A stretch of 64,000 bases of DNA from Mycobacterium sp. (lineage in GTDB: Bacteria; Actinomycetota; Actinomycetes; Mycobacteriales; Mycobacteriaceae): NCBI GenBank assembly GCA_020438845.1, contig JAGQTV010000019.1:16767-80766 (forward strand), read 5' to 3'. Positions 1 through 64,000 of the stretch are shown here, piece after piece; the first letter of the stretch is position 1, and every line of letters starts with the position of its first letter. A program made the translations under genes and the position numbers. A model generated the notes under the pieces. It worked only from the letters and a program-made list of their open reading frames with translations, was not told where the DNA came from and made no database searches.

Positions 1-420
1 CCCCAGAAACCATCGGCCTTACAAACCGTCACAAAGCCGATTGTCCAAGTGAAATTCGCCCAGGGCACTTCCGATCCGTTCCGGGTTAATTCGGTGGTTG
101 ATCTCGGCAAGGACGCTGCGGTCAACGGGGCCACCAAGGTTCTCATCGACGGCGAGATCCCAGCATGGGGAGAATGGTCGAAGAGCAGCGCCGGCGAGGC
201 GCAGTTCAACATCACTCAAACCCAGTTGCTGCCAGGCCTCAAGCCCCCAGGGCAAGATCCCTTGCCGGGATACAAGGTGAAGCTGGCCGCAGCATCGCAC
301 TCCACGTCCTGGTATGAGAGCAGCCGGGCCCACGTCATCGGAGCCTCTGTAGCAGCTGGCGTGTTGGCACTAGCGGCAGTGGCATTGTTCCTGATCAGAC
401 GCCGTCGGACTGAAGAGTAG
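1..420 (+). CDS. C-terminal part of a membrane-anchored hypothetical protein (5' truncated)
   Basis: The frame is already open at base 1, so the start lies outside the window and 139 residues remain. The visible part is polar and ends with one hydrophobic segment (AHVIGASVAAGVLALAAVAL) followed by an Arg cluster (LIRRRRTEE) just before the stop. That topology suggests an exported domain tethered by a C-terminal membrane anchor with a short basic cytoplasmic tail. I do not recognise the family and see no catalytic motif. It converges with the minus-strand metallopeptidase gene only about 10 bp downstream. The internal ATG at 49 is possible as a start but leaves upstream in-frame coding unexplained. 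Confidence 0.6.
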   Translation, partial: PQKPSALQTVTKPIVQVKFAQGTSDPFRVNSVVDLGKDAAVNGATKVLIDGEIPAWGEWSKSSAGEAQFNITQTQLLPGLKPPGQDPLPGYKVKLAAASHSTSWYESSRAHVIGASVAAGVLALAAVALFLIRRRRTEE

Positions 421-430
421 CCCCACGGGG

Positions 431-1363
431 TCACTTGAGATAGGGGTCCAACAGCGTGCTCCACGCCTTGCGTAGTTTGGCGTATTCATCTGCGCAGCCG
501 TCGGCACGGTCCTCGGGCAGCAGACCGTCGGTGATAAGTCCTTCGCTGTGGGACGGGTCAGCACCGTAGGCCCAACACTCGAAGTTGTACATGCGCGCTT
601 TGTCTGGGGAATGCACGTCGGCCAGGGCGCTGTCGTCAACCTGGTCGCCGTTTTCTGCGCTGGACTCCCGGTACCAGCGGGCGGTGTCGATGATGGCGTC
701 GACATAGTCGCCGTCGATGGTGCCGTCAGCATTGGGCCGCAAAAGGAGAAAGGCAGAGACCTGGTCAGCGGCGTCTTCCTCGCGCCCCGTGGCGGGTAGA
801 TCGTAGACGTCGATCACCATGTGGCCGACCTCGTGATAGAAGGACTCCAACGCCGTATTGAAGGCACTCTTCCCGGGGTCTGCGTCACCGAGCTTGGAAA
901 AGATATCCAGGCTGTTGGTCACATCCTCGTAGCACAGGGTGATCGCTTTGTCGTCCGAGCTCCAGTAGTCGTTGGCCTCACCGCATTGGGTGCCTTTGAT
1001 GGGGATGTCGTACGGGAGTTTTAGCGTGTCGTTGATGTCGTCGGCAAGCTGAGGTAGGAGGTTGTCGTCCTCCATGGCCTGACGTCCCTTCACCGCCTCG
1101 GGGGTGGTGGCGTCCTCGTAGACCACCGTCATCTTGCCTGGCCAATCGCCGTCGGAGGGATCGCCGTCCGGCTTGCCGTTGCCATTGACATCGGCGGGTT
1201 GGGCGGGGTCGGCCTGCGATGCCGAGCTGACCTCAGCCGTCGTCGGACCCGACTGCCCTTGGGGTGGCTGGTTGTGCGCGCATCCGGTGACCAGCAGCGC
1301 TGCCGTTGCAGCGGCGCCGACCAAAGTTGTCATTGGGCTCATCGCCACGCTCGACCTCTTCAC
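431..1363 (-). CDS. Lipoprotein zinc metallopeptidase, DUF4344-like
   Basis: The 310-residue product starts with a basic n-region and a hydrophobic stretch ending in a lipobox (LLVTGC, Cys28), so it is probably an exported lipoprotein. After a Pro/Gly/Asp-rich linker comes a domain with an HEVGH zinc-binding motif (His177, Glu178, His181). A downstream acidic segment (REEDAADQVSAFL) could supply the third metal ligand. This arrangement matches the DUF4344 family of putative zinc peptidases; the substrate is unknown. Four Cys after the lipobox may form disulphides. It is a single gene between the truncated protein and purU. An internal ATG seven codons in would still keep the signal, so the exact start is uncertain. 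Confidence 0.75.
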   Translation of the reverse strand: MKRSSVAMSPMTTLVGAAATAALLVTGCAHNQPPQGQSGPTTAEVSSASQADPAQPADVNGNGKPDGDPSDGDWPGKMTVVYEDATTPEAVKGRQAMEDDNLLPQLADDINDTLKLPYDIPIKGTQCGEANDYWSSDDKAITLCYEDVTNSLDIFSKLGDADPGKSAFNTALESFYHEVGHMVIDVYDLPATGREEDAADQVSAFLLLRPNADGTIDGDYVDAIIDTARWYRESSAENGDQVDDSALADVHSPDKARMYNFECWAYGADPSHSEGLITDGLLPEDRADGCADEYAKLRKAWSTLLDPYLK

Positions 1364-1438
1364 GACAGACCCGTACTTTCACCGGTGTTGGCCGAATCAT
1401 AGAAGGCACACCCTCAACCCGCTGAACCACGGGACTGG

Positions 1439-2359
1439 TCAGAAGACGACGGTCTGATTGCCGAACCGGACCACCCGGTCCTCACAGTGCCAGCGCACCG
1501 CGCGGGTCAGCACCGCGCGTTCGACGTCGGCGCCGAGACGAATCAGGTCCTCGACGTCGTGGCGGTGGTCCACCCGCACCACGTCCTGCTCGATGATGGG
1601 ACCCTCATCGAGGTCTTCGGTGACGTAATGCGCTGTGGCACCGACGAGTTTGACTCCCCGCTGTTTGGCTCGCCGATACGGTGCGGCACCGATGAAGGCC
1701 GGCAGGAACGAATGATGGATGTTGATCAGCGGGCTACCAACCCCGTCGAGGAAGCGTGGGGTCAGGATCTGCATGTACCGGGCCAGGACCACCAGGTCGA
1801 CGTTGCCCCGCAGTAGGTCGAGTTGGCGCTGCTCGGCCTGGTCCCGGATGTCCCGGGTGGCAGGAATGTGAATGAACGGCACGCCGAACGGGCGGACCTG
1901 GTCGGCTAGATCCGGGTGGTTGGCGATAACCATCACCACCGACATGTCCAGTTCCCCGCGCCGATTTCGCCAGAGCAGGTCAAGCAGACAGTGATCCTCG
2001 GTGGATGCCATCAGGGCGACCCGCTTGGGTTTCGCTGCTTCGCTCAGCCGGTAGTCGATGGCGAACGGTTCAGCGACCTGCAGCCTGAAATCGCGCTCGA
2101 GGTCATCTCGCGCAGCAGCAAGCCCGGGAAGGTGGAAGATGGTGCGCTGCATGAAGGTTCCACCGGTCTGCCGAGTGGAATGCTGGTCCAGGGAGACGAT
2201 GTTCGCCCCGGCCTGGGCCAGGAATGTCGTGATCGCGGCCACCAGCCCCGGGCGGTCGTCGCAGCGCAACAGTAGCCGGCCAATGTCCTTGACCGGCAGT
2301 GCAATTGGCCCCGGAGGATACTCGCCGCCAGCAGGGTTCGCCCCAGCAGACGTTGCCAT
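1439..2359 (-). CDS. purU: Formyltetrahydrofolate deformylase
   Basis: PurU hydrolyses 10-formyl-THF to formate and THF, balancing one-carbon pools and feeding formate to PurT-type purine synthesis. The 306-residue protein has an N-terminal ACT domain (LLLRCDDRPGLVAAITTFL) and a C-terminal formyltransferase-fold domain. The catalytic motif NIHHSFLPAF is present, as is the GATAHYVTEDLDEGPII block with the active-site His and Asp. The frame stays open further upstream, but the ATG at 2359 gives a protein close to usual family length and starts just before the ACT domain. An ATG at 2389 is possible. The gene stands alone, with 150 bp to the small plus-strand gene that follows. Confidence 0.92.
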   Translation of the reverse strand: MATSAGANPAGGEYPPGPIALPVKDIGRLLLRCDDRPGLVAAITTFLAQAGANIVSLDQHSTRQTGGTFMQRTIFHLPGLAAARDDLERDFRLQVAEPFAIDYRLSEAAKPKRVALMASTEDHCLLDLLWRNRRGELDMSVVMVIANHPDLADQVRPFGVPFIHIPATRDIRDQAEQRQLDLLRGNVDLVVLARYMQILTPRFLDGVGSPLINIHHSFLPAFIGAAPYRRAKQRGVKLVGATAHYVTEDLDEGPIIEQDVVRVDHRHDVEDLIRLGADVERAVLTRAVRWHCEDRVVRFGNQTVVF

Positions 2360-2509
2360 AGCCCATTCTCCCAACGTGACCCGCGGCATCCCGCCTGTCG
2401 GGCAAGTGGACGGTAGTTTACGTCCTTCCCGGCCTGATGCCCCCACTCCCCCGCGGATTCCCCCGGGTTGACGGTTCATTTCGGCACCCAGGCATGGAAA
2501 AATCTGTGC

Positions 2510-2716
2510 ATGACTATTGAGGTCAAATTCGCCGGCTCGCCCGTGGAATATCGCGAAGGCCAGGGCGACTGGTTCGAATTCCTACCGCAAGGAGTACTCG
2601 CACTCCACTTCGGCGACAGTGGAAAGGCGACAGAGTATTACTCGCCGGGCGTCTGGGAGTGGGTGTGCTCCAAGCAACCGCCCGGCCCAATTGCACCGAC
2701 GTCCGAACTCTGCTGA
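2510..2716 (+). CDS. Small hypothetical protein (68 aa)
   Basis: A 68-residue product starting MTIEVKFAGSPVEYREG and ending near TSELC. It is rich in aromatic residues (WFEFLPQ, EYYSP, WEWVC) and has no signal peptide or membrane segment, which suggests a compact cytosolic fold. I do not recognise the family. A GTG-type start 14 codons upstream is possible, but the ATG at 2510 begins the part that looks protein-like. It is followed by 148 bp and then the DoxX-like gene, with no sign of an operon. Codon choice fits the neighbours, which supports it being real. Confidence 0.5.
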   Translation: MTIEVKFAGSPVEYREGQGDWFEFLPQGVLALHFGDSGKATEYYSPGVWEWVCSKQPPGPIAPTSELC

Positions 2717-2864
2717 CACCCCGGGGTGATCCAGACCTCCCCTGGAGTTGTGCCACACTTGCGGTGGCAGTGACCTTCCGGGCATCTCCGAAGGTCTTGC
2801 GACCTCAGGTGAGAGCATTTTCCTCGTTCAGAACCCCCACCGCGAAATCAGACTTAGGCCAGAG

Positions 2865-3299
2865 ATGACGATTGAAACCACCGGTAGCCCGGCCGCCGAA
2901 ACTACCGCCCAGAAGATCGGCCGCATGGCGCTGGGCTTGTTCATGACCTTCGCAGGAATCGGTCACGTCACCTTCGCCCGCGAGGAGTTCCGGGCACAGG
3001 TACCAACCTGGGTGCCGGGATCCCCTGATGTCACGGTTCTTGCATCGGGGGCCGTTGAGATCGCCCTGGGTGCCTCAATGATCGTGTTGACGAAACGGCG
3101 CGCGGTTGTCGGATTGCTGCTCGCGGCGTTCTTCGTTGCGGTCTTCCCGGGCAACATCGCCCAGTTCGTGAACCACCGTGACGCGTTCGGCCTCAACAGC
3201 GACCGCGCGCGGTTCGTAAGACTGCTCTTCCAACCGGTATTGATCGCCTGGGCACTGTGGTCGACAGGAGCCTGGCGAGCCCTCCGTCGGGCATCCTGA
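2865..3299 (+). CDS. DoxX-like integral membrane protein
   Basis: The 144-residue product has about four hydrophobic segments: near MALGLFMTFAGIGHVTF, VTVLASGAVEIALGASMIVL, VVGLLLAAFFVAVF and LLFQPVLIAWALW. A short soluble N-terminus precedes them. The length and the four-helix pattern with GIGH near helix 1 resemble DoxX/DoxD-like proteins, which in mycobacteria have been tied to redox homeostasis at the membrane. That link comes from the family; nothing local proves it. The ATG at 2865 was chosen because the upstream open frame is not hydrophobic and does not look coding. The cutinase gene starts 34 bp downstream on the same strand, so co-transcription is possible. Confidence 0.75.
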   Translation: MTIETTGSPAAETTAQKIGRMALGLFMTFAGIGHVTFAREEFRAQVPTWVPGSPDVTVLASGAVEIALGASMIVLTKRRAVVGLLLAAFFVAVFPGNIAQFVNHRDAFGLNSDRARFVRLLFQPVLIAWALWSTGAWRALRRAS

Positions 3300-3333
3300 A
3301 TCGCTGCGCACACGGCTGCTAAGGTCACCCCGG

Positions 3334-4002
3334 ATGAGTTCCCGCATGGCGCGAAAGACCACGTTCGTTGCGTCGCTGGCGATTGCAGCCGGGATGGTGT
3401 GCGAACTCCCGCCGAGCCAAGCCGCCGGGGACCCGTGCCCGGACGTCGAGGTCATCTTCGCTCGCGGTACCGGGGAACCCGCAGGTCTGGGCAGGGTGGG
3501 CCAGGCGTTCGTCGACGCGCTGGAACCTCGACTGGGCGGACGCACCGTCGCCGCCTATGCAGTGGACTACCCGGCCAGCTTCGATTTTCTGATGGCCGCG
3601 GAAGGTGCCGACAACGCAGCTGCCGAGATTGCGGCGATGGCCAGCAGGTGTCGGGACACCCGGCTTGTCCTGGGCGGCTATTCCCAAGGAGCGGCTTTGG
3701 TTGACATGCTCGCCGGCGTGCCACCACTGGGGGACGTGGTCGGAGACATCGGCTCGGCTCCTTACCTTGCCACACCGTTCGCCGACAAGGTCACTGCCGC
3801 AGCGGTATTCGGCAATCCCTCCGCCCGCTTCGGCACACCGCTGTCCACCACCGGGCTGTTCGAGGGCAGAGCGATCGACCTGTGCAACCCAGGAGATCCG
3901 ATCTGCTCGCCGACGGGCGAGACCATGTCCGCCCACGAGAACTACGAGTTCCCGCCTTACCTCGACGAAGCCGTCGGATTCGTTGCGCGACTTCTTGTTT
4001 AG
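3334..4002 (+). CDS. Secreted cutinase-family serine esterase
   Basis: The 222-residue protein has a Sec signal peptide (hydrophobic VASLAIAAGMVC, likely cut after SQA) and then a cutinase-fold esterase domain. The nucleophile elbow GGYSQGA places the catalytic Ser at 117. Downstream CNPGDPIC (Asp188) and SAHENYE (His201) give the remaining triad residues at the spacing seen in cutinases. Four mature-domain Cys flank these motifs and can form the two usual disulphides. Mycobacterial cutinase-like proteins hydrolyse lipid esters or phospholipids outside the cell; the exact substrate cannot be read here. It ends about 90 bp before the convergent TetR gene. Confidence 0.92.
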   Translation: MSSRMARKTTFVASLAIAAGMVCELPPSQAAGDPCPDVEVIFARGTGEPAGLGRVGQAFVDALEPRLGGRTVAAYAVDYPASFDFLMAAEGADNAAAEIAAMASRCRDTRLVLGGYSQGAALVDMLAGVPPLGDVVGDIGSAPYLATPFADKVTAAAVFGNPSARFGTPLSTTGLFEGRAIDLCNPGDPICSPTGETMSAHENYEFPPYLDEAVGFVARLLV

Positions 4003-4091
4003 TCTGCCCAATTAGGCCCAACGGGCGGGAACCGGTAGGCATCTTCGCCCGATCGTGTATTCGCCGCGCCGCCTACCGTCCGGCCCAGTCC

Positions 4092-4733
4092 TCACCGGAG
4101 CATGGCGGTGGCGGCTTCGGTGATCGCACCTTCCAGCTGCGGCAAGGTGGCCGGGGTTCCCGCACGCACCTCACGGCCGACCAATTCGGTGATTCCTCCC
4201 ACCAGAGCCAGATAATGCGCGTCTGGGCGTGCCCGCCCGCTCCCGTACCGGCAATCGATTTGCTTCATCAGCGCGGCGAAACCGTCGAGGTATTTGTCGC
4301 GCGCTTCAACCCCTCGCGGGCCCGCCGCCGCCAACTCCAACACCCAGGCCCGGGTGTGGTCGGGCTCCTCTGCACACCGTTGCAGGTATGCCCGGCTGAT
4401 AGCCCGCAAAACCGCTTCCAGCGAGGGCTCACCCACCTCAGCCATGGCCACGGTGACGCATTCCATGATCAACTCACGACCCGCCTCAATCGCTGCCAGG
4501 AAGCAGTCCAGTTTGCCGTCGAACTCTCGGTACATCACGGTGCGCGACACCCTGGCCCGCCCGACGATGTCGGTGATCGCTGTTGCCTGGTAGCCCTTTT
4601 CGGCGACCGCGGAGATCACCGCCCGAAGCAAGCGCTCGCGCTGGAGAGCGTTGACGTCGGATCGATCCAGGCTGGCCCGTCCGCGGGGAAGACCGGGAGC
4701 GGCCTTGGGGAACGCGCCCGACAGTGTGCTCAC
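4092..4733 (-). CDS. TetR-family transcriptional regulator, divergent from the P450 gene
   Basis: The 213-residue product has an N-terminal TetR helix-turn-helix (LLRAVISAVAEKGYQATAIT, then VGRARVSRTVMYREF) and a variable ligand-binding C-terminal domain. The GTG at 4733 (VSTLSGAF) was chosen as start. The in-frame ATG at 4775 would lie directly beside the operator and leave no room for a ribosome-binding site. It is divergent from the P450-ferredoxin pair, and a perfect inverted repeat sits in the shared promoter region. It therefore very probably represses itself and the P450 operon until a ligand, perhaps a P450 substrate, is bound. Confidence 0.88.
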   Translation of the reverse strand: MSTLSGAFPKAAPGLPRGRASLDRSDVNALQRERLLRAVISAVAEKGYQATAITDIVGRARVSRTVMYREFDGKLDCFLAAIEAGRELIMECVTVAMAEVGEPSLEAVLRAISRAYLQRCAEEPDHTRAWVLELAAAGPRGVEARDKYLDGFAALMKQIDCRYGSGRARPDAHYLALVGGITELVGREVRAGTPATLPQLEGAITEAATAMLR

Positions 4734-4765
4734 CCCCGGGACACTACGCCACCTCCGGACACGGC

Positions 4766-4794
4766 TTGATTTCAAAAGTACGTCATCGTACTAT
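4766..4794 (+). promoter_or_regulatory. Predicted promoter of the P450-ferredoxin operon
   Basis: A -35-like TTGATT (4766-4771) is separated by exactly 17 bp from a -10-like TACTAT (4789-4794). Transcription would begin near 4801, about 34 bp before the GTG start of the P450 gene. The TetR-type palindrome occupies the 3' half of the spacer and touches the -10 box, the classical position for steric repression. Confidence 0.6.
4777..4792. promoter_or_regulatory. TetR operator, inverted repeat AGTACG-N4-CGTACT
   Basis: A perfect 6-bp inverted repeat with a 4-bp centre (AGTACGTCATCGTACT) lies between the divergent TetR and P450 genes. It overlaps the predicted -10 element. Size and position fit a TetR dimer site. 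Confidence 0.72.
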
Positions 4795-4834
4795 TGATTC
4801 GGTCCCGCTAACCCGCCCTTATACAGGAGCCCCC

Positions 4835-6199
4835 GTGAGCACTGCTACTCCGACGACATGCCCAGTCACAACGCTCAGTTCCCTGCCCCGCCCGAGGAAT
4901 GCCGCGACCGCCTGGGCCAGGCTGTTCCTCGCGCCCGAAGCGGCACGGCAGGCGTTGACCGGGCTGGGGCCGCGGTTCGTGCTCGATGTACCGCTCATGC
5001 CGACGATGTTGTGGACCTCCTGCCCCGACGATGTGCGAGCCGTGTTCCAGGACAAGACCCGGGCGTTGTCGTTCGGCACCGCGCTGCGCCGGCTGGCGCC
5101 ACACGAGATCGTCTTCGGCGACCGGATCATGACGTGGTGGGCCAGCGATAACCACACCGAGGTTCGCCGGGCCGTCGCACCGGCGTTCATGGGCAAAGCA
5201 CTGCAGGGGTACCAGCCGGCGATGGAGGAAGTGGCCCGGCGCATGACGCGCGAGTTGCCCACGGGCACACCCATCGAGTTTCACTCCTACGCGCGGACGA
5301 TGGCGCGCGAAGTGATCATGTCAGTCGTCTTCGGGGTCACCGAACCGCAGCGCCGGGCTCAGTTGTCGGACTACATGGACAAACTCGACCGCCTGATCGG
5401 ATCGAGGGGAATGGCGCTGCGCTATGCCGCGGCCATGGTGTCCCGCGGACGTTGGCTGCCGTTTCCCACGCTCGATCGGGTGCTGCGCGGCCTCGATCGA
5501 GTCACCCACGACGAGATCGCCGCTCGCCGCGCGGGATCCGACACCGATCGCAGCGACTGCCTGGCGGTCTTCCTGAGGATTCAAGAGTCCCACGAGCGCA
5601 GCCTGATGGACGACGAGATGATCGCCGGGTTTCAGCGTCTGCTCTTGGTTGCCGGAAACGACACCACCGCCGCGACGCTGTCCTGGGTGATCGAGCGGTT
5701 GGCGCGCCACCCGCAGGTGCTGGCCCGACTCGAGGAAAGCGTGGCCGCCGGCGAGGACACGTACCTCGACGCAGTGATCACCGAAACCCTGCGACTGCGG
5801 CCAACAGTTCCGTTCACCGCGCGCATGGTCAACCGTGACGTCGTCCTCAACGACACCTACCTGCCCCGGGGCTCGATGGTGTGGCTGTACATCAACGCCA
5901 TTCATCGCAGCCCGGATCTCTACGACGCGCCCGAGGAGTTCCGTCCCGAACGATTCCTCGGGACGACGCCAGATCCCTACCACTGGTTGCCCTTCGGCGG
6001 TGGCATCAATCGATGCCTGGGTGCGCACATGGCACAGTTCGAGATGCGGGTGCTGCTTCGCACCATCCTGCAGGAGTTGACGGTGGTCCCCGAAACGTCG
6101 CCCGGCGAAAGCCAGCAGGCTCAGACCGTGCTACTGCTGCCTAGGAAGCGTGCCACCGTGATGCTGGGCAAGCACACCGATCGGCCCGCACAATCATGA
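4835..6199 (+). CDS. Cytochrome P450 monooxygenase
   Basis: The 454-residue P450 has all the main family marks. The I-helix oxygen-activation motif is AGNDTTAATL. The K-helix ETLR (ExxR) is present, followed by a PERF-type meander (EEFRPERFLG). The haem-thiolate loop is FGGGINRCLG with Cys394 as ligand. It would hydroxylate a hydrophobic substrate with electrons from a ferredoxin. The GTG at 4835 is preceded by an AGGAG-like site and follows the predicted promoter. It overlaps the ferredoxin gene by 4 bp (ATGA), so the two are co-translated. The substrate is unknown. Confidence 0.93.
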   Translation: MSTATPTTCPVTTLSSLPRPRNAATAWARLFLAPEAARQALTGLGPRFVLDVPLMPTMLWTSCPDDVRAVFQDKTRALSFGTALRRLAPHEIVFGDRIMTWWASDNHTEVRRAVAPAFMGKALQGYQPAMEEVARRMTRELPTGTPIEFHSYARTMAREVIMSVVFGVTEPQRRAQLSDYMDKLDRLIGSRGMALRYAAAMVSRGRWLPFPTLDRVLRGLDRVTHDEIAARRAGSDTDRSDCLAVFLRIQESHERSLMDDEMIAGFQRLLLVAGNDTTAATLSWVIERLARHPQVLARLEESVAAGEDTYLDAVITETLRLRPTVPFTARMVNRDVVLNDTYLPRGSMVWLYINAIHRSPDLYDAPEEFRPERFLGTTPDPYHWLPFGGGINRCLGAHMAQFEMRVLLRTILQELTVVPETSPGESQQAQTVLLLPRKRATVMLGKHTDRPAQS

Positions 6200-6405
6200 G
6201 CGCCAAGACCGTCCGGGTGGTGGTCGACCCTGAACTCTGCATGGGATCGGGTACCTGCATCACCGTGGCCCCGGGCTTCTTCGACATCGGCGAAGACGGC
6301 TTCGCCGAGCCGCTCAGGCCGGTCAGCGAAGCCAATGAACAACTCAGCAAGGCGGTGTCCCGATGCCCGATGGCCGCGATCAGCGTTACGGAGCAACCGG
6401 ACTGA
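6196..6405 (+). CDS. [3Fe-4S]-type ferredoxin partner of the P450
   Basis: A 69-residue ferredoxin with cluster ligands Cys15 and Cys21 (CMGSGTC) and Cys57 (RCPMAA). The position that would hold a fourth Cys in a [4Fe-4S] protein is Gly-Ser here. The three-Cys pattern is that of the small actinobacterial [3Fe-4S] ferredoxins that pass electrons to P450s. The start overlaps the P450 stop (ATGA). No ferredoxin reductase is encoded nearby, so a reductase elsewhere must recharge it. Confidence 0.9.
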   Translation: MSAKTVRVVVDPELCMGSGTCITVAPGFFDIGEDGFAEPLRPVSEANEQLSKAVSRCPMAAISVTEQPD

Positions 6406-6445
6406 GCTGGGTCGCAAAGCCAGGTCCACGCATGCGTTCTGACCT

Positions 6446-6482
6446 GGTGGGCGCGGAGGGTTTCGACCCCCGTGGTGTGTAA
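6446..6482 (-). other. Degenerate 3' fragment of tRNA-Val
   Basis: The first 21 bases (6446-6466) are identical to the intact tRNA-Val 3' end and its flank, which begin at 7358. The match then continues with two small deletions through a GGTGTGTAA block that corresponds to the anticodon arm. The 5' half is missing. This is the shape left when an element integrates into or excises from a tRNA 3' end. Confidence 0.6.
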
Positions 6483-6611
6483 CGAGGCCGGGAAGTCGGT
6501 TTGGTGGTTCGCACGTTCGACCCGCCTGAGCCTCAACCCACCCACCGCTGATAAGCGGCGAGGCCGCTTCCGCTGCCCACTAACCCAACGAACTGACTAG
6601 CATTTCTCAGC

Positions 6612-7079
6612 ATGCCAAGGGCACATGTGATGGAGCAGTCGCGCGCAATACCTATCGACGTCGACACCGCCTTCGCACGGACATTGCCGATGTCCCCGGT
6701 GACCATTTTCCAGCGGTACGGCCCAATTAGAGGGATAAAAGCCATTCGAGACCAAACCGGGGACTGGACCACGGTAGGGCGAACCCGCACAGTGGTCCTG
6801 AGTGTAGGCAGCACGCACGAGGAACTGACTGTTGTCGACGCTCCGAATGTTTTTCGGTATCGCCTCTCGAGGCTCACCGGTCCACTGGGGCCCCTGCTCG
6901 ACCATGTGGACGGGGAATTCTTGTTCACTCCCATCGGCACCGGCACCAACGTGACCTGGCGTTGGACCGTGCATCTGAAATCAACAGCCGCAGATCTGGC
7001 AATGCCTCCGTTCGCGACACTGTGGCGCGGATTCGCCCGACAGGGCTTAGAAAGACTCTCCGCCGAACTCCTCCGCTGA
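6612..7079 (+). CDS. SRPBCC (polyketide cyclase/START-like) family protein
   Basis: The 155-residue protein has the features of the SRPBCC helix-grip fold. It begins with a short strand (SRAIPIDVDTAFA), continues with strands such as RTVVLSVGSTHEELTVV and FRYRLSRLTGPLGPLLDHVD, and has a long C-terminal helix (LWRGFARQGLERLSAELL) closing a hydrophobic pocket. Such proteins bind lipids or polyketide-like ligands; no catalytic residues can be assigned. It lies between the tRNA-Val remnant and the intact tRNA-Val, so it may be cargo of a former integrated segment. A second start at 6630 is possible. Confidence 0.7.
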   Translation: MPRAHVMEQSRAIPIDVDTAFARTLPMSPVTIFQRYGPIRGIKAIRDQTGDWTTVGRTRTVVLSVGSTHEELTVVDAPNVFRYRLSRLTGPLGPLLDHVDGEFLFTPIGTGTNVTWRWTVHLKSTAADLAMPPFATLWRGFARQGLERLSAELLR

Positions 7080-7359
7080 CCGGCTGGTAGGCGACGGCGT
7101 CGAGCCGGTTTACTGAGTCAGTCGTGCTGTCGTCCGGCGACCGCTTGGTGGCCGCACACGAGGACGGCGCACCGCGGCCCTGCGGCGGCGCTGTCGATCC
7201 ACTCCGAAGCCACGGCCGATGCACTACGCGAGGCGGGCGCGTCGCCGTTCGCCTGACACGACGGCGGCCGGAATCAACCTAGCAAGTTGGTGGCAACTTG
7301 GGCCTGTCCGCAGAGGCGTTCGCACTGCACGATATGCCTTTGAACTGCAATAACTTCGG
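7080..7359. other. Intergenic stretch upstream of tRNA-Val
   Basis: No convincing gene was found in either strand. A small hairpin (AAGTTG-GTGG-CAACTT, 7284-7299) is the only local structure noted. The segment may hold decayed coding sequence, but no family could be recognised. Confidence 0.4.
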
Positions 7360-7431
7360 TGGGCGCGGAGGGTTTCGAACCCCCGACCGCTGGTGTGTAA
7401 AACCAGAGCTCTACCACTGAGCTACACGCCC
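7360..7431 (-). tRNA. tRNA-Val (anticodon TAC)
   Basis: On the minus strand the sequence folds into a full cloverleaf. The acceptor stem is GGGCGTG/CGCGCCC with one G-T pair. The D arm contains AGCTCAGTGGTAGAGC. The anticodon stem CTGGT/ACCAG holds loop TTTACAC with anticodon TAC. The T arm contains GGTTCGAA and the discriminator base is A. CCA is not encoded. A broken copy of its 3' half lies about 0.9 kb away. Confidence 0.95.
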
Positions 7432-7472
7432 GTGCCCGGGCAGGCTACCTGGCGGGCGTCCGGGTTGTGAAA

Positions 7473-7937
7473 TCAGGCCTTCAGCTGCGCCAGGGCGTCG
7501 ATCCACACTTTCTGGTCGCGTGCCTCGCCGGGCTGCTTGCACTCGGCGAACCGGACGATCCCGTCCCGGTCGATGACGAAGGTTCCCCGGTTCGGAAAAC
7601 CGGCGTCGGTGTTGAGCACCCCGTAGGTCTGGGCAACCGCCCCGTGCGGCCAGAAGTCGGACAACACCGGGAAAGTGAAACCGCTTTCGGTGGCCCAGAT
7701 CTTGTGGGTCGGCGGCGCACCCACCGAGACAGCCAGCGTGGCCGTCTCGTCGTTGTCGTAATCGGGCAGGTGGTCCCGAACCTCGTCAAGCTCGCCCTGA
7801 CAGATACCGGTGAACGCCAAGGGGAAGAACACCAACAGCACGTTCTTGCGACCGCGAAAGTCGCTCAGGCTCACCAGCTGGCCGTTCTGGTCCTTGAGGG
7901 TGAAGTCGGGCGCCTCGCTACCGACGGCCAACGTCAT
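7473..7937 (-). CDS. ahpE: One-Cys peroxiredoxin AhpE
   Basis: AhpE reduces hydroperoxides and peroxynitrite in the cytosol through a single peroxidatic Cys. The 154-residue protein has a thioredoxin fold with the peroxiredoxin motif PLAFTGIC, placing the Cys at 46 with the conserved Pro and Thr before it. A conserved Arg lies in [12 protein letters not shown]. No resolving Cys is apparent at the usual position. The preceding DUF3052 gene overlaps its start by 4 bp, so the pair is translationally coupled. The pairing and its position near aceE match Rv2238c-Rv2239c of M. tuberculosis. Confidence 0.93.
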
Positions 7938-8395
7938 GAATGCCTCCCCGCTGCCTTCGATTTCGGCTGCACCAGCCGACTACCACTCCAGGCACCGAGA
8001 TTGGCAGACGAGGTCTGCATCAGCCCGGCCGTCGGGGCGGACTCAGCAATCTCCGCCGGCCGTACATGGCCCGGTTTGCCGGTCTTGGGTGTCAGCACCC
8101 AGATGATTCCGTCCTCGGCCAACGGAGCGATAGCATCCATCAACCGATCCACCAGGTCACCGTCGTCGTTGCGCCACCACAGCAGCACGACGTCGACCAC
8201 CTCGTCGGAGTCCTCGTCGAGCAGCTCGCTGCCGCACGCTTCCTCGACGTCGGCGCGGATGTCGTCGTCGGAGTCTTGGTCCCAGCCCAACTCCTGGACG
8301 ATCTGATCCTGGTGGATGCCCAGCCTCTGGGCATAGTTGCGACCGCTGTCATCCGCGGCGACCACCGTCGGGTTCTCCCTTCTCTTCCCTGACAT
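7934..8395 (-). CDS. DUF3052-family conserved actinobacterial protein
   Basis: The 153-residue acidic protein contains the conserved block [18 protein letters not shown], a strongly acidic middle ([21 protein letters not shown]) and a C-terminal [24 protein letters not shown] segment. These are characteristic of DUF3052 proteins found next to ahpE in mycobacteria (Rv2239c equivalent). The function is unknown. There is no signal peptide or membrane helix. Its stop overlaps the ahpE start, which suggests a linked role, possibly in redox stress; that link is inferred from coupling alone. Confidence 0.85.
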
Positions 8396-8437
8396 GACTG
8401 TCCGGCTTGATCGTTTATCGTCGCACGATTCGCGCGT

Positions 8438-9031
8438 CTATTTGTAGGTCGCGTCACACAAACGCAAAGCCTTGGACCGGGCGTCGTTGAGCCGACCGAT
8501 CACTTGATTGAATTGCCGTGGGGGCGCGTGGCTGGTGATCGCGTCTGCGGTCGTGTGGGCATTGTCCACCCAGGCTGCGAATGCGTCTTTGAGATCTTCC
8601 GGCACGATGTCTTCGACGCTGCTCTCCACCGCATCGGCACTCTGTTCCAGTGCGTCGACCGCTGGACCCTCGGTAGTGGCGATGTCGCCGCCCTCCCGGT
8701 TGAAGGCGTTGACATAGGAATTGACCGCATCGATCGCGTCAGAGCTTGTGGTCGCCAACGTCTCGCACGTGTTATGCACGGCCTGCGTGGTCAGAGAAGC
8801 CTGCCGCTCCGACTCACGCGCGCTGGAACTGGCCACCGATTGGGACGACGACACCGAAATCGAGGTGCGGTAGGCCGGCGCGTCGGAGGCGTTGACGGTC
8901 GCATCACCCCCTGTGACGGAGGTGCAGCCGACGGCAGTCAGGGCCAGCGACGCCAGCAGAGCGCAGCCGCCGGCCAGCGGGCCACCGAACCCTCCGAACA
9001 AGCGAAGCCGGCGAGGACTTCTGATCAGCAC
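8438..9031 (-). CDS. Putative lipoprotein of unknown function
   Basis: The 197-residue product begins with an Arg-rich n-region (RSPRRLRLFGG), a hydrophobic core and a lipobox LTAVGC (Cys36), so it is probably a lipid-anchored envelope protein. The mature part is Ser/Thr/Asp-rich and mainly helical (SDAIDAVNSYVNAFN, VDALEQSADAVESSVED). It has two Cys, in NTCETL and LRLCDA, that may pair. By position between the DUF3052 gene and aceE it corresponds to Rv2240c of M. tuberculosis. No enzymatic motif is visible. It is divergent from aceE with about 160 bp for promoters. Confidence 0.75.
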   Translation of the reverse strand: MLIRSPRRLRLFGGFGGPLAGGCALLASLALTAVGCTSVTGGDATVNASDAPAYRTSISVSSSQSVASSSARESERQASLTTQAVHNTCETLATTSSDAIDAVNSYVNAFNREGGDIATTEGPAVDALEQSADAVESSVEDIVPEDLKDAFAAWVDNAHTTADAITSHAPPRQFNQVIGRLNDARSKALRLCDATYK

Positions 9032-9191
9032 ACCGGCAGACGTTACCGGGTCGAAGCCACCTTGACTGTTTCAGTCCCGGGCGAAGCGGCAATTTTCATC
9101 GGAGGCCTTGTGACGCACTCTGCGCCGCGAGGGACGCGAGTGGGGCACGATAGGGCCACATGCTTTGACACGAGTCACCTAGGAGCGGAAG

Positions 9192-11999
9192 TTGACTACG
9201 GAGTTCGCGAGCGCCGACCGGCCACATCGCCCTGTGAGCCCGCAGAGCACCATGAGCCCGAACGAATCCGACCGAGTGCGGGTCATCCGCGAGGGCGTGG
9301 CCTCCTACCTGCCCGACATCGATCCCGAAGAGACCAGCGAGTGGTTGGAGTCCTTCGACGACCTGTTGGAACGGTCCGGACCGGCTCGGGCCCGCTATCT
9401 CATGCTGCGCATGCTCGAACGGGCCGGCGAGCAGCGCGTGGCGATTCCCGCCTTGACTTCTACCGACTACGTCAACACCATTCCCACCGAACTGGAGCCC
9501 TGGTTCCCCGGCGACGAGGACGTTGAGCGCCGCTACCGCCGCTGGATCCGATGGAACGCCGCAATCATGGTCCACCGCGCCCAACGTCCCGGAGTAGGCG
9601 TCGGCGGTCACATTTCCACCTACGCCTCGTCGGCCTCGCTCTACGAGGTCGGCTTCAACCACTTCTTTCGCGGCATGTCTCATCCCGGCGGTGGTGACCA
9701 GGTCTTCATTCAGGGCCACGCGTCGCCGGGAATCTATGCCAGGGCATTCCTGGAAGGACGCCTGTCCGCCGATCAGCTTGATGGCTTCCGCCAGGAGCAC
9801 AGCCATCCCGGTGGTGGCCTGCCGTCCTATCCGCATCCACGGCTGATGCCGGACTTCTGGCAGTTCCCGACGGTGTCGATGGGACTAGGTCCGATGAACG
9901 CGATCTTCCAGGCGAGGTTCAACCACTACCTGCACGACCGCGGTATGAAAGACACCTCCCAACAGCACGTCTGGGCGTTTCTCGGCGACGGTGAGATGGA
10001 CGAGCCGGAAAGCCGCGGACTGATCCAGGTGGCGGCCAACGAGGCCCTGGACAACCTGACCTTCGTCATCAACTGCAACCTGCAGCGGCTCGACGGCCCG
10101 GTGCGCGGGAACGGCAAGATCATCCAGGAACTCGAATCGTTCTTCCGTGGCGCCGGGTGGAACGTCATCAAGGTCGTGTGGGGCAGAGAGTGGGACGCCT
10201 TGCTGCAAGCCGACAAGGACGGAGCGTTGGTGAACCTGATGAACACCACGCCGGACGGCGATTTCCAGACCTATCGGGCCAACGACGGCGCCTACGTGCG
10301 GGATCATTTCTTCGGCCGCGACCCACGCACCAAGGCGTTGGTGGCTCGCATCTCCGACAAGGACATCTGGAGCCTCAAGCGCGGCGGGCACGACTACCGG
10401 AAGATCTACTCCGCGTACCGGGCGGCCGTGGAGCACAAGGGCCAGCCCACGGTGATCCTTGCCAAGACGATCAAGGGCTACACCCTCGGTGCGCACTTCC
10501 AAGGCCGGAACGCCACTCACCAGATGAAGAAGCTGACGCTGGAGGACCTCAAGGGCTTCCGCGACGCGATCCGGATTCCGATCAGCGACGCACAACTCGA
10601 GGAGAACCCCTACCTGCCGCCGTACTACCACCCGGGTCCCGAAGCCCCGGAAATCCGCTACCTGCTCGACCGGCGCACCGCTCTGGGCGGCTTCGTCCCG
10701 GCCCGCCGCACAAAGTCCCGCGCGTTGACGTTGCCGCCGAGCGATATCTACGCGCCGCTCAAACACGGCTCCGGGCACCAGGCGGTGGCGACCACGATGG
10801 CAACAGTCCGGGTATTCAAGGAGCTATTGCGCGACAGCAACATCGGCAAGCGCATCGTGCCGATCATCCCGGATGAGGCCCGCACCTTCGGCATGGACTC
10901 ATGGTTTCCGACGCTGAAGATCTACAACCGCAACGGCCAGCTCTACACCGCCGTGGACGCACAGCTCATGCTGGCCTACAAGGAGAGCGAAACCGGCCAA
11001 ATCCTGCACGAGGGCATCAACGAAGCGGGTTCCACCGCCTCGTTCACCGCAGTCGGGACGTCGTATGCCACCCACAACGAACCGATGATCCCGATCTACA
11101 TCTTCTATTCGATGTTCGGCTTCCAGCGCACCGGAGACGGCTTCTGGGCGGCCGCCGACCAGATGGCCAGGGGCTTCGTGCTGGGCGCGACTGCCGGGCG
11201 TACCACACTGACCGGTGAAGGCCTGCAGCACGCCGACGGACACTCGCTGCTGTTGGCGTCGACCAATCCGGCGGTGGTGACCTACGACCCGGCATTCGCC
11301 TACGAAATCGCCTACATCGTGGAGAGTGGTCTGCGCCGTATGTTCGGCGAGAACCCCGAGAACGTCTTCTTCTACGTCACCATCTACAACGAGCCCTATC
11401 CCCAGCCCGCCGAGCCCGCAGACGTCGACGTCGACGGCCTGTTACGAGGGATGTACCGGTTCCGCGCGGCCACCGCGCAGCGCACCAACGTCGCCCAGAT
11501 CCTGGCCTCGGGGGTGTCGATGCCCGAGGCCCTTCGCGCCGCCGACCTGTTGGCCGAGCGCTGGGACGTCGCCGCCGACGTGTGGTCGGTGACCAGCTGG
11601 GGCGAGTTGAACCGCGACGGACTCGCCGTGGAAAAGCAGCTGCTGCGGCACCCCGAACTGGAAGCACCGACGCCGTATGTCACCCAGGTGCTGAAAAAGA
11701 CGGCCGGACCTGCGGTTGCGGTGTCGGACTGGATGCGCGCGGTGCCGGAACAGATTCGGCCCTGGGTACCCAACACGTACGTGACCCTGGGCACCGACGG
11801 GTTCGGCTTCTCCGATACCCGGCCCGCGGCCAGGCGCTACTTCAACACCGATGCCGAGTCGGTGGTTGTGGCCGTGCTCGAGGCGCTGGCCCGTGACGGG
11901 GAGATCGACCCGGCGGTGCCTGTTGCGGCGGCCCGGGAGTACCAGATCGATGACGTTCTGGCGGCTCCGGAGCAGACTTCGGATCCCGGAGTCGCGTAG
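9192..11999 (+). CDS. aceE: Pyruvate dehydrogenase E1 component (homodimeric type)
   Basis: AceE performs thiamine diphosphate-dependent decarboxylation of pyruvate and transfers the acetyl group to the lipoyl domain of the E2 component. The 935-residue length is typical of the homodimeric E1. The ThDP/Mg motif [10 protein letters not shown] is followed by the expected [14 protein letters not shown] block. Other family blocks include [18 protein letters not shown] and the late [10 protein letters not shown]. The start is a TTG at 9192 (MTTEFASAD) preceded by a good AGGAG at 9181. E2 and E3 genes are not in the window. A 58-bp tandem repeat begins just after the stop. Confidence 0.95.
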
Positions 12000-12027
12000 C
12001 CGACGACATCAGGCCCGGAGTCGCGTA

Positions 12028-12201
12028 GCCGAGTCGACGATGCCGCCGAGGGACGAGGCGGTTGAGGAGCGAGGCAATCGGGCGAGCCGAGTCGACGATG
12101 CCGCCGAGGGACGAGGCGGTTGAGGAGCGAGGCAATCGGGCGAGCCGAGTCGACGATGCCGCCGAGGGACGAGGCGGTTGAGGAGCCAGGCAATTCGGCC
12201 A
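12028..12201. repeat. Three tandem copies of a 58-bp intergenic repeat
   Basis: Three head-to-tail units begin at 12028, 12086 and 12144, each starting GCCGAGTCGACGATGCCGCC. The first two are identical over 58 bp and the third diverges only near its end. Each unit carries an inverted repeat, CCGCC-N9-GGCGG. Just upstream, CCCGGAGTCGCGTAGCCGA occurs twice; its first copy contains the aceE stop codon. Since 58 is not divisible by three the array does not encode a constant peptide. It resembles mycobacterial interspersed (MIRU-like) tandem repeats. Confidence 0.9.
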
Positions 12202-12252
12202 GCCGACGACCGATTTAGCATTTTCTGCCAAAGTGCGGCGTAGCTTTTAGAG

Positions 12253-13506
12253 GTGCCCGACAGTCCGCGCTTTGACTTGACGCACTCCCCGCTGGAGCTT
12301 CTCGAGAACGTCCCCGAGTCGACCCTGCGCAGACTCAAGCAGTATTCCGGGCGCCTGGCCACCGAAGCTGTGCACGCCATGCAGGAGCGCCTGCCGTTCT
12401 TCAACGGTCTGGAGGCCTCGCAGCGGGCCAGCGTGCAGTTGGTCGTGCAAGCGGCGGTGGTGAACTTCGTCGAGTGGATGCGCGACCCGACCAGCCAGGT
12501 GGGCTACACGGCGCAGGCCTTTGAGCTGGTCCCACAAGATCTGACTCGCAAGATCGCGCTGGCCCAGACCGTCGACATGGTTCGGGTGACCATGGAGTTC
12601 TTCGAGGAAGTAGTCCCGCTGGCCGCACGTAATGACGAGCAGCTGACCGCCTTGCGGGTGGGAATCCTGCGGTACAGCCGGGATCTGGCCTTCTCAGCTG
12701 CCGCCGCCTATGCCGACGCCGCCGAGGCGCGCGGCTCGTGGGACAGCCGAATGGAAGCCAGCGTGGTGGACGCGGTGGTCCGCGGCGACACCGGACCGGA
12801 GCTGCTGTCCCGGGCAGCGGCCCTGAACTGGGACACCACCGCGCCGGCGACCGTGGTCGTGGGGACGCCCGCAGTCGGTCGGGAGGATCTGGCCGGCGAG
12901 CGGGTTCGGGAGCTGGCAGTGGAGCACAATCGCGCCGCTCTGGCCGACGTGCACGGCACCTGGCTCATCGTGATCATCTCTGGACCGCTGTCCCCTACCG
13001 ACCGGTTCTTCAACGACCTGCTGTCGACGTTCTCGCCAGGGCCGGTGGTCATCGGCCCCAGCGCCCCGATGCTGACCGGCGCGCACCACAGCGCCGCCGA
13101 GGCCATCGCCGGGATGAACGCCGTGGTCGGCTGGACAGGAGCCCCCAGACCCGTGCTGGCCCGGGAATTGCTGCCGGAACGCGCCCTGCTGGGCGACGCC
13201 TCAGCGGTCTCTGCTCTCTACAACGACGTCACCCGGCCACTGGCCGACGCCGGGCCGGCCCTGTCGGAGACCCTCGATGCCTTTCTCGACAGCGGCGGAG
13301 CTATCGAGGCGTGCGCCCGAAAACTGTTCGTTCATCCAAATACGGTTCGCTACCGCCTCAAGCGGATCGCCGACTTCACGGGCCGCGACCCAACCGTGCC
13401 CCGAGACGCCTACGTACTGCGGGTTGCCACCACAGTGGGTAGGTTGGCATACCCGACCGTGTCGCCAATCACGTCGCCGCCTCAGTTCGCGGCGCGATAT
13501 CCCTGA
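12253..13506 (+). CDS. mabR: PucR-type regulator of the FAS-II operon, MabR orthologue
   Basis: The 417-residue protein has a long N-terminal sensory region and a C-terminal PucR/CdaR-type helix-turn-helix. The segment FLDSGGAIEACARKLFVHPNTVRYRLKRIADFTGRD (broken here as FVHPNTVRYRLKRIADF) is the diagnostic block. Directly upstream of fabD it occupies the place of Rv2242 (MabR), which in mycobacteria binds the FAS-II promoter and controls mycolate synthesis. The GTG at 12253 is the probable start; about 50 bp separates it from the tandem repeat array. A candidate binding site lies in the 105 bp before fabD. Confidence 0.87.
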   Translation: MPDSPRFDLTHSPLELLENVPESTLRRLKQYSGRLATEAVHAMQERLPFFNGLEASQRASVQLVVQAAVVNFVEWMRDPTSQVGYTAQAFELVPQDLTRKIALAQTVDMVRVTMEFFEEVVPLAARNDEQLTALRVGILRYSRDLAFSAAAAYADAAEARGSWDSRMEASVVDAVVRGDTGPELLSRAAALNWDTTAPATVVVGTPAVGREDLAGERVRELAVEHNRAALADVHGTWLIVIISGPLSPTDRFFNDLLSTFSPGPVVIGPSAPMLTGAHHSAAEAIAGMNAVVGWTGAPRPVLARELLPERALLGDASAVSALYNDVTRPLADAGPALSETLDAFLDSGGAIEACARKLFVHPNTVRYRLKRIADFTGRDPTVPRDAYVLRVATTVGRLAYPTVSPITSPPQFAARYP

Positions 13507-13525
13507 CGTGGCATTGCGTCGTCGA

Positions 13526-13544
13526 TTTGTAGGGGTTCCACAAA
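13526..13544. promoter_or_regulatory. Inverted repeat TTTGT-N9-ACAAA upstream of fabD, candidate MabR site
   Basis: A 5-bp perfect inverted repeat at 13526-13530 and 13540-13544 lies in the AT-rich 105-bp gap between mabR and fabD. A weak promoter-like pair, TTGTAG (13527-13532) and TAAGAT (13549-13554) with 16 bp between, overlaps it. MabR is known to bind this intergenic region in mycobacteria; assigning this repeat to it is inference. Confidence 0.4.
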
Positions 13545-13611
13545 AACATAAGATAAGGTTCATAATGTCTTACACCTCGAAATTAAGCGTTCACAGTGTT
13601 CTCTTAGAGAT

Positions 13612-14526
13612 GTGATTGCCCTGCTAGCGCCCGGACAAGGGGCGCAGACTCCCGGCATGCTCGCCGACTGGCTCGAGCTGCCCGGTGCCACTGAGCAGAT
13701 CACCCGTTGGTCGGAGATCAGCGGGCTGGATCTGGCCCGGCTGGGCACGACTGCGACCGCCGAGGACATCACCGATACCGCCGTCACCCAGCCGCTGGTC
13801 GTGGCGACCACCCTGCTGGCCCACGCCGAACTGACCAAGCGCGGACTGCCGGCTTTGGCCCCCGGGAAGACCGTCGTCGCGGGCCATTCAGTTGGCGAGA
13901 TAGCCGCCTACGCGATCGCCGGAGTCATCTGCCCCGACGACGCAGTCAAACTGGCCGCTGTCCGCGGCTCCGAGATGGCCAAGGCCTGCGCCGTCGAGCC
14001 CACCGGAATGTCGGCGGTGCTCGGTGGGGACGAGGCCGAGGTGCTGGCCCGGCTGGAAGCCCTCGAACTGGTCCCCGCTAACCGCAACGCTGCAGGCCAG
14101 ATCGTCGCAGCAGGCTCGGTGACAGCTTTGGAGAAGCTGGCCGAGGATCCGCCGGCCAAGGCCCGAGTACGCCAACTGGCCACCGCCGGCGCCTTCCACA
14201 CCCACTACATGGCCTCGGCAATGGACGGCTATGCAACCGCCGCCGCGGAGATCGCCGTAAACGACCCGATCACCACGCTGCTGTCCAATGTCGACGGCCA
14301 GCCAGTGACCTCGGGCCAGGACGCGATGGACAAACTCGTCGCGCAAATGACCCGTCCCGTGCGCTGGGATCTCTGCAACCAGACCATGGGGAAGCTGGGT
14401 ATCACTGCGATCGTCGAGTTCCCGCCTGCGGGCACTCTGACCGGGATCGCCAAACGAGAACTTCGGGGAGTCGCGACGCGTGCCGTCAAGACACCCGCAG
14501 ATCTGGACGGGCTGGCTGAGTTTTAG
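13612..14526 (+). CDS. fabD: Malonyl-CoA:ACP transacylase
   Basis: FabD loads malonyl groups from malonyl-CoA onto AcpM and so supplies extender units to FAS-II elongation of meromycolate chains. The 304-residue protein starts with the family signature LLAPGQGAQ. It carries the nucleophile elbow GHSVGE with catalytic Ser93, and the later GAFHTHYM supplies the catalytic His. The start is a GTG at 13612; the nearby ATG at 13610 is out of frame. It is the first gene of the fabD-acpM-kasA-kasB-accD6 unit, with an AT-rich regulatory gap upstream and 87 bp before acpM. Confidence 0.95.
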   Translation: MIALLAPGQGAQTPGMLADWLELPGATEQITRWSEISGLDLARLGTTATAEDITDTAVTQPLVVATTLLAHAELTKRGLPALAPGKTVVAGHSVGEIAAYAIAGVICPDDAVKLAAVRGSEMAKACAVEPTGMSAVLGGDEAEVLARLEALELVPANRNAAGQIVAAGSVTALEKLAEDPPAKARVRQLATAGAFHTHYMASAMDGYATAAAEIAVNDPITTLLSNVDGQPVTSGQDAMDKLVAQMTRPVRWDLCNQTMGKLGITAIVEFPPAGTLTGIAKRELRGVATRAVKTPADLDGLAEF

Positions 14527-14613
14527 CCCGCCCGACCAGCAGATAACCGCATAGACGCACGATTTATGCAGTGAATCGAAACGAAAACCGACACATTACG
14601 AAGGGAGCACAAC

Positions 14614-14913
14614 GTGCCCGCCAGTCAGGAAGAAATCATCGCCGGTCTCGCTGAGATCATCGAAGAGGTCACCGGTATCGAGCCGTCCGAGGTCACCCCG
14701 GAGAAGTCCTTCGTCGACGACTTGGACATCGACTCGCTGTCGATGGTGGAGATCGCGGTTCAGACCGAGGACAAGTACGGCGTGAAGATCCCCGACGAGG
14801 ACTTGGCCGGACTGCGCACCGTCGGTGACGTCGTGGCCTACATCCAGAAGCTCGAGGAAGAGAACCCCGAGGCTGCCGCAGCCCTGCGTGAGAAGTTCGG
14901 TTCGGACAAGTGA
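14614..14913 (+). CDS. acpM: Meromycolate acyl carrier protein
   Basis: AcpM carries growing acyl chains of the FAS-II system on a 4'-phosphopantetheine arm. The 99-residue acidic protein has the attachment motif DIDSLSMVE with Ser41. A charged C-terminal extension beyond the ordinary 77-residue bacterial ACP ([21 protein letters not shown]) is a mark of mycobacterial AcpM, slightly shorter here than in M. tuberculosis. The GTG at 14614 follows a strong GAAGGGAG ribosome site. The stop overlaps the kasA start (GTGA), so the carrier and its condensing enzyme are translationally coupled. Confidence 0.96.
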
Positions 14914-16160
14914 CCAGACCTTCCACTGCTAACGGCGGTTTTCCGAACGTCGTGGTGACCGCCGTCGAGGCGACCACGGCCCTCGGCGCAGACATCGACA
15001 GCACGTGGAAGGCCCTACTGGCCGGCGAAAGCGGGATCCGGGTACTTGAGGACGAGTTCGTCACCAAGTGGGACCTTCCGGTGCGGATCGGCGGACACCT
15101 CGTCGACCCGGTCGACGACCACATGGGTCGGCTGGACATGCGACGGATGTCGTACGTCCAGCGCATGTCGAAGTACCTCGGCAGGCGCATGTGGGACTCC
15201 GCGGGTCAGCCGGAGGTCGACCCGGACCGCTTCGCCGTCGTGATCGGCACCGGTCTGGGCGGCGGCGAGAAGATCGTCGAAACCTACGACCTGATGAATG
15301 AAGGCGGTCCCCGCAAGGTGTCACCGCTGGCCGTTCAGATGATCATGCCCAACGGCGCGGCGGCGGTCGTCGGCCTGGATCTCGGGGCTCGCGCCGGGGT
15401 TATCACCCCGGTTTCAGCGTGCTCGTCGGGATCGGAGGCCATCGCCCACGCCTGGCGTCAGATCGTCATGGGTGACGCTGACATCGCCGTCTGCGGCGGC
15501 GTCGAGGGCATGATCGAGGCGCTGCCCATCGCGGCGTTCTCGATGATGCGCGCGATGTCCACCCGTAACGACGAGCCGGAGCGAGCATCGCGGCCGTTCG
15601 ACAAGGACCGCGACGGGTTCGTGTTCGGCGAAGCCGGCGCGCTGATGATCATCGAGACCGAGGAGCACGCCAAGGCCCGCGGCGCCCAGCCGCTGGCTCG
15701 GCTGATGGGTGCCGGCATCACGTCGGACGCCTACCACATGGTGGCTCCGGCGCCGGATGGCCTTCGGGCCGGGCAGGCTATGAAGCGCTCGCTGGAATTG
15801 GCCGGTCTATCCGCCAAGGACATCGATCACGTCAACGCCCACGCAACGGCCACACCGATCGGCGACACCGCGGAGGCCAACGCCATCCGGGTCGCCGGCG
15901 TGGAGCACGCCCCGGTGTACGCGCCCAAGTCGGCGCTGGGTCACTCCATCGGCGCAGTCGGTGCACTGGAATCGATCCTCACCGTGCTCTCCCTGCGTGA
16001 CGGGGTCATCCCCCCCACGCTGAACTACGAGACGCCGGATCCGGAGATCGACCTCGACGTCGTCGCTGGTGAACCTCGCTACGGCGACTACCAATACGCA
16101 ATCAACAACTCGTTCGGCTTCGGCGGACACAACGTGGCGCTCGCCTTCGGGCGCTACTGA
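14910..16160 (+). CDS. kasA: Beta-ketoacyl-ACP synthase KasA
   Basis: KasA condenses malonyl-AcpM with acyl-AcpM during early meromycolate elongation and is essential in mycobacteria. The 416-residue thiolase-fold protein has the complete Cys-His-His triad: Cys171 (SACSSGSEA), His311 (NAHATATP) and His345 (ALGHSIGA). The gatekeeper Phe404 lies in [10 protein letters not shown]. These numbers agree with the M. tuberculosis enzyme. The GTG start at 14910 overlaps the acpM stop by 4 bp. It is followed after 26 bp by its paralogue kasB, an old tandem duplication. Confidence 0.97.
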
Positions 16161-16186
16161 GCTGGGAGAAGGGCCCGACTGCACCG

Positions 16187-17440
16187 ATGGCACAGCTGAC
16201 AACAGGAAACGGTCTGCCGAACGTCGTCGTCACCGGCATCGCCATGACGACGGCGCTCGCGACCGACGCTGAGAACACCTGGAAGAAGCTCCTCGACGGA
16301 CAATCCGGTATTCGGAAACTCGAGGATCCGTTCATCGAGGAGTACGACCTGCCGGTCCGCATCGGCGGCCATCTTCTGGAGGAATTCGACAGCCAACTCG
16401 ACAAGGTTGAGAACCGGCGGTTGTCTTACCTGCAGAAGATGGCGAAGGTCCTGGGCCGGCGGGTGTGGGCGGACGCCGGCTCCCCGGAGGTCGACACACG
16501 TCGGCTAGCGGTGTCGGTCGGCACCGGTCTGGGTTCGGCCGAGGAACTGGTCTTTGCCTACGACGGCATGCGCCAGCGTGGCCTTCGCGCGGTGTCGCCG
16601 CTCGTGGTGCAGATGTACATGCCCAACGGTGCGGCTGCCACCATCGGCTTGGAGCGCGGCGCCAAAGCCGGCGTGTGCACGGCCATTTCGGCGTGCGCGT
16701 CCGGATCGGAGGCCATCGCCAACGCCTGGCGCAACATCGTCTACGGCGAGGCCGACATGGCGATCTGCGGCGGCGTGGAGACCAAGATCGAAGCAGTCCC
16801 GATCGCCGGGTTCGCCCAGATGCGCATCGTGCTGTCCAACACCAATGACGATCCGCCCGGTGCCTGCCGCCCGTTCGACCGGGATCGCAACGGCTTCGTC
16901 TTCGGCGAGGCGGGCGCACTGATGGTCATCGAGACCGAGGAGCACGCCAAGGCCCGCGGCGCCAATATCCTGGCCCGCATCATGGGGGCGTCGGTCACCT
17001 CCGACGGCTTCCACATGGTGGCTCCCGATCCCAACGGCGAGCAGGCCGGCCAGGCCATCACCCGGGCGGTGCAGCTGGCGGGGCTGAAGCCAACCGACAT
17101 CGATCACATCAACGCCCACGCCACCGGAACTTCGGTCGGCGATGTCGCAGAGGGCAAAGCCATCAACAACGCGATGGGCGGCCATCGGCCGGCGGTCTAC
17201 GCGCCGAAGTCGGCGCTGGGACACTCCGTGGGTGCGGTCGGCGCGGTGGAGTCGATCCTCACCGTCATGGCGTTGCGCGACGGAGTGATTCCGCCGACGC
17301 TCAACCTCAGGAATCTCGACCCCGAGATCGACCTCGACGTCGTGGCCGGCGAGCCTCGGCAGGGTGACTACCAGTTCGCGGTGAACAACTCGTTCGGGTT
17401 CGGCGGGCACAACGTCGCAATCGCATTTGGAAAGTACTGA
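16187..17440 (+). CDS. kasB: Beta-ketoacyl-ACP synthase KasB
   Basis: KasB extends meromycolates to full length after KasA; in mycobacteria its loss shortens mycolates and reduces acid-fastness. The 417-residue protein is clearly paralogous to KasA, with Cys170 (SACASGSEA), His311 (NAHATGTS) and His346 (ALGHSVGA). The two proteins share long near-identical blocks such as GGHN near the C-terminus and EEHAKARGA in the middle. The ATG at 16187 follows GGGAGAAGGG-type purine runs. A short palindrome lies 3 bp after its stop, before accD6. Confidence 0.97.
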
Positions 17441-17443
17441 CAG

Positions 17444-17458
17444 GCGCCAATTTGGCGC
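17444..17458. promoter_or_regulatory. Palindrome GCGCCAA-T-TTGGCGC between kasB and accD6
   Basis: A 15-base perfect palindrome starts 3 bp after the kasB stop, in the 42-bp gap before accD6. As RNA it would form a short hairpin without a U-run. As DNA it could be a dimer-binding site. It may set the relative expression of accD6; no direct evidence is available. Confidence 0.5.
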
Positions 17459-17482
17459 TCGGCGCAGCATGAGGAGGTTTGG

Positions 17483-18904
17483 ATGACGATCATGGCCCCT
17501 GAGACAGTCGGCGAATCGCTCGACCCTCGCGACCCACTGCTGCGGTTGAGGACGTTCTTCGACGACGACAGCGTGGAGTTGCTCCACGAACGGGACCGCT
17601 CTGGGGTGCTCGCTGCGGTTGGCACCGTCAATGGTGTGCGCACCATCGCCTTCTGCACCGACGGCACCGTGATGGGCGGTGCGATGGGCGTGGAGGGCTG
17701 TCAGCACATCGTCAACGCCTACGACCTGGCCATCGAGGAGCACAGCCCGATCGTCGGCATCTGGCACTCCGGCGGGGCCCGACTGGCTGAGGGCGTGCGC
17801 GCCCTACATGCCGTAGGTCTGGTGTTCGAGGCAATGATCCGTGCCTCCGGCCACATCCCGCAGATCTCGGTGGTGGTCGGGTTCGCCGCAGGCGGCGCGG
17901 CCTACGGGCCGGCACTGACCGACGTCGTCATCATGGCGCCGGAGGGCCGGGTATTCGTCACGGGGCCTGACATCGTGCGCAGCGTGACCGGCGAGGACGT
18001 CGACATGGAGTCCCTCGGCGGTCCCGACACCCACCATAAGAAGTCCGGTGTGTGTCACATCGTGGCCGACGACGAACTCGACGCCTACGCCCGCGGACGG
18101 CGGCTAGTCGGCTATTTCTGCCAGCAGGGCCATTTCGACCGCACCAAGGCCGAAGCCGGCGACGTCGACCTCCATGCCCTGCTGCCGGAATCCGCGCGGC
18201 GCGCCTACGACGTTCACCCACTGGTCGACGCTCTGCTGGACTCCGACTCCCCGTTCGAGGAGTTTCAGGCCAAGTGGGCCCCGTCGATGGTGGTGGGCCT
18301 GGGCCGCCTCTCCGGACGTACCGTCGGCGTGCTGGCCAACAACCCGCTGCGCCTGGGTGGCTGCCTGAACTCCGAAAGTGCCGAGAAGGCAGCGCGTTTC
18401 GTGCGTCTATGCAACGCCTTCGGCGTTCCGTTGGTGGTCATCGTCGACGTCCCCGGCTACCTGCCCGGCGTCGACCAGGAGTGGGGTGGCGTGGTTCGCC
18501 GGGGCGCCAAATTGCTGCACGCTTTCGGCGAGTCATCGGTCCCCCGCGTCACACTGGTCACCCGGAAGATCTACGGCGGGGCCTACATCGCGATGAACTC
18601 CCGCTCGCTGGGCGCCACCAAGGTGTTCGCCTGGCCGGACGCCGAGGTCGCGGTGATGGGGGCCAAGGCCGCCGTCGGCATTCTGCACAAGAAGAAACTG
18701 GCCGCAGCGCCCGAGGCCGAACGTGAGGCCCTGCACGAGGAGTTGGCGGCAGAACACGAGCGCATCGCGGGCGGCGTGGACAGCGCCATCGAAATCGGCG
18801 TGGTGGACGAGAAGATCGATCCCGCCCACACCCGCAGCAAGCTGACGCAGGCCTTGGCCGAAGCCCCACACCGCCGCGGTCGCCACAAGAACATCCCGCT
18901 GTAG
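17483..18904 (+). CDS. accD6: Acyl-CoA carboxylase carboxyltransferase beta subunit AccD6
   Basis: AccD6 is the carboxyltransferase subunit that pairs with a biotinylated alpha subunit (AccA3 in M. tuberculosis) to make malonyl-CoA for FAS-I and FAS-II. The 473-residue protein shows the crotonase-fold carboxyltransferase blocks: GIWHSGGARLAEGV, SVVVGFAAGGAAYGPAL with the oxyanion-hole glycines, and FVRLCNAFGVPLVVIVDVPGYLPG in the C-terminal half. A GAGGAGG-type site precedes the ATG at 17483. It closes the FAS-II cluster, so the precursor enzyme is co-expressed with its consumers. A hairpin-forming 60-bp repeat follows the stop. Confidence 0.95.
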   Translation: MTIMAPETVGESLDPRDPLLRLRTFFDDDSVELLHERDRSGVLAAVGTVNGVRTIAFCTDGTVMGGAMGVEGCQHIVNAYDLAIEEHSPIVGIWHSGGARLAEGVRALHAVGLVFEAMIRASGHIPQISVVVGFAAGGAAYGPALTDVVIMAPEGRVFVTGPDIVRSVTGEDVDMESLGGPDTHHKKSGVCHIVADDELDAYARGRRLVGYFCQQGHFDRTKAEAGDVDLHALLPESARRAYDVHPLVDALLDSDSPFEEFQAKWAPSMVVGLGRLSGRTVGVLANNPLRLGGCLNSESAEKAARFVRLCNAFGVPLVVIVDVPGYLPGVDQEWGGVVRRGAKLLHAFGESSVPRVTLVTRKIYGGAYIAMNSRSLGATKVFAWPDAEVAVMGAKAAVGILHKKKLAAAPEAEREALHEELAAEHERIAGGVDSAIEIGVVDEKIDPAHTRSKLTQALAEAPHRRGRHKNIPL

Positions 18905-18917
18905 CCCGCCCCCTGTG

Positions 18918-18977
18918 CGCCCAAACCAACAAACGGGCGCAAAAGGCCGAGTAGATCAAGCCATTTCGTCGATCTCG
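18918..18977. repeat. 60-bp dispersed hairpin repeat, copy 1 (after accD6)
   Basis: This segment aligns without gaps over 60 bases to 58232-58291. Both begin CGCCCAAACCAAC and end CGTCGATCTCG. Here the hairpin arms are GCGCCC (18917-18922) and GGGCGC (18935-18940); in the other copy they are CCGCCC and GGGCGG. The outer pair has therefore changed in a compensatory way. It lies between accD6 and a remnant glpD 3' end, and probably served as a two-way terminator for that convergent pair. Confidence 0.75.
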
Positions 18978-19038
18978 CGTCAGAGAGTAGATGCGAGGAA
19001 CTCCTCAGCGGCGACGGTCCCGGCGCCCGCGGTCCGCG
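18967..19038 (-). pseudogene. Remnant copy of the glpD 3' end
   Basis: The minus strand reads ...TVAAEEFLASTL then stop, followed by CGCGAGATCGACG. The intact glpD 2.25 kb away ends ...ALAAAEELLASTR, stop, and the same 13 bases. The match covers about 70 bp (against 21217-21289) and then fades. Only the last 20 or so codons remain, so it cannot be functional. It marks the other edge of the inserted two-gene islet. Confidence 0.72.
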
Positions 19039-19153
19039 TGCCTTCTTGAAAAATGTCTATACAACAGAGGCGGCCGGGCTGATCGACGTACAGTGATTGT
19101 CCGCGTCCGCTTTTCCGATGGAACCTTTCCAGCGCCACCGCAAGGGAGCCCTC

Positions 19154-19603
19154 ATGATCAAGGAACTTCTCGGTGGCGCCGCCGTGGCGGGCGCGCTTCT
19201 GAGCGTCGCTGCGGGTCCTGCCTCGGCTGCCCCGCCAAACTGCGTCGGCGACGAACCCACTGACGGCAGGACAGGGGCCCCCTGTGGCGTCCAATTGGGC
19301 GATGCTCCTGACTCCGATGGTGTGGGGGTTGCTGGTGGCGGTGGCATATCGGACGTCGGCAACAACGACCCCGGCTACGGCAACGGCGGCAACGCCGGCT
19401 CAGGCAACAACGACCCCGGCTTCGGCAACGGCGGCAACGCCGGCTCAGGCAACAACAACCCCGGCTTCGGCAACGGCGGCAACGCCGGCTCAGGCAACAA
19501 CAACCCCGGCTACGGCAACGGCGGCAACGCCGGCTCAGGCAACAACAACCCCGGCTCCAGCAGCGGCGGCAACGCCGGCTCCGGCAGCAACGGACCAGGG
19601 TAA
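19154..19603 (+). CDS. Small secreted Gly/Asn-rich tandem-repeat protein
   Basis: The 149-residue product has a Sec signal peptide (MIKELLGGAAVAGALLSVAA, likely cut after ASA). Its mature N-terminus has two Cys (NCVGDEPTDGRTGAPCG). Five 15-residue repeats of the type NNxPGYGNGGNAGSG then make up half the protein, and it ends SNGPG. An AAGGGAG ribosome site precedes the ATG at 19154. The composition suggests an extended, flexible cell-wall or extracellular protein. I do not recognise the family. It lies in the islet between the two glpD ends, which suggests acquisition separate from its neighbours. Confidence 0.78.
   Translation: MIKELLGGAAVAGALLSVAAGPASAAPPNCVGDEPTDGRTGAPCGVQLGDAPDSDGVGVAGGGGISDVGNNDPGYGNGGNAGSGNNDPGFGNGGNAGSGNNNPGFGNGGNAGSGNNNPGYGNGGNAGSGNNNPGSSSGGNAGSGSNGPG
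19361..19585 (+). repeat. Five in-frame 45-bp coding tandem repeats
   Basis: Five consecutive 45-bp units encode NN(D/N)PG(Y/F)GNGGNAGSG, the last diverged to NNNPGSSSGGNAGSG. The nucleotide units are almost identical (core GGCAACGGCGGCAACGCCGG), so the array is young and prone to change copy number in whole 15-residue steps. Confidence 0.93.
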
Positions 19604-19971
19604 GAGTCCGGTGGCTCGCAACTGCGGGGCCACAGAGCAGCCACACGGAACGAGCCAGAGGGCGCCGGACGGTGATCAGAACCTGTCAATGAGGTGCGGA
19701 GCGTAGCGCGGCAAGCAGCAGGATTTGGTTAGTAGCCGTCTTCAGACTGTGCCGTCATTCGAGATCGCGCCCAGGCCGAATCATCCAGAGCCCCATAGTG
19801 ACCGGAAGTCGAGCGGTGGTCGTCATCGGGGAGGACCCTCAACAGGGGGAACCGCATGTGCAATTTTGGAGCCGATCGGTCGATGGGCAAGTCTCAGTGC
19901 CGAAAATGTGCAGACGATCGAGCATGGTGTGGCTACCAGCGCAGTCAGCGACCACGAAGGAGCGTCATCCG
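19604..19971. other. 368-bp intergenic region in the islet
   Basis: No gene, RNA or clear repeat could be supported here. The open frame running into the methyltransferase from 19798 does not look coding in its upstream part. A purine-rich GAAGGAG site near 19956 belongs to the methyltransferase start. Confidence 0.5.
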
Positions 19972-21183
19972 ATGAACGATGATCCCAGGAGCGACGTCAT
20001 CAATCGTCAGTACGAGCGGTGGGTCTACCCGGAGCCAATTACCGACATCCCGGCGTGGTTGGACAACAACTGGCAGTGGTTTGACCCGTCGCACGCATCC
20101 CCCATCCTCTGGCCCGACCGAGGCCACAAGCCAGAAATGGACATCCTGATCGCCGGTTGTGGCACCAGTCAGGCTGCGGTGTTCGCCTTCACCAACCCGG
20201 ACGCCAAGGTCGTCGGTGTCGACATCAGCCAGGCATCGCTGGATCATCAACGATTCCTGAAGGACAAGTACGGCTTGGACAACCTGGAACTGCACCTGTT
20301 GCCAATAGAGGAATTGCCCAAGCTGGGGCGTCGATTCGATCTGGTGGTGTCGACTGGAGTGCTGATGGTTACGGCCGATCCGCTGGCAGGCATGAAGGCG
20401 CTCGCCGAGTGCGTGCGCCAGGACGGGGCTGTCGCCATCATGGTGTATTCCAAGTACGGCCGATTCGGAGTGACGTTGCTGCAGTCGGTGTTTCGGGATC
20501 TTGGGCTGGGCCAGACCGAGGAATCGGTGGGCATGGTGCGCCTGGCGACATCGCTACTGGGGGCTGATCATCCAGCACGGAGCTACATCAAGATCGCGCC
20601 TGACCTGACGTACGACGCCGGCTTGGTTGACACGTTCCTGATCGAGCGCGAACTCACCTACAGCGTGGACGAATGTCTGGAACTGATCGAGGGGGCCGGC
20701 CTCGTCTTCCAGACCTGGCTGCTGAATTCGCCATATTATGCGCACGAGTTGGTCGGCGGCCCCAACGAGTTCTACTCAGCCATCAACGCGTTACCCGAGG
20801 CCAAACAGTGGTCGGTCATGGATCGATTCCGGGCCACCAACGGTTGCCACTTCTTCGTCGCGTGTCGGCCGGACCGACCGAAGAAGAGCTACAGCATCGA
20901 CTTCGCAAGCGCCGAGGCGTTGAATTACGTACCGCTCTTCCGGCATAACTGCGGGTTGGAGGGCAATCAAGCATTTCGCCCCGGTTATCGTTTGGCCCTC
21001 TCCCCCGATCAGGTAGAACTGATCGGCCATCTCGACGGCTCGCGCAGCATTCGGCAGATCGCGGACAGGGCCGCGGGCCGAAACGGAGTGCTCACCCACG
21101 ACTACGCCCGGCGGTTCTTCGAGGCGTTGTGGCGGCTTGATTTTGTGTCGGCGACCTTCGGTGGATCGTCTGGAGCGCAGTAG
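19972..21183 (+). CDS. SAM-dependent methyltransferase with an extra C-terminal domain
   Basis: The 403-residue protein has a class I Rossmann methyltransferase core. Motif I is ILIAGCGTSQAAVFAF, followed by the acidic end of strand 2 (VVGVDISQASLDHQ), then LHLLPIEELPKLGRRFDLVVSTGVLM. After about residue 310 a separate region follows (LALSPDQVELIGHLDGSRSIRQIADRA, then DYARRFFEALWRLDFV) that looks like a small winged-helix-type domain. The acceptor substrate is unknown. The ATG at 19972 has a GAAGGAG site in front. It lies in the islet beside the secreted repeat protein, with no other biosynthetic genes. Confidence 0.8.
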   Translation: MNDDPRSDVINRQYERWVYPEPITDIPAWLDNNWQWFDPSHASPILWPDRGHKPEMDILIAGCGTSQAAVFAFTNPDAKVVGVDISQASLDHQRFLKDKYGLDNLELHLLPIEELPKLGRRFDLVVSTGVLMVTADPLAGMKALAECVRQDGAVAIMVYSKYGRFGVTLLQSVFRDLGLGQTEESVGMVRLATSLLGADHPARSYIKIAPDLTYDAGLVDTFLIERELTYSVDECLELIEGAGLVFQTWLLNSPYYAHELVGGPNEFYSAINALPEAKQWSVMDRFRATNGCHFFVACRPDRPKKSYSIDFASAEALNYVPLFRHNCGLEGNQAFRPGYRLALSPDQVELIGHLDGSRSIRQIADRAAGRNGVLTHDYARRFFEALWRLDFVSATFGGSSGAQ

Positions 21184-21229
21184 CCGTGGTGCGAGACTCG
21201 GAACTTCAGGCAGGCCCGTCGATCTCGCG

Positions 21230-22762
21230 TCAGCGGGTGGAGGCGAGCAACTCCTCGGCGGCCGCAAGGGCCCGCTGGCGGTCCGCGGCGACCAACCCAA
21301 TCCGGGTACGACGGTCCAGAATGTCGCCGGCGTCCAGCGCACCCTCGTGAGTGACGGCGAACTCGAACTCGGCGCGAGTGACGTCGATGCCGTCGGCCAC
21401 GGGGTCCGCCGGGCGCGCGCAGTGCGCTGAGCCGACGACGCCGGGCGCCTCGGCACCGTAACGAGCCACCAGCGACGCGGGCAGCTCACCGGTGGCCGAC
21501 GCCGTCACCCCGGGATTGCCCGGCGCCCCAACGAGCGGCAGGTCACGGGTGCGGCACGGCGTCCCACCGAGACCGCGGGCCGCCACCGCACGATCGAGGA
21601 CATCCTCGGCCATGAGCCGGTACTCGGTGAGTTTGCCGCCGACGATGCTGAATAACCCGGAGTCGGACTCCAGCACGGCGTGCTCCCGCGAAAGATCCGA
21701 GGTCCTTCCCTCTCCCGCGTCGATCAGCGGCCTCAGACCGGCATACGCCCCTGCGACATCTGCTGGTGTCAGCGTCGTCTGCAATGCGGTGTTGACGGTG
21801 TCGAGCAGGAAGGTGATCTCCTCCGGGCTCGGCTCGGGAACGTCCGGAATGGGTCCTGGGGCCTCTTCGTCGGTGAGACCCAGGTATACCCGGCCCAACT
21901 GTTCGGGCATCGCGAACACGAAGCGGTTGGTCTCCCCCGGGATCGGAACAGTCAGTGCTGCAGTGGGATTGCCGAAGGCCGCCGAATCGAAGACCAAGTG
22001 GGTACCGCGGCTCGGACGCAACTTGATCGACGAATCCACCTCGGCGGCCCAGACACCGGTCGCATTGATCACCGCCCGTGACCGCAGGTCTAACGACTCC
22101 CCCGTCAGCTCATCGGTCAGCCGCACCGAGGTCCCGGTCGCCGCCGATGCGCCGACTCGGGTCAGAATTCGAGCACCCTGCTGGGCGGCGGTTCGGGCCA
22201 CCGCGACCACCAGTCGGGCGTCATCGATCAGCTGGCCGTCGTAGGCCAGCAGCCCTCCGTCGAGGCCGTCGCGTCGCACCGTCGGCGACATGGCCACGGC
22301 TTCCGCTGCGCTGATGCGCCGCGGTCGCGGCAGGATCGAGGACTTGGTGCCGGCCATCGCGCGCAAACCGTCACCGGCCAGGAAGCCGACCCGCACCAGG
22401 CCACGCTGGAACCGGCTCATCGCGGGCAGCAGCGGAACCAGTTGGGCCATCGGCTTGACCAGGTGAGGTGCGTTGCGGGACATCAAGATTCCCCGCTCGA
22501 CGGCACTGCGGCGGGCAATGCCGACGTTGCCGGTGGCGAGGTAGCGCAGGCCGCCGTGGACCAGTTTTGAACTCCACCGACTGGTGCCGAAAGCGAGGTC
22601 GTGCTTCTCCACCAGTGCGACGGACAACCCACGACTGGCAGCGTCGAGGGCGATTCCGACGCCGGTGATCCCGCCGCCTATGACGACGACGTCCACCTCA
22701 CCCCCCTCGGCGAGGGCGGCGAGGTCTGCGGTGCGCCGGCAGGCGCTGAGAACGGTGTTCAC
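21230..22762 (-). CDS. glpD: FAD-dependent glycerol-3-phosphate dehydrogenase
   Basis: GlpD oxidises sn-glycerol-3-phosphate to dihydroxyacetone phosphate and passes electrons to the membrane quinone pool. The 510-residue flavoprotein has the FAD-binding motif VVVIGGGITGVGIALDAASR near the start and the family block SRWSSKLVHGGLRYL. A C-terminal DAO-type domain follows. The start overlaps the upstream TetR stop by 4 bp, so regulator and enzyme form one transcription unit. By context it corresponds to Rv2249c (glpD1). Its last codons and the bases just past the stop are duplicated next to accD6. Confidence 0.93.
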   Translation of the reverse strand: MNTVLSACRRTADLAALAEGGEVDVVVIGGGITGVGIALDAASRGLSVALVEKHDLAFGTSRWSSKLVHGGLRYLATGNVGIARRSAVERGILMSRNAPHLVKPMAQLVPLLPAMSRFQRGLVRVGFLAGDGLRAMAGTKSSILPRPRRISAAEAVAMSPTVRRDGLDGGLLAYDGQLIDDARLVVAVARTAAQQGARILTRVGASAATGTSVRLTDELTGESLDLRSRAVINATGVWAAEVDSSIKLRPSRGTHLVFDSAAFGNPTAALTVPIPGETNRFVFAMPEQLGRVYLGLTDEEAPGPIPDVPEPSPEEITFLLDTVNTALQTTLTPADVAGAYAGLRPLIDAGEGRTSDLSREHAVLESDSGLFSIVGGKLTEYRLMAEDVLDRAVAARGLGGTPCRTRDLPLVGAPGNPGVTASATGELPASLVARYGAEAPGVVGSAHCARPADPVADGIDVTRAEFEFAVTHEGALDAGDILDRRTRIGLVAADRQRALAAAEELLASTR

Positions 22763-23340
22763 GGTTGCAGGTATCCATTCAGTGCGTGGGCGAGTTCGAC
22801 GTCGAGTGAGTCGGCGTCGAGGATGGTGTTGACGATCTGGCCGGACTGGATCACCGACTGGGTGATCAGCAGGACCATGGCAGCAAGCCGGCGAGGGTCA
22901 CCGGCACGAACGGTGTTGCCCTCCTGGGCTTTGCGAAGCTCTCCGGCAACGATGTCGATCAGGATCTGTTGACTGGTACCCAACCGATCGGCGATGTAGA
23001 CCATGGCCAGTTCGGGATCGGAACGCAGCACGGTGAGGATCAGCGAGTCGCGGCGCAACCGCCGGGTGACCTCGACGATCCGCCGCACCAGCGCCTCCCG
23101 CCCGGCCCGGCCCGGCGGGACCTCTTGCCAGGCCCCGACGATCCGCTCGGTCAGCAGCGAAGCCAGGATCGAGCGGGTATCCGGCCAGCGCCGGTATATC
23201 GTCGGCCGACTCACCCCGGCTCGGCGGGCGATCTCAGCCAGGGTCACGCGTTCGATTCCGAAGTCGGTGACGCAGCTGGCGGCCGCCACCAGAATCCGGT
23301 CGGCGACGTCTACCGACTCGGCGTTACTGATTGACAACAT
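22759..23340 (-). CDS. TetR-family regulator upstream of glpD
   Basis: The 193-residue protein has an N-terminal TetR helix-turn-helix (VTLAEIARRAGVSRPTIYRR) and an all-helical effector domain. It overlaps glpD by 4 bp and is divergent from the FAD-linked oxidase gene, with only 17 bp between start codons. It very probably regulates both units and itself. Position matches Rv2250c of M. tuberculosis. The candidate operator GTTAC (23323-23327) and GTAAC (23351-23355) brackets the short gap but is weak. The ligand is unknown, perhaps a glycerolipid intermediate. Confidence 0.88.
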   Translation of the reverse strand: MLSISNAESVDVADRILVAAASCVTDFGIERVTLAEIARRAGVSRPTIYRRWPDTRSILASLLTERIVGAWQEVPPGRAGREALVRRIVEVTRRLRRDSLILTVLRSDPELAMVYIADRLGTSQQILIDIVAGELRKAQEGNTVRAGDPRRLAAMVLLITQSVIQSGQIVNTILDADSLDVELAHALNGYLQP

Positions 23341-23357
23341 CTGTAATACTGTAACCT

Positions 23358-24974
23358 ATGGCTGACGTTCACTCTGGAGAAAACCTGCTACCCCCGATGG
23401 CTTGGGACGCCTGGGGCGACCCGGCACTGGCCAAGCCGCTGTCGGATGGCATCAAGTCACTACTGGAGCAGGCCCTCGGAGTCGCCGGCACTGACGTCGC
23501 CGCGCCAAGCATCGACGAGGTGCAACTGACGCCATCGGCTCTCGACGCCAGGCACCGGGCGGGCCTCGCCGCGATCGTCGGCGAGCAGTACGTGCGCACC
23601 GACGATCAGGACAGGCTACTACACGCGGGCGGCAAGTCCACGCCTGATTTGTTGCGGCGCAAGCAGATTCACCAAGATGCTCCCGACGCCGTCATTCTTC
23701 CGGTCAGCGAGGACGAGGTAGCCGCAATCCTGGACTACTGCTCGCAGAACGGTATCGCAGTAGTTCCGTTCGGCGGCGGCACAAGCGTGGTCGGCGGATT
23801 GGACCCGATCCGGGACGGCTTCGACGCGGTCGTCACTCTGGATCTGCGGCGGTTCACCGAGTTGCACTGGCTCGACGAGGTTTCCGGCGAAGCCGAGTTG
23901 GGTGCCGGGCTCACCGGCCCCGACGCCGAACAGCTACTCGGTGAGCGGGGTTTCTCCATCGGCCACTTCCCGCAGAGCTTTCGCTTTGCCAGCATCGGCG
24001 GTTACGCCGCGACACGTTCCTCAGGGCAGGATTCCGCGGGTTACGGCCGCTTCAACGACATGGTCCGCGGGATGCGGGTGGTCACCCCGGCCGGAACGCT
24101 GGACCTGGGCCGCGCCCCCGCCTCGGCCGCCGGACCCGACCTTCGCGAACTGTTCGCCGGGTCCGAAGGCGTGTTCGGGGTGATCACCCGGGTACGCCTG
24201 CGGGTTCACCCGGTGCCCGAAGCAAAGCGCTACGAGGCCTGGTCATTTCCGGACTTCGCCACCGGCGCCGCCGCCCTGCGGGCGATCACCCAGACCGGCA
24301 CCGGAGCCACCGTGGTGCGCCTGTCCGACGAGGTCGAGACGGGCGTGAACCTGGCCACGACGCACAGCATCGGCGAACAGAGCAGTACCGGCGGCTGCCT
24401 TGGGGTCACCATGTTCGAGGGCACGCCCGAACACGCCGAGAGCCGGCACGCTGAGACCCGCGCCGTGTTGCTGGCTCACGGCGGCACCTCGTTGGGCGAG
24501 GAAACCGCAAAGAACTGGGAAAAGGGCCGTTTCGACGCCCCGTACCTGCGCGACTCCCTGCTGAAGGCGGGTGCGCTGTGCGAGACGCTGGAGACGGCCA
24601 CGACCTGGTCGAACGTTCCGAAGCTCAAGGCGGCGGTGACCGAAGCCTTGACGACCGCGTTGACCGCAAGCGGCACACCGGCTTTGGTGATGTGTCACAT
24701 ATCCCACGTGTACCCCACCGGCGCTTCGCTGTACTTCACCATCGTGGCAGGACAACGGGGTGATGTCACCACGCAGTGGCGCACCGCGAAGAAGTCGGCC
24801 TGCGATGCCATCATGGCCAACGGCGGCACCATCACCCATCACCATGCGGTGGGCGCCGACCACCGGCCGTGGATGACCGACGAGATCGGCGAGCTGGGTG
24901 TGCAGATCCTGCGCGCAGTCAAGCAGACCCTCGATCCGGCAGGAATTCTGAACCCCGGCAAGCTGATTCCGTGA
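23358..24974 (+). CDS. FAD-linked oxidase, alkylglycerone-phosphate-synthase-like
   Basis: The 538-residue flavoprotein has a VAO-type FAD-binding domain. NGIAVVPFGGGTSVVGGLDP is the pyrophosphate-binding loop and FASIGGYAATRSSGQDSAGYG the second FAD block. A C-terminal cap ends in QTLDPAGILNPGKL. The overall pattern resembles alkyl-dihydroxyacetone-phosphate synthases and D-lactate-type dehydrogenases; the substrate is not settled. It corresponds to Rv2251. It overlaps the downstream lipid kinase (GTGA), and both lie opposite glpD, so the locus looks devoted to glycerolipid or ether-lipid-like metabolism. That theme is inference from context. Confidence 0.85.
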   Translation: MADVHSGENLLPPMAWDAWGDPALAKPLSDGIKSLLEQALGVAGTDVAAPSIDEVQLTPSALDARHRAGLAAIVGEQYVRTDDQDRLLHAGGKSTPDLLRRKQIHQDAPDAVILPVSEDEVAAILDYCSQNGIAVVPFGGGTSVVGGLDPIRDGFDAVVTLDLRRFTELHWLDEVSGEAELGAGLTGPDAEQLLGERGFSIGHFPQSFRFASIGGYAATRSSGQDSAGYGRFNDMVRGMRVVTPAGTLDLGRAPASAAGPDLRELFAGSEGVFGVITRVRLRVHPVPEAKRYEAWSFPDFATGAAALRAITQTGTGATVVRLSDEVETGVNLATTHSIGEQSSTGGCLGVTMFEGTPEHAESRHAETRAVLLAHGGTSLGEETAKNWEKGRFDAPYLRDSLLKAGALCETLETATTWSNVPKLKAAVTEALTTALTASGTPALVMCHISHVYPTGASLYFTIVAGQRGDVTTQWRTAKKSACDAIMANGGTITHHHAVGADHRPWMTDEIGELGVQILRAVKQTLDPAGILNPGKLIP

Positions 24975-25870
24975 CCCTCTCGCAGATCACCCTGCTGACC
25001 AACCCGCAGGCCGGCCACGGAAACGCCCCGCACGCCGCCGAGCGGGCGGTGGCCCGCTTCCAGCAACTTGGCATCGACGTGGTGCAACTCGTCGGGCGCG
25101 ACACCGCTCATGCTCGCGAGTTGGTCGAAGGGGCGTTGGAAGACGGCACCGATGCACTCGTCGTCGTCGGTGGCGACGGCGTCATTCGATTGGCTTTGCA
25201 GGCGTTGGCCCGCGGCACCGTTCCCCTGGGGATCGTCCCGGCCGGTACGGGCAACGACCATGCCCGCGAGTACCGCCTCCCCACCGCCGATCCGGAAGCG
25301 GCCGTCGACATCATCGCCGCCGGACACACCGAGACCATCGACCTCGGCCTAATTTGCGGCCCCGACGGCAGCAGCACCTGGTTCGGCACCGTCGCCGCAA
25401 CAGGTTTCGACTCCCTGGTGAGCGATCGGGTCAATCGGATGAGCTGGCCGCACGGCCGGATGCGCTACAACCTCGCGATCCTGGCCGAGCTCTCGAAACT
25501 TCGCCCGCTGCCCTTCCGACTGGTCTTCGACGGCGAACGCGAGATCGTCACCGACCTCACCTTGGCGGCGTTCGGCAATACCCGAAGCTACGGCGGCGGA
25601 ATGCTGATCTGTCCCAAGGCCGATCACTCCGACGGGCTGCTCGACGTCACCATGGTGCGTTCAGGTTCCCGCACCAAACTGATCCGCCTCTTCCCGACGG
25701 TGTTCAAGGGAACACATGTGGGGCTGCCGCAAGTGGTCACCGAGCGCGCTCGCACCATCACCGTGGAGTCGCCGGGCATCAACGCGTACGCCGACGGCGA
25801 CTACGTCTGCCCGCTGCCGGTGGAAATCTCAGCGGTGCCAGGCGCTTTGAAGATCATCGTCAAACAGTAG
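24971..25870 (+). CDS. Diacylglycerol kinase-family lipid kinase
   Basis: The 299-residue protein is of the DAGK/LCB5 lipid kinase family. It has TNPQAGHG near the start, the nucleotide-binding GGDG motif (VVVGGDGVIRLALQAL) and GIVPAGTGNDHAREY. The catalytic acidic region is NAYADGDYV near the C-terminus. Its M. tuberculosis counterpart (Rv2252) phosphorylates diacylglycerol and affects phosphatidylinositol mannoside synthesis. The GTG start at 24971 overlaps the oxidase stop by 4 bp, so they are translated together. It converges with hemQ after a 5-bp gap, so terminators must lie within coding sequence. Confidence 0.92.
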   Translation: MTLSQITLLTNPQAGHGNAPHAAERAVARFQQLGIDVVQLVGRDTAHARELVEGALEDGTDALVVVGGDGVIRLALQALARGTVPLGIVPAGTGNDHAREYRLPTADPEAAVDIIAAGHTETIDLGLICGPDGSSTWFGTVAATGFDSLVSDRVNRMSWPHGRMRYNLAILAELSKLRPLPFRLVFDGEREIVTDLTLAAFGNTRSYGGGMLICPKADHSDGLLDVTMVRSGSRTKLIRLFPTVFKGTHVGLPQVVTERARTITVESPGINAYADGDYVCPLPVEISAVPGALKIIVKQ

Positions 25871-25875
25871 AACCG

Positions 25876-26580
25876 CTACGGCAGCCTGCTGACGAGTTCC
25901 TCGACGCCGACCCGCGGGCCGGTGAAGAACGGGATCTCCTCGCGGACGTGGCGGCGCGCCTCGGTGGCACGCAGATCGCGCATCAGGTCGACGATCCGGT
26001 ACAGCTCAGCAGCCTCGAAAGCCAGGATCCACTCGTAGTCGCCCAACGCGAAGGCCGGGACGGTGTTCGCGCGGACGTCCTTGTACCCCCTTGCGGCCAT
26101 GCCGTGGTCGGCCAGCATCTTGCGGCGCTCTTCGTCGGGAAGCAGGTACCAGTCCAGTGAGCGGACGAACGGGTACACGCAGACGTAGTTGCCGGGCTCC
26201 TCACCGGCCAGGAATGCCGGGATGTGACTCTTATTGAACTCCGCCGGCCGGTGCAGTGCGACGCTGCTCCACGTCGGGTTGCTGGCCCGGCCCAGTGCGG
26301 TGGTCCGACGGAAGTCGCTGTAGAGCCGCTGCAGAGATTCGACCTGCTCGGCGTGGGTCCAGATCATGAAATCGGCATCGGCCCGCATGCCCGCAACGTC
26401 GTAGATCCCACGCACCACCACCCCCGCCTCTTCCTGCTGTTTGAGGAAGGTAGCGGTCTCGTCGATCACGGCGGCGCGGGACTCCTCGTCGTAGCCGAGC
26501 ACCCCGGGCCGCACGGCGAATGCCGAGAACATGACGTAGCGGATGGTGGCGTTGAGCGCGTCGAAGTCCAGTTTCGCCAT
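25876..26580 (-). CDS. hemQ: Coproheme decarboxylase (chlorite dismutase-like)
   Basis: HemQ/ChdC performs the last step of the coproporphyrin-dependent haem pathway, decarboxylating coproheme to haem b with peroxide. The 234-residue protein has the ferredoxin-like Cld fold. The conserved [10 protein letters not shown] segment contains the probable catalytic Tyr136, and His159 ([12 protein letters not shown]) is the likely axial ligand. It follows hemY and hemE in the same direction, so three haem enzymes are grouped, in the order Rv2676c-Rv2678c. The 29-bp gap to hemY suggests an operon. It converges tightly with the lipid kinase. Confidence 0.93.
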
Positions 26581-26609
26581 GGCCCCTATCGTGCCACGCA
26601 GCGCCGGAC

Positions 26610-27974
26610 CTAACGGCCGGTGGTTGCGACCACAGCGGCGGCGGCCGCGTCGGCGGCGGCCAGACAGGCCGGCACCCCGACTCCGTCGAGGTAGTTACCG
26701 GCGACGGCCAGGCCCGGCGGGAGCCCGGCCCGAATGTCGGCGGCAATCGCGGCGTGGCCTGGGCCGTACTGCGGCAGGGCGTCGATCCAGCGATGCACCA
26801 GCACGTCGATCGGGTCGGCGTTGATCCCGAAAACGGTGCCCAGATCCTCCAGCGCCCACTCGTGAAGGACGGCGTTGGAGACGCTGCGGGCCGGGTTTCT
26901 CTCGGCGTCGCTGAACCGGCCGAACGACAGCCGCAGCAGTTCAGCCTCCCCGCGGGCGCCCCATTTTCGGGTGGACAGCGTGATCGCCTTGGAGTGCAAG
27001 CGCTCTCCGCTCGCCACCAGCACGCCGGACTGCGGCGGCAGCGGGGTGCCAGCCGGAAGGGCCATCGCCAGCACGGCCGCCGAGGCGACCGGGATCCGGG
27101 CCGCTCCCGCGGCTGCGGTCGGCGCCACGTCCTCGAGCAGCGCCGCTGCCTGCGGCGCCGGAACGGCCACCACCACCGCGTCGGCCCGCCAGGTGGCGGC
27201 GGTGTCGTCGGTCAATGCCCAGCCGCTTCCGTCGGCGGCGATCCGACGTACCGCCGAATCGACCCAGCGCGGCCGGGCCCGACCCGCAAGTTCGTCCAGT
27301 AGCACCCGGTAGCCGCCCTCTATCGCACCGAAGACAGGCCCACCAGCGGTGGATCCCGTCAGCACCCTCCGGACGGCCGCGGTGAGGCTCGGCGCTCCGG
27401 CATCGAGCGCGGCTGCGACGGCGGGCACCGCGGCGCGAATCCCGATCGTGGCGGCCGAGCCCGCATACACCCCGGAGAGCATCGGGTCCACCGAGCGAGT
27501 CACCACCTGCTCGCCCAGACGGTCGGCCACCACCGGGCCGACGGCCGGGTCCGACCCGGGCTGCCAGTCCAGTGGGCGGTCCGACTCCCCCGCAATGCGT
27601 GCTAGGCACGCCTGGTCGACCAGTCCGGTCATCGGCTCGGCGTGGCTCGGAATGCCGTTGACCGAGTCGGACGGCAGCGGGTGGAGCCGACCCTGGCTGT
27701 AGATGGTGGTGCGAACCCCGGTAGGGACGATCTGGCGCTCGGCCAGACCGAGTTCACGCAACAGCGCCGGCACCTCCGGCCGACGGGTGATGAAGGCCTC
27801 GGCTCCAATGTCCATGGCCTGACCGGCCACCTGTTCGGTGCGCAGCACTCCGCCAAGGCGGTCGGCCGGGTCGAAGATCACGATGTCGGCACCGTCGCCA
27901 ACCGCGACGCGGATTCGGTAGGCCGCAACCAACCCCGAAATACCGCCGCCCACAATGCAATACGTGGTCCTCAC
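26610..27974 (-). CDS. hemY: Coproporphyrinogen III/protoporphyrinogen IX oxidase
   Basis: This FAD enzyme oxidises coproporphyrinogen III to coproporphyrin III in the actinobacterial pathway (also called CgoX). The 454-residue protein begins with the dinucleotide motif [17 protein letters not shown]. It carries the amine-oxidase-like block [21 protein letters not shown] and the C-terminal [22 protein letters not shown] typical of the family. The GTG at 27974 starts 7 bp after the hemE stop; ATG codons further upstream would overlap hemE and are less likely. It is co-oriented with hemE and hemQ. Confidence 0.93.
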
Positions 27975-27981
27975 GCGGCGC

Positions 27982-29031
27982 TCACAGCGCATGCACCAAG
28001 GCAACCAAGTCGGTCAGCAGGTCGGGATCGGTCGCCGGTAACACACCGTGGCCGAGATTGAAGATGTGACCCGCTGCTCCGACTTCCAACGCAAGCCGTC
28101 CGTCCTCGACGACCGCCCGCGCCGCGTTCTCCACTGCCGGCCATCCCGCCAGCAGCACTACCGGGTCCAGGTTGCCCTGCAACGCCTTCCCGGGCCCGAC
28201 GCGCTCTGCCGCGTCGGCCAGCGTGGTCCGCCAGTCCACTCCGACCACCGTGGCGCCGGCTTGCCCCATGGCGCCCAGTAGCTCTGCGGTGCCGACACCG
28301 AAGTGCGTCATCGGCACTCCGTAGTCGGCCAGCGCAGCGAACACCCGCGAACTGTGCGGCAGGACCGAACTGCGGTAGTCCGGCAATGACAGCGTGCCGG
28401 CCCAGGAGTCGAACAACTGGATGGCGTCCACCCCGGCGTCGAGCTGAACCCGCAGAAAGTCGATGGTCAGGTCGGTCAGGACATCCATCAGCGCGTGCCA
28501 GGTCGCGGGCTCGGCCAGCATCATCGTCTTGGTGCGCTCGTGGAGCTTGCTGGGGCCGCCCTCGATCAAATACGACGCCAAGGTGAACGGCGCTCCGGCG
28601 AACCCGATCAGCGGTACCTCACCGAGCGCTGCCGTCAAAAGGCCGACAGCGTCGGACACCGCGCTGATCCGTTGTAGCTGAAGGCCCTTCATCGCCGAAA
28701 CGTCATCCTGGGTGCGGACCGGATGGGCGATCACCGGACCGACATCGGGCACGATGTCCAAGTCGATGCCCGCCGCGCGCAACGGCACAACGATGTCGGA
28801 GAACAGAATCGCGGCGTCGACTCGATGCCTGCGCACCGGCTGCATGGTGATTTCGCAGATCATCTCCGGGTTGAAACAGGCCTCCATCATGGTGTGACCC
28901 GCACGCAGTTTCCGGTACTCGGGCAACGAACGCCCCGCTTGGCGCATGAACCACACCGGAGTCCGGCTGGGCCTGCGGCCGCTGGCGGCCGCAAGGTAGG
29001 GCGCCTCGGGCAGGTGGCGACGGGTACTCAT
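27982..29031 (-). CDS. hemE: Uroporphyrinogen decarboxylase
   Basis: HemE decarboxylates the four acetate side chains of uroporphyrinogen III to give coproporphyrinogen III. The 349-residue TIM-barrel protein has the N-terminal signature [16 protein letters not shown] and the second family block [19 protein letters not shown]. The GTD-like substrate loop lies in LFDSWAGTL. The ATG at 29031 ([13 protein letters not shown]) was chosen; the open frame continues 79 codons upstream but is Pro/Arg-rich and not family-like. It heads the hemE-hemY-hemQ unit and is divergent from the DUF3000 gene across 137 bp. Confidence 0.95.
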
Positions 29032-29168
29032 CGCGACAATGTTGCCATCCCAGGCTGCCCTCCCGGACTGACCTCCTGGTTGCCGCCGTCCTGATTCCGG
29101 GCCGCCGGGACCCACCCAACCCGGCGCGCCTGGCTGCGCGCCCCGCCGGATGGGACTAACGTCAATGT

Positions 29169-29750
29169 GTGAGCAGTGCGGAGCCGGCGCAATTCCGCGA
29201 GGCCGTGGCGGCAATGAACGCGGCGCAGGTGCGCCGCGAGATCGAGTTGGGTCCGATTCGACCACCACAGCGTTTAGCCCCCTACAGCTACGCCCTGGGC
29301 GCGGAGGTAAAGCGCGACGAGGCCGAGATGCTGCCGGAGCGGTTCAACGGCGACGCATTCGGCAGGCTGATCCTGCTGCACAATCCCGAAGGCGCCGACG
29401 CCTGGGACGGGACGATGCGGCTGGTGGCCTATATCCAGGCTGATCTGGACTCCCACGAGGCCGTCGACCCACTGCTGCCCGAAGTCGCCTGGAGTTGGCT
29501 GGTCGACGCGCTGGAGTCGCGGGCTGATGAGGTCACGGCGTTGGGGGGTACCGTCACCGCCACCACGTCGGTACGTTACGGCGACATCTCCGGTCCGCCA
29601 CGCGCCCACCAGTTGGAGGTGCGGGCCTCTTGGACGGCAACAACGCTGGACCTGGCGACCCACGTTCAGGCGTTCTGCGAGGTCCTCGAACACGCCGCCG
29701 GATTACCCCCGGCCGGTGTCACCGAACTGAGTTCGCGCTCACGCGCCTGA
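29169..29750 (+). CDS. DUF3000-family conserved actinobacterial protein
   Basis: The 193-residue protein shows the DUF3000 pattern: an N-terminal helix ([20 protein letters not shown]), the [16 protein letters not shown] block, a central [24 protein letters not shown]-type strand pair, and a helical end ([18 protein letters not shown]). The function is unknown; there is no signal peptide or membrane segment. It corresponds to Rv2680 and precedes the RNase D-like gene by about 30 bp, so they are likely co-transcribed. In M. tuberculosis echA15 lies before this gene; no such gene is present here. Confidence 0.85.
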
Positions 29751-29783
29751 GATGCCGGACTCGTGAGATGTCAGACTCCAGAG

Positions 29784-31040
29784 ATGTCGGACACTGACGT
29801 CACGGACGCCACCCCCCTGCTGCAACCGGCCGAGGGGCTGCCGGATCTTTCCACCAGCGCCGACGAAATCGCCCGCGCTGCAGAGAAGCTGACCTCGGGC
29901 AGCGGCCCGTTCGCCATCGATGCCGAGCGCGCCTCGGGCTTCCGGTACTCCAACCGCGCCTACCTGATCCAGATCCGGCGCAGCGGAGCCGGAACGGTAC
30001 TGATCGACCCGGTGAATCATGGCGGGAGCCCGATCGACGTTCTTGCTCCTATTGCCGAGGTCCTAGCCGAGGACGAGTGGATTCTGCACGCGGCGGACCA
30101 GGATCTGCCGTGCCTGGCCGAGGTGGGGCTGCGTCCGCCCGCCTTGTACGACACCGAATTGGCCGGTCGCCTGGCCGGCTTCGAGCGGGTGAACCTCGCT
30201 GCCATGGTCCAGCGCTTACTCGGCCTGGGGTTGGCCAAGGGCCACGGCGCGGCCGACTGGTCCAAACGCCCCCTGCCTTCGGCCTGGCTCAACTATGCCG
30301 CACTCGATGTCGAGGTCTTGATCGAACTCAGGGCGGAAATCGCGCAGGTGCTGGAATCTCAAGGAAAAACCACGTGGGCCGCGGAGGAATTCGAGCACCT
30401 GCGTGGTGTTACGCCCAATCCCACCAGGAGAGACCTGTGGCGGCGGACATCGGGCATCCACAAGGTCAAGACCAGGGCCGGATTGGTGGCAGTGCGCGAG
30501 ATGTGGACGGTCCGTGATCAGATCGCCCGTCGCCGCGACATCTCCCCGGGCTGGATCCTGCCCGATGCCGCCATAGTCGCCGCCGCACAGGCCGACCCCA
30601 CGACGATCGACGAGCTGACGGCCCTGCCGATCTTCGGCGGCAGCAAGCAGCGGCGCAACGCAGAGGTATGGCTGAATGCACTGGCAGCGGCGCGGATCAG
30701 CAACGAACCGATCGACATCGGAGAGCCCAACGATGGTCCGCCGCCTCCGATGCGGTGGGCAAAGCGCAGGCCCGAGGCTGCCGCCCGCCTGGAAGCGGCC
30801 CGTTCAGCGCTCGCCGAGTTGTCACAGCGAATCGGCATTCCCACCGAAAACCTGGTGTCGCCGGAGTTGGTGCGTCGACTGTGCTGGGACTGGAAGGATG
30901 CAGGGGACCCCGATGGACGAGACATCGCCGCGGCGATCGAGGACATTCTGCGCGACGGCGGTGCCCGCGACTGGCAGCGCGCGCTGGTCGGGCCGGAACT
31001 AACGCGGGCACTCAGCCCCGGAATGGAGTTGAGCCAGTGA
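29784..31040 (+). CDS. RNase D-like 3'-5' exonuclease with HRDC domains
   Basis: The 418-residue protein has an N-terminal DEDD exonuclease domain. The Exo I acidic pair is in FAIDAERASG, Exo II in WILHAADQDLPCLAEVG, and Exo III in WLNYAALDVEVLIELR. Two C-terminal helical HRDC regions follow. RNase D trims the 3' ends of structured RNAs such as tRNA precursors. The ATG at 29784 was preferred over a GTG seven codons upstream. It corresponds to Rv2681. Its stop overlaps the start of the next gene (GTGA). In M. tuberculosis dxs1 follows; here a membrane protein follows instead. Confidence 0.88.
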   Translation: MSDTDVTDATPLLQPAEGLPDLSTSADEIARAAEKLTSGSGPFAIDAERASGFRYSNRAYLIQIRRSGAGTVLIDPVNHGGSPIDVLAPIAEVLAEDEWILHAADQDLPCLAEVGLRPPALYDTELAGRLAGFERVNLAAMVQRLLGLGLAKGHGAADWSKRPLPSAWLNYAALDVEVLIELRAEIAQVLESQGKTTWAAEEFEHLRGVTPNPTRRDLWRRTSGIHKVKTRAGLVAVREMWTVRDQIARRRDISPGWILPDAAIVAAAQADPTTIDELTALPIFGGSKQRRNAEVWLNALAAARISNEPIDIGEPNDGPPPPMRWAKRRPEAAARLEAARSALAELSQRIGIPTENLVSPELVRRLCWDWKDAGDPDGRDIAAAIEDILRDGGARDWQRALVGPELTRALSPGMELSQ

Positions 31041-31816
31041 GTTCACCCACACCCCCGCCGGGCGATTTCCCGCCAGTACCCCCGCCAGGTGGTACGCCCC
31101 CGGTGCCTTCACCGGGCGGCATGCCCCAGGTTCCCCCACCTGGCGGCATGCCACCGGCGAGCGGTTTCGGGCCCCCACCGCAGTGGGGAGCCCAGCCGCA
31201 GCCCTGGCCGCCCGGCCCGCCGGTCGGGCAGGGTCCTCCCGGCCCGTATCCGTACGGCTACTACCCCGCGCCCGCGAAGCGACCCCCGAGGAAGTTCTGG
31301 TTCGGAATCGGTGCTGCCTTGCTCGCCATCGGCCTGGTACTGAGTCTGGGCTTGGGCATTGGCGGCTTCATCAGGATCAAGGACAAGCAGCCCCAGCCCG
31401 AGACGATCTTCAGCAGCGGCAGATCCACTTCCGTTCATCTGGACCCAGAAAATCGGAAGATCCTGTTCATCGCGGGTGCCGCGCAAGCGGGCGGGCATCC
31501 CGTCCACTGCATCGCCGCCGGCGCCGGCGGGGGGCGCGTCAGCCTCAAACGCTATGACGGCAACCTGACCCTCAATAAGTGGAACGCGCTGTTCACCCTC
31601 GACACCACCCAGGCCGGCCAGTACACGCTCAGCTGCGTGGGTGCCCCCTCGGACACCTTCGGTGTGGGTGAGTACGTCGGCCCGGGGGCATTCATCTTCA
31701 GCATCGTGTCCGTGATCGCGGGCGTGGTGGTCATATTGGCCGGAGCGGTCACCATGGTCGTCACGGCGGTGCTGCGCAGCCGTCGTAGCCAGCCGCCTGC
31801 ACCACCGGTCTACTAG
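31037..31816 (+). CDS. Membrane protein with a proline-rich N-terminal tail
   Basis: The 259-residue protein starts with about 90 residues of Pro/Gly-rich low-complexity sequence built on PPGG-type steps, ending in a Tyr-rich stretch (PYPYGYYPAPAKRPPRK). A first membrane helix (FGIGAALLAIGLVLSLGLGI) leads to a roughly 100-residue extracytoplasmic domain with two Cys. A second helix (FSIVSVIAGVVVILAGAVTM) precedes a basic C-terminus. Similar Pro-rich two-helix proteins are common in mycobacteria and of unknown role. The GTG at 31037 overlaps the RNase D stop, indicating coupling, although no functional link is evident. Confidence 0.78.
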   Translation: MSSPTPPPGDFPPVPPPGGTPPVPSPGGMPQVPPPGGMPPASGFGPPPQWGAQPQPWPPGPPVGQGPPGPYPYGYYPAPAKRPPRKFWFGIGAALLAIGLVLSLGLGIGGFIRIKDKQPQPETIFSSGRSTSVHLDPENRKILFIAGAAQAGGHPVHCIAAGAGGGRVSLKRYDGNLTLNKWNALFTLDTTQAGQYTLSCVGAPSDTFGVGEYVGPGAFIFSIVSVIAGVVVILAGAVTMVVTAVLRSRRSQPPAPPVY

Positions 31817-31857
31817 CTTGGCCGTCTGGGACGGCTGAACTGTATTAGCTTGGCGCT

Positions 31858-32568
31858 GTGAGCGAATTCAGTAGCGGCCAGCCGGCACCGTTCGTCCCCC
31901 CGGACCCGGCCGAGGCGCTGGCCCGGCTGGGGATGCCCATGGAAGAGGCGATGCGCACCCAGCGCGCGGTGCGTCGCCTGCACCTCGAACCGGTGTCGCA
32001 CGACGTACTGCTGCCGCTGCTCGAGCTGTCCCTGAAAGCGCCCACCAGTTCCAACACCCAAGACTGGCACTACCTGGTGGTGGAGGATCCCGCCCAGAAA
32101 GCTCGCCTGGCCAAGCTGTACCGCAGGCTCTACCGGGTGTTCAACCCGATCGTCGAGCGCCAGGCGCGCGGCGACGAACAGGCCCAACGCGCCATGGCAC
32201 CCGGGCAGTGGCAGGCCGAGAACTTCGAGAAGCTGCCGGTGTTCGTCATTCCCTGCTACCGGCGCGGCATCAAGCACCGGCCGGTCGGCCGCCCGCAGAT
32301 CGCGGTGGCCTCGTTCTACGGGTCGGTCTTCCCGGCGGTCCAGAACCTGCTGCTTGCCTGCCGGGCGGTGGGCCTGGGGGCATCGCTGCAAACCCTGCCC
32401 ATTTGGTGGGTGCCGTCGGTGCGGCGCATCCTCGGACTGCCCCGCGACGTCAACCCGGTGTGCATCATCCCCATCGGATGGGCGAAGGGCCGATACGGCC
32501 CCACCACTCGGCGCCCCATCGGCGAGGTGGTCCATCTCGACCGCTTCGGCAATCAGCCGTTCCGCTGA
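31858..32568 (+). CDS. Nitroreductase-family flavoprotein
   Basis: The 236-residue protein has the FMN-binding nitroreductase fold. TQRAVRRLHLEPVS is the N-terminal R-x-x-R-type FMN site, SLKAPTSSNTQDWHYLVVED the next FMN-contact block, and QNLLLACRAVGLGASLQTLP the conserved helix-loop. A basic segment follows (GWAKGRYGPTTRRP). It would use NAD(P)H to reduce an unknown organic substrate. It starts with GTG, 41 bp after the Pro-rich membrane protein, and may be part of the same transcript. It converges with the decarboxylase gene. Confidence 0.85.
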   Translation: MSEFSSGQPAPFVPPDPAEALARLGMPMEEAMRTQRAVRRLHLEPVSHDVLLPLLELSLKAPTSSNTQDWHYLVVEDPAQKARLAKLYRRLYRVFNPIVERQARGDEQAQRAMAPGQWQAENFEKLPVFVIPCYRRGIKHRPVGRPQIAVASFYGSVFPAVQNLLLACRAVGLGASLQTLPIWWVPSVRRILGLPRDVNPVCIIPIGWAKGRYGPTTRRPIGEVVHLDRFGNQPFR

Positions 32569-32617
32569 TCAGCGTTGCCGGGCCAACACCGCCCCTGCGC
32601 CAAGTCGGGCATGCCCA

Positions 32618-35407
32618 TCATTGACCTGGTCGCTCGCAGTTTTCGATCGCCTTGTCGGTATAGACGCGGTAGCCCAATTCGGGTTTGTAGCCGTGAACTT
32701 CCGGAGTGTCCAGTTCACGTAGGAAGGTCAGGATCTGACGGCTGAACACCTGCCCGGGCACCAGCACCGGGAACCCAGGCGGATACGGCGTCACGAACGT
32801 CGCTGAGACCACATCAGTCCCGGCATCCAACTTCGCCTCGATCTCCTCGGCGCAGAGGTATTCGCAGTTGGCATCGTCGTAGGCGAGGTAGAACGCGCGG
32901 CGCACATCACCTTCGGGTGTTTCGACTGCTCCGGAAAAGTCACGGAACGCCGGGTGGAAGCCGCTGAAGTCCGGCAGCGGAGCCGAACTGGTGGTCAGGC
33001 GCCGCACTTTCTCCTCGAATCGTGCCCGCTCGCCGAGGCCCATCTCCGATGTGCGCTCGTCGAGATCGCTGGCGATCTTGACCAGGACCTCCACCAGCAG
33101 GGCCACCGAACTGCGGGTGGTGCCGATATTGGTCATGAACAGCACCGTGTTGCGCGAGGTTTTGTTGATCTGCACGCCGTGTCGGTCCATCAACTGACTT
33201 CGCTTGAACTCGTCGCCGTTGTAACCGGTCCGGCCGATCGACAGGGTGATCCGCGAGGGATCCAGGGCGAACTCGTCGGATTCCCACGCCCGCATCATTT
33301 TTCGCAACCCGGACCGCAGCGGTTGTCCGATGTGGCTGGCACGGAAATCGTCGGGGATCAGGTCCGAGGTGCGCAGGCACGCCATGTACTTGCTCAGCAG
33401 CGGGTGATTGTCCACGGCGTCGCGCAGCTGCATGGCGTTCTCGATCTGCTGAGCCACCAACTCGACGCCCTCCAGCGCAACCTGACGGCGACCGAGATCC
33501 AGGGAGGCGAGGATCTGGTAGTTCGGCGACGTCGACGTGTGAGCCATGTAGGCCTCATGGAACGGCTCGGACACCTTCTGGACGAAATCCTGGTCGAAGA
33601 CATGGATCATCGAACCCTGTCGCAGCGATGTCAGCGTCTTGTGCGTCGACTGGGTCGCATAGACCCGGACTCGCGCTCGGGCCGGGTCCGGGTATAGCCG
33701 CCGGTCGAGCAGTTCGGCGTCGGTGGGCGGCTGCTCGGCGTCGCGGGCCAACTGCTCGGCGTATGCGCGGGCGCTTTCGGGGGCTTTCAGCCGTTCCCGG
33801 ATCTTGTGGGCGGACTCCATTGCGGTGCGGGAGCGCAGCACCGGGTGAAAGCGCGCGAAGGCGAACCAGGCCTCGTCCCACAGGAAGACGAGATCCGGTT
33901 TGATGGCCAGGCATTCCTCCATGACTCGCTGGACGTCATAGACGATTCCGTCGAACGTGCAGTTCGTCAGCGCAATCATCTTGACGCGGTCCAGCTTTCC
34001 GGCCCGCCGTAGCTCCAGCAGTTGCGCCTTGATCTCCCGCAATGGGACCGCGCCGTACATGGTGTAGTCGTTGAGCGGGTAGGCCTCCAGGTAGACGACC
34101 TGGGCGCCGCCCAGCATCATCCCGTAATGATGTGACTGGTGGCAGTTTCGGTCGAGCAGCACGATGTCGCCGGGTGCCACCAGGGACTGGGTGACGATCT
34201 TGTTTGCCGTCGAGGTTCCGTTGGTGACGAAGTAGGTCTGCCGGGATCCGAAGGTCGAGGCGGCGAGTTCCTGAGCCTCACGCAGCGGTCCCGTCGGCTC
34301 CAGCAGCGAGTCCAGACCGCCGCAGGTGGCCGACGTTTCGGCCATGAAGATGTCGAGTCCGTAGAAGTCGAGCATGTCTTTGATCCAGTGCGACTTGACG
34401 ATCGACTTGCCCTGCGAGATGGGCAGCGCGTGAAAGACACCGGTGGGGCGCTGGCTGTATTGCTTGAGCGCGCTGAAGAACGGGGTGCGGTACCGGCTCG
34501 CGATGTCACGCAGCAGGCTCAGATGGAGCTCGAGCAGGCCTTCGCGCGCGTGGAACACGCGCCGGAAGTCCTTGCCGAACCGGCCCGCGACGTTTTCCAC
34601 GTCGACCTCGGTCATCAGGTACAAGTCGAGTTCGGGCCTCAGGTCGTGTAGTGCCTCGGCGAGAAGGGCGGACCTCTCGTCGCGCGAGGCGTCCTCCCCG
34701 ATTCGCTCGGCGACGACCGTGTCCGCGAAGTCCGCCAAATCGGAGAGGTCACGGGTGGCCTGAATCCCGAAGCGCCGGCCGAGCACGACGGCTTGAAGAT
34801 TGGTGTTGAGCCGAGCGGCGATCAGCGCCTCCTCCGCGTTGGACACCACCACGATCTCGTAGATGAAGTCGTCGTCCGGGCGGCGCCACCCGTGCGCCTC
34901 CTTGCGCAGCTTGCGTTCCTGTTCTTCGGTCAGCGCTTCGACGGCCAACACCTCGAAGTACAACGGTGCGCGCTTTCCGGAGGGACGACCGTCGAGCGAG
35001 TGCACCTCGACGAAGAGATCGTCATCCTGGGCGGTGGAGGTCTCGGGGTCCGCCGATCGGTAGGACTCGTGGGTCAGCGCGTGGTTGATAGCCACTACCC
35101 CCTGCGCGAACTTGTCGTAGTCGCCGGCGGCAAACATGCGGTTGAGCTTGGCGAAGCGCGTACCGCCCGGATATGCCCAGTACGGCTCGACCGGTGACAA
35201 GTCGTTCAGCACTTCCAGGCACACCGCTTGGATCGCTTCGGTGGGCCGACCGGCCGCGGCGAGCCGCGCTAGCTGGTCGGAGGCATCTTCCAGTCGGCAC
35301 CAGGCATCTGCCCTGAGTTGCCCGACACTGTTGTAAACGTGTGCATTCGCAAGCAATGTGCGCCCCTTTGCGGCATCGGCTTTGTTCGCCAGCCTAACCG
35401 TTGCCAA
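32618..35407 (-). CDS. Orn/Lys/Arg-type PLP-dependent amino acid decarboxylase
   Basis: The 929-residue protein has the size and layout of the large group III decarboxylases: an N-terminal wing/linker region, a fold-type I PLP core and a C-terminal domain. The Schiff-base Lys is in TQSTHKTLTSLRQGSMIH. Other core blocks are YFVTNGTSTANKIVTQ, LLDRNCHQSHHYGM and LVFLWDEAWFAF, whose Asp contacts the PLP ring. Which amino acid is used cannot be decided. It resembles Rv2531c of M. tuberculosis. A TTG at 35407 is the apparent start; a GTG about 23 codons later is an alternative. It borders the ESX-1-type module. Confidence 0.87.
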   Translation of the reverse strand: MATVRLANKADAAKGRTLLANAHVYNSVGQLRADAWCRLEDASDQLARLAAAGRPTEAIQAVCLEVLNDLSPVEPYWAYPGGTRFAKLNRMFAAGDYDKFAQGVVAINHALTHESYRSADPETSTAQDDDLFVEVHSLDGRPSGKRAPLYFEVLAVEALTEEQERKLRKEAHGWRRPDDDFIYEIVVVSNAEEALIAARLNTNLQAVVLGRRFGIQATRDLSDLADFADTVVAERIGEDASRDERSALLAEALHDLRPELDLYLMTEVDVENVAGRFGKDFRRVFHAREGLLELHLSLLRDIASRYRTPFFSALKQYSQRPTGVFHALPISQGKSIVKSHWIKDMLDFYGLDIFMAETSATCGGLDSLLEPTGPLREAQELAASTFGSRQTYFVTNGTSTANKIVTQSLVAPGDIVLLDRNCHQSHHYGMMLGGAQVVYLEAYPLNDYTMYGAVPLREIKAQLLELRRAGKLDRVKMIALTNCTFDGIVYDVQRVMEECLAIKPDLVFLWDEAWFAFARFHPVLRSRTAMESAHKIRERLKAPESARAYAEQLARDAEQPPTDAELLDRRLYPDPARARVRVYATQSTHKTLTSLRQGSMIHVFDQDFVQKVSEPFHEAYMAHTSTSPNYQILASLDLGRRQVALEGVELVAQQIENAMQLRDAVDNHPLLSKYMACLRTSDLIPDDFRASHIGQPLRSGLRKMMRAWESDEFALDPSRITLSIGRTGYNGDEFKRSQLMDRHGVQINKTSRNTVLFMTNIGTTRSSVALLVEVLVKIASDLDERTSEMGLGERARFEEKVRRLTTSSAPLPDFSGFHPAFRDFSGAVETPEGDVRRAFYLAYDDANCEYLCAEEIEAKLDAGTDVVSATFVTPYPPGFPVLVPGQVFSRQILTFLRELDTPEVHGYKPELGYRVYTDKAIENCERPGQ

Positions 35408-35503
35408 CTGCCGTCGAGGCCGCTCTGTTGCCTTGGTCTGCCCTCAACCATCACCAACGGCACCAGCACCAGCGGCCAAGGGTTGGCCAGTACGGGTTTC
35501 GCC

Positions 35504-36181
35504 TCAGCTCACCACGCCGGTGTCGGCCGGGCGTTCCCCTGGATCTTCCTCGCCTGGGATCAGCTCACGATCCGATACCGATTGCTCGCTTTGCGCACCA
35601 TCGTCGGGAGTCTTTCCGAACTGTCCCGCCAGTTGAGCGACCTGCTGCACGGCCCCCTGAGTGCCCTGCATCATGCTCTGCGGTACAGATCCGGCCATCT
35701 GGGCTAGCTGCGCGGGAATCTGGCCGGCCTGCTGTGCCATTTGCATCGGCGTGCCCATCATCTGGCCCAGTCCGCCCATCTGGCCCACTCCGCCCATCTG
35801 GCCCAGTCCGCCCGCTTTGCCTGCCGCCCCAGGGGCACCTGAGGCCGAGGCGGCCGAACCTCCCCCGCCAATGCCCTGGGAGCCGCTATTGCCGAAGTCG
35901 TGCCGTGCTGCCTTGGCAGCCAAGGCCTCGTCGGTTGATGCGTACCTCTGTCCTGCCGCCCCGACGTTCTGCGCGGTGGTCAGCGCGTCGGTCTTGATAG
36001 CGGGCAAAGCCGCCATCGGTGCTTCGATCTCCACAGAACCGTTGCCGATGGCCGTTGACAGCGGATCGGATCCGGACACCGACAAGGGTGGCGGAACAAC
36101 GGGAATCTCCGCGGCAGCCGCCGCCAGAGATGCACTGGCCGTACCCAGGAGATCCGTGTCGACGATCAATGGCTGTGTCAC
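35504..36181 (-). CDS. espJ: ESX-1 secretion-associated protein EspJ
   Basis: The 225-residue protein starts MTQPLIVDTDLLGTASASLA, then PLSVSGSDPLSTAI, and has a helical middle with YASTDEALAAKA. These match the EspJ (Rv3878) pattern, though the protein is shorter than the roughly 280-residue M. tuberculosis version. A low-complexity segment of GGLGQM/GGVGQM repeats and a Gln-rich helix region (QQAGQIPAQLAQMAG) fill the C-terminal half. It is the last gene of the module, 10 bp after eccD1. Its role in secretion is not defined. It ends about 96 bp from the decarboxylase start. Confidence 0.82.
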   Translation of the reverse strand: MTQPLIVDTDLLGTASASLAAAAAEIPVVPPPLSVSGSDPLSTAIGNGSVEIEAPMAALPAIKTDALTTAQNVGAAGQRYASTDEALAAKAARHDFGNSGSQGIGGGGSAASASGAPGAAGKAGGLGQMGGVGQMGGLGQMMGTPMQMAQQAGQIPAQLAQMAGSVPQSMMQGTQGAVQQVAQLAGQFGKTPDDGAQSEQSVSDRELIPGEEDPGERPADTGVVS

Positions 36182-36191
36182 GAGAAATCCT

Positions 36192-37724
36192 CTAAAACCG
36201 GATGTTTCGCAACATGTCGTACACCCCGGCGATCCACAACAGCAGCGGGATCACGGCCGCAATCGCCACGCCGTCGACAAGTTCCAGAACCCGCCGCATC
36301 ACCGGCGACACCCGGCGCACGCCTTCCGTGGCGCCGACCAGGACCAGAGCGGCGACGGCCGTCACAACGAATACGGCAACCGATAGCCACGCCCAATTCG
36401 GGAACCAGAGGCACAGTTTCGCCAGCACGCCGATCGGCACTGCCACCGATGCGCCCAACAGCCACCACGCGCACCACCGTTCAGCGTAAAGCCGCGCCCG
36501 AAACGCACAGATTACCGTGACAAGCCCGGCCACGACCAGGCTGTGCACCAGGAAGTGCCCTCGGACGACGACGGCGATCGCGCCAAGAGTCAGAATCGAG
36601 CAACCCGCCGCGACGAAGCCGATGAGCAGCCGCTTGGCCAAATCACTGCGTTCGGTGAGCCGTTCGGCAGATTCCGGGACGGAGGCGATGATGGCCCGCC
36701 AGGTCGAGGACTCCTCGTCCAGGGCCTGCGAGTCGGTCACCGGATCCAGCAGTTCCTCGTGAGTGACCGACTCACCGGGGGCAGGGATCGGGGGAAGTGC
36801 GATCCGGGCGACCGCGACCGTCAGCTTCGCCGCGTTGGTCACCACGATCAGACCAGCCGCGACCGCTGCAGCGGGAACCCAGTTCTGCCAGCCGTATCCA
36901 TAGGCGATCGCCGCGGCGGTGATCACGGTCGCCACGGTGGCCACATATGCCGCCCCCTCGGCCCGCCCGCGAGGACCTCCACGGGTGAAGATGGCAATCG
37001 CAGCCAGTACCGCTGCAGCAGCGGCCAATTGGGGCGCACCGGCCGAGGTGAACTCACGGGGAAGTGGCACGGCCGTGGCGGCCCCTGCGGCGAGCAAGGA
37101 CGCGGCCGCGATCAGCAGACTCTCGGAGAAGCCGGCGTGGCGGTACCTGACCCAGGCCTGCCAACTTCCGGCCAAGGCGATGATTCCCAGGACCAACAGC
37201 CCGACCGCCCACCACCACCCCTGTCCACTGCTCAGCCAGCTGACAAAGGACACCACAGCGGCCGAGGTCGCAACCACCGGGATCGCGATGCCGAGGAAGA
37301 GGTTCAGCGCCGAACGGTCGAACTGGGGGGACTCGTCGAGCACCGCGATCGCGTCGATCACGTCCTCGACCAGGGGTCGGTAGCGTTCGGTACGACTGGT
37401 CGAAACCAGGGTCAGTAGCGAGCCGTCGACTATCCCGGCCTCATCCAACGAACGGTTCCGTTTCAGCGGCGGCGCACCCGGCCTGGCGAACGACCAGACG
37501 CCTTGAGCCTTGAAATCGAACCCCGCCAGTATCTCCGCCGGTGTGCCCTCCAGGAGTTCCTCCAGCACGCCGACCGTTTCGTCGATATAAGCCTCGACGG
37601 GTGCGGCGGCGGGCAGCACGAGATCGGTCATCCGGCGCCCGGTGAGGATCGTCACCCGGGTAGTGGCCGGGCGATCGGGCCGCGACGACTTTCCGGATGC
37701 AGGAGCCGACGCCGGGGCGCTCAC
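36192..37724 (-). CDS. eccD1: Type VII secretion channel protein EccD1
   Basis: EccD forms the membrane vestibule of the type VII secretion complex. The 510-residue protein has an N-terminal ubiquitin-like domain (TRVTILTGRRMTDLVLP to near residue 115) and then about eleven membrane helices (for example GWWWAVGLLVLGIIALAGSW and IAIPVVATSAAVVSFV). It resembles EccD1 (Rv3877) in position and layout. The start overlaps the espI stop by 4 bp (GTGA). Its obligate partners EccB, EccC and EccE are not encoded in the window, so it must either join a complex encoded elsewhere or be an extra copy. Confidence 0.9.
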   Translation of the reverse strand: MSAPASAPASGKSSRPDRPATTRVTILTGRRMTDLVLPAAAPVEAYIDETVGVLEELLEGTPAEILAGFDFKAQGVWSFARPGAPPLKRNRSLDEAGIVDGSLLTLVSTSRTERYRPLVEDVIDAIAVLDESPQFDRSALNLFLGIAIPVVATSAAVVSFVSWLSSGQGWWWAVGLLVLGIIALAGSWQAWVRYRHAGFSESLLIAAASLLAAGAATAVPLPREFTSAGAPQLAAAAAVLAAIAIFTRGGPRGRAEGAAYVATVATVITAAAIAYGYGWQNWVPAAAVAAGLIVVTNAAKLTVAVARIALPPIPAPGESVTHEELLDPVTDSQALDEESSTWRAIIASVPESAERLTERSDLAKRLLIGFVAAGCSILTLGAIAVVVRGHFLVHSLVVAGLVTVICAFRARLYAERWCAWWLLGASVAVPIGVLAKLCLWFPNWAWLSVAVFVVTAVAALVLVGATEGVRRVSPVMRRVLELVDGVAIAAVIPLLLWIAGVYDMLRNIRF

Positions 37725-39202
37725 CGCCGCTCCAGCCTCTCGAAGTCATCCGAAAGCGCAGCCGCGAGCTCGGTGACTCTGCGCTGGTAGACCGGACCGA
37801 GCAGATCGAGGTCGATCGCAGTACCAGCAGCGATGTGTTTGTCGTAGGGCAGGACGACCACCCGGCCGGGGCTGACATGACGCTGGAACTGCTGGACCAG
37901 ATCGTCGACGTCGACATTGGGCTTGCCGGGAACGGTGTGGTTGATCACGACACAAGTCCGGCCGAGCAGATGCTGGTAGCCGTTCTGGCGCAGCCAGTCC
38001 ATCGTGACCGCCGCCTGGCGCGCTCCGTCGATCGATGCGCTGGCCACGATCACCAGACCGGAAACGGTACCCAGCACCGCGCGTGCCGCCGGGTGGAAAA
38101 GACCGGCGCCACAGTCGGCGAGCACCAGGTTGTAGTAACGGGAGACGATATTGGTGGCCGCTTCCCACTCCTCGGGCCCGAATGGGCGGCGCGCAACGCT
38201 GTACTCATCGGAGGCCAACACCTCCAGATTGGACCGATTCATACTGGTGTAGGCGCGGATATCGTTGTAGCGAGCCAGGTTTCGATCGGCGAGTAGATCG
38301 GCGACGCTCGCTGCGGACTCCCGCCCGCAACGATCAGCCAGGTTCCCGGCATCCGGATCTGCGTCCACTGCCAGAATCCGGTCGCCCCGCACTTTGCTCA
38401 GCGTTGATCCCAGCACCACTGTCAGCGCGGTCTTGCCGACTCCGCCTTTAAGCCCGAAAACCCCGATCTGGTACGAATCCCGCGCATTTCGCCGGATTCG
38501 GTTGTGCAGATCCATCTCGTAGATCTCGTCCGGCGACGGGCCCAGGTTGATCCGGGTCAGCCGATACAGAACATGGCGCCAGCCACGCTTGGACGGCATC
38601 TTCACCGAGGTCTTGACATCGACGTGCGACAACGCATCGATCGCACGGTGGTTTCCGATGGTCGACGCCGAGGTCTGCTCGGGCGCACTGACCATGGCTT
38701 CGGTCGCCGGCCAGACGTTGACGATCTCGGTTCGACCGTCGGCGTGACGTTCGGCCGACGGCACCCGGACGGGCCGGTTCAGCACGTCGGATGCCGCGGC
38801 GGTGGGGACCACGGTCGTGGCCTCCGTGTCGCCCTCGGGTGCGCCCCACTCCTGGCTCGGCGCACCTGAGACGGCGGGACCGTGCGGTCGCGGAGTCGGA
38901 CCCCCGGGCGGCGGCATTCCAGGCCATGACCGGGCCGGTGGACGCGCCGGCGGCGGGGGTCCGGGCGGAAGGCCCGTGTTCCGCTGCGGTTCGGGAGTCT
39001 CGGCTTGCCGTACCCGACTCGTCACCGGCATCGGTCCTGCTCCCCCGCCCGCGGCGGGTTCCCAGTCGCGCTGCGGGAAAGACCCCCTTGCCACCGGGGT
39101 GTCGGGCACATGCGCGGACCCCTCATCCTCGACTGGCGGCGAGTCGTCGTCGCCGCCGTCCGACGGTTTGAAAAGACTTTCGTAGTCGGCCGGCACAAGC
39201 AC
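37721..39202 (-). CDS. espI: ESX-1 secretion-associated ParA/MinD-like ATPase EspI
   Basis: The 493-residue protein has a disordered Pro-rich N-terminal half (PPGPPPPARPPARSWPGMPP) and a C-terminal ParA/MinD-like domain. The deviant Walker A is GLKGGVGKTALT, with ILAVDADPDAGNLADR and VLADCGAGLFHPAARA following. The linker block GWRHVLYRLTRINLGPSPDE is shared with EspI (Rv3876). In M. tuberculosis EspI has been linked to ESX-1 regulation under low ATP. The GTG at 39202 is used; a second GTG at 39196 is possible. A 137-bp gap with a long inverted repeat separates it from esxA, unlike the tight spacing downstream. Confidence 0.9.
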   Translation of the reverse strand: MLVPADYESLFKPSDGGDDDSPPVEDEGSAHVPDTPVARGSFPQRDWEPAAGGGAGPMPVTSRVRQAETPEPQRNTGLPPGPPPPARPPARSWPGMPPPGGPTPRPHGPAVSGAPSQEWGAPEGDTEATTVVPTAAASDVLNRPVRVPSAERHADGRTEIVNVWPATEAMVSAPEQTSASTIGNHRAIDALSHVDVKTSVKMPSKRGWRHVLYRLTRINLGPSPDEIYEMDLHNRIRRNARDSYQIGVFGLKGGVGKTALTVVLGSTLSKVRGDRILAVDADPDAGNLADRCGRESAASVADLLADRNLARYNDIRAYTSMNRSNLEVLASDEYSVARRPFGPEEWEAATNIVSRYYNLVLADCGAGLFHPAARAVLGTVSGLVIVASASIDGARQAAVTMDWLRQNGYQHLLGRTCVVINHTVPGKPNVDVDDLVQQFQRHVSPGRVVVLPYDKHIAAGTAIDLDLLGPVYQRRVTELAAALSDDFERLERR

Positions 39203-39257
39203 CTCTCTCAGTCACTCATGGCTCAACGGGTCGACCGAACGGTCTGATCCGCAACGT

Positions 39258-39322
39258 GAAGTTGGCGGGTCCGGCACAGGGTTCCTGCGACCAGGGTTCC
39301 TGCGAACGTTCCCGCCAACTTC
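39258..39322. terminator. 12-bp inverted repeat enclosing a tandem duplication between esxA and espI
   Basis: GAAGTTGGCGGG (39258-39269) is a perfect complement of CCCGCCAACTTC (39311-39322), with a 41-base loop. The loop contains two copies of a 15-bp step (AGGGTTCCTGCGA repeated). It begins 17 bp after the esxA stop in the direction of transcription. There is no U-run, so it is better viewed as a processing, stability or attenuation element than as a classical intrinsic terminator. Confidence 0.6.
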
Positions 39323-39338
39323 GCCCAGGGCCATTGAA

Positions 39339-39626
39339 TCAGCCGAACATTCCCGTCACGCCGGATTCAGTCTGCGCCATCGTCTGGCCGGCCTCGCTGA
39401 TGGTCTGGGCCAGGTTCTGCAGAGCCGAGTTCAGTTCCGCGGAGGTGCTGTCCCAACGTTGCTGCACGGCCTGGTAGGCCTCCGAGCCCGAACCGCCCCA
39501 CACCGAGGCCAGCGCCGCCAGCGAGGCCTTGCCCTCGTCGAGCAACCCGTGCGTGGTCGACACTGCACCGTGAATCTCCGAGGCGCCGCCCTCGATCCCG
39601 GCGAAATTCCACAGCTGTTCCGACAT
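39339..39626 (-). CDS. esxA: WXG100 protein EsxA (ESAT-6)
   Basis: The 95-residue protein matches ESAT-6 along its length: [20 protein letters not shown], the [20 protein letters not shown] turn with the WxG motif at Trp43, and the end [19 protein letters not shown]. Two helices form a hairpin that pairs with EsxB; the complex is exported by ESX-1 and is tied to phagosomal membrane damage in pathogens. It lies 70 bp after esxB in the same direction, with a purine-rich ribosome site. This is a true EsxA rather than one of the many esx paralogues. Confidence 0.96.
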
Positions 39627-39696
39627 TGTTAGTTCTCCTTTGATTTCCGTTGTCCGTGTTCGTATTTCAGTGTTCAGAAGTGGTAATGGAAGATGA

Positions 39697-39999
39697 TCAG
39701 ATGTTCATTGCCGACTGCAGCGACGAGGTCTGGTCCTCGTCGGTGGAGGTGTACTGCACGCCGGCGTGGCTGATGTTGTTGGAGATGTCGTTGAGCTCCT
39801 GAACCTGACGGTTCGCGGCCTCTTGGAACCGGAGCAGCGCCGCCTGGGCAGCCTGGCCGGCCTGGCCGTGCCACTGGCCAGCCAATGAACCGGCGGTGCC
39901 CTCGACCTGAGCGATCACTGCCTTCAGCTCACCCGAGATCCTCTCGAAATTGCCGGCCTCCTTGGCGAGGACAGCAGCATCGGTATTCATCTGTGCCAT
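39697..39999 (-). CDS. esxB: WXG100 protein EsxB (CFP-10)
   Basis: The 100-residue protein aligns with CFP-10 throughout: [24 protein letters not shown] with Trp43, [17 protein letters not shown]. It has a C-terminal tail with the YxxxD/E export signal (YTSTDED). It is the chaperone-like partner of EsxA and carries the signal recognised by the EccC ATPase. It follows PPE68 by about 110 bp. Since EccC is not encoded nearby, export relies on a system elsewhere. The C-terminal residues (LQSAMNI) differ from CFP-10, which may alter EccC recognition. Confidence 0.96.
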
Positions 40000-40108
40000 T
40001 GCTGTTTTCCTTTTTCTTTTCCTGTGTCCTCACCATCGGTGTGGCGAGTCCCCCGGCCCGGTCGGGCGGGAAGTCCTTGTGCGCCAATACGGTCACCCCT
40101 GATCGCGG

Positions 40109-41482
40109 TCACCAGTCGTCGGCGTCTTCTTCTTCGGTGTCGTACTCCAGCGCATCGGGCCCACCGAGGCTCTGGCGTACCCCACCACTGGTGCCCCGGT
40201 GACCCAGACCACCCATCGGGCCGGCGCCCACCCCACCTGCATTGTTCGCGGCCACCGGAGCCAAGCCCGTTGCCGTTGAACCGGCTGCCGCGCCAGCGGC
40301 CACCGATGCCGGGTTCAGACCCGATTCGCCGACTCCGAGCAGCCCGGCCAGCATCGGCGTGCGCGCACCAAGGCCGCCGGCACCCGGCAGCGAGGCCCCT
40401 CGCACCAGACCGGCACCAGCTGAAGGGCCACCGCCTCCGGCGAGCGGGTGGGTCGAGAAAGGACTGGCACCGAGCAAACCGACCTGCGCACCCCGGCCTG
40501 AGGCTCCTGCCAGCGACGTTCCGGCTTGGTCACCGTGGCCCATCTGGCTGAACAACGACGAGACTTGCTGCAACGGCTGGGTCAGCTGCTGCATGGGACT
40601 CTGCAACAGTTGGCCGGCCTGTTGCGGGACCTGTCCGATCTGCGAGGCCACCTGGCTCATCATCTGCATGCCCTGTTGCCCGAGTTGATCCTGGGGCTGC
40701 TGGGCGGTGCGGCTGTTCGCGGCGGTTTCGCCGGCCCGCTCCGCCTTGTTCTCGCCCAGGGCAGCAGCCTGGTTCGCAGTGGAGGCGACCCGGCCCACCT
40801 GCAGTGCGGTCGACTCCGCCGTCGCCTGGGCGGCAACGTGAGCGATGGCGGCCTCCCGTGCCGCGGCACCGGGGGCCATGGCGGCCGCCGCGGCCACCCC
40901 TGCTGCACCCACCGCCTCGGCGACCCCGGGAATGACGATCGGCGGCAGCGGCGGCACCGGCTCGAACGTGGTGTTGAGCAGGGTCTCGGCATGATAGGCG
41001 TCCATAGCGGCAGCTGCTTGGTTCCACATCCGGACGAAGTAGTCCTCTTCGTTCAGGCCGATCGGCACCGTGTTGATCCCGAGAAAATTGGTGGCCTCGA
41101 GGACAGCATGGGTGACGTGGTTCTCCTCGATCTCAGGAATCGGCGGAGTCTCGGCCAAGGCCGTGGCGTGGGCGGTGGCCTGAGCCGCGGCCTGCAGCGC
41201 ACGCTTGTGCGCCTGAAGACTCGTCGTCCGCATCCACAGCACCGCCGGGGTGATCGCGGAGATCGCCCGTTCGCTGGCGGCGCCGGTCCACGTTGCTGCG
41301 AGCTGGGCCAGCGAGGCAGCCAACTCGTCGGCCTGGACCTCCAGTGACAGGGCGAAGGCCTCCCACGCCGATGCCGCCTGCAGCATCGGCGCCGACCCCG
41401 CCCCCAGCATCAGCCGCGAAGTGTTGATCTCCGGCGGCAGGGCATGCCAGGTCGGCATTACCGGTATCGGTAGGCCAGCCAT
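40109..41482 (-). CDS. ppe68: PPE family protein PPE68
   Basis: The 457-residue protein starts with an N-terminal PPE domain (ALPPEINTSRLMLGAGSAPM) with the WxG-like AWTGAASE turn and the NFLGINTVPIGLNEEDYFVRMW block that marks PPE68. The C-terminal half contains QQLTQPLQQVSSLFSQMG, MQMMSQVASQIGQ and [15 protein letters not shown], then an acidic tail (YDTEEEDADDW). These are the landmarks of M. tuberculosis PPE68. It forms a heterodimer with the PE protein encoded 60 bp upstream. An Ala-rich insert near residues 180-240 makes it longer than the M. tuberculosis protein. Confidence 0.94.
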   Translation of the reverse strand: MAGLPIPVMPTWHALPPEINTSRLMLGAGSAPMLQAASAWEAFALSLEVQADELAASLAQLAATWTGAASERAISAITPAVLWMRTTSLQAHKRALQAAAQATAHATALAETPPIPEIEENHVTHAVLEATNFLGINTVPIGLNEEDYFVRMWNQAAAAMDAYHAETLLNTTFEPVPPLPPIVIPGVAEAVGAAGVAAAAAMAPGAAAREAAIAHVAAQATAESTALQVGRVASTANQAAALGENKAERAGETAANSRTAQQPQDQLGQQGMQMMSQVASQIGQVPQQAGQLLQSPMQQLTQPLQQVSSLFSQMGHGDQAGTSLAGASGRGAQVGLLGASPFSTHPLAGGGGPSAGAGLVRGASLPGAGGLGARTPMLAGLLGVGESGLNPASVAAGAAAGSTATGLAPVAANNAGGVGAGPMGGLGHRGTSGGVRQSLGGPDALEYDTEEEDADDW

Positions 41483-41542
41483 CTAGTGTTCACCCCCGTC
41501 CTGTCTGGTTCGGATTCTCGGTCGAGCAATGCTGAAGCGCGG

Positions 41543-41839
41543 TCAGCTCAGGATCGAGCCGTGGGCTTCGTCGACTTCGGCGTACGTGGCGGCTACCTCG
41601 ATTACCGCTGCTCCGGCCCTGGTCACCTCTTCCTGGGCGGCTGCATTGACTGCGGTGACCTGAGCGCCTTCGGCGCCGAACGACAGGGCCGCCAGCGCTG
41701 AGACTTCGTCGACGCCCGCCGGCGCCAGTGCGGTGGTAGCGGCGCCGGCCGTCGTGCCGGCGGCGATGCCGCTGGCGCCGTTGGCGACCACCGCTGCCCC
41801 AATGCCCGCTGCAGCCGGATCGTGGCTCATGGGTTCCAT
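41543..41839 (-). CDS. pe35: PE family protein PE35
   Basis: The 98-residue protein is a stand-alone PE domain. MEPMSHDPAAAGIG resembles the N-terminus of PE35 (Rv3872), followed by AGVDEVSALAALSFGAEG and the C-terminal helix GAAVIEVAATYAEVDEAHG with its YxxxD export signal. It pairs with PPE68 and opens the module; in M. tuberculosis PE35 and PPE68 also affect esxBA expression. The ATG at 41839 gives full similarity; a second ATG three codons later is possible. A plausible promoter lies about 90 bp upstream. Confidence 0.93.
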   Translation of the reverse strand: MEPMSHDPAAAGIGAAVVANGASGIAAGTTAGAATTALAPAGVDEVSALAALSFGAEGAQVTAVNAAAQEEVTRAGAAVIEVAATYAEVDEAHGSILS

Positions 41840-41928
41840 GTCGCTTGCCTTTCTGGTCGGTATCCCGGATCGGTATAGCTGCGTGTTCGGTGCCGATTCT
41901 CGACGTATTCACATCGTTCGCACACTTT

Positions 41929-41957
41929 GCTATACCGCATTCTTTAACTTTGCTGAA
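41929..41957 (-). promoter_or_regulatory. Predicted promoter of the ESX-1-type module
   Basis: On the minus strand TTCAGC (41952-41957) is 17 bp from TATAGC (41929-41934). The resulting leader would be about 80 bases before the PE35 ATG. A small inverted repeat, AACTT-N5-AAGTT (41946-41960), overlaps the -35 box and could bind a regulator. The region is visibly more AT-rich than its neighbours. Confidence 0.45.
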
Positions 41958-42047
41958 GTTACGGCTATCAGTCTATCCGGCCCGTGGGAGTGCTCGAGAC
42001 ACTTGTTGGGCGGCGCTCAAGCGAGCAGCCCAGCGGTGCCAATCCGG

Positions 42048-43118
42048 CTAGTAGAGCCGCCCTCGCAACACCACCCGGTCCGGGCGGGACAGCACCTGCG
42101 GCCCGGAACGCGGGTCGGCGTCGAAACAGAGCAAGTCAGCCGATGCGCCGTCGGCCAGGGCAGGCCGGCCCAGCCAGCTCCGGGCATCCCAGCACGCAGC
42201 GCCCAGGGCCTGGCTCGGTGTCATTCCGATCCCCTTGAGCGCCTCAACTTCGTCGGCGATCCGGCCGTGGACCACGGCGCTGCCGGCGTCGCTGCCGGCG
42301 TAGATCGGCACCCCCGCTTCGCGGGCAGCCGCCACCCGCTGGGAGCAACGCGCGTACAGATCCCGCATGTGTGCCGCGTAGAGCGGGAATTTGCTCGCGG
42401 CATCGGCGAATTCGGGGAAATTCTCGATGTTGATCAGTGTGGGCACCAGTGCCGTACCGCCCTCGACCATCATCGCGACGGTATCGTCGGTCAGCCCGGT
42501 GCCGTGCTCGATGCAGTCGATGCCCGCCTTGATCAGACCGGGCAGGGCATCCTCGCCGAAGACGTGCGCGGTCACGCGAGCGCCTTGGGCATGGGCAGCC
42601 GCGACGGCCGCCACCAGGACGTCGTCGGACCACAGCGGAGTCAGGTCGCCGACTGATCGATCTATCCAGTCGCCGACGAGTTTGACCCAGCCGTCGCTGC
42701 GACGGGCTTGTTCGGCCACCGCATCAGGCAGCTGCCATTCGTCTTCCAACTCGACGGCGAAACCCCGCGAATAGCGTTTCGGCCGCGCCAAATGCCTCCC
42801 CGCTCTGATGATCCGGGGCAGATCGTGGCGGGCGTCGAGGCTGCGGGTGTCGATCGGCGACCCGCAATCGCGCAGCAGCAAGGCACCGACCTCGCGTTCG
42901 CGCTCCGCTTGCGCTATTGCCTCGTCGAGCTCGACGCCGCCATGTGGCCCCAAACCCACGTGACAGTGGGCGTCGACAAGACCTGGAATGATCCAGCCGC
43001 CGTCAAAGATGGTCTCCGCACCGCTGACCGGTTCGCTGCGCAGGAGCCCGTCGGAGATCCACCACTCCACCTGCTCGCCGTCGGGCAATCCCCGCCCGCG
43101 AAGGTGGAACGTATTCAC
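42048..43118 (-). CDS. Amidohydrolase-family metal-dependent hydrolase
   Basis: The 356-residue TIM-barrel hydrolase begins with a small beta-domain and the metal motif VDAHCHVG (HxH). It continues with a carbamylated-Lys candidate (WVKLVGDW), RVTAHVFGED and CIEHGTG supplying His ligands, and YAGSDAG giving the catalytic Asp. This is the imidazolonepropionase/prolidase-like branch; the substrate is unknown. It directly follows ffh with a 5-bp gap and corresponds to Rv2915c, so co-transcription with ffh is likely. The ESX-1-type module begins about 210 bp downstream. Confidence 0.88.
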   Translation of the reverse strand: MNTFHLRGRGLPDGEQVEWWISDGLLRSEPVSGAETIFDGGWIIPGLVDAHCHVGLGPHGGVELDEAIAQAEREREVGALLLRDCGSPIDTRSLDARHDLPRIIRAGRHLARPKRYSRGFAVELEDEWQLPDAVAEQARRSDGWVKLVGDWIDRSVGDLTPLWSDDVLVAAVAAAHAQGARVTAHVFGEDALPGLIKAGIDCIEHGTGLTDDTVAMMVEGGTALVPTLINIENFPEFADAASKFPLYAAHMRDLYARCSQRVAAAREAGVPIYAGSDAGSAVVHGRIADEVEALKGIGMTPSQALGAACWDARSWLGRPALADGASADLLCFDADPRSGPQVLSRPDRVVLRGRLY

Positions 43119-43123
43119 CCGCT

Positions 43124-44689
43124 TTAGAACTTGCCTGGGAACTTCAGTTTCGACAGGTCGAAGTCCGCCAGGCCCGGGGGCAGTTCGTTGAGGCCCTCCG
43201 GCATCTGGGAAAGGTCAGGGAATCCAGCAGGCATGCCCGGCATGCCGGCTCCCAACATCGGATTGCGCGCCTTCGGCGGCGTCGGACCGCGACCCCGTTT
43301 GCCTTTCTTGGCGTTCTTGGCGTTTCGTTTGGATGACCGGCGCGCGAACGGCATGCCCATGGCGCCGGCCATCTGCGACATCATCTTTCGGGCCTCAAAG
43401 AAGCGGTCGACAAGCTGGTTGACGTCGGAGACGCTGACCCCGGAGCCATTGGCGATCCGCAGCCGCCGGGAGGCGTTGATGATCTTCGGATCGGCGCGCT
43501 CCTCAGGGGTCATGCCGCGGATGATGGCCTGGATCCGGTCCAGATGGCTGTCGTCCACAGCGGCCAGGGCGTCCTTCATCTGCCCGGCACCCGGCAGCAT
43601 GCCCAGCAGATTGCCGATCGGGCCCATCTTGCGAATCGCCAGCATCTGCTCGAGGAAATCCTCCAGAGTGAGCTCTCCGGAGCCGATCTTGGCCGCGGCC
43701 TCCTCAGCCTTCTTCGCGTCGAAGACCTGCTCGGCCTGCTCGATCAGCGACAGCAGGTCACCCATGCCGAGGATGCGGCTAGCCATGCGGTCGGGGTGGA
43801 AGACGTCGAAGTCGTCCAGCTTTTCACCGGTTGAGGCGAACAGGATCGGTACGCCGGTGATTTCACGGACCGACAGCGCCGCGCCGCCCCGGGCGTCACC
43901 GTCGAGTTTGGTCAGTACGACGCCGGTGAAGCCGACACCGGCACCGAACGCCTCGGCCGTGGCCACGGCGTCCTGGCCGATCATGGCGTCAAGGACGAAC
44001 AGGGTCTCATCGGGCTGCACCGCATCACGGATCGCGGCGGCCTGCGCCATCAGTACGTCGTCGATGCCCAGACGGCCGGCGGTGTCGACGATCATGACGT
44101 CGAAGTGTTTTGCCTTTGCCTCGGCCAGGCCCGCGGCGGCGACGGCGACCGGATCGCCGGGCCCGTAGCCGGCGGTGTCCGGGGAGTCGGCGGCGGTGCC
44201 CGGATGCGGGGCGAAGACGCTGACGCCCGCCCGCTCGCCGACGATCTTGAGTTGGTTGACCGCGCCCGGGCGCTGAAGATCGCAGGCCACCAACAGCGGG
44301 GTGTGCCCCTGGTCGCGCAGCCACTTGGCCAGCTTGCCGGCCAGCGTGGTCTTACCGGCGCCCTGCAGGCCGGCCAGCATGATCACCGTCGGCGGATTCT
44401 TGGCGAAGACCAACTGCCGCGTCTGGCCGCCCAGGATCCCGATGAGTTCCTCGTTGACGATCTTGATGACCTGCTGGGCCGGGTTGAGCGCCCCGGAGAC
44501 CTCGGCCCCCTTTGCCCGTTCCTTGATCTTGGTGATGAAGGCGCGGACGACGGGCAGCGAAACGTCGGCTTCCAGCAGCGCCAGGCGAATCTCGCGGGCG
44601 GTGGCGTCGATGTCGGCGGGGGTCAGCCGGCCCTTGCCGCGCAGGCCGGCCAGTGCCCCGGTGAGCCGATCGGAGAGGGATTCAAACAC
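43124..44689 (-). CDS. ffh: Signal recognition particle protein Ffh
   Basis: Ffh binds 4.5S RNA and signal sequences of nascent membrane proteins and delivers them to FtsY. The 521-residue protein has the N domain, a GTPase G domain with G1 loop GLQGAGKTTLAGKL, the VDTAGR motif (IVDTAGRLGID) and TKLDGDARGGAAL, and then the Met-rich M domain (GNLLGMLPGAGQMKDAL). A Gly/Pro/Met-rich C-terminal tail follows. It starts with GTG at 44689. The receptor gene ftsY lies 7 kb away in the same direction. Confidence 0.96.
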   Translation of the reverse strand: MFESLSDRLTGALAGLRGKGRLTPADIDATAREIRLALLEADVSLPVVRAFITKIKERAKGAEVSGALNPAQQVIKIVNEELIGILGGQTRQLVFAKNPPTVIMLAGLQGAGKTTLAGKLAKWLRDQGHTPLLVACDLQRPGAVNQLKIVGERAGVSVFAPHPGTAADSPDTAGYGPGDPVAVAAAGLAEAKAKHFDVMIVDTAGRLGIDDVLMAQAAAIRDAVQPDETLFVLDAMIGQDAVATAEAFGAGVGFTGVVLTKLDGDARGGAALSVREITGVPILFASTGEKLDDFDVFHPDRMASRILGMGDLLSLIEQAEQVFDAKKAEEAAAKIGSGELTLEDFLEQMLAIRKMGPIGNLLGMLPGAGQMKDALAAVDDSHLDRIQAIIRGMTPEERADPKIINASRRLRIANGSGVSVSDVNQLVDRFFEARKMMSQMAGAMGMPFARRSSKRNAKNAKKGKRGRGPTPPKARNPMLGAGMPGMPAGFPDLSQMPEGLNELPPGLADFDLSKLKFPGKF

Positions 44690-45082
44690 GCAGCCAGCCT
44701 AGCCGCATCCACCTCGTGGACCGCCGATAGCCGACAGCTGGATACGAACAGGACGGAGCAGGCCGCAGGGCAGTTTGCCTCACCGGCATCGGTCAACAGA
44801 CAGCAGCACAGGGCCATCGACTGCTGATACCGAAGCATCGAAATCATTCGTTCGACTTGGAGGCACCGCCCCTTGCCGTAAAGGAGCACCGGTTCTGCAG
44901 GACCCACCGCTGCGACCATGACTGGGCGTAGTGGTTCTCGATGCCTCCCCGCTGGCGAGATCAACCACGCGACATGGTCGACCAATCAGGACCGTGTCGC
45001 GATTTTCGTCATGCCGATGTAGCGTAATGCGGGTTAGGAAGAAGCTGAACGAACCCAAAGCGGATATTCAGGAGTGCCTGAG
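44690..45082. other. 393-bp divergent regulatory region between ffh and the secreted protein gene
   Basis: No gene is supported on either strand. The segment must hold promoters for ffh (leftward) and the PE-PPE-like gene (rightward). A TAGCGTAAT stretch near 45020 could include a -10 box for the latter, and an AGGAG lies at about 45070. No strong inverted repeat was found. Confidence 0.4.
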
Positions 45083-46732
45083 ATGAAGACACACGAGTTG
45101 CACGAGAAGACGATTGGGCATCACCCGAGGATGCGGGGGCATGCAGCGGGTTTGTGTGGTGCCGCGGCCGTGACAGCCGTTTCAATGGCGTTGGGTGCAG
45201 GCGTGGCACCGAATGCGAATGCCTACACGCTGGATGCGACCACGACGGGGCCGCTGTTTTGGCTGAATGACAAGTTGGGTCTCGTCCCCAGCATTACAGC
45301 CTCCGGTGTCCCGCTGATCGGGGACGTCACGATCAACTTCAACTTCTCTGAGGCGAATCCCGTTGGGCTCTATGACGCGATCGACGCATTCGCCTTCAGC
45401 GGGGTTCCTGCGAACTCCCGGCCCAACCCTAATTTCTTGTCCGACGTCCCGACTGGGCCGCTGGTGCTCGCTTACGGGCGAGACGGCGTCTCGAGCAGCG
45501 TTCAGGCCTATCAAGCGATGCTGGCCAGCGCTAACGGACAGACACCGGAAGGCTATACGCCGCTCAGCGAAGGCCTACCCCTACAGCCGAATACGACAAA
45601 CCTGCCGCTGGCTTTGATCAACAACCCAGGAACACCCAACGGCGGTCTCTACACCCGTTTCCAGCGGCTTTCCGGCTTGTTCGGGAAATTCTTCGTCAGC
45701 CCCGAGGCTGAATCGGGGCAGAACGGCACCGACCTGCTTGCCACCATCAAGATGAACACCGCAATCATCAACGTCGCGCTGGGCTACAGCATGCTGGCCG
45801 ACTTCCCGGTGACGGCCAACCCGTTCGCGTTGGCGAACTCCATCATGGCGTCGGCGCTGCCCACCTACCTCCTGGGTGGCGGCGAGTTGCAGGGCGATGA
45901 CACCGACACGATCGTTGGCAACTTCGCAAATCTGTTGTTCTCACAGGGCTCCAGCACCAGCTACAGCACGTTTGTCCCCAACGATCTACCCGAGTTGGAG
46001 TTGATGCGGCTTCCCGCGCGCCTGGTCAACTTGCTCTTCGAGCAAATCGGTGTGGATTTCCGAGTGGGCACCCCCTTCGCCAATGCGCTTCAGCCAGCCG
46101 CCGAGATTCTGGCGAACATCGGATACACCGACGTGTTGACACCGGACAAACTCGACCAGTGTGCCACCGATTGTGACAATCCCGACGAAGCCAAGACCTG
46201 GGCCGAACTGGGTTACAAAGCCTATGACCGCACGTACATGCAGTCTGCCGCCGGCACGGGCGACCTCGACTACACGCCGTGGTTGTCAGTCCAGCCGTTG
46301 ACACGTCAGGAAAAGCTTGCGGTCCCGGGGGCCGTCGTCCAGGCGCTGATCGAGGGCACCAAAGCCGCGTTCTTCCCGAACAGTTCCACGGATACGCCGC
46401 AACCAGCGCCCACTGCGGCGAATGCCGTCACCGCGGTGGCTGAAACGGCTTCGCCGTCTGGCGTCTCGCCGGCTGTCGTGTCGGCCAACGCGCCCCGGGC
46501 AGTCACCGACGGCACGCGTCCCAGCGATGGGCCAATGGCTGACAGTGCCTCCGACTTTGCCGGATCGACTCCCGCGCACGATGCACAGTCGACCCGGAAG
46601 GCGTTCGCCGGCCGTGGAAGGTCGGGCAACGCCTCCCCCGAGGCCCGTTCAGTTGCAAGAGGGTCGTCAGCCCCCAAAGGATCAGCGCGCAACGACAGGA
46701 GCAGCAGAGCCGGCACCGGACGCACGAACTGA
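45083..46732 (+). CDS. Secreted PE-PPE-domain-like protein lacking a PE or PPE head
   Basis: The 549-residue protein has a long signal region (basic HPRMRGHAAGLCG, then VTAVSMALGAGVA, likely cut near NANA). The central domain includes LPLALINNPGTPNGGLYTRF, which resembles the PE-PPE (alpha/beta-hydrolase) domain signature found in PE/PPE proteins. No clear GxSxG nucleophile is visible; the segment GPLVLAYGRDGVSSS stands where it might be expected. A CATDCDNP loop offers a disulphide. The last 120 residues are Ala/Ser/Pro-rich and basic, probably wall-associated. The ATG at 45083 has an AGGAG at a better distance than the GTG at 45074. Confidence 0.65.
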   Translation: MKTHELHEKTIGHHPRMRGHAAGLCGAAAVTAVSMALGAGVAPNANAYTLDATTTGPLFWLNDKLGLVPSITASGVPLIGDVTINFNFSEANPVGLYDAIDAFAFSGVPANSRPNPNFLSDVPTGPLVLAYGRDGVSSSVQAYQAMLASANGQTPEGYTPLSEGLPLQPNTTNLPLALINNPGTPNGGLYTRFQRLSGLFGKFFVSPEAESGQNGTDLLATIKMNTAIINVALGYSMLADFPVTANPFALANSIMASALPTYLLGGGELQGDDTDTIVGNFANLLFSQGSSTSYSTFVPNDLPELELMRLPARLVNLLFEQIGVDFRVGTPFANALQPAAEILANIGYTDVLTPDKLDQCATDCDNPDEAKTWAELGYKAYDRTYMQSAAGTGDLDYTPWLSVQPLTRQEKLAVPGAVVQALIEGTKAAFFPNSSTDTPQPAPTAANAVTAVAETASPSGVSPAVVSANAPRAVTDGTRPSDGPMADSASDFAGSTPAHDAQSTRKAFAGRGRSGNASPEARSVARGSSAPKGSARNDRSSRAGTGRTN

Positions 46733-46838
46733 CGGCTGCACCACCACACCCGATCGCTCGTGGATGAGCGGTGTTTGAGCTGGGGTCGGTTTCCGTACCA
46801 GTGACCGACAGGACACGCTCGACGCCTGAGGTAGCCGG

Positions 46839-49301
46839 CTAATCAGCCTTCGCCGGCGCCGGCGCCGGGAGCACCGCATACAAGTCACGTTCCAGCGCGT
46901 CGCAGGCGACGGCCGACGCCGGCGTCGAAATGGCGAAGACGTCGATCACCGAGGACCCGAGGGTGGTGATCTTCGCCCAGTCGATGTCGACACCGGCACG
47001 CTCGAACACCGCCGTGAGCATGGCCAGCAGTCCGGCGCGGTCACCGGCGCGGACCTCCACCACCTGGCGGCCGGGTTGGCTGCTGGGGTGCCACAGGATC
47101 CGTGGCGGGGCCGGTACAGCACCGGGTACTGCAAGGGCAGGCTCGCCGGCCCGGCCGACGCCGTGCCGCGCGGCTTCCCGATCACGCTTTTCCAGCGAGC
47201 CCAGCACGTCCAGTCTCCCCTTGAGGGCGAGGATGAACTGCTGGCGCAGCAGTTCAGCCGCCGGCGGATCCCCGAAGTGCGGCGATACCACGAAGGTGTT
47301 GATGGCCAAGCCCTCGGTGCTGTTGACCGCCGCGGAGTGCACGGAAAGCGAATTGAGCGCCAGCACCCCGGCGGCCTTGGACAGCAGGCCCCGGCGGTCC
47401 GGCGCCGTGATCATCACCTCGAAGGTGTGCGGACAGCCACCCTTCGACATCTCCACGTGAACTGCACCGTCGCTTGCCAGCGAAAGACCCTTGGCAGCAA
47501 TGGGTTCCGGCGCCATCTCCGGCTCTCCGGCCATCACGGCGCGGCACCGGCGGACCAGGTCGCCGATCAGGGTGGCCTTCCAATCACCCCACACGCCTGG
47601 TCCGGTGGCCAACGAGTCCGCTTCGGCCAGAGCGTGCAGCAGTTCCAGCAGTGCGGGGTCGTGGTCCAGTGCCGTAGCAACCTCGGCGATGGTGGCGGGA
47701 TCCTGAAGGTCCCGACGGGTTGCAGTAGACACGAGCAGAAGGTGGTGACGCACCATCGCCGTCAGCGTCCGGATGTCCGACGGCCACAGGCCGAGCCGCT
47801 TTCCGACCCGGGTTGCCAACTCGGCTCCGACCACGCTGTGGTCGGCCCCACGCCCTTTGCCGATGTCATGCAGCAGTGCCCCGAGCACCAGCAGGTCGGG
47901 ACGGGCTACCCGCGTGGTGAAAGCGCTTGCGCGCGAGACCGCTTCGACCAGATGACGGTCCACCGTCCAGGTATGCACCGGATCCCGGGGAGGCAGGTCG
48001 CGAACAGCACCCCATTCCGGGAAGAGCCTGCCCCACAAGCCCGTCCGGTCCAGCGCCTCGATCACAGTCACCGCCGTCGGACCCGCCGTCAATAGAACCA
48101 GCAGGTCATCCAGGGCGTCCCGCGGCCATGGTGCCCGTAGTTCGGGCGCTGTGTCGGCCAGTCGGCCCAGCGTCGACGCCGCGATCGGAATCCCGGTGAT
48201 CGCCGAGGCGGCGGCAACCCGCAGCACGAGTCCCGGATCGCGCTGCGGTCGCGCGTCGCGGGCCAGGGTGACTTCCCCTGCGTACTCGACGACACCCTCG
48301 TCCAGCGGTCTGCGCGCCGGTCGCCGCAGGGCCGAAAGACCTCGCCGCGGAAGGGCATTGGCCGCGGTCCGCAAACCCGCGTCCACGTAATAGCTGACCG
48401 TGCGGGCGGCGTCGGACAGCACTCGCGCCAAGTCGAAGCGGTCCCCCACCCGCAGCGCGGCACCAACCTCGTCGGCGAATTGCGCCAGCAGCAGGTCACG
48501 GCCCCGCTTGGAGACCCGATGCAGTTCGGTGCGGATATCGAGCAGGGCCAGGTGCGCGCTGCCAATGGAACCTGCTGGTGCGTCCGGCGCCAAGTTGGGC
48601 AGACCGTCTGCCAGCTGTGCGATCGCCAGAGCATTGAGCAGCTGGACGTCGCGCAGGCCACCCATACCCGATTTGAGATCGGGCTCGGCGCGATGGGCGA
48701 TCTGGCCGCTGCGCTGCCAACGTGCCCGAGTGAATTCGACGAGTTCCTCGAAACGCCCGGCGATTCCGGCGCGCCATTGCCGGCGCGCTCCGCCGATCAG
48801 CGCCGAGGACAGCTGCTCGTCGCCGGCGATGTGCCGGGCCTCCAGCATTCCCAGCGCGGCAGACAGATCGGAACCGGCGACCTGCAACGCCTCCGAAACC
48901 GTCCGGACACTGTGGTCGAGCCGAATGTTGGCGTCCCACAACGGGTACCACAGCCCTTCGGCCACCTCGGTCACCACCTCGGTGGACTTCGAGTTGTGCA
49001 GAAGTATCAGGTCAAGGTCTGAGTAGGGGATCAGTTCCCTGCGGCCCAGGCCGCCGACAGCCACGAGGGCGAATCCGCTGCCTGCGGTGATCCCCAACTC
49101 GGTGGCCTTGGTGTTCAACCAGAGTTCGTGCAAATCCAGCAGCGCCTCGCGCAGCGATGCTGCATCGAGGCGCCGCTGGCCGCCGTTCAAGAGTTGCCGA
49201 CAGGCGGCGGCGAGGTCGGTAGCGGGGTGCGACGACCCCGCCACCGAACCCTCCGGCCTGTTCACGGCGGAGTCGGAAGTCCGTTTTGCGAAGTTCGTCA
49301 T
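46839..49301 (-). CDS. glnD: [Protein-PII] uridylyltransferase GlnD
   Basis: GlnD modifies and de-modifies the PII protein according to glutamine level; in mycobacteria the reaction is adenylylation. The 820-residue protein has a nucleotidyltransferase domain ([20 protein letters not shown], with the DxD pair). An HD hydrolase domain follows ([21 protein letters not shown]). Two C-terminal ACT domains ([20 protein letters not shown] and [17 protein letters not shown]) sense glutamine. It follows glnB after 45 bp in the operon amt-glnB-glnD. It converges with the PE-PPE-like gene. Confidence 0.95.
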
Positions 49302-49346
49302 GTCGCGTCCTTTGCTTGCCGTTCCCGACCCGCCTGAACGCGCCTG

Positions 49347-51070
<1,724 letters not shown>

Positions 51071-51190
51071 TCGAAGTTCCCTCCTTCACGTCCCGGTCGT
51101 GCACCGGTGACTTGAGGGACACGATGCTTAGCGGTTGTTTCGGAAGCGACGCTGTGGTGTTTCGCTCACGTGAACGGATGGCGGGCTTGC

Positions 51191-51207
51191 GTTGCGGTGT
51201 TGTTAAC
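51191..51207. promoter_or_regulatory. Candidate GlnR box upstream of amt-glnB-glnD
   Basis: On the minus strand the site reads GTTAACAACACCGCAAC, which fits the actinobacterial GlnR pattern of two AC-ending half sites with AC spaced 9 bp apart. It is about 120 bp before the amt start in the amt-ftsY gap. GlnR is the known nitrogen regulator of this operon in mycobacteria. Confidence 0.45.
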
Positions 51208-51229
51208 GGAGCGAGGTCGCATCCGCGCG

Positions 51230-52675
51230 CTAACCCAGTAGTGCGTCGACGAAGGCAGCCGGCTCGAAGGGGGCGAGGTCGTCGGGGCCCTCACCGAGTC
51301 CCACCAGCTTCACCGGCACACCGAGCTCCTGCTGAACCCGGAACACAATGCCGCCCTTGGCGGTGCCGTCGAGCTTGGTCAACACCACCCCGGTGATGTT
51401 GACGACGTCGGCGAAAACCCGTGCCTGCACCAGGCCGTTCTGACCGATGGTGGCATCGAGAACCAGCAGCACCTCGTCGACCGCGGCGCGCTTCTCCACG
51501 ACACGTTTGACCTTGCCCAGTTCGTCCATCAGGCCGGTCTTGGTGTGCAACCGGCCTGCAGTGTCGATGACTACGACGTCCGCTCCGCAGGAGATGCCCT
51601 CATCAACGGCGTCGAAGGCCACCGACGCGGGATCAGCACCCTCCGGCCCGCGCACCACCTCCGCGCCCACCCGCGAACCCCAGCTCTGCAGCTGGTCGGC
51701 TGCGGCAGCTCGGAAGGTGTCAGCGGCACCGAGCACAACTCGGCGTCCGTCGGCGACCAGCACCCGGGCCAGCTTGCCCACCGTCGTGGTCTTACCGGTG
51801 CCGTTGACGCCGACGATCAGCAGGACCGAGGGCTTGTCAGCGTGCGGCAGGGCCCGAATGGAGCGGTCGAATTCGGGGTTGAGTTCGGCAATGAGGACTT
51901 CCCGCAGCACCGCTCGGGCTTGAGCCTCGTTGCGTACGCTGCCGGCGGCCATGGCAGACCGCAGGTGCTCGACGACGGACGCGGTGGTCGTCGGCCCGAG
52001 GTCGGACACCAACAGGGTGTCCTCGACCTCTTCCCAGGAGTCCTCGTCCAGATCACCACCGCCGAGCAGGCCCAACATGCTGCGCCCGAAGGCATTCTGG
52101 GACTTGGCCAGCCGGCCGCGCAGCCGTTCCAGGCGGCCTGCCGAGGGTGCGATGGCACTCAGGTCCGGTGCCCCCTGGGGGATCACGGCGACGTCCGGCC
52201 CGGTCAGCGGTGTCACGGTGACCTCCGCTGCCGCCGGGACGGCGGCGGGGGCCTCTGGGGCGGTTTCAGTGACCTCCGCTGCCGCCGGGACGGCGGCGGG
52301 GACCTCCGGTGCCGTCGGGACCGCGTCGGGGACCTCCGGTGCCGTCGGGACGGCGTCGGTAACCTCGATCGACTCCACGACCTGGGGGATGACCGGCTCA
52401 GGAATTTCCTCGACCACCACGGGTTCGGGGGCCGCCACGGGTTCGGGAACCGTGACCGTGCCGGCAGACTGAGCGCCGGGAGACTGTGTGAAGCTTATTC
52501 CCGAAGAGGCGGTGTAACCGCCGGAGCGGTCCACCGGTGTGGGAGCCTCAAGGGAAGTGTCAGGGGCGCGGCGCAGACTGATCCGGCTACGCCGGTAGCG
52601 CACCGACCCGATGACCAACGCAGCGATGACGAGGACGGCAATGACCGCGATGGCGATCCACAGACCCTGTGACAT
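51230..52675 (-). CDS. ftsY: Signal recognition particle receptor FtsY
   Basis: FtsY docks Ffh-ribosome complexes at the membrane. The 481-residue protein starts with a membrane helix ([20 protein letters not shown]) and a basic stretch, the actinobacterial form of FtsY. An acidic Ala/Pro/Val-rich linker with 10-residue repeats follows ([10 protein letters not shown] type, coding bases about 52211-52364). The NG GTPase domain carries G1 [30 protein letters not shown] and [10 protein letters not shown]. The ATG at 52675 begins the helix; the open frame upstream is not coding-like. It is divergent from idi with 48 bp between. Confidence 0.95.
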
Positions 52676-52723
52676 CGCGTCATTGTCCCAAAGTGTCGCA
52701 CTGCCACAGTTGCGGGGCACGAC

Positions 52724-53755
52724 ATGAAGCAGCGCCCCGACGGGCTGGCCACCCGCAAACTTCGCCATATCGATGTCTGCCTGACCGGGCCGGTCGACTA
52801 CGTCGGAGTGACCACCGGCTTCGAATGGTTCGACCTGCCTTACAACGCCCTGACCCAGACTCATCTGGCCGCCATCGACCTGAGCACCCGTTTTCTCGGA
52901 TTCCCGCTGAAGGCTCCGGTGCTGATCGGTGCCATGACCGGCGGGGCCGAACTGGCCCGCACCATAAACCGCAACCTTGCCGCCGCGGCTCAGGAGCTGG
53001 GCATCGGCATGATGCTCGGATCCCAGCGCATCATGCTCGACGACCTCGGTTCGCAAACGTCAGCGGCCACCAGTTTCGAAGTCCGCGATCTGGCCCCCGA
53101 CGTGCTGCTGATCGGCAACATCGGACTGGCACAGGTGCGCGAGGAGGTCGTTCCCAAACTCGTCGCCGCGCTGGACCGGGTCGGCGCCAACGCGCTGGCG
53201 GTGCATATCAACCCGTTACAGGAGGCCATGCAGGCCGGCGGGGACACCGATTTCACCGGCTCGCTTCAGCGGCTGGGTTGGCTGGCAACCGAACTCGACT
53301 ATCCGGTGATGGTCAAGGAAGTCGGTCATGGGATCGGCGCCGCGGCAGCGCAACGGCTGCGTGGCGTGCCGATCGCAGCCATCGACGTCGCGGGAGCCGG
53401 CGGCACATCGTGGGCCCGGGTTGAACAGGTCGTCCGCTACGGCGAGGTGCGCTACCCGGCCGTCGCCGACTGGGGTATCCCGACCGCCCAGGCCCTCATG
53501 GAGGTGCGTCGCACGTTGCCTGGGATGCCGGTGGTGGCATCCGGGGGCGTGCGCACCGGGATGGACGCCGCCAAGGCCCTGGCGATCGGGGCCGATGTGG
53601 TGGCGATGGCACGCCCACTGCTGGCCCCGGCGATCGAGTCGTCGGCGGCCGTGGTCGACGTGCTGGGTCCGTTCATCGAGGAGCTGCGGGTCTGCCTGCA
53701 CTGCTGCGGTGCCCCGGACCTGGAACGGCTGCGCCGGATCGGCGTCAGCGGCTGA
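52724..53755 (+). CDS. fni: Type 2 isopentenyl-diphosphate delta-isomerase (FMN)
   Basis: The enzyme interconverts IPP and DMAPP for isoprenoid synthesis using FMN. The 343-residue TIM-barrel protein has the N-terminal [10 protein letters not shown], the block [20 protein letters not shown], the substrate region [10 protein letters not shown] and the FMN-phosphate motifs [13 protein letters not shown] and [22 protein letters not shown]. It lies between ftsY and smc, where M. tuberculosis has no such gene, so it was gained or lost between lineages. A 42-codon in-frame tail follows its TGA stop. It is oriented opposite to its neighbours. Confidence 0.93.
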
Positions 53756-53884
53756 ATTATCGACCTCACCGATGTCTACCGGGCCCACCTCGCCAGGATC
53801 CATCGCGGCAGACTGGGCACCTCCGACCGCGGCCTTGCCGAACTGCACCGCGATGTCGCGGAGCTGGGATCGACGGAGATTTAG
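53756..53884 (+). pseudogene. In-frame coding-like tail after the isomerase stop codon
   Basis: Directly after the isomerase TGA the same frame stays open for 42 codons, reading IIDLTDVYRAHLARIHRGRL and then GTSDRGLAELHRDVAELGST to a TAG overlapping the smc end. The composition is protein-like (helical, charged) and there is no obvious start codon of its own. It may be the old C-terminus of a longer protein now cut by the TGA, or a fragment of another gene. Read-through cannot be excluded. Confidence 0.35.
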
Positions 53885-56800
53885 TTCGAGGCGGTCTGTG
53901 CGCTGCCCACCAGATCGTGACCGCGCATCCGCTGCGAGATCACCGCGGTGATGCCGTCGCCCTGCATCGAGACACCGTAGAGCGCATCGGCTATCTCCAT
54001 GGTCGGCTTCTGGTGGGTGATGACGATCAGCTGTGACTGGGAGCGCAGCTGCTCGAAGAGCCCGATCAGGCGGCGCAGATTGACATCGTCGAGAGCCGCC
54101 TCGACCTCGTCCATCACGTAGAACGGAGACGGACGGGCCCGGAAGATCGCCACCAGCATGGCCACCGCCGTCAGCGACTTCTCCCCACCGGAGAGCAGCG
54201 AGAGCCGCTTGACCTTCTTCCCCGGCGGACGGGCCTCCACCTCCACCCCGGTGGTCAGCATGTCGGAGGGATCGGTGAGCAGCAGCCTGCCCTCACCACC
54301 GGGAAAGAGCGCGGCGAAGACCTGGGTGAACTCCCGCTCCACGTCGGTGTAGGCCTCGGTGAACACTTGCAGGATCCGATCGTCGACATCGGATATCACG
54401 TCAAGGAGGTTCTTGCGGGCGGCTTTGACGTCCTCGAGTTGGGTGGACAGGAAGTTGTAGCGCTCCTCCAGGGCGGCGAACTCCTCCAACGCCAGCGGGT
54501 TGACCCGGCCCAGTTCGGCCAGCTCGCGTTCGGCACGCTTGGCCCTACGCTCCTGGCTGGCCCGGTCGAATCGCAGCGGCGCCGGGGCGGTGACCTGCTC
54601 GCCGCGCTCGCGAGCCTGCTCGTACTCAGCCATTTCCAGCTCCGAGGGCGGCAGTTCCACCGCGGGACCGTATTCGGCGACAAGGTCGTCGGCGGCCATT
54701 CCGAACTGGTCGAGGACCATTTGCTCAAGCTGCTCGATCCGCAACGCCGCCTGCGCCTTGGCCACTTCGTCGCGGTGCAGAGAATCGGTCAGGGCGGTGA
54801 TGCGGGCGTTGAGCTGGCCGACCTCCTCGCGCGCGGCTGCCATCGTCGTAGCCCTGGTTTGCCGCTCGGCTGCCAGCCGATCACGGGTTCGCGAGGCGGC
54901 CGAGACCACCTCGCTGAGGCGCTCGGCGACCCGCCGGCCGCTCTGAGCGACTGCCGCCGCAACTTCGGCGGCGTGCCGGCGCGCGGCGCGGGCCTTCTCG
55001 GCGCGGATCCGGGCCTCACGCTCGGAGGCCGCTGCACGCCGCAGCGAATCCGCCCGCCCCCGAACCGCATTCGCGCGTTCCTCGGCTGTTCGGACCGCCA
55101 GCCTGGCCTCCACCTCGACCACCCGCGCGGCCTCCGCAGCGGCCTGTATCTGCTGGCGGTTCCCAGGTGAGTCGTCGACGACGGTCTGGGACTGCTGGGC
55201 AGCCAGCAGCCTCGCTTCCAGGGCGGTGAGCTCCTCAACCGTCTGGTTGCGGCCAGCTTCCATCTCCGCGCGCTGCTCCAGTAGACGTCGCCATTCGTCT
55301 TCGGCCAACCGGGCGTCCTGGCCGAGGCGGCCCAACTGCTCGTAGATTGCAGCGATCGCCGCATCGGACTCGTTGAGCGCCGCCAGCGCCTGCTCGGCGG
55401 CATCCTGCCGACTCGCCTGTTCGGCGACCGCGCCGGCCAACGCCGCGTTGAGTTCAGCAACCTGAGTTTCGGCGGCCTCGAGTTCATTTCTGGCCTTGTC
55501 GATCTCCGAGGCGATCTCCAAGGTGCTGGGCTTGCGATCCGAGCCGCCATCCACCCAGCCGGCACCAACGAGGTCACCGTCGAGGGTCACCGCTCGCAAG
55601 GCCGGACGAGCGGTGACGAGATCGAGTGCTGCCACCAGGTCGTCTACGACCGCCACCCCGGCGAGCATCGCCGTCATTGCGCCCTGCAGTCGAGGTGGAG
55701 CTTCGATGAGGTCGACGGCCCACCGGGCGCCGCCGGGCAGCGATTCGGAGTTCTCGCGGGCTTGGTCGGGCCAGTCGGCCAACACAATCGCGGCGCGACC
55801 GCCGTCCGCCTCTTTCAACGCTGTGACGGCAGCACCGGCGGCGCTGAAATCATCGGCCACCACGGCGTCAGCGGCCTGCCCCAGAACCGCGGCCAACGCA
55901 TGCTCGTAGCCGGGGGCAACTCGAACCAGTTTCGCGACGGTTCCTAAAAGCCCTGCCTCGCCGCGATTCTCGATGAGCCACGCGGCGCCGTCTTTGCGAT
56001 CCAGACCAACGGCCAATGCCTCGATGCGGGCCCGCAGGGAAGCCACCTGGCGTTCTGCGGCCCGCTCAGCGGTCTGGAGTTCGGCCACCCGTTCGTCGGC
56101 CAATCGCAGCGCGGCGACGGTGCGATCGTGGTGCTCGTCAAGGCCGACCTCGCCCTGGTCCAATTCACCGACCCGGCCCTGCACGGTCTCGAACTCGGCC
56201 TTCGTCTGCTCGGCGCGAACGGCCGCCTGCTCGATGGCCGCAGTCAGACGAGCAACCCCGGCATCGGTCGACTCGACCCGCGCGCGCATCGTCTCAACCT
56301 GTCCGGTCAGCCGGGCCAAACCTTCCCGGCGATCGGCCTCCGCGCGGACGGCGGCCACGTGCGCGCGCTCGGCCTCGGCCGCTGCGCTCTCTTTTTCGGC
56401 CAGCTCAGCTCGGGCGGCCTCCAGGCCTGCCCGAGCATGTGCGAGTTCAGCGAGCAACTGCCGCTCCCGTTCGGCCACTTGCTCCGCCTCGGCCTCCATG
56501 GCCTCGGGATCCCGACCGGTGCTAACCGCAGGCTCGGCGTCCAGGTGCTGCGCCCGTTCGCTGGCGATCCGAACGGTGGCACTCACCCGTTCGGCCAGCG
56601 CGGAGAGCCGGAACCAGGTCTGTTGGGCGGCGTCGGTGCGCTCCGACAGCGAGGCAACAGCCGCCTCGTCGGCGACCAGCTGCTCGGAGGCCGCCGCCAG
56701 CCGGACGCTGGCCTCCTCGTGTTCGCGGCGCAATGTGGTCTCGATGTCGTCGGCACCGGCGAACTCCGCCCGCCGAGTCACCAGGTCGTCGGCGGCCAGC

Positions 56801-57483
56801 CGCAAACGGGCGTCTCGCAGGTCGGCCTGGATGGTCTGCGCACGCCTTGCCACCTCTGCCTGCCGGCCCAGCGGCTTGAGCTGACGGCGCAACTCGGTGG
56901 TCAGATCAGTGAGTCTGGCCAGGTTGGCGGCGGTAGCCTCCAGTTTGCGCTGGGCCTTCTCCTTGCGCTTGCGGTGCTTGAGTACCCCGGCGGCCTCCTC
57001 GATGAAGGCGCGACGGTCTTCCGGTCGGGACTCCAGGATCTGAGCCAATCGGCCCTGCCCGACGATGACGTGCATCTCCCGGCCTATGCCCGAGTCACTG
57101 AGAAGTTCCTGGATATCCAGCAGCCGACAACTGCTGCCGTTGATCTCGTACTCGCCGGCGCCGTCGCGGAACATCCGGCGGGTGATCGCCACCTCGGAGT
57201 ACTCGATCGGCAACGCGTTGTCGGAGTTGTCTATGGTCAGCGTGACTTCAGCGCGGCCGAGCGGGGCACGGGAGGAGGTGCCCGCGAAGATGACGTCCTC
57301 CATCTTGCCGCCGCGCAGCGTCTTTGCGCCCTGCTCCCCCATGACCCAGGCCAGGGCGTCGACCACATTGGATTTTCCGGAACCGTTGGGGCCGACCACG
57401 CAGGTGATCCCCGGCTCGAACCGCAGAGTCGTCGGCGAAGCGAAGGATTTGAAACCCTTCAGCGTCAGACTCTTGAGGTACAC
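53881..57483 (-). CDS. smc: Chromosome segregation ATPase SMC
   Basis: SMC forms the condensin ring with ScpA/ScpB to compact and segregate the chromosome. The 1200-residue protein has the N-terminal Walker [10 protein letters not shown] at residues 31-39. Two long coiled coils (rich in Glu/Ala/Arg) flank a hinge near residues 500-650 ([20 protein letters not shown]). The C-terminal signature [15 protein letters not shown] is followed by Walker B ([12 protein letters not shown]). It starts with GTG at 57483, about 60 bp after acylphosphatase. The gene order smc-acyP-osmC-fpg-rnc is as in M. tuberculosis. Confidence 0.97.
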
Positions 57484-57542
57484 GATCGGTGAGCCTACCG
57501 GCGCGGAAAAAGCCCTTCTGAGTCAGCGACCGCTCGGCGGGA

Positions 57543-57818
57543 TCAGCGTTCGCGGAAACCGTGCATGGGCTCGCCCGGTTCGGTGAGGTCCGCCACCACG
57601 GTGTCCACCGAGCCGGGGGTGGCGCCGCCGCGCAGCAGCGCCAAGAGTTGTTCACAAGCCTCGCGCGGTCCCTGGGCCACCACCAGCACCCGGCCGTCGT
57701 GCTGGTTGGCGGCGTAGCCGGTCAAACCCAGTTCCAGCGCCCGGGAGCGGGTCCACCACCGGAACCCGACGCCCTGAACGTAGCCGTGCACCCATGCGGT
57801 GAGCCGCGCCTCGGTCAA
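57543..57818 (-). CDS. acyP: Acylphosphatase
   Basis: This 91-residue enzyme hydrolyses carboxyl-phosphate bonds in acyl phosphates. It has the family signature VHGYVQGVGFRWWTRSRA, with the phosphate-binding loop and catalytic Arg, and then GLTGYAANQHDGRVLVVAQGP with the catalytic Asn. The start appears to be a TTG overlapping the stop of the upstream osmC gene (TTGA), so the two are coupled. It matches Rv2922A. Its physiological substrate is not known in any bacterium with certainty. Confidence 0.92.
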   Translation of the reverse strand: MTEARLTAWVHGYVQGVGFRWWTRSRALELGLTGYAANQHDGRVLVVAQGPREACEQLLALLRGGATPGSVDTVVADLTEPGEPMHGFRER

Positions 57819-58219
57819 GGGTTGACCTCGAAGTTGATCTCGGTGCCCGATTTCAGGGTCCGGCCGACGGTGCAGGCTTGGTCGATGGCCCGGTTGACGA
57901 CGACCAACAAGCGGTCGAGTTCCTGCGGCGACAGTGACGAGAGGTCGACCTCGAGGCTCTCCTGTAGCAGCGGGTAACGCTCCTGCTCGCGATCCGCGTC
58001 GCCGGAGACCTTGATGACGGCCTGGTAGTCGTCGCCGAGCCGCCGCCGCAGGGGCAGGTCGCTGCTCAGACCGCTGCAGCCGGCCAGCGCGATCTTCATC
58101 AGCTCACCGGGGGTGAAGACGCCCTCGTCGGTCACCGAGCCGATCAGGACCTCAGCACCGCGGCTGCTTCGCCCCGTGTACCGGCGGACGCCGGTGCGTT
58201 CCACCCAGAGTTCGGTCAT
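57815..58219 (-). CDS. OsmC-family peroxidase-like protein
   Basis: The 134-residue protein has the OsmC/Ohr fold: GRSSRGAEVLIGSVTDEGVFTPGELMKIALAGCSGLSS (given in parts, with the Cys in LAGCSGL) and a second conserved Cys in IDQACTVGRTL. Such proteins reduce organic hydroperoxides through the Cys pair. The ATG at 58219 (MTELWVERTG) was chosen, with a GGAAGGG site upstream; an ATG two codons earlier is equally possible. A perfect hairpin-forming repeat lies immediately upstream, between this gene and fpg. It corresponds to Rv2923c. Confidence 0.87.
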   Translation of the reverse strand: MTELWVERTGVRRYTGRSSRGAEVLIGSVTDEGVFTPGELMKIALAGCSGLSSDLPLRRRLGDDYQAVIKVSGDADREQERYPLLQESLEVDLSSLSPQELDRLLVVVNRAIDQACTVGRTLKSGTEINFEVNP

Positions 58220-58231
58220 GCCCATCCCTTC

Positions 58232-58291
58232 CGCCCAAACCAACGTTTGGGCGGAAAAGAGCGAGAAAAATCCGCCATTACGTCGATCTCG
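58232..58291. repeat. 60-bp dispersed hairpin repeat, copy 2 (fpg-osmC gap)
   Basis: A perfect hairpin, CCGCCCAAAC-CAAC-GTTTGGGCGG (58231-58254), heads a 60-bp segment that aligns without gaps to 18918-18977. On the minus strand the hairpin follows a T-rich stretch after the fpg stop (58311). It could therefore end fpg transcription or form a leader structure just before the osmC start at 58219. Confidence 0.78.
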
Positions 58292-58310
58292 GCGAGACAC
58301 TACCGGCCGG

Positions 58311-59159
58311 CTACCGCCGAGGGCGCGGTTGGCAGGTCGGACAGTAGAACGAGGAGCGGTTCATGAACTTCTCGCGCCGGATCGCCGATCCGCAGCGCCG
58401 ACAGGCTCGGTCCTCGCGGCCATAGACATTCAGCGAGCGGTCGAAGTAGCCGGACTGGCCGTTGACGTTGACGTAGAGCGAGTCGAATGAGGTGCCGCCC
58501 TCACGCAGCGCCTCGCGCATCACCTCGGCCGCGCAATCGAGTACCTCAGCGAGTTGACGGCGGGTGAGCTTCTCGGCGATACGTGCCCCGTTGACCCCGG
58601 CCCGCCACAGCGCCTCGTCGGCGTAGATGTTACCGATCCCCGACACCACAGTCTGATCGAGCAGCTGTCGCTTTAGCTCAGAGTGCTTGCGGCGCAAGAT
58701 CGTAATGACCCGATCGCGATCGAACCGCGGATCCAGCGGGTCGCGGGCGATGTGCGCCACCGGCTCCGGCAGCAGGCTTCCGTCCACGGTCAGCAAGTCG
58801 GCCAACTGCCACCCGCCGAAGGTGCGCTGATCGACGAAACTGAGTGGGGTGCCGTCGTCGAGCACCGCGGCGATACGCAGGTGCCCGGTATCGCGAATCG
58901 GACCCAGCAGCATCTGTCCGCTCATCCCCAGATGCACCACCAACGCAAGGCCGTCCTCGAGGTTGAGCCACAGATACTTGCCGCGACGATCCGTTCCGGA
59001 CACCCGCGCCCCGCGCAATCGTGCGGTCAGGTCGGCGGCCCCTCCCTCGTGCCGCCGCACCGCCCGGGGATGAAGCACCTGCACGTCGACGATGGTCCTG
59101 CCCGTGACGTGAGCCTCCAGGCCGCGGCGGACGACCTCGACTTCGGGGAGTTCAGGCAT
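58311..59159 (-). CDS. fpg: Formamidopyrimidine-DNA glycosylase
   Basis: Fpg/MutM removes oxidised purines such as 8-oxoguanine and nicks the abasic site. The 282-residue protein starts [14 protein letters not shown], with Pro2 as the catalytic nucleophile and Glu3 beside it. A helix-two-turn-helix region follows ([20 protein letters not shown]). The C-terminal zinc finger has four Cys (CRRCGSAI and FYCPTCQ). The ATG at 59159 gives the obligatory N-terminal Pro after Met removal. It overlaps the rnc end by 8 bp, so the two are co-expressed. Confidence 0.96.
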
Positions 59160-59877
59160 CCAGCCTGGCGGTCCCCAACGCAGCATCCGGGGCAGCAGCG
59201 TCCAGGGCGGTCCAGGCCTGCGCCGCGGCGTCGGTCTCAGCAGCCTTCTTCGATCGGCCCTCCCCGCGGCCGCATTCCTCGCCGTTCACGTACACCACCG
59301 CAGAGAACCGCCGGTCATGATCGGGGCCCCGAGCGGACACGTCGTAGCGGGGAACCCCCAGCCCACGGGCCGAGGTCAACTCCTGCAGGCTGGACTTCCA
59401 CTCCAAGGCCGCGCCCAACGTGGGGGCCGTCTCCAGCAGTTCCTGAAACAGCTTCAGGATGACGCGCCGGGCCCCCTCCAACCCGTGCTCCAGATACACG
59501 GCACCGATCAGCGATTCGACCGTGTCGGCGAGGATGCTGGCCTTGGCCTGGCCGCCGGTGTTGACCTCGCCGCGGCCCAGCAGCACATACTCGCCGAGCC
59601 CGCTTTCGGTGAGTTCACGGGCGACGCCGGCGAGCGCCTGACTGTTGACGATGCTATTGCGCAGCTTGGCCAGGTCTCCCTCGGAACTGTCCGGATGGCA
59701 CCGGAACAGTTCCTCGACGATCACCAGCCCGAGCACGGCGTCGCCGAGCAACTCCAGACGCTCGTTGGTGGGCAGGCCGCCGTTCTCGTAGGCGTAGCTG
59801 CGGTGAGTGAGCGCCACCGTGAGCAGGTCGTCGGGAAGTTCGGCGCCGAGGGCGTCCAGCAGGTCCTGACGCGACAT
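59152..59877 (-). CDS. rnc: Ribonuclease III
   Basis: RNase III cleaves double-stranded RNA in rRNA precursors and some mRNAs. The 241-residue protein has the catalytic signature [15 protein letters not shown] and the second acidic cluster [17 protein letters not shown]-terminal dsRNA-binding domain follows ([19 protein letters not shown] to the [16 protein letters not shown] block). The start ATG overlaps the upstream DUF177 stop by one base (TGATG), and its end overlaps fpg, so DUF177-rnc-fpg form a tight unit. Confidence 0.96.
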
Positions 59878-60434
59878 CAGCGGTCACCGTCCGGTTCGCC
59901 GTCGGTCGTGGGCAGGAGTTTGGCCAGCTTGGACCAGCGCGGGTCGATCTGCTCGTGGTGGTGGCCCGGCTCGGCGGTTGCGATCGCGACCCCACACTGT
60001 GGGCACAGTCCAGGGCAGTCCGGTGAGCACAGTGGGGCGAACGGGAGCGCCATGCCGACGGCGTCGACGATCGGCTGTTCGAGGTTCACCGTCTGGTCGA
60101 CTACGTGGCCCACTTCGTCCTCCTCGGTAGTGGACTCAGTGAGGCTGTCCGGGTAGGCGAACAGCTCGGTCAGCGCGATCTCGATCTCGCCGCTGACCGG
60201 CCCCAAGCACCGCGAGCACTCACCCCGGGTGGGGGCACGCACGGTCCCGGAAACCAGTACGCCCTCCGAAACCGACTCGAACCGGAGATCGAGGTCGAGG
60301 TCGGCACCGGGGTGGATCGCGACGAGCTCCAGCCCCATTCGGGATGGGCTGGGTATCGTCTCACGGACGGTCATCAGGGCGCCGGGTCGACGGCCGAGCC
60401 TGGACACGTCGAACACCAGCGCTGATCGGGCCAT
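59877..60434 (-). CDS. DUF177 (YceD-like) protein
   Basis: The 185-residue acidic protein has the DUF177/YceD layout: an N-terminal strand region (LVFDVSRLGRRPGALMT), the block RAPTRGECSRCLGPVSGEIE with a CxxC, an acidic middle, and CSPDCPGLCPQCG with a second Cys cluster that may bind zinc. YceD proteins usually precede rpmF (L32) and are linked to ribosomal RNA metabolism; rpmF is absent here, and rnc follows instead. It corresponds to Rv2926c and is coupled to rnc by start-stop overlap. Confidence 0.88.
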   Translation of the reverse strand: MARSALVFDVSRLGRRPGALMTVRETIPSPSRMGLELVAIHPGADLDLDLRFESVSEGVLVSGTVRAPTRGECSRCLGPVSGEIEIALTELFAYPDSLTESTTEEDEVGHVVDQTVNLEQPIVDAVGMALPFAPLCSPDCPGLCPQCGVAIATAEPGHHHEQIDPRWSKLAKLLPTTDGEPDGDR

Positions 60435-60464
60435 GACGCCGATCCTAACGGCGTCCCACCAAGG

Positions 60465-61202
60465 TCAGTGCTGGACGTAGTCGTGGGTGCCCGCCGCGGT
60501 GCGCAGTTGGTGACGCCCGCGGCTCACCGACCGCAGCGTCCCGTTGAGGTAGTCCTCGAACTGAGCCAGTTTGTTGTCGACGTAGATGTCGCACTCTCCA
60601 CGCAACCGGTCGGCCTCGGCGTGGGCGGAATCGACGAGGCGGGTGGCTTCGGCGTTGGCGGCCTGCACCACCTCGGTCTGTGAGACCAGTCGCTGCTGCT
60701 CCTTGATGCCTTCCTGGACGGCCTTCTCGTAGGAGATGTTGCCGTTCTCGACCAGCCGATCGGCCTCGGCCTTGGCCCTGCTGGTAGCGGCCTCGTAGTC
60801 GCGCTTGGCGGTGCTGGACAGGCGGGTCGCCTCCTCGCGAGCCTCGGTGACCATTTTCTCGCTGTGCGAACGGGCCTCGGAGACCATGCGGTCGGCCTGC
60901 GATTTGGCGTCGGCCAGCAGTCGGTCCGCTTCGGCGCGCGCGTGGCTGAGCAGGGAGTCCGCCTCAGAGGTAGCGCCGGTAACCATGGCGTCGGCGTGCT
61001 CCCGCGCCTGGCCGAGCATTGAATCCCGGGCGTCGAGCACGTCCTGGGCGTCGTCGAGCTCTCCCGGGATGGCATCCTTGATGTCGTCGATCAACTCCAG
61101 GACATCGCCGCGGGGAACCACGCAGCCGGCGGTCATCGGGACCCCGCGGGCCTCTTCCACGATCGCGCTCAGCTCGTCGAGCGCTTCAAAAACTCGGTAC
61201 AC
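60465..61202 (-). CDS. sepIVA: Septum-site DivIVA-family protein SepIVA
   Basis: The 245-residue protein is almost wholly coiled coil. A short DivIVA-like N-terminus (YRVFEALDELSAIVEEARGV, LELIDDIKDAIPGEL) leads to heptad-rich segments with repeating AxxEADRLL motifs. SepIVA (Rv2927c) is an essential mycobacterial division factor that localises to the septum and the intracellular membrane domain. It lies 30 bp before the DUF177 gene in the same direction. The repeated ARxEADRL steps suggest internal duplication of the coil. Confidence 0.92.
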   Translation of the reverse strand: MYRVFEALDELSAIVEEARGVPMTAGCVVPRGDVLELIDDIKDAIPGELDDAQDVLDARDSMLGQAREHADAMVTGATSEADSLLSHARAEADRLLADAKSQADRMVSEARSHSEKMVTEAREEATRLSSTAKRDYEAATSRAKAEADRLVENGNISYEKAVQEGIKEQQRLVSQTEVVQAANAEATRLVDSAHAEADRLRGECDIYVDNKLAQFEDYLNGTLRSVSRGRHQLRTAAGTHDYVQH

Positions 61203-61290
61203 GGCGCACTCCTGGCGGTAGTTGGGTAGTGACCAGTGTGCCTGGTGTTACGTCTGTGACTGTGGTAGCGCTCCGGTGTGTCGCGAGAAA

Positions 61291-61770
61291 TCAGCGACCG
61301 GCAAGTTTGGCTTGCATCCGCCGGTTCACCGAGTCCGGCAGCAGGGCGGAAACGTCGCCGCCCAAACCTGCAACCTCCTTGGCCAGCGAGGAGGAGACGA
61401 ACGAGTACTGCGGCGTGGTCGCCACGAAGAAGGTGTCAACCCCGGCGACGTGCTTGTTCATTTGCGCCATCTGCAGCTCGTACTCGAAGTCGGTGCCGGT
61501 GCGCAGACCTTTCACGATCGCGGTCATGCCACGGGCCCGGACGAAATCGACCACCAGCCCCTGCCCGGATTCCACCCTCAGATTGGGCAGGTGCGCGCAC
61601 GCCTCCTCGATCATCGCGATGCGCTCCCCGACGTCGAACATGCCGGACTTCTTGGGGTTCACCAGCACTGCGACGATCACCTCGTCGAACTGTTCGGTGG
61701 CACGTTCGAAAACGTCAATGTGCCCCAGAGTCACCGGGTCGAACGACCCCGGGCAGACAGCTCCACTCAT
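61291..61770 (-). CDS. coaD: Phosphopantetheine adenylyltransferase
   Basis: CoaD transfers AMP from ATP to 4'-phosphopantetheine in CoA synthesis. The 159-residue protein has the nucleotidyltransferase motif [16 protein letters not shown] (T/HxGH). The pantetheine-binding [18 protein letters not shown] block follows, then the ATP-binding [17 protein letters not shown] with the ISSS-like motif. The usual length and all motifs are intact. It follows rsmD after 45 bp, the common bacterial pairing (Rv2965c-Rv2966c). Confidence 0.96.
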
Positions 61771-61815
61771 GCGCGATCCGCCTCCGCTCCTCGCTGGCGC
61801 TCCTGCGCGATGACG

Positions 61816-62388
61816 CTAGCAGTCGCTTATCCCAGCCGCTCCGACGTCAGCACCCTCCAAGCGGGTGTCGCCGTAGCGTCGCACCGGCCACGCCGTCCAG
61901 CCCGCCGGCCAGCGAAGCGGCTCCGAGGAAACCGGGCGCTCCACCACCACCACGCCGCCCTCGACGACCCAGCAGGTGTGTTGCAGGCCGGACAGCAGTG
62001 CCTCCACCGCGGGCGTGTCGACGTCGTAGGGCGGATCGGCCAGCACAAGGTCCATCGGTGCGTCCGGAGGCGTCTTCATCAGCGATGCCACCGATGCACG
62101 CCGGACCGTCGCGCCGGGCAGGCCAACCGTCTCGATATTGCGCGCAATGACATCGGCGGCACGGCGGTCGGCCTCGACGAACAGCACCGACTGCGCCCCC
62201 CGTGACAATGCCTCCAGACCGAGTGCCCCGGAACCGGCAAAGAGATCCAGCACGCGCAGCCCGGTCAAGTCCAGCCGCGCCGCGAGGACGTTGAACAGGG
62301 CTTCACGCACACGGTCGGTTGTCGGCCGGGCCGAGGACGGTACGACCAGTCTGCGGCCCCCCGCAGCGCCGGCGACGATCCGAGTCAC
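61816..62388 (-). CDS. rsmD: 16S rRNA (guanine-N2) methyltransferase RsmD
   Basis: RsmD methylates G966 of 16S rRNA. The 190-residue protein starts with [15 protein letters not shown], typical of the family. It has SAM motif [19 protein letters not shown], then [10 protein letters not shown], and the catalytic DPPY tetrad in [12 protein letters not shown]. It is adjacent to coaD. In M. tuberculosis pca lies between this gene and the VKOR gene; here they abut with no gap, so pca is elsewhere or absent. Confidence 0.94.
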
Positions 62389-63021
62389 CTAGATCAGGGT
62401 CGACCAGTAGTCCCAGAACCGGACCAGTATCTGCAGGATGACCGCGGTGAACCACAGAGCCACCAGTGACCATCGCCAGTTGTACAACGCCCGCGCCACC
62501 GGGTTTCCGGCCAGCGGTTGAAGAGCGATCGGTGCCACCACGGCAAACAGAGGGACAGTCACCGACCAGACCACCATGCAGTACGGGCACAGTGCGCCGA
62601 TTGCGTAGAGGGTCTCGTAGGACAGCCACTGCACGAAGATCACGCCCAGGCCCGTCCCAATCGTCAGGCCAACCCAGTACCAACGCGGTAGCGGCACCTT
62701 GTTGACGGCGAGCACGCCGGTGACGATGACGACACAAAAGGCTCCGACGCCGATAAGCGGGTTGGGTGGCCCGAACACCGAGGCCTGCGGGGTATTGATC
62801 ACCGAGCCACAGGCCAGGACCGGGTTGATGCTGCAGGTGGGCACATACCTCGGGTCCTTGAGCATCTCGATCTTCTCGATCAGCAGATCCGCCGAAGACA
62901 AGAACCCGATCACTCCGGCGATCAGAATCCACCAGGCGCTGGCGCGCTTGACCCGAACCGCCCCGGCCGCCGCCGCGGGCGCCTCACCGGACTGCGCAGC
63001 CGCCGCGGTCGCTGTACTCAT
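62389..63021 (-). CDS. Vitamin K epoxide reductase (VKOR) family protein
   Basis: Bacterial VKOR reoxidises a DsbA-like partner using quinone, driving disulphide formation in exported proteins. The 210-residue protein has five or so membrane helices. The loop Cys pair is in CSINPVLACGSV and the quinone-reducing CPYC motif is in ALCPYCMVVW. The gene overlaps the DsbA-like gene by 4 bp, so the two redox partners are made together. It corresponds to Rv2968c. The helices near the C-terminus (WSLVALWFTAVILQILV) close the bundle. Confidence 0.93.
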   Translation of the reverse strand: MSTATAAAAQSGEAPAAAAGAVRVKRASAWWILIAGVIGFLSSADLLIEKIEMLKDPRYVPTCSINPVLACGSVINTPQASVFGPPNPLIGVGAFCVVIVTGVLAVNKVPLPRWYWVGLTIGTGLGVIFVQWLSYETLYAIGALCPYCMVVWSVTVPLFAVVAPIALQPLAGNPVARALYNWRWSLVALWFTAVILQILVRFWDYWSTLI

Positions 63022-63845
63022 GGCTTCGGGGCCTCCGAGGCGGCCGACGCCGGCGGCGCCCCCTCAGGAGCTGGCGGTGCGCCCTCCGGCGCCGGCGGTG
63101 CTCCCGCCGGCGGTTTCGGCATCAGTGCCGGCACCGGGCCCACCACGGATGTGATCTTCGCGATCAACTCATCGGGGTTGGCCGGACTGATGTCTTCGCC
63201 GTTGAGGCGAATAGTCGGAGTAGCGGTGATCTTGGCCGCGGCGGCCAGACCCTTAACCATGTCGGTGTACCGGTTGTGGTTGACGCAGTCCGCGACACCA
63301 CCGGCGGCACCGGCCTGTCGAGCGGTCTCGATCAGCGCGGCATTGTCCGGACCGGAACCCGAGCCCTCGGGCGGCTGCTGGGCGAACAGGGCCGAGTGGA
63401 ACCGGACGAACGCCTCTTTGTTCTCGTCGCCGACGCAGTACGCCGCGTTGGCTGCCCGGGCGGAATAACCGCCGTTGGTCTTGTTCAGAATCGCGACCAT
63501 GTAGTAGTCGACCTCGGCCGCGCCGCTCTCAACGATCTTGTTGATCGTCGCGCCGAACTCCTTCTCGAACTTCTGGCAGTGCGGGCACTGGAAGTCCTCG
63601 TAGATCGACAGCACCGCCTTGGGCTCGTCGCTGTCCGCCTTTTTGATCAGGGAATCGGAGCTGAGCCGGACGGCCTGCATGTCGCCGGCGGCGCGCTTGT
63701 CTTCCTTGCCCATCACGATGTAGAGCACAAGGCCCACGGCGAAGATGATGACGAGTGCGGTCAGCCCCAGGCGAATGGCCAGGTCGCGCTTGCGATCTTG
63801 GGCTTTCAGGTCGTAGCGGGGCGCGCTTTTCTTGTTGGTGGCCAC
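63018..63845 (-). CDS. Membrane-anchored DsbA-like thiol oxidoreductase
   Basis: The 275-residue protein has one N-terminal membrane helix (GLTALVIIFAVGLVLYIVMG) after a Lys/Arg-rich start. An extracytoplasmic thioredoxin-fold DsbA domain follows, with the active site QCPHCQKFE in EDFQCPHC and the cis-Pro region TATPTIRLNGEDI. A C-terminal tail of APPAPEG repeats ends the protein. It oxidises cysteines of exported proteins and is recharged by the VKOR encoded next (4-bp overlap). It corresponds to Rv2969c. An extra Cys pair (AYCVGDE, ADCVNH) is typical of the actinobacterial enzymes. Confidence 0.92.
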   Translation of the reverse strand: MATNKKSAPRYDLKAQDRKRDLAIRLGLTALVIIFAVGLVLYIVMGKEDKRAAGDMQAVRLSSDSLIKKADSDEPKAVLSIYEDFQCPHCQKFEKEFGATINKIVESGAAEVDYYMVAILNKTNGGYSARAANAAYCVGDENKEAFVRFHSALFAQQPPEGSGSGPDNAALIETARQAGAAGGVADCVNHNRYTDMVKGLAAAAKITATPTIRLNGEDISPANPDELIAKITSVVGPVPALMPKPPAGAPPAPEGAPPAPEGAPPASAASEAPKP

Positions 63846-63920
63846 GGGTCGGCGGATCCTCGCTGTCGGTGAAGTCGGCTGCTCTGGCCCTCAAGAGTAC
63901 CGGCGCGGTAAAACGTCACT

Positions 63921-64000
63921 TCAGTCGTGGGTCAAGTGCGCCCGCAACGCCGAAATCATCTCGGCGTTGGCCCGGGGCCCCACCCCCCCCCCCCCCCCCC
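63921..64000 (-). CDS. C-terminal end of an unidentified protein (5' truncated by the window)
   Basis: On the minus strand the frame reads VGPRANAEMISALRAHLTHD and stops at 63921; beyond it only poly-C sequence remains. The composition is consistent with the last helix of an enzyme, but the family cannot be named from 20 residues. Gene order in M. tuberculosis would predict a lipN-like esterase after the DsbA-like gene; that is only a guess from synteny. Confidence 0.35.
   Translation of the reverse strand, partial: GGGGGVGPRANAEMISALRAHLTHD
63983..64000. other. Run of 18 C at the window end
   Basis: The last 18 bases are all C. A homopolymer of this length is not expected inside a mycobacterial coding sequence. 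It most likely marks a contig end or a poly-G read artefact. Confidence 0.85.

What the first reader, a model, noticed from the sequence alone, without database searches (positions are those of the whole stretch)
35504..41839. Stand-alone ESX-1-type module without its secretion core
PE35-PPE68-esxB-esxA-espI-eccD1-espJ are present in exact ESX-1 order and are close relatives of the ESX-1 versions (EsxA, EsxB and PE35 match along their length). Yet eccA, eccB, eccC, eccE, mycP, espG and espK are absent on both sides. The module sits between a decarboxylase gene (35407) and an amidohydrolase-ffh pair (from 42048). The host either has a complete ESX-1 elsewhere and this is a partial duplicate, or the ESX-1 locus was split. 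A lone EccD1 with substrates could swap into another ESX membrane complex.
Basis: partly seen in the sequence, partly recalled or inferred. Interest (0 to 1): 0.75.

Follow-up and report, generated by a model that had tools for sequence, protein, structure and literature searches.

The report
Secretion system scattered by chromosome inversions
This mycobacterium still carries the core genes of an ESX-1 protein-export machine, but chromosome rearrangements have split them into three separate places, so the piece in this window only looks orphaned.

Summary
In detail: PE35-PPE68-esxB-esxA-espI-eccD1-espJ lie at 35504-41839 (minus strand), all open, with no core ESX gene elsewhere in the window. 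The module is not stand-alone. The rest of ESX-1 is on other contigs of the same genome: espG1-eccA1-eccB1-eccCa1-eccCb1 on C25 and mycP1-eccE1-espB-espL on C62. EccB1, EccC1, EccD1 and EccE1 are single. In the only close relative found (MAG G061), espG1 to espJ is contiguous. The DNA now joined to each half (amidohydrolase-ffh beside PE35; dacB-like...rpsP beside eccCb1) is also contiguous there. The G000 junctions are therefore reciprocal, between genes, without a shared repeat. An older break, shared with G061, exchanged espJ|espL with rnd|dxs1. Two inversions applied to an assumed ancestral order reproduce the main gene orders and strands. Trees pair both halves with G061 (100/100), and 16 ESX-1 genes tested are open with dN/dS below 0.4. 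This is probably one ESX-1 encoded in trans at three loci; expression and secretion are untested, and the G000-only junctions rest on one draft assembly. ESX-2 in this clade is also split, and ESX-3 and ESX-4 core genes were not found. Breaking an ESX cluster has precedent (EccB2-EccC2, M. avium complex).

The parts
41543..41839 (-). PE35
   Evidence: ORF; PE family PF00934 E 1.9e-11; 89% to G061; YxxxD at residue 86
40109..41482 (-). PPE68
   Evidence: PPE family PF00823 E 2.6e-45; 82-85% to G061
39697..39999 (-). esxB (CFP-10 type), WxG at 43 and C-terminal YxxxD at 83
   Evidence: WXG100; 97% to G061; motifs
39339..39626 (-). esxA (ESAT-6 type), WxG at 43
   Evidence: WXG100; matches 1wa8_B over 1-94, E 2.7e-38; 91% to G061
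37721..39202 (-). espI, MinD/ParA-type ATPase
   Evidence: CbiA/AAA_31, MinD-type models below their cut-offs; 76% to G061
36192..37724 (-). eccD1, membrane channel subunit with YukD head
   Evidence: TIGR03920 390 bits, cut-off 95; tree with G061 100/100
35504..36181 (-). espJ
   Evidence: no family match; 52-60% to the gene at the same place in G061
41840..42007 (-). upstream region of PE35, carried along with PE35; alignable to the eccCb1-PE35 interval of other mycobacteria (GTG..CAC, then CAGCAA)
   Evidence: alignment of 56 intervals, G000 included
42008..42047 (.). junction: about 35-40 bp between the amidohydrolase stop and the first base alignable to the G061 eccCb1-PE35 interval
42048..43118 (-). 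amidohydrolase (Rv2915c-type, label recalled), the neighbour brought in by the rearrangement
   Evidence: PF01979; next to the dacB-like gene in G061 (L169)
43124..44689 (-). ffh, second gene of the joined flank
   Evidence: TIGR00959 579 bits; 95% to G061
35408..35503 (.). older junction zone, espJ | decarboxylase-nitroreductase-rnd
   Evidence: in G061 espJ is followed directly by the nitroreductase; rnd and dxs1 are adjacent in G009
32618..35407 (-). Orn/Lys/Arg decarboxylase between espJ and the nitroreductase; not at this place in G061
   Evidence: PF01276 252 bits
31858..32568 (+). nitroreductase, shared flank with G061
   Evidence: PF00881; 92% and same neighbour in G061
29763..31040 (+). 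ribonuclease D-like gene (rnd), one side of the older breakpoint
   Evidence: exonuclease and HRDC domains, rnd model below its cut-off; 76% to the G009 gene next to dxs1

Best explanation
[quoted passage not shown] Step 1 (before G000 and G061 parted): a break between espJ and espL was exchanged with a break between rnd and dxs1, sending mycP1-eccE1-espB-espL to dxs1 and leaving espG1...espJ beside the nitroreductase and rnd. Step 2 (seen in G000 only): a break at the eccCb1 stop codon was exchanged with a break between the dacB-like gene and the amidohydrolase, leaving PE35...espJ beside amidohydrolase-ffh and espG1...eccCb1 beside dacB-like...rpsP. Both steps are most simply inversions. Breaks fell between genes and PE35 kept its own upstream region, so the parts can still be made and can assemble in the membrane as one EccB1/Ca1/Cb1/D1/E1-MycP1 machine that exports EsxA-EsxB and PE35-PPE68. 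Shown: gene content, single EccB1/C1/D1/E1, both reciprocal junction pairs, open frames, low dN/dS, common history of both halves. Inferred: that the exchanges were inversions, that the units are expressed, and that the machine secretes.
For: Rest of ESX-1 in G000: EccA1, EccB1, EccCa1, EccCb1, MycP1, EccE1 above curated cut-offs; EspG, EspB and an EspC/EspF-type protein. EccB, EccC, EccD and EccE families give one ESX-1 member each. G061 has eccA1...eccCb1-PE35...espJ contiguous and rpsP-Rv2910c-dacB2-PAP2-dacB-like-amidohydrolase-ffh contiguous (L169; names checked); G000 has the swapped joins. eccCb1 lies upstream of PE35/PPE68 in 62 of 80 named loci; 16 have under 5.5 kb upstream, 2 are exceptions. 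In G009 the rnd and dxs1 matches end 28 bp apart, rnd plus and amidohydrolase minus. The two-inversion model returns the listed genes' orders and strands on C112, C25 and C62. Trees of eccD1 and eccCb1 (61 rows each: G000 and 60 of the 80 loci) pair G000 with G061 at 100/100. No stops; dN/dS 0.047-0.36 over 16 ESX-1 genes. The junctions lie 12 and 22 kb from the nearer contig end; no N; longest exact word shared by 3 kb around each is 14 bp. An independent assembly shows the older break.
Against: G000 is a 118-contig draft; the G000-only junctions are seen in no second assembly (2 of 396 genus genomes hold a close eccD1: G000 and, by contig number and place, G061). The inversion form of step 2 needs ESX-1 and the ffh block in opposite orientation; that is so in 1 (G011) of 8 genomes with both on one contig, and not in 7 (G002, G006, G020, G026, G029, G031, G034). 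The ancestor's state is unknown, as G000 and G061 are drafts. The bare model leaves extra DNA unexplained: about 700 bp with a small ORF on C25 between eccCb1 and the dacB-like gene; the nitroreductase, with no match in the 360 kb of G009 around rnd; the decarboxylase and M19 dipeptidase at the older breaks. espK was not seen, espJ and espB diverge fast (dN/dS 0.25 and 0.36), and low dN/dS between species does not prove function after the split. No expression or secretion data.
Confidence: 0.85

Rival explanations
1. Assembly artefact: C25 and C112 are chimeric contigs, and the strain really has a contiguous ESX-1 as in G061.
For: Draft of 118 contigs with 2.41% contamination; the G000-specific join appears in no other assembly. 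In another draft, G019, eccD1 and eccCb1 are on different contigs, eccD1 1 kb from a contig end, so assemblies do break here.
Against: Two separate chimeras would have to be reciprocal, fall at gene ends, and join sequences without a shared repeat. The older split of the same locus is present in an independent assembly. No duplicate eccB1, eccCb1, esxA or esxB as a mixture of two arrangements would give.
Confidence: 0.08
2. Partial duplicate of ESX-1, like the ESX-6 region of M. marinum, with a full ESX-1 elsewhere.
For: Gene content PE35-PPE68-esxB-esxA resembles such duplicates (ESX-6 as a partial duplicate of ESX-1: abstract start seen).
Against: No second EccD1 and no second esxA over the cut-off; C25 has no PE35-espJ next to eccCb1. 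PE35 and PPE68 copies were not searched genome-wide.
Confidence: 0.03
3. Orphan remnant of a decaying system: ESX-1 is no longer functional, and the rearrangements were tolerated because the machine is dispensable.
For: espK not seen, fast espJ and espB; ESX-1 was deleted in many slow growers (PMC4791881, section read). G004 and G009, whose amidohydrolase is as close to G000 as that of G061 (80-82%), have no eccD1-grade match (best 27-30% identity) and no eccE1 match.
Against: All 16 genes tested are open, and 13 have dN/dS of 0.047-0.13 against 0.059-0.113 for six flanking genes; export motifs intact; PE35 upstream block kept.
Confidence: 0.15
4. Modular reuse: the lone EccD1 plus substrates works with the ESX-2 membrane core.
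For: ESX-2 is the only other type VII system found in this genome.
Against: ESX-2 has its own EccD2, and ESX-1 has its own EccB1/C1/E1; nothing points to exchange.
Confidence: 0.02

Closest known systems
ESX-1 (RD1 region) of mycobacteria
   Same: Same genes and same order within each piece, EccC split into EccCa and EccCb, EsxB with C-terminal YxxxD
   Different: Three separate loci in place of one cluster; breaks after eccCb1 and after espJ; espK not seen
ESX-2 of the M. avium complex, with transposition of EccB2 and EccC2 (PMC4791881, passage)
   Same: An ESX cluster with eccB-eccC moved away from the rest, pieces retained
   Different: That is ESX-2; here ESX-1 is broken after eccC too, and ESX-2 of this clade is broken there as well
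ESX-6 of M. marinum (partial ESX-1 duplicate; abstract start seen)
   Same: PE35-PPE68-esxB-esxA away from the core (gene content of ESX-6 recalled)
   Different: Here no second copy of esxA or EccD1 was found, and espI-eccD1-espJ are included
RD1-type deletions (BCG, M. microti; PMC4791881 section) and the espG1-espI-eccD1 layout in M. hodleri and sp. GA-1285
   Same: ESX-1 fragment lacking neighbours
   Different: There genes are missing at the locus; here they are relocated

Membership tests
[quoted passage not shown]
   all above curated cut-offs; EccCa1 and EccCb1 are separate ORFs on C25
[quoted passage not shown]
   YxxxD/E in EsxB, PE35 and PPE68, none in EsxA
[quoted passage not shown]
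   EspG, EspI, EspB, EspL-like and EspJ present; EspK not seen beside the pieces, genome not searched for it
[quoted passage not shown]
   three contigs with unrelated flanks on both sides
[quoted passage not shown]
   needs culture
ESX-6-like partial duplicate | second, complete ESX-1 in the genome | tested here: not met
   one ESX-1-type EccB, EccC, EccD, EccE
RD1-like deletion remnant | core genes absent from the genome | tested here: not met
   core found on C25 and C62
Chromosomal inversion | reciprocal junction pairs against an outgroup with both loci intact | tested here: met
   step 2 against G061; step 1 against rnd-dxs1 of G009 and the usual ESX-1 order
Chromosomal inversion | loci in the required relative orientation in the ancestor | tested here: inconclusive
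   rnd/dxs1 versus ffh block fits in G009; ESX-1 versus ffh block fits in 1 of 8 genomes

The most novel reading that the evidence does not exclude
A mycobacterial lineage runs on only two type VII systems, ESX-1 and ESX-2, both encoded in trans from scattered loci, after losing ESX-3 and ESX-4. Both clusters broke at the same functional joint, between the EccC motor and the PE-PPE-Esx substrate unit. Substrate-plus-EccD units would then be free-standing, independently regulated modules, and ESX-1 or ESX-2 would have taken over the metal-uptake role of ESX-3.
Probability: 0.15. Interest if true: 0.7.

Novelty: new variant of a known kind. Interest (0 to 1): 0.42.

Why it matters
It is a natural case in which ESX-1 genes stay open and constrained although the cluster is cut into three separate units, which bears on whether cluster linkage or co-transcription is needed for type VII secretion. 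It also warns that locus-by-locus annotation, or presence calls based on an intact RD1-like cluster, would score this genome wrongly. If the apparent lack of ESX-3 and ESX-4 holds, the clade would be a natural test of how a mycobacterium manages iron without ESX-3.

Tried and rejected
Duplicate hypothesis: rejected on one ESX-1-type EccB, EccC, EccD and EccE and one esxA; copies of eccA1, mycP1, espG1, espB, PE35 and PPE68 were looked for only in the 0.22 Mb of G000 that I hold. First labelling of the second system as ESX-3: rejected, because its gene order ends in eccA and its EccC ATPase-3 domain is closest to the solved EccC2 (6jd5, 238 bits over 259 residues, against 114 for EccC5 and 52 for EccC3 domains). 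Over the full length the best solved match is EccC5 (588 bits), but no full-length EccC2 appears in that list. Its EccD is 59% like that of G009 and 47% like those of G026 and G029, against 27-30% for the other EccD listed apart from G061 and a second piece of the G009 gene; the layouts of G009 and G026 were read, that of G029 was not. A simple transposition of PE35-espJ alone: rejected, because it would leave eccCb1 next to the old downstream genes and not next to the dacB-like gene. A repeat-mediated exchange: no shared repeat found. Search for a second genome with the G000-type junction: no further close relative. Survey of ESX-3 by EccC3: 174 of 198 genus genomes matched at E <= 1e-180, G000 did not. 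Only 3 candidates per genome were scored there, so the 24 misses are not all proof of absence; the G000 statement rests. Papers: searches listed no report of ESX-1 split this way; only PMC4791881 was opened (passages, section 7); the others were seen as listings and abstract starts. No structure prediction was run, as it would not separate the rivals.
Full report
What is there. The window lies at C112:16767-80766 of a 4.53 Mb, 118-contig genome, 99.78% complete by the tool's figure. Nothing else in the window matches the ESX-1 or ESX-2 proteins of this genome. To the right, amidohydrolase, ffh, glnD, a P-II protein, amt and smc (ftsY read by eye) follow the order I recall for Rv2915c-Rv2922c of M. 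tuberculosis. To the left are a decarboxylase, a nitroreductase and a ribonuclease D-like gene.

The core is elsewhere. Family searches of the same genome find two EccD, two EccB, two EccE over the cut-off, and two EccC loci apart from an FtsK-like protein; one of each is ESX-1-type. On C25 lie an EspC/EspF-type gene, a helix-turn-helix protein, espG1, eccA1, eccB1, eccCa1 and eccCb1. On C62 lie mycP1, eccE1, espB and an espL-like gene, followed by an M19 dipeptidase, another gene and dxs1. With the window piece this is an ESX-1 gene set with all membrane components. espK was not seen. Copy number was tested genome-wide only for EccB, EccC, EccD, EccE and WXG100 proteins.

The comparison that settles it. 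The closest record to this eccD1 in the genome collection is a MAG labelled Loclat (L022, here G061), 87% identical; the next are 70% or less. In a draw of 396 genomes of the genus, 2 hold an eccD1 at E <= 1e-222: G000, and G372, whose contig number and position match G061. In G061 the run eccA1-eccB1-eccCa1-eccCb1-PE35-PPE68-esxB-esxA-espI-eccD1-espJ is contiguous, preceded by espG1. Another G061 contig reads rpsP-Rv2910c-dacB2-PAP2-dacB-like-amidohydrolase-ffh (L169; families). All 14 other relatives read at this place have amidohydrolase-ffh with a dacB-type gene on the other side, some with genes between. G000 has the four ends exchanged: eccCb1 | dacB-like...rpsP on C25, and ffh-amidohydrolase | PE35...espJ on C112.

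The breakpoints. On C25, similarity to the G061 eccCb1-PE35 interval stops at the eccCb1 stop codon. On C112 it starts about 35-40 bp beyond the amidohydrolase stop codon and runs into PE35. The block upstream of PE35 that recurs in an alignment of 56 eccCb1-PE35 intervals (G000 included) is present in G000. The junction regions share no BLAST match and no exact word longer than 14 bp within 3 kb. About 700 bp on C25 between eccCb1 and the dacB-like gene, with a small ORF without family match, has no counterpart in the G061 stretches tested. Neither junction is near a contig end, and the window, L102 and L103 hold no N.

An older break. In G061 espJ faces the nitroreductase and rnd, as in G000 except that G000 has a decarboxylase between. 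In both, mycP1-eccE1-espB-espL lies towards dxs1 on another contig (L228). In G009 the rnd and dxs1 matches are convergent and end 28 bp apart. So an espJ|espL break was exchanged with a rnd|dxs1 break before the two lineages parted. The nitroreductase has no match in the 360 kb of G009 around rnd, so it came from elsewhere or from the ESX-1 side.

Model. From an assumed order with rnd+ dxs1-, then rpsP-...amidohydrolase- ffh-, then ESX-1 plus, one inversion (rnd^dxs1 with espJ^espL) and a second (PE35^eccCb1 with amidohydrolase^dacB-like) yield the order and strand of the listed genes on C112, C25 and C62. The model left out the nitroreductase, decarboxylase, dipeptidase and small C25 ORF. 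The rnd/dxs1 and ffh orientation is that of G009 and, from memory, M. tuberculosis. Against this, ESX-1 and the ffh block run the same way in 7 of the 8 genomes for which searches give both on one contig (opposite in G011). The ancestor's state is inferred, and extra steps cannot be excluded.

How unusual. In the 80 named eccD1 loci, eccCb1 lies upstream of the PE/PPE genes in 62 (one, L094, on a weak fragment); 16 have less than 5.5 kb upstream; 2 (L042, L050) have espG1-espI-eccD1 with the genes between missing. Of the 16 genomes I gave, 13 have an eccCb1 of at least 70% identity. In 11 of these a copy lies on one contig with eccD1, a few kb apart; in G019 they are on different contigs, with eccD1 1 kb from an end; in G000 they are apart. 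Separation of eccE1-mycP1 is less remarkable: of 58 loci with at least 9.9 kb downstream only 28 show eccE1, and in G011 it lies about 70 kb from eccD1.

Do the halves belong together, and are they kept? Trees of eccD1 and eccCb1 on the same 61 rows (G000 and the 60 of 80 loci with both genes at 85% coverage) place G000 with G061 at 100/100 on a long stem. Between G000 and G061 all 16 ESX-1 genes tested lack internal stops. dN/dS is 0.047-0.13 for 13 of them, 0.19 for esxA, 0.25 for espJ and 0.36 for espB, against 0.059-0.113 for six flanking genes (my own Nei-Gojobori script, several dS values near or above 1). EsxB and PE35 keep YxxxD. This is selection since the species parted, not proof of function since the split.

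Mechanism. The genes of each piece that are transcribed together stay together in the normal reading direction, so the proteins can meet in the membrane. By the known architecture of ESX systems (established knowledge, not tested here), EccB, EccC, EccD, EccE and MycP form the channel, and EccCb recognises the C-terminal signal of EsxB. Expression, assembly and secretion are inferred.

The second system. C110 holds eccB2-eccC2, and C1 holds PE36-PPE69-two esx genes-espG2-eccD2-mycP2-eccE2-eccA2. The EccC ATPase-3 domain is of EccC2 type. In G061 eccC2 has the same succinic semialdehyde dehydrogenase as next recognised gene, and eccD2...eccA2 is on another contig, while G009 and G026 have the cluster whole. 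So ESX-2 of this clade is also cut between eccC and PE; whether that break is reciprocal was not tested. A transposition of EccB2 and EccC2 is in print for the M. avium complex (PMC4791881, passage). ESX-3 and ESX-4 core genes were not found in G000 nor, by EccC, in G061, while the same search finds further EccC loci in G004 and G009. PMC4791881 states that ESX-3 was present in all mycobacteria it studied except M. chubuense.

Novelty and verdict. Observation confirmed; 'split locus' right; 'partial duplicate' not supported, and no evidence for an EccD1 swap. It is a new arrangement of a known system. Six paper searches listed no report of ESX-1 split in this way; the library lacks most subscription papers.

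Noticed in passing
G000 C110 (L104 9661-15239) and C1 (L105 2489-11899); G061 L229, L230: ESX-2-type cluster also split between eccC2 and PE36 in G000, with the same eccC2 neighbour in G061; whole in G009 and G026.
   Followed up: partly
whole genome G000; G061: No ESX-3 or ESX-4 core genes found: only two EccB, two EccC, two EccD, two EccE in G000, and two EccC in G061.
   Followed up: partly
L108 2055-2933 (G000 C49) and L107 6069-6905 (G000 C86): Two EsxB-like WXG100 heads (64% and 47% identical to esxB) fused to C-terminal extensions of about 180 residues with proline-rich stretches; possible ESX-1 substrates.
   Followed up: partly
L050 (M. hodleri DSM 44183) and L042 (Mycobacterium sp. 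GA-1285), around 7900-11500: espG1 is followed by espI-eccD1, with eccA1 to esxA missing at the locus; G035, which by contig number and position is M. hodleri, has no close eccCb1 (best 38%). Looks like a natural RD1-like deletion.
   Followed up: partly
G002, single-contig 4.03 Mb genome, L244 2921-9666 and L243: An eccD-mycP-eccE-eccA set without eccB or eccC seen in that 20-kb stretch; its EccC matches are ESX-1 and one in L243 that looks like ESX-4 by gene order (label recalled).
   Followed up: partly
window 39339-39999: dS between G000 and G061 is lower in esxA and esxB (0.35, 0.43) than in PE35, PPE68, espI and eccD1 (0.76-0.98); ffh is 0.55.
   Followed up: no
window 41840-42007 and 55 other eccCb1-PE35 intervals: Recurring block with GTG..CAC followed by CAGCAA upstream of PE35, a candidate regulatory site.
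   Followed up: no
window 32618-35407; L103 15326-17240: Genes at the older breakpoints in G000 but not at the same place in G061: a decarboxylase beside espJ, and an M19 dipeptidase plus a 244-residue protein beside espL.
   Followed up: partly
L102 15574-15972: Small ORF, read by eye as a secreted protein with internal repeats, lies in the C25 junction; no family match and no match in the G061 stretches tested.
   Followed up: partly
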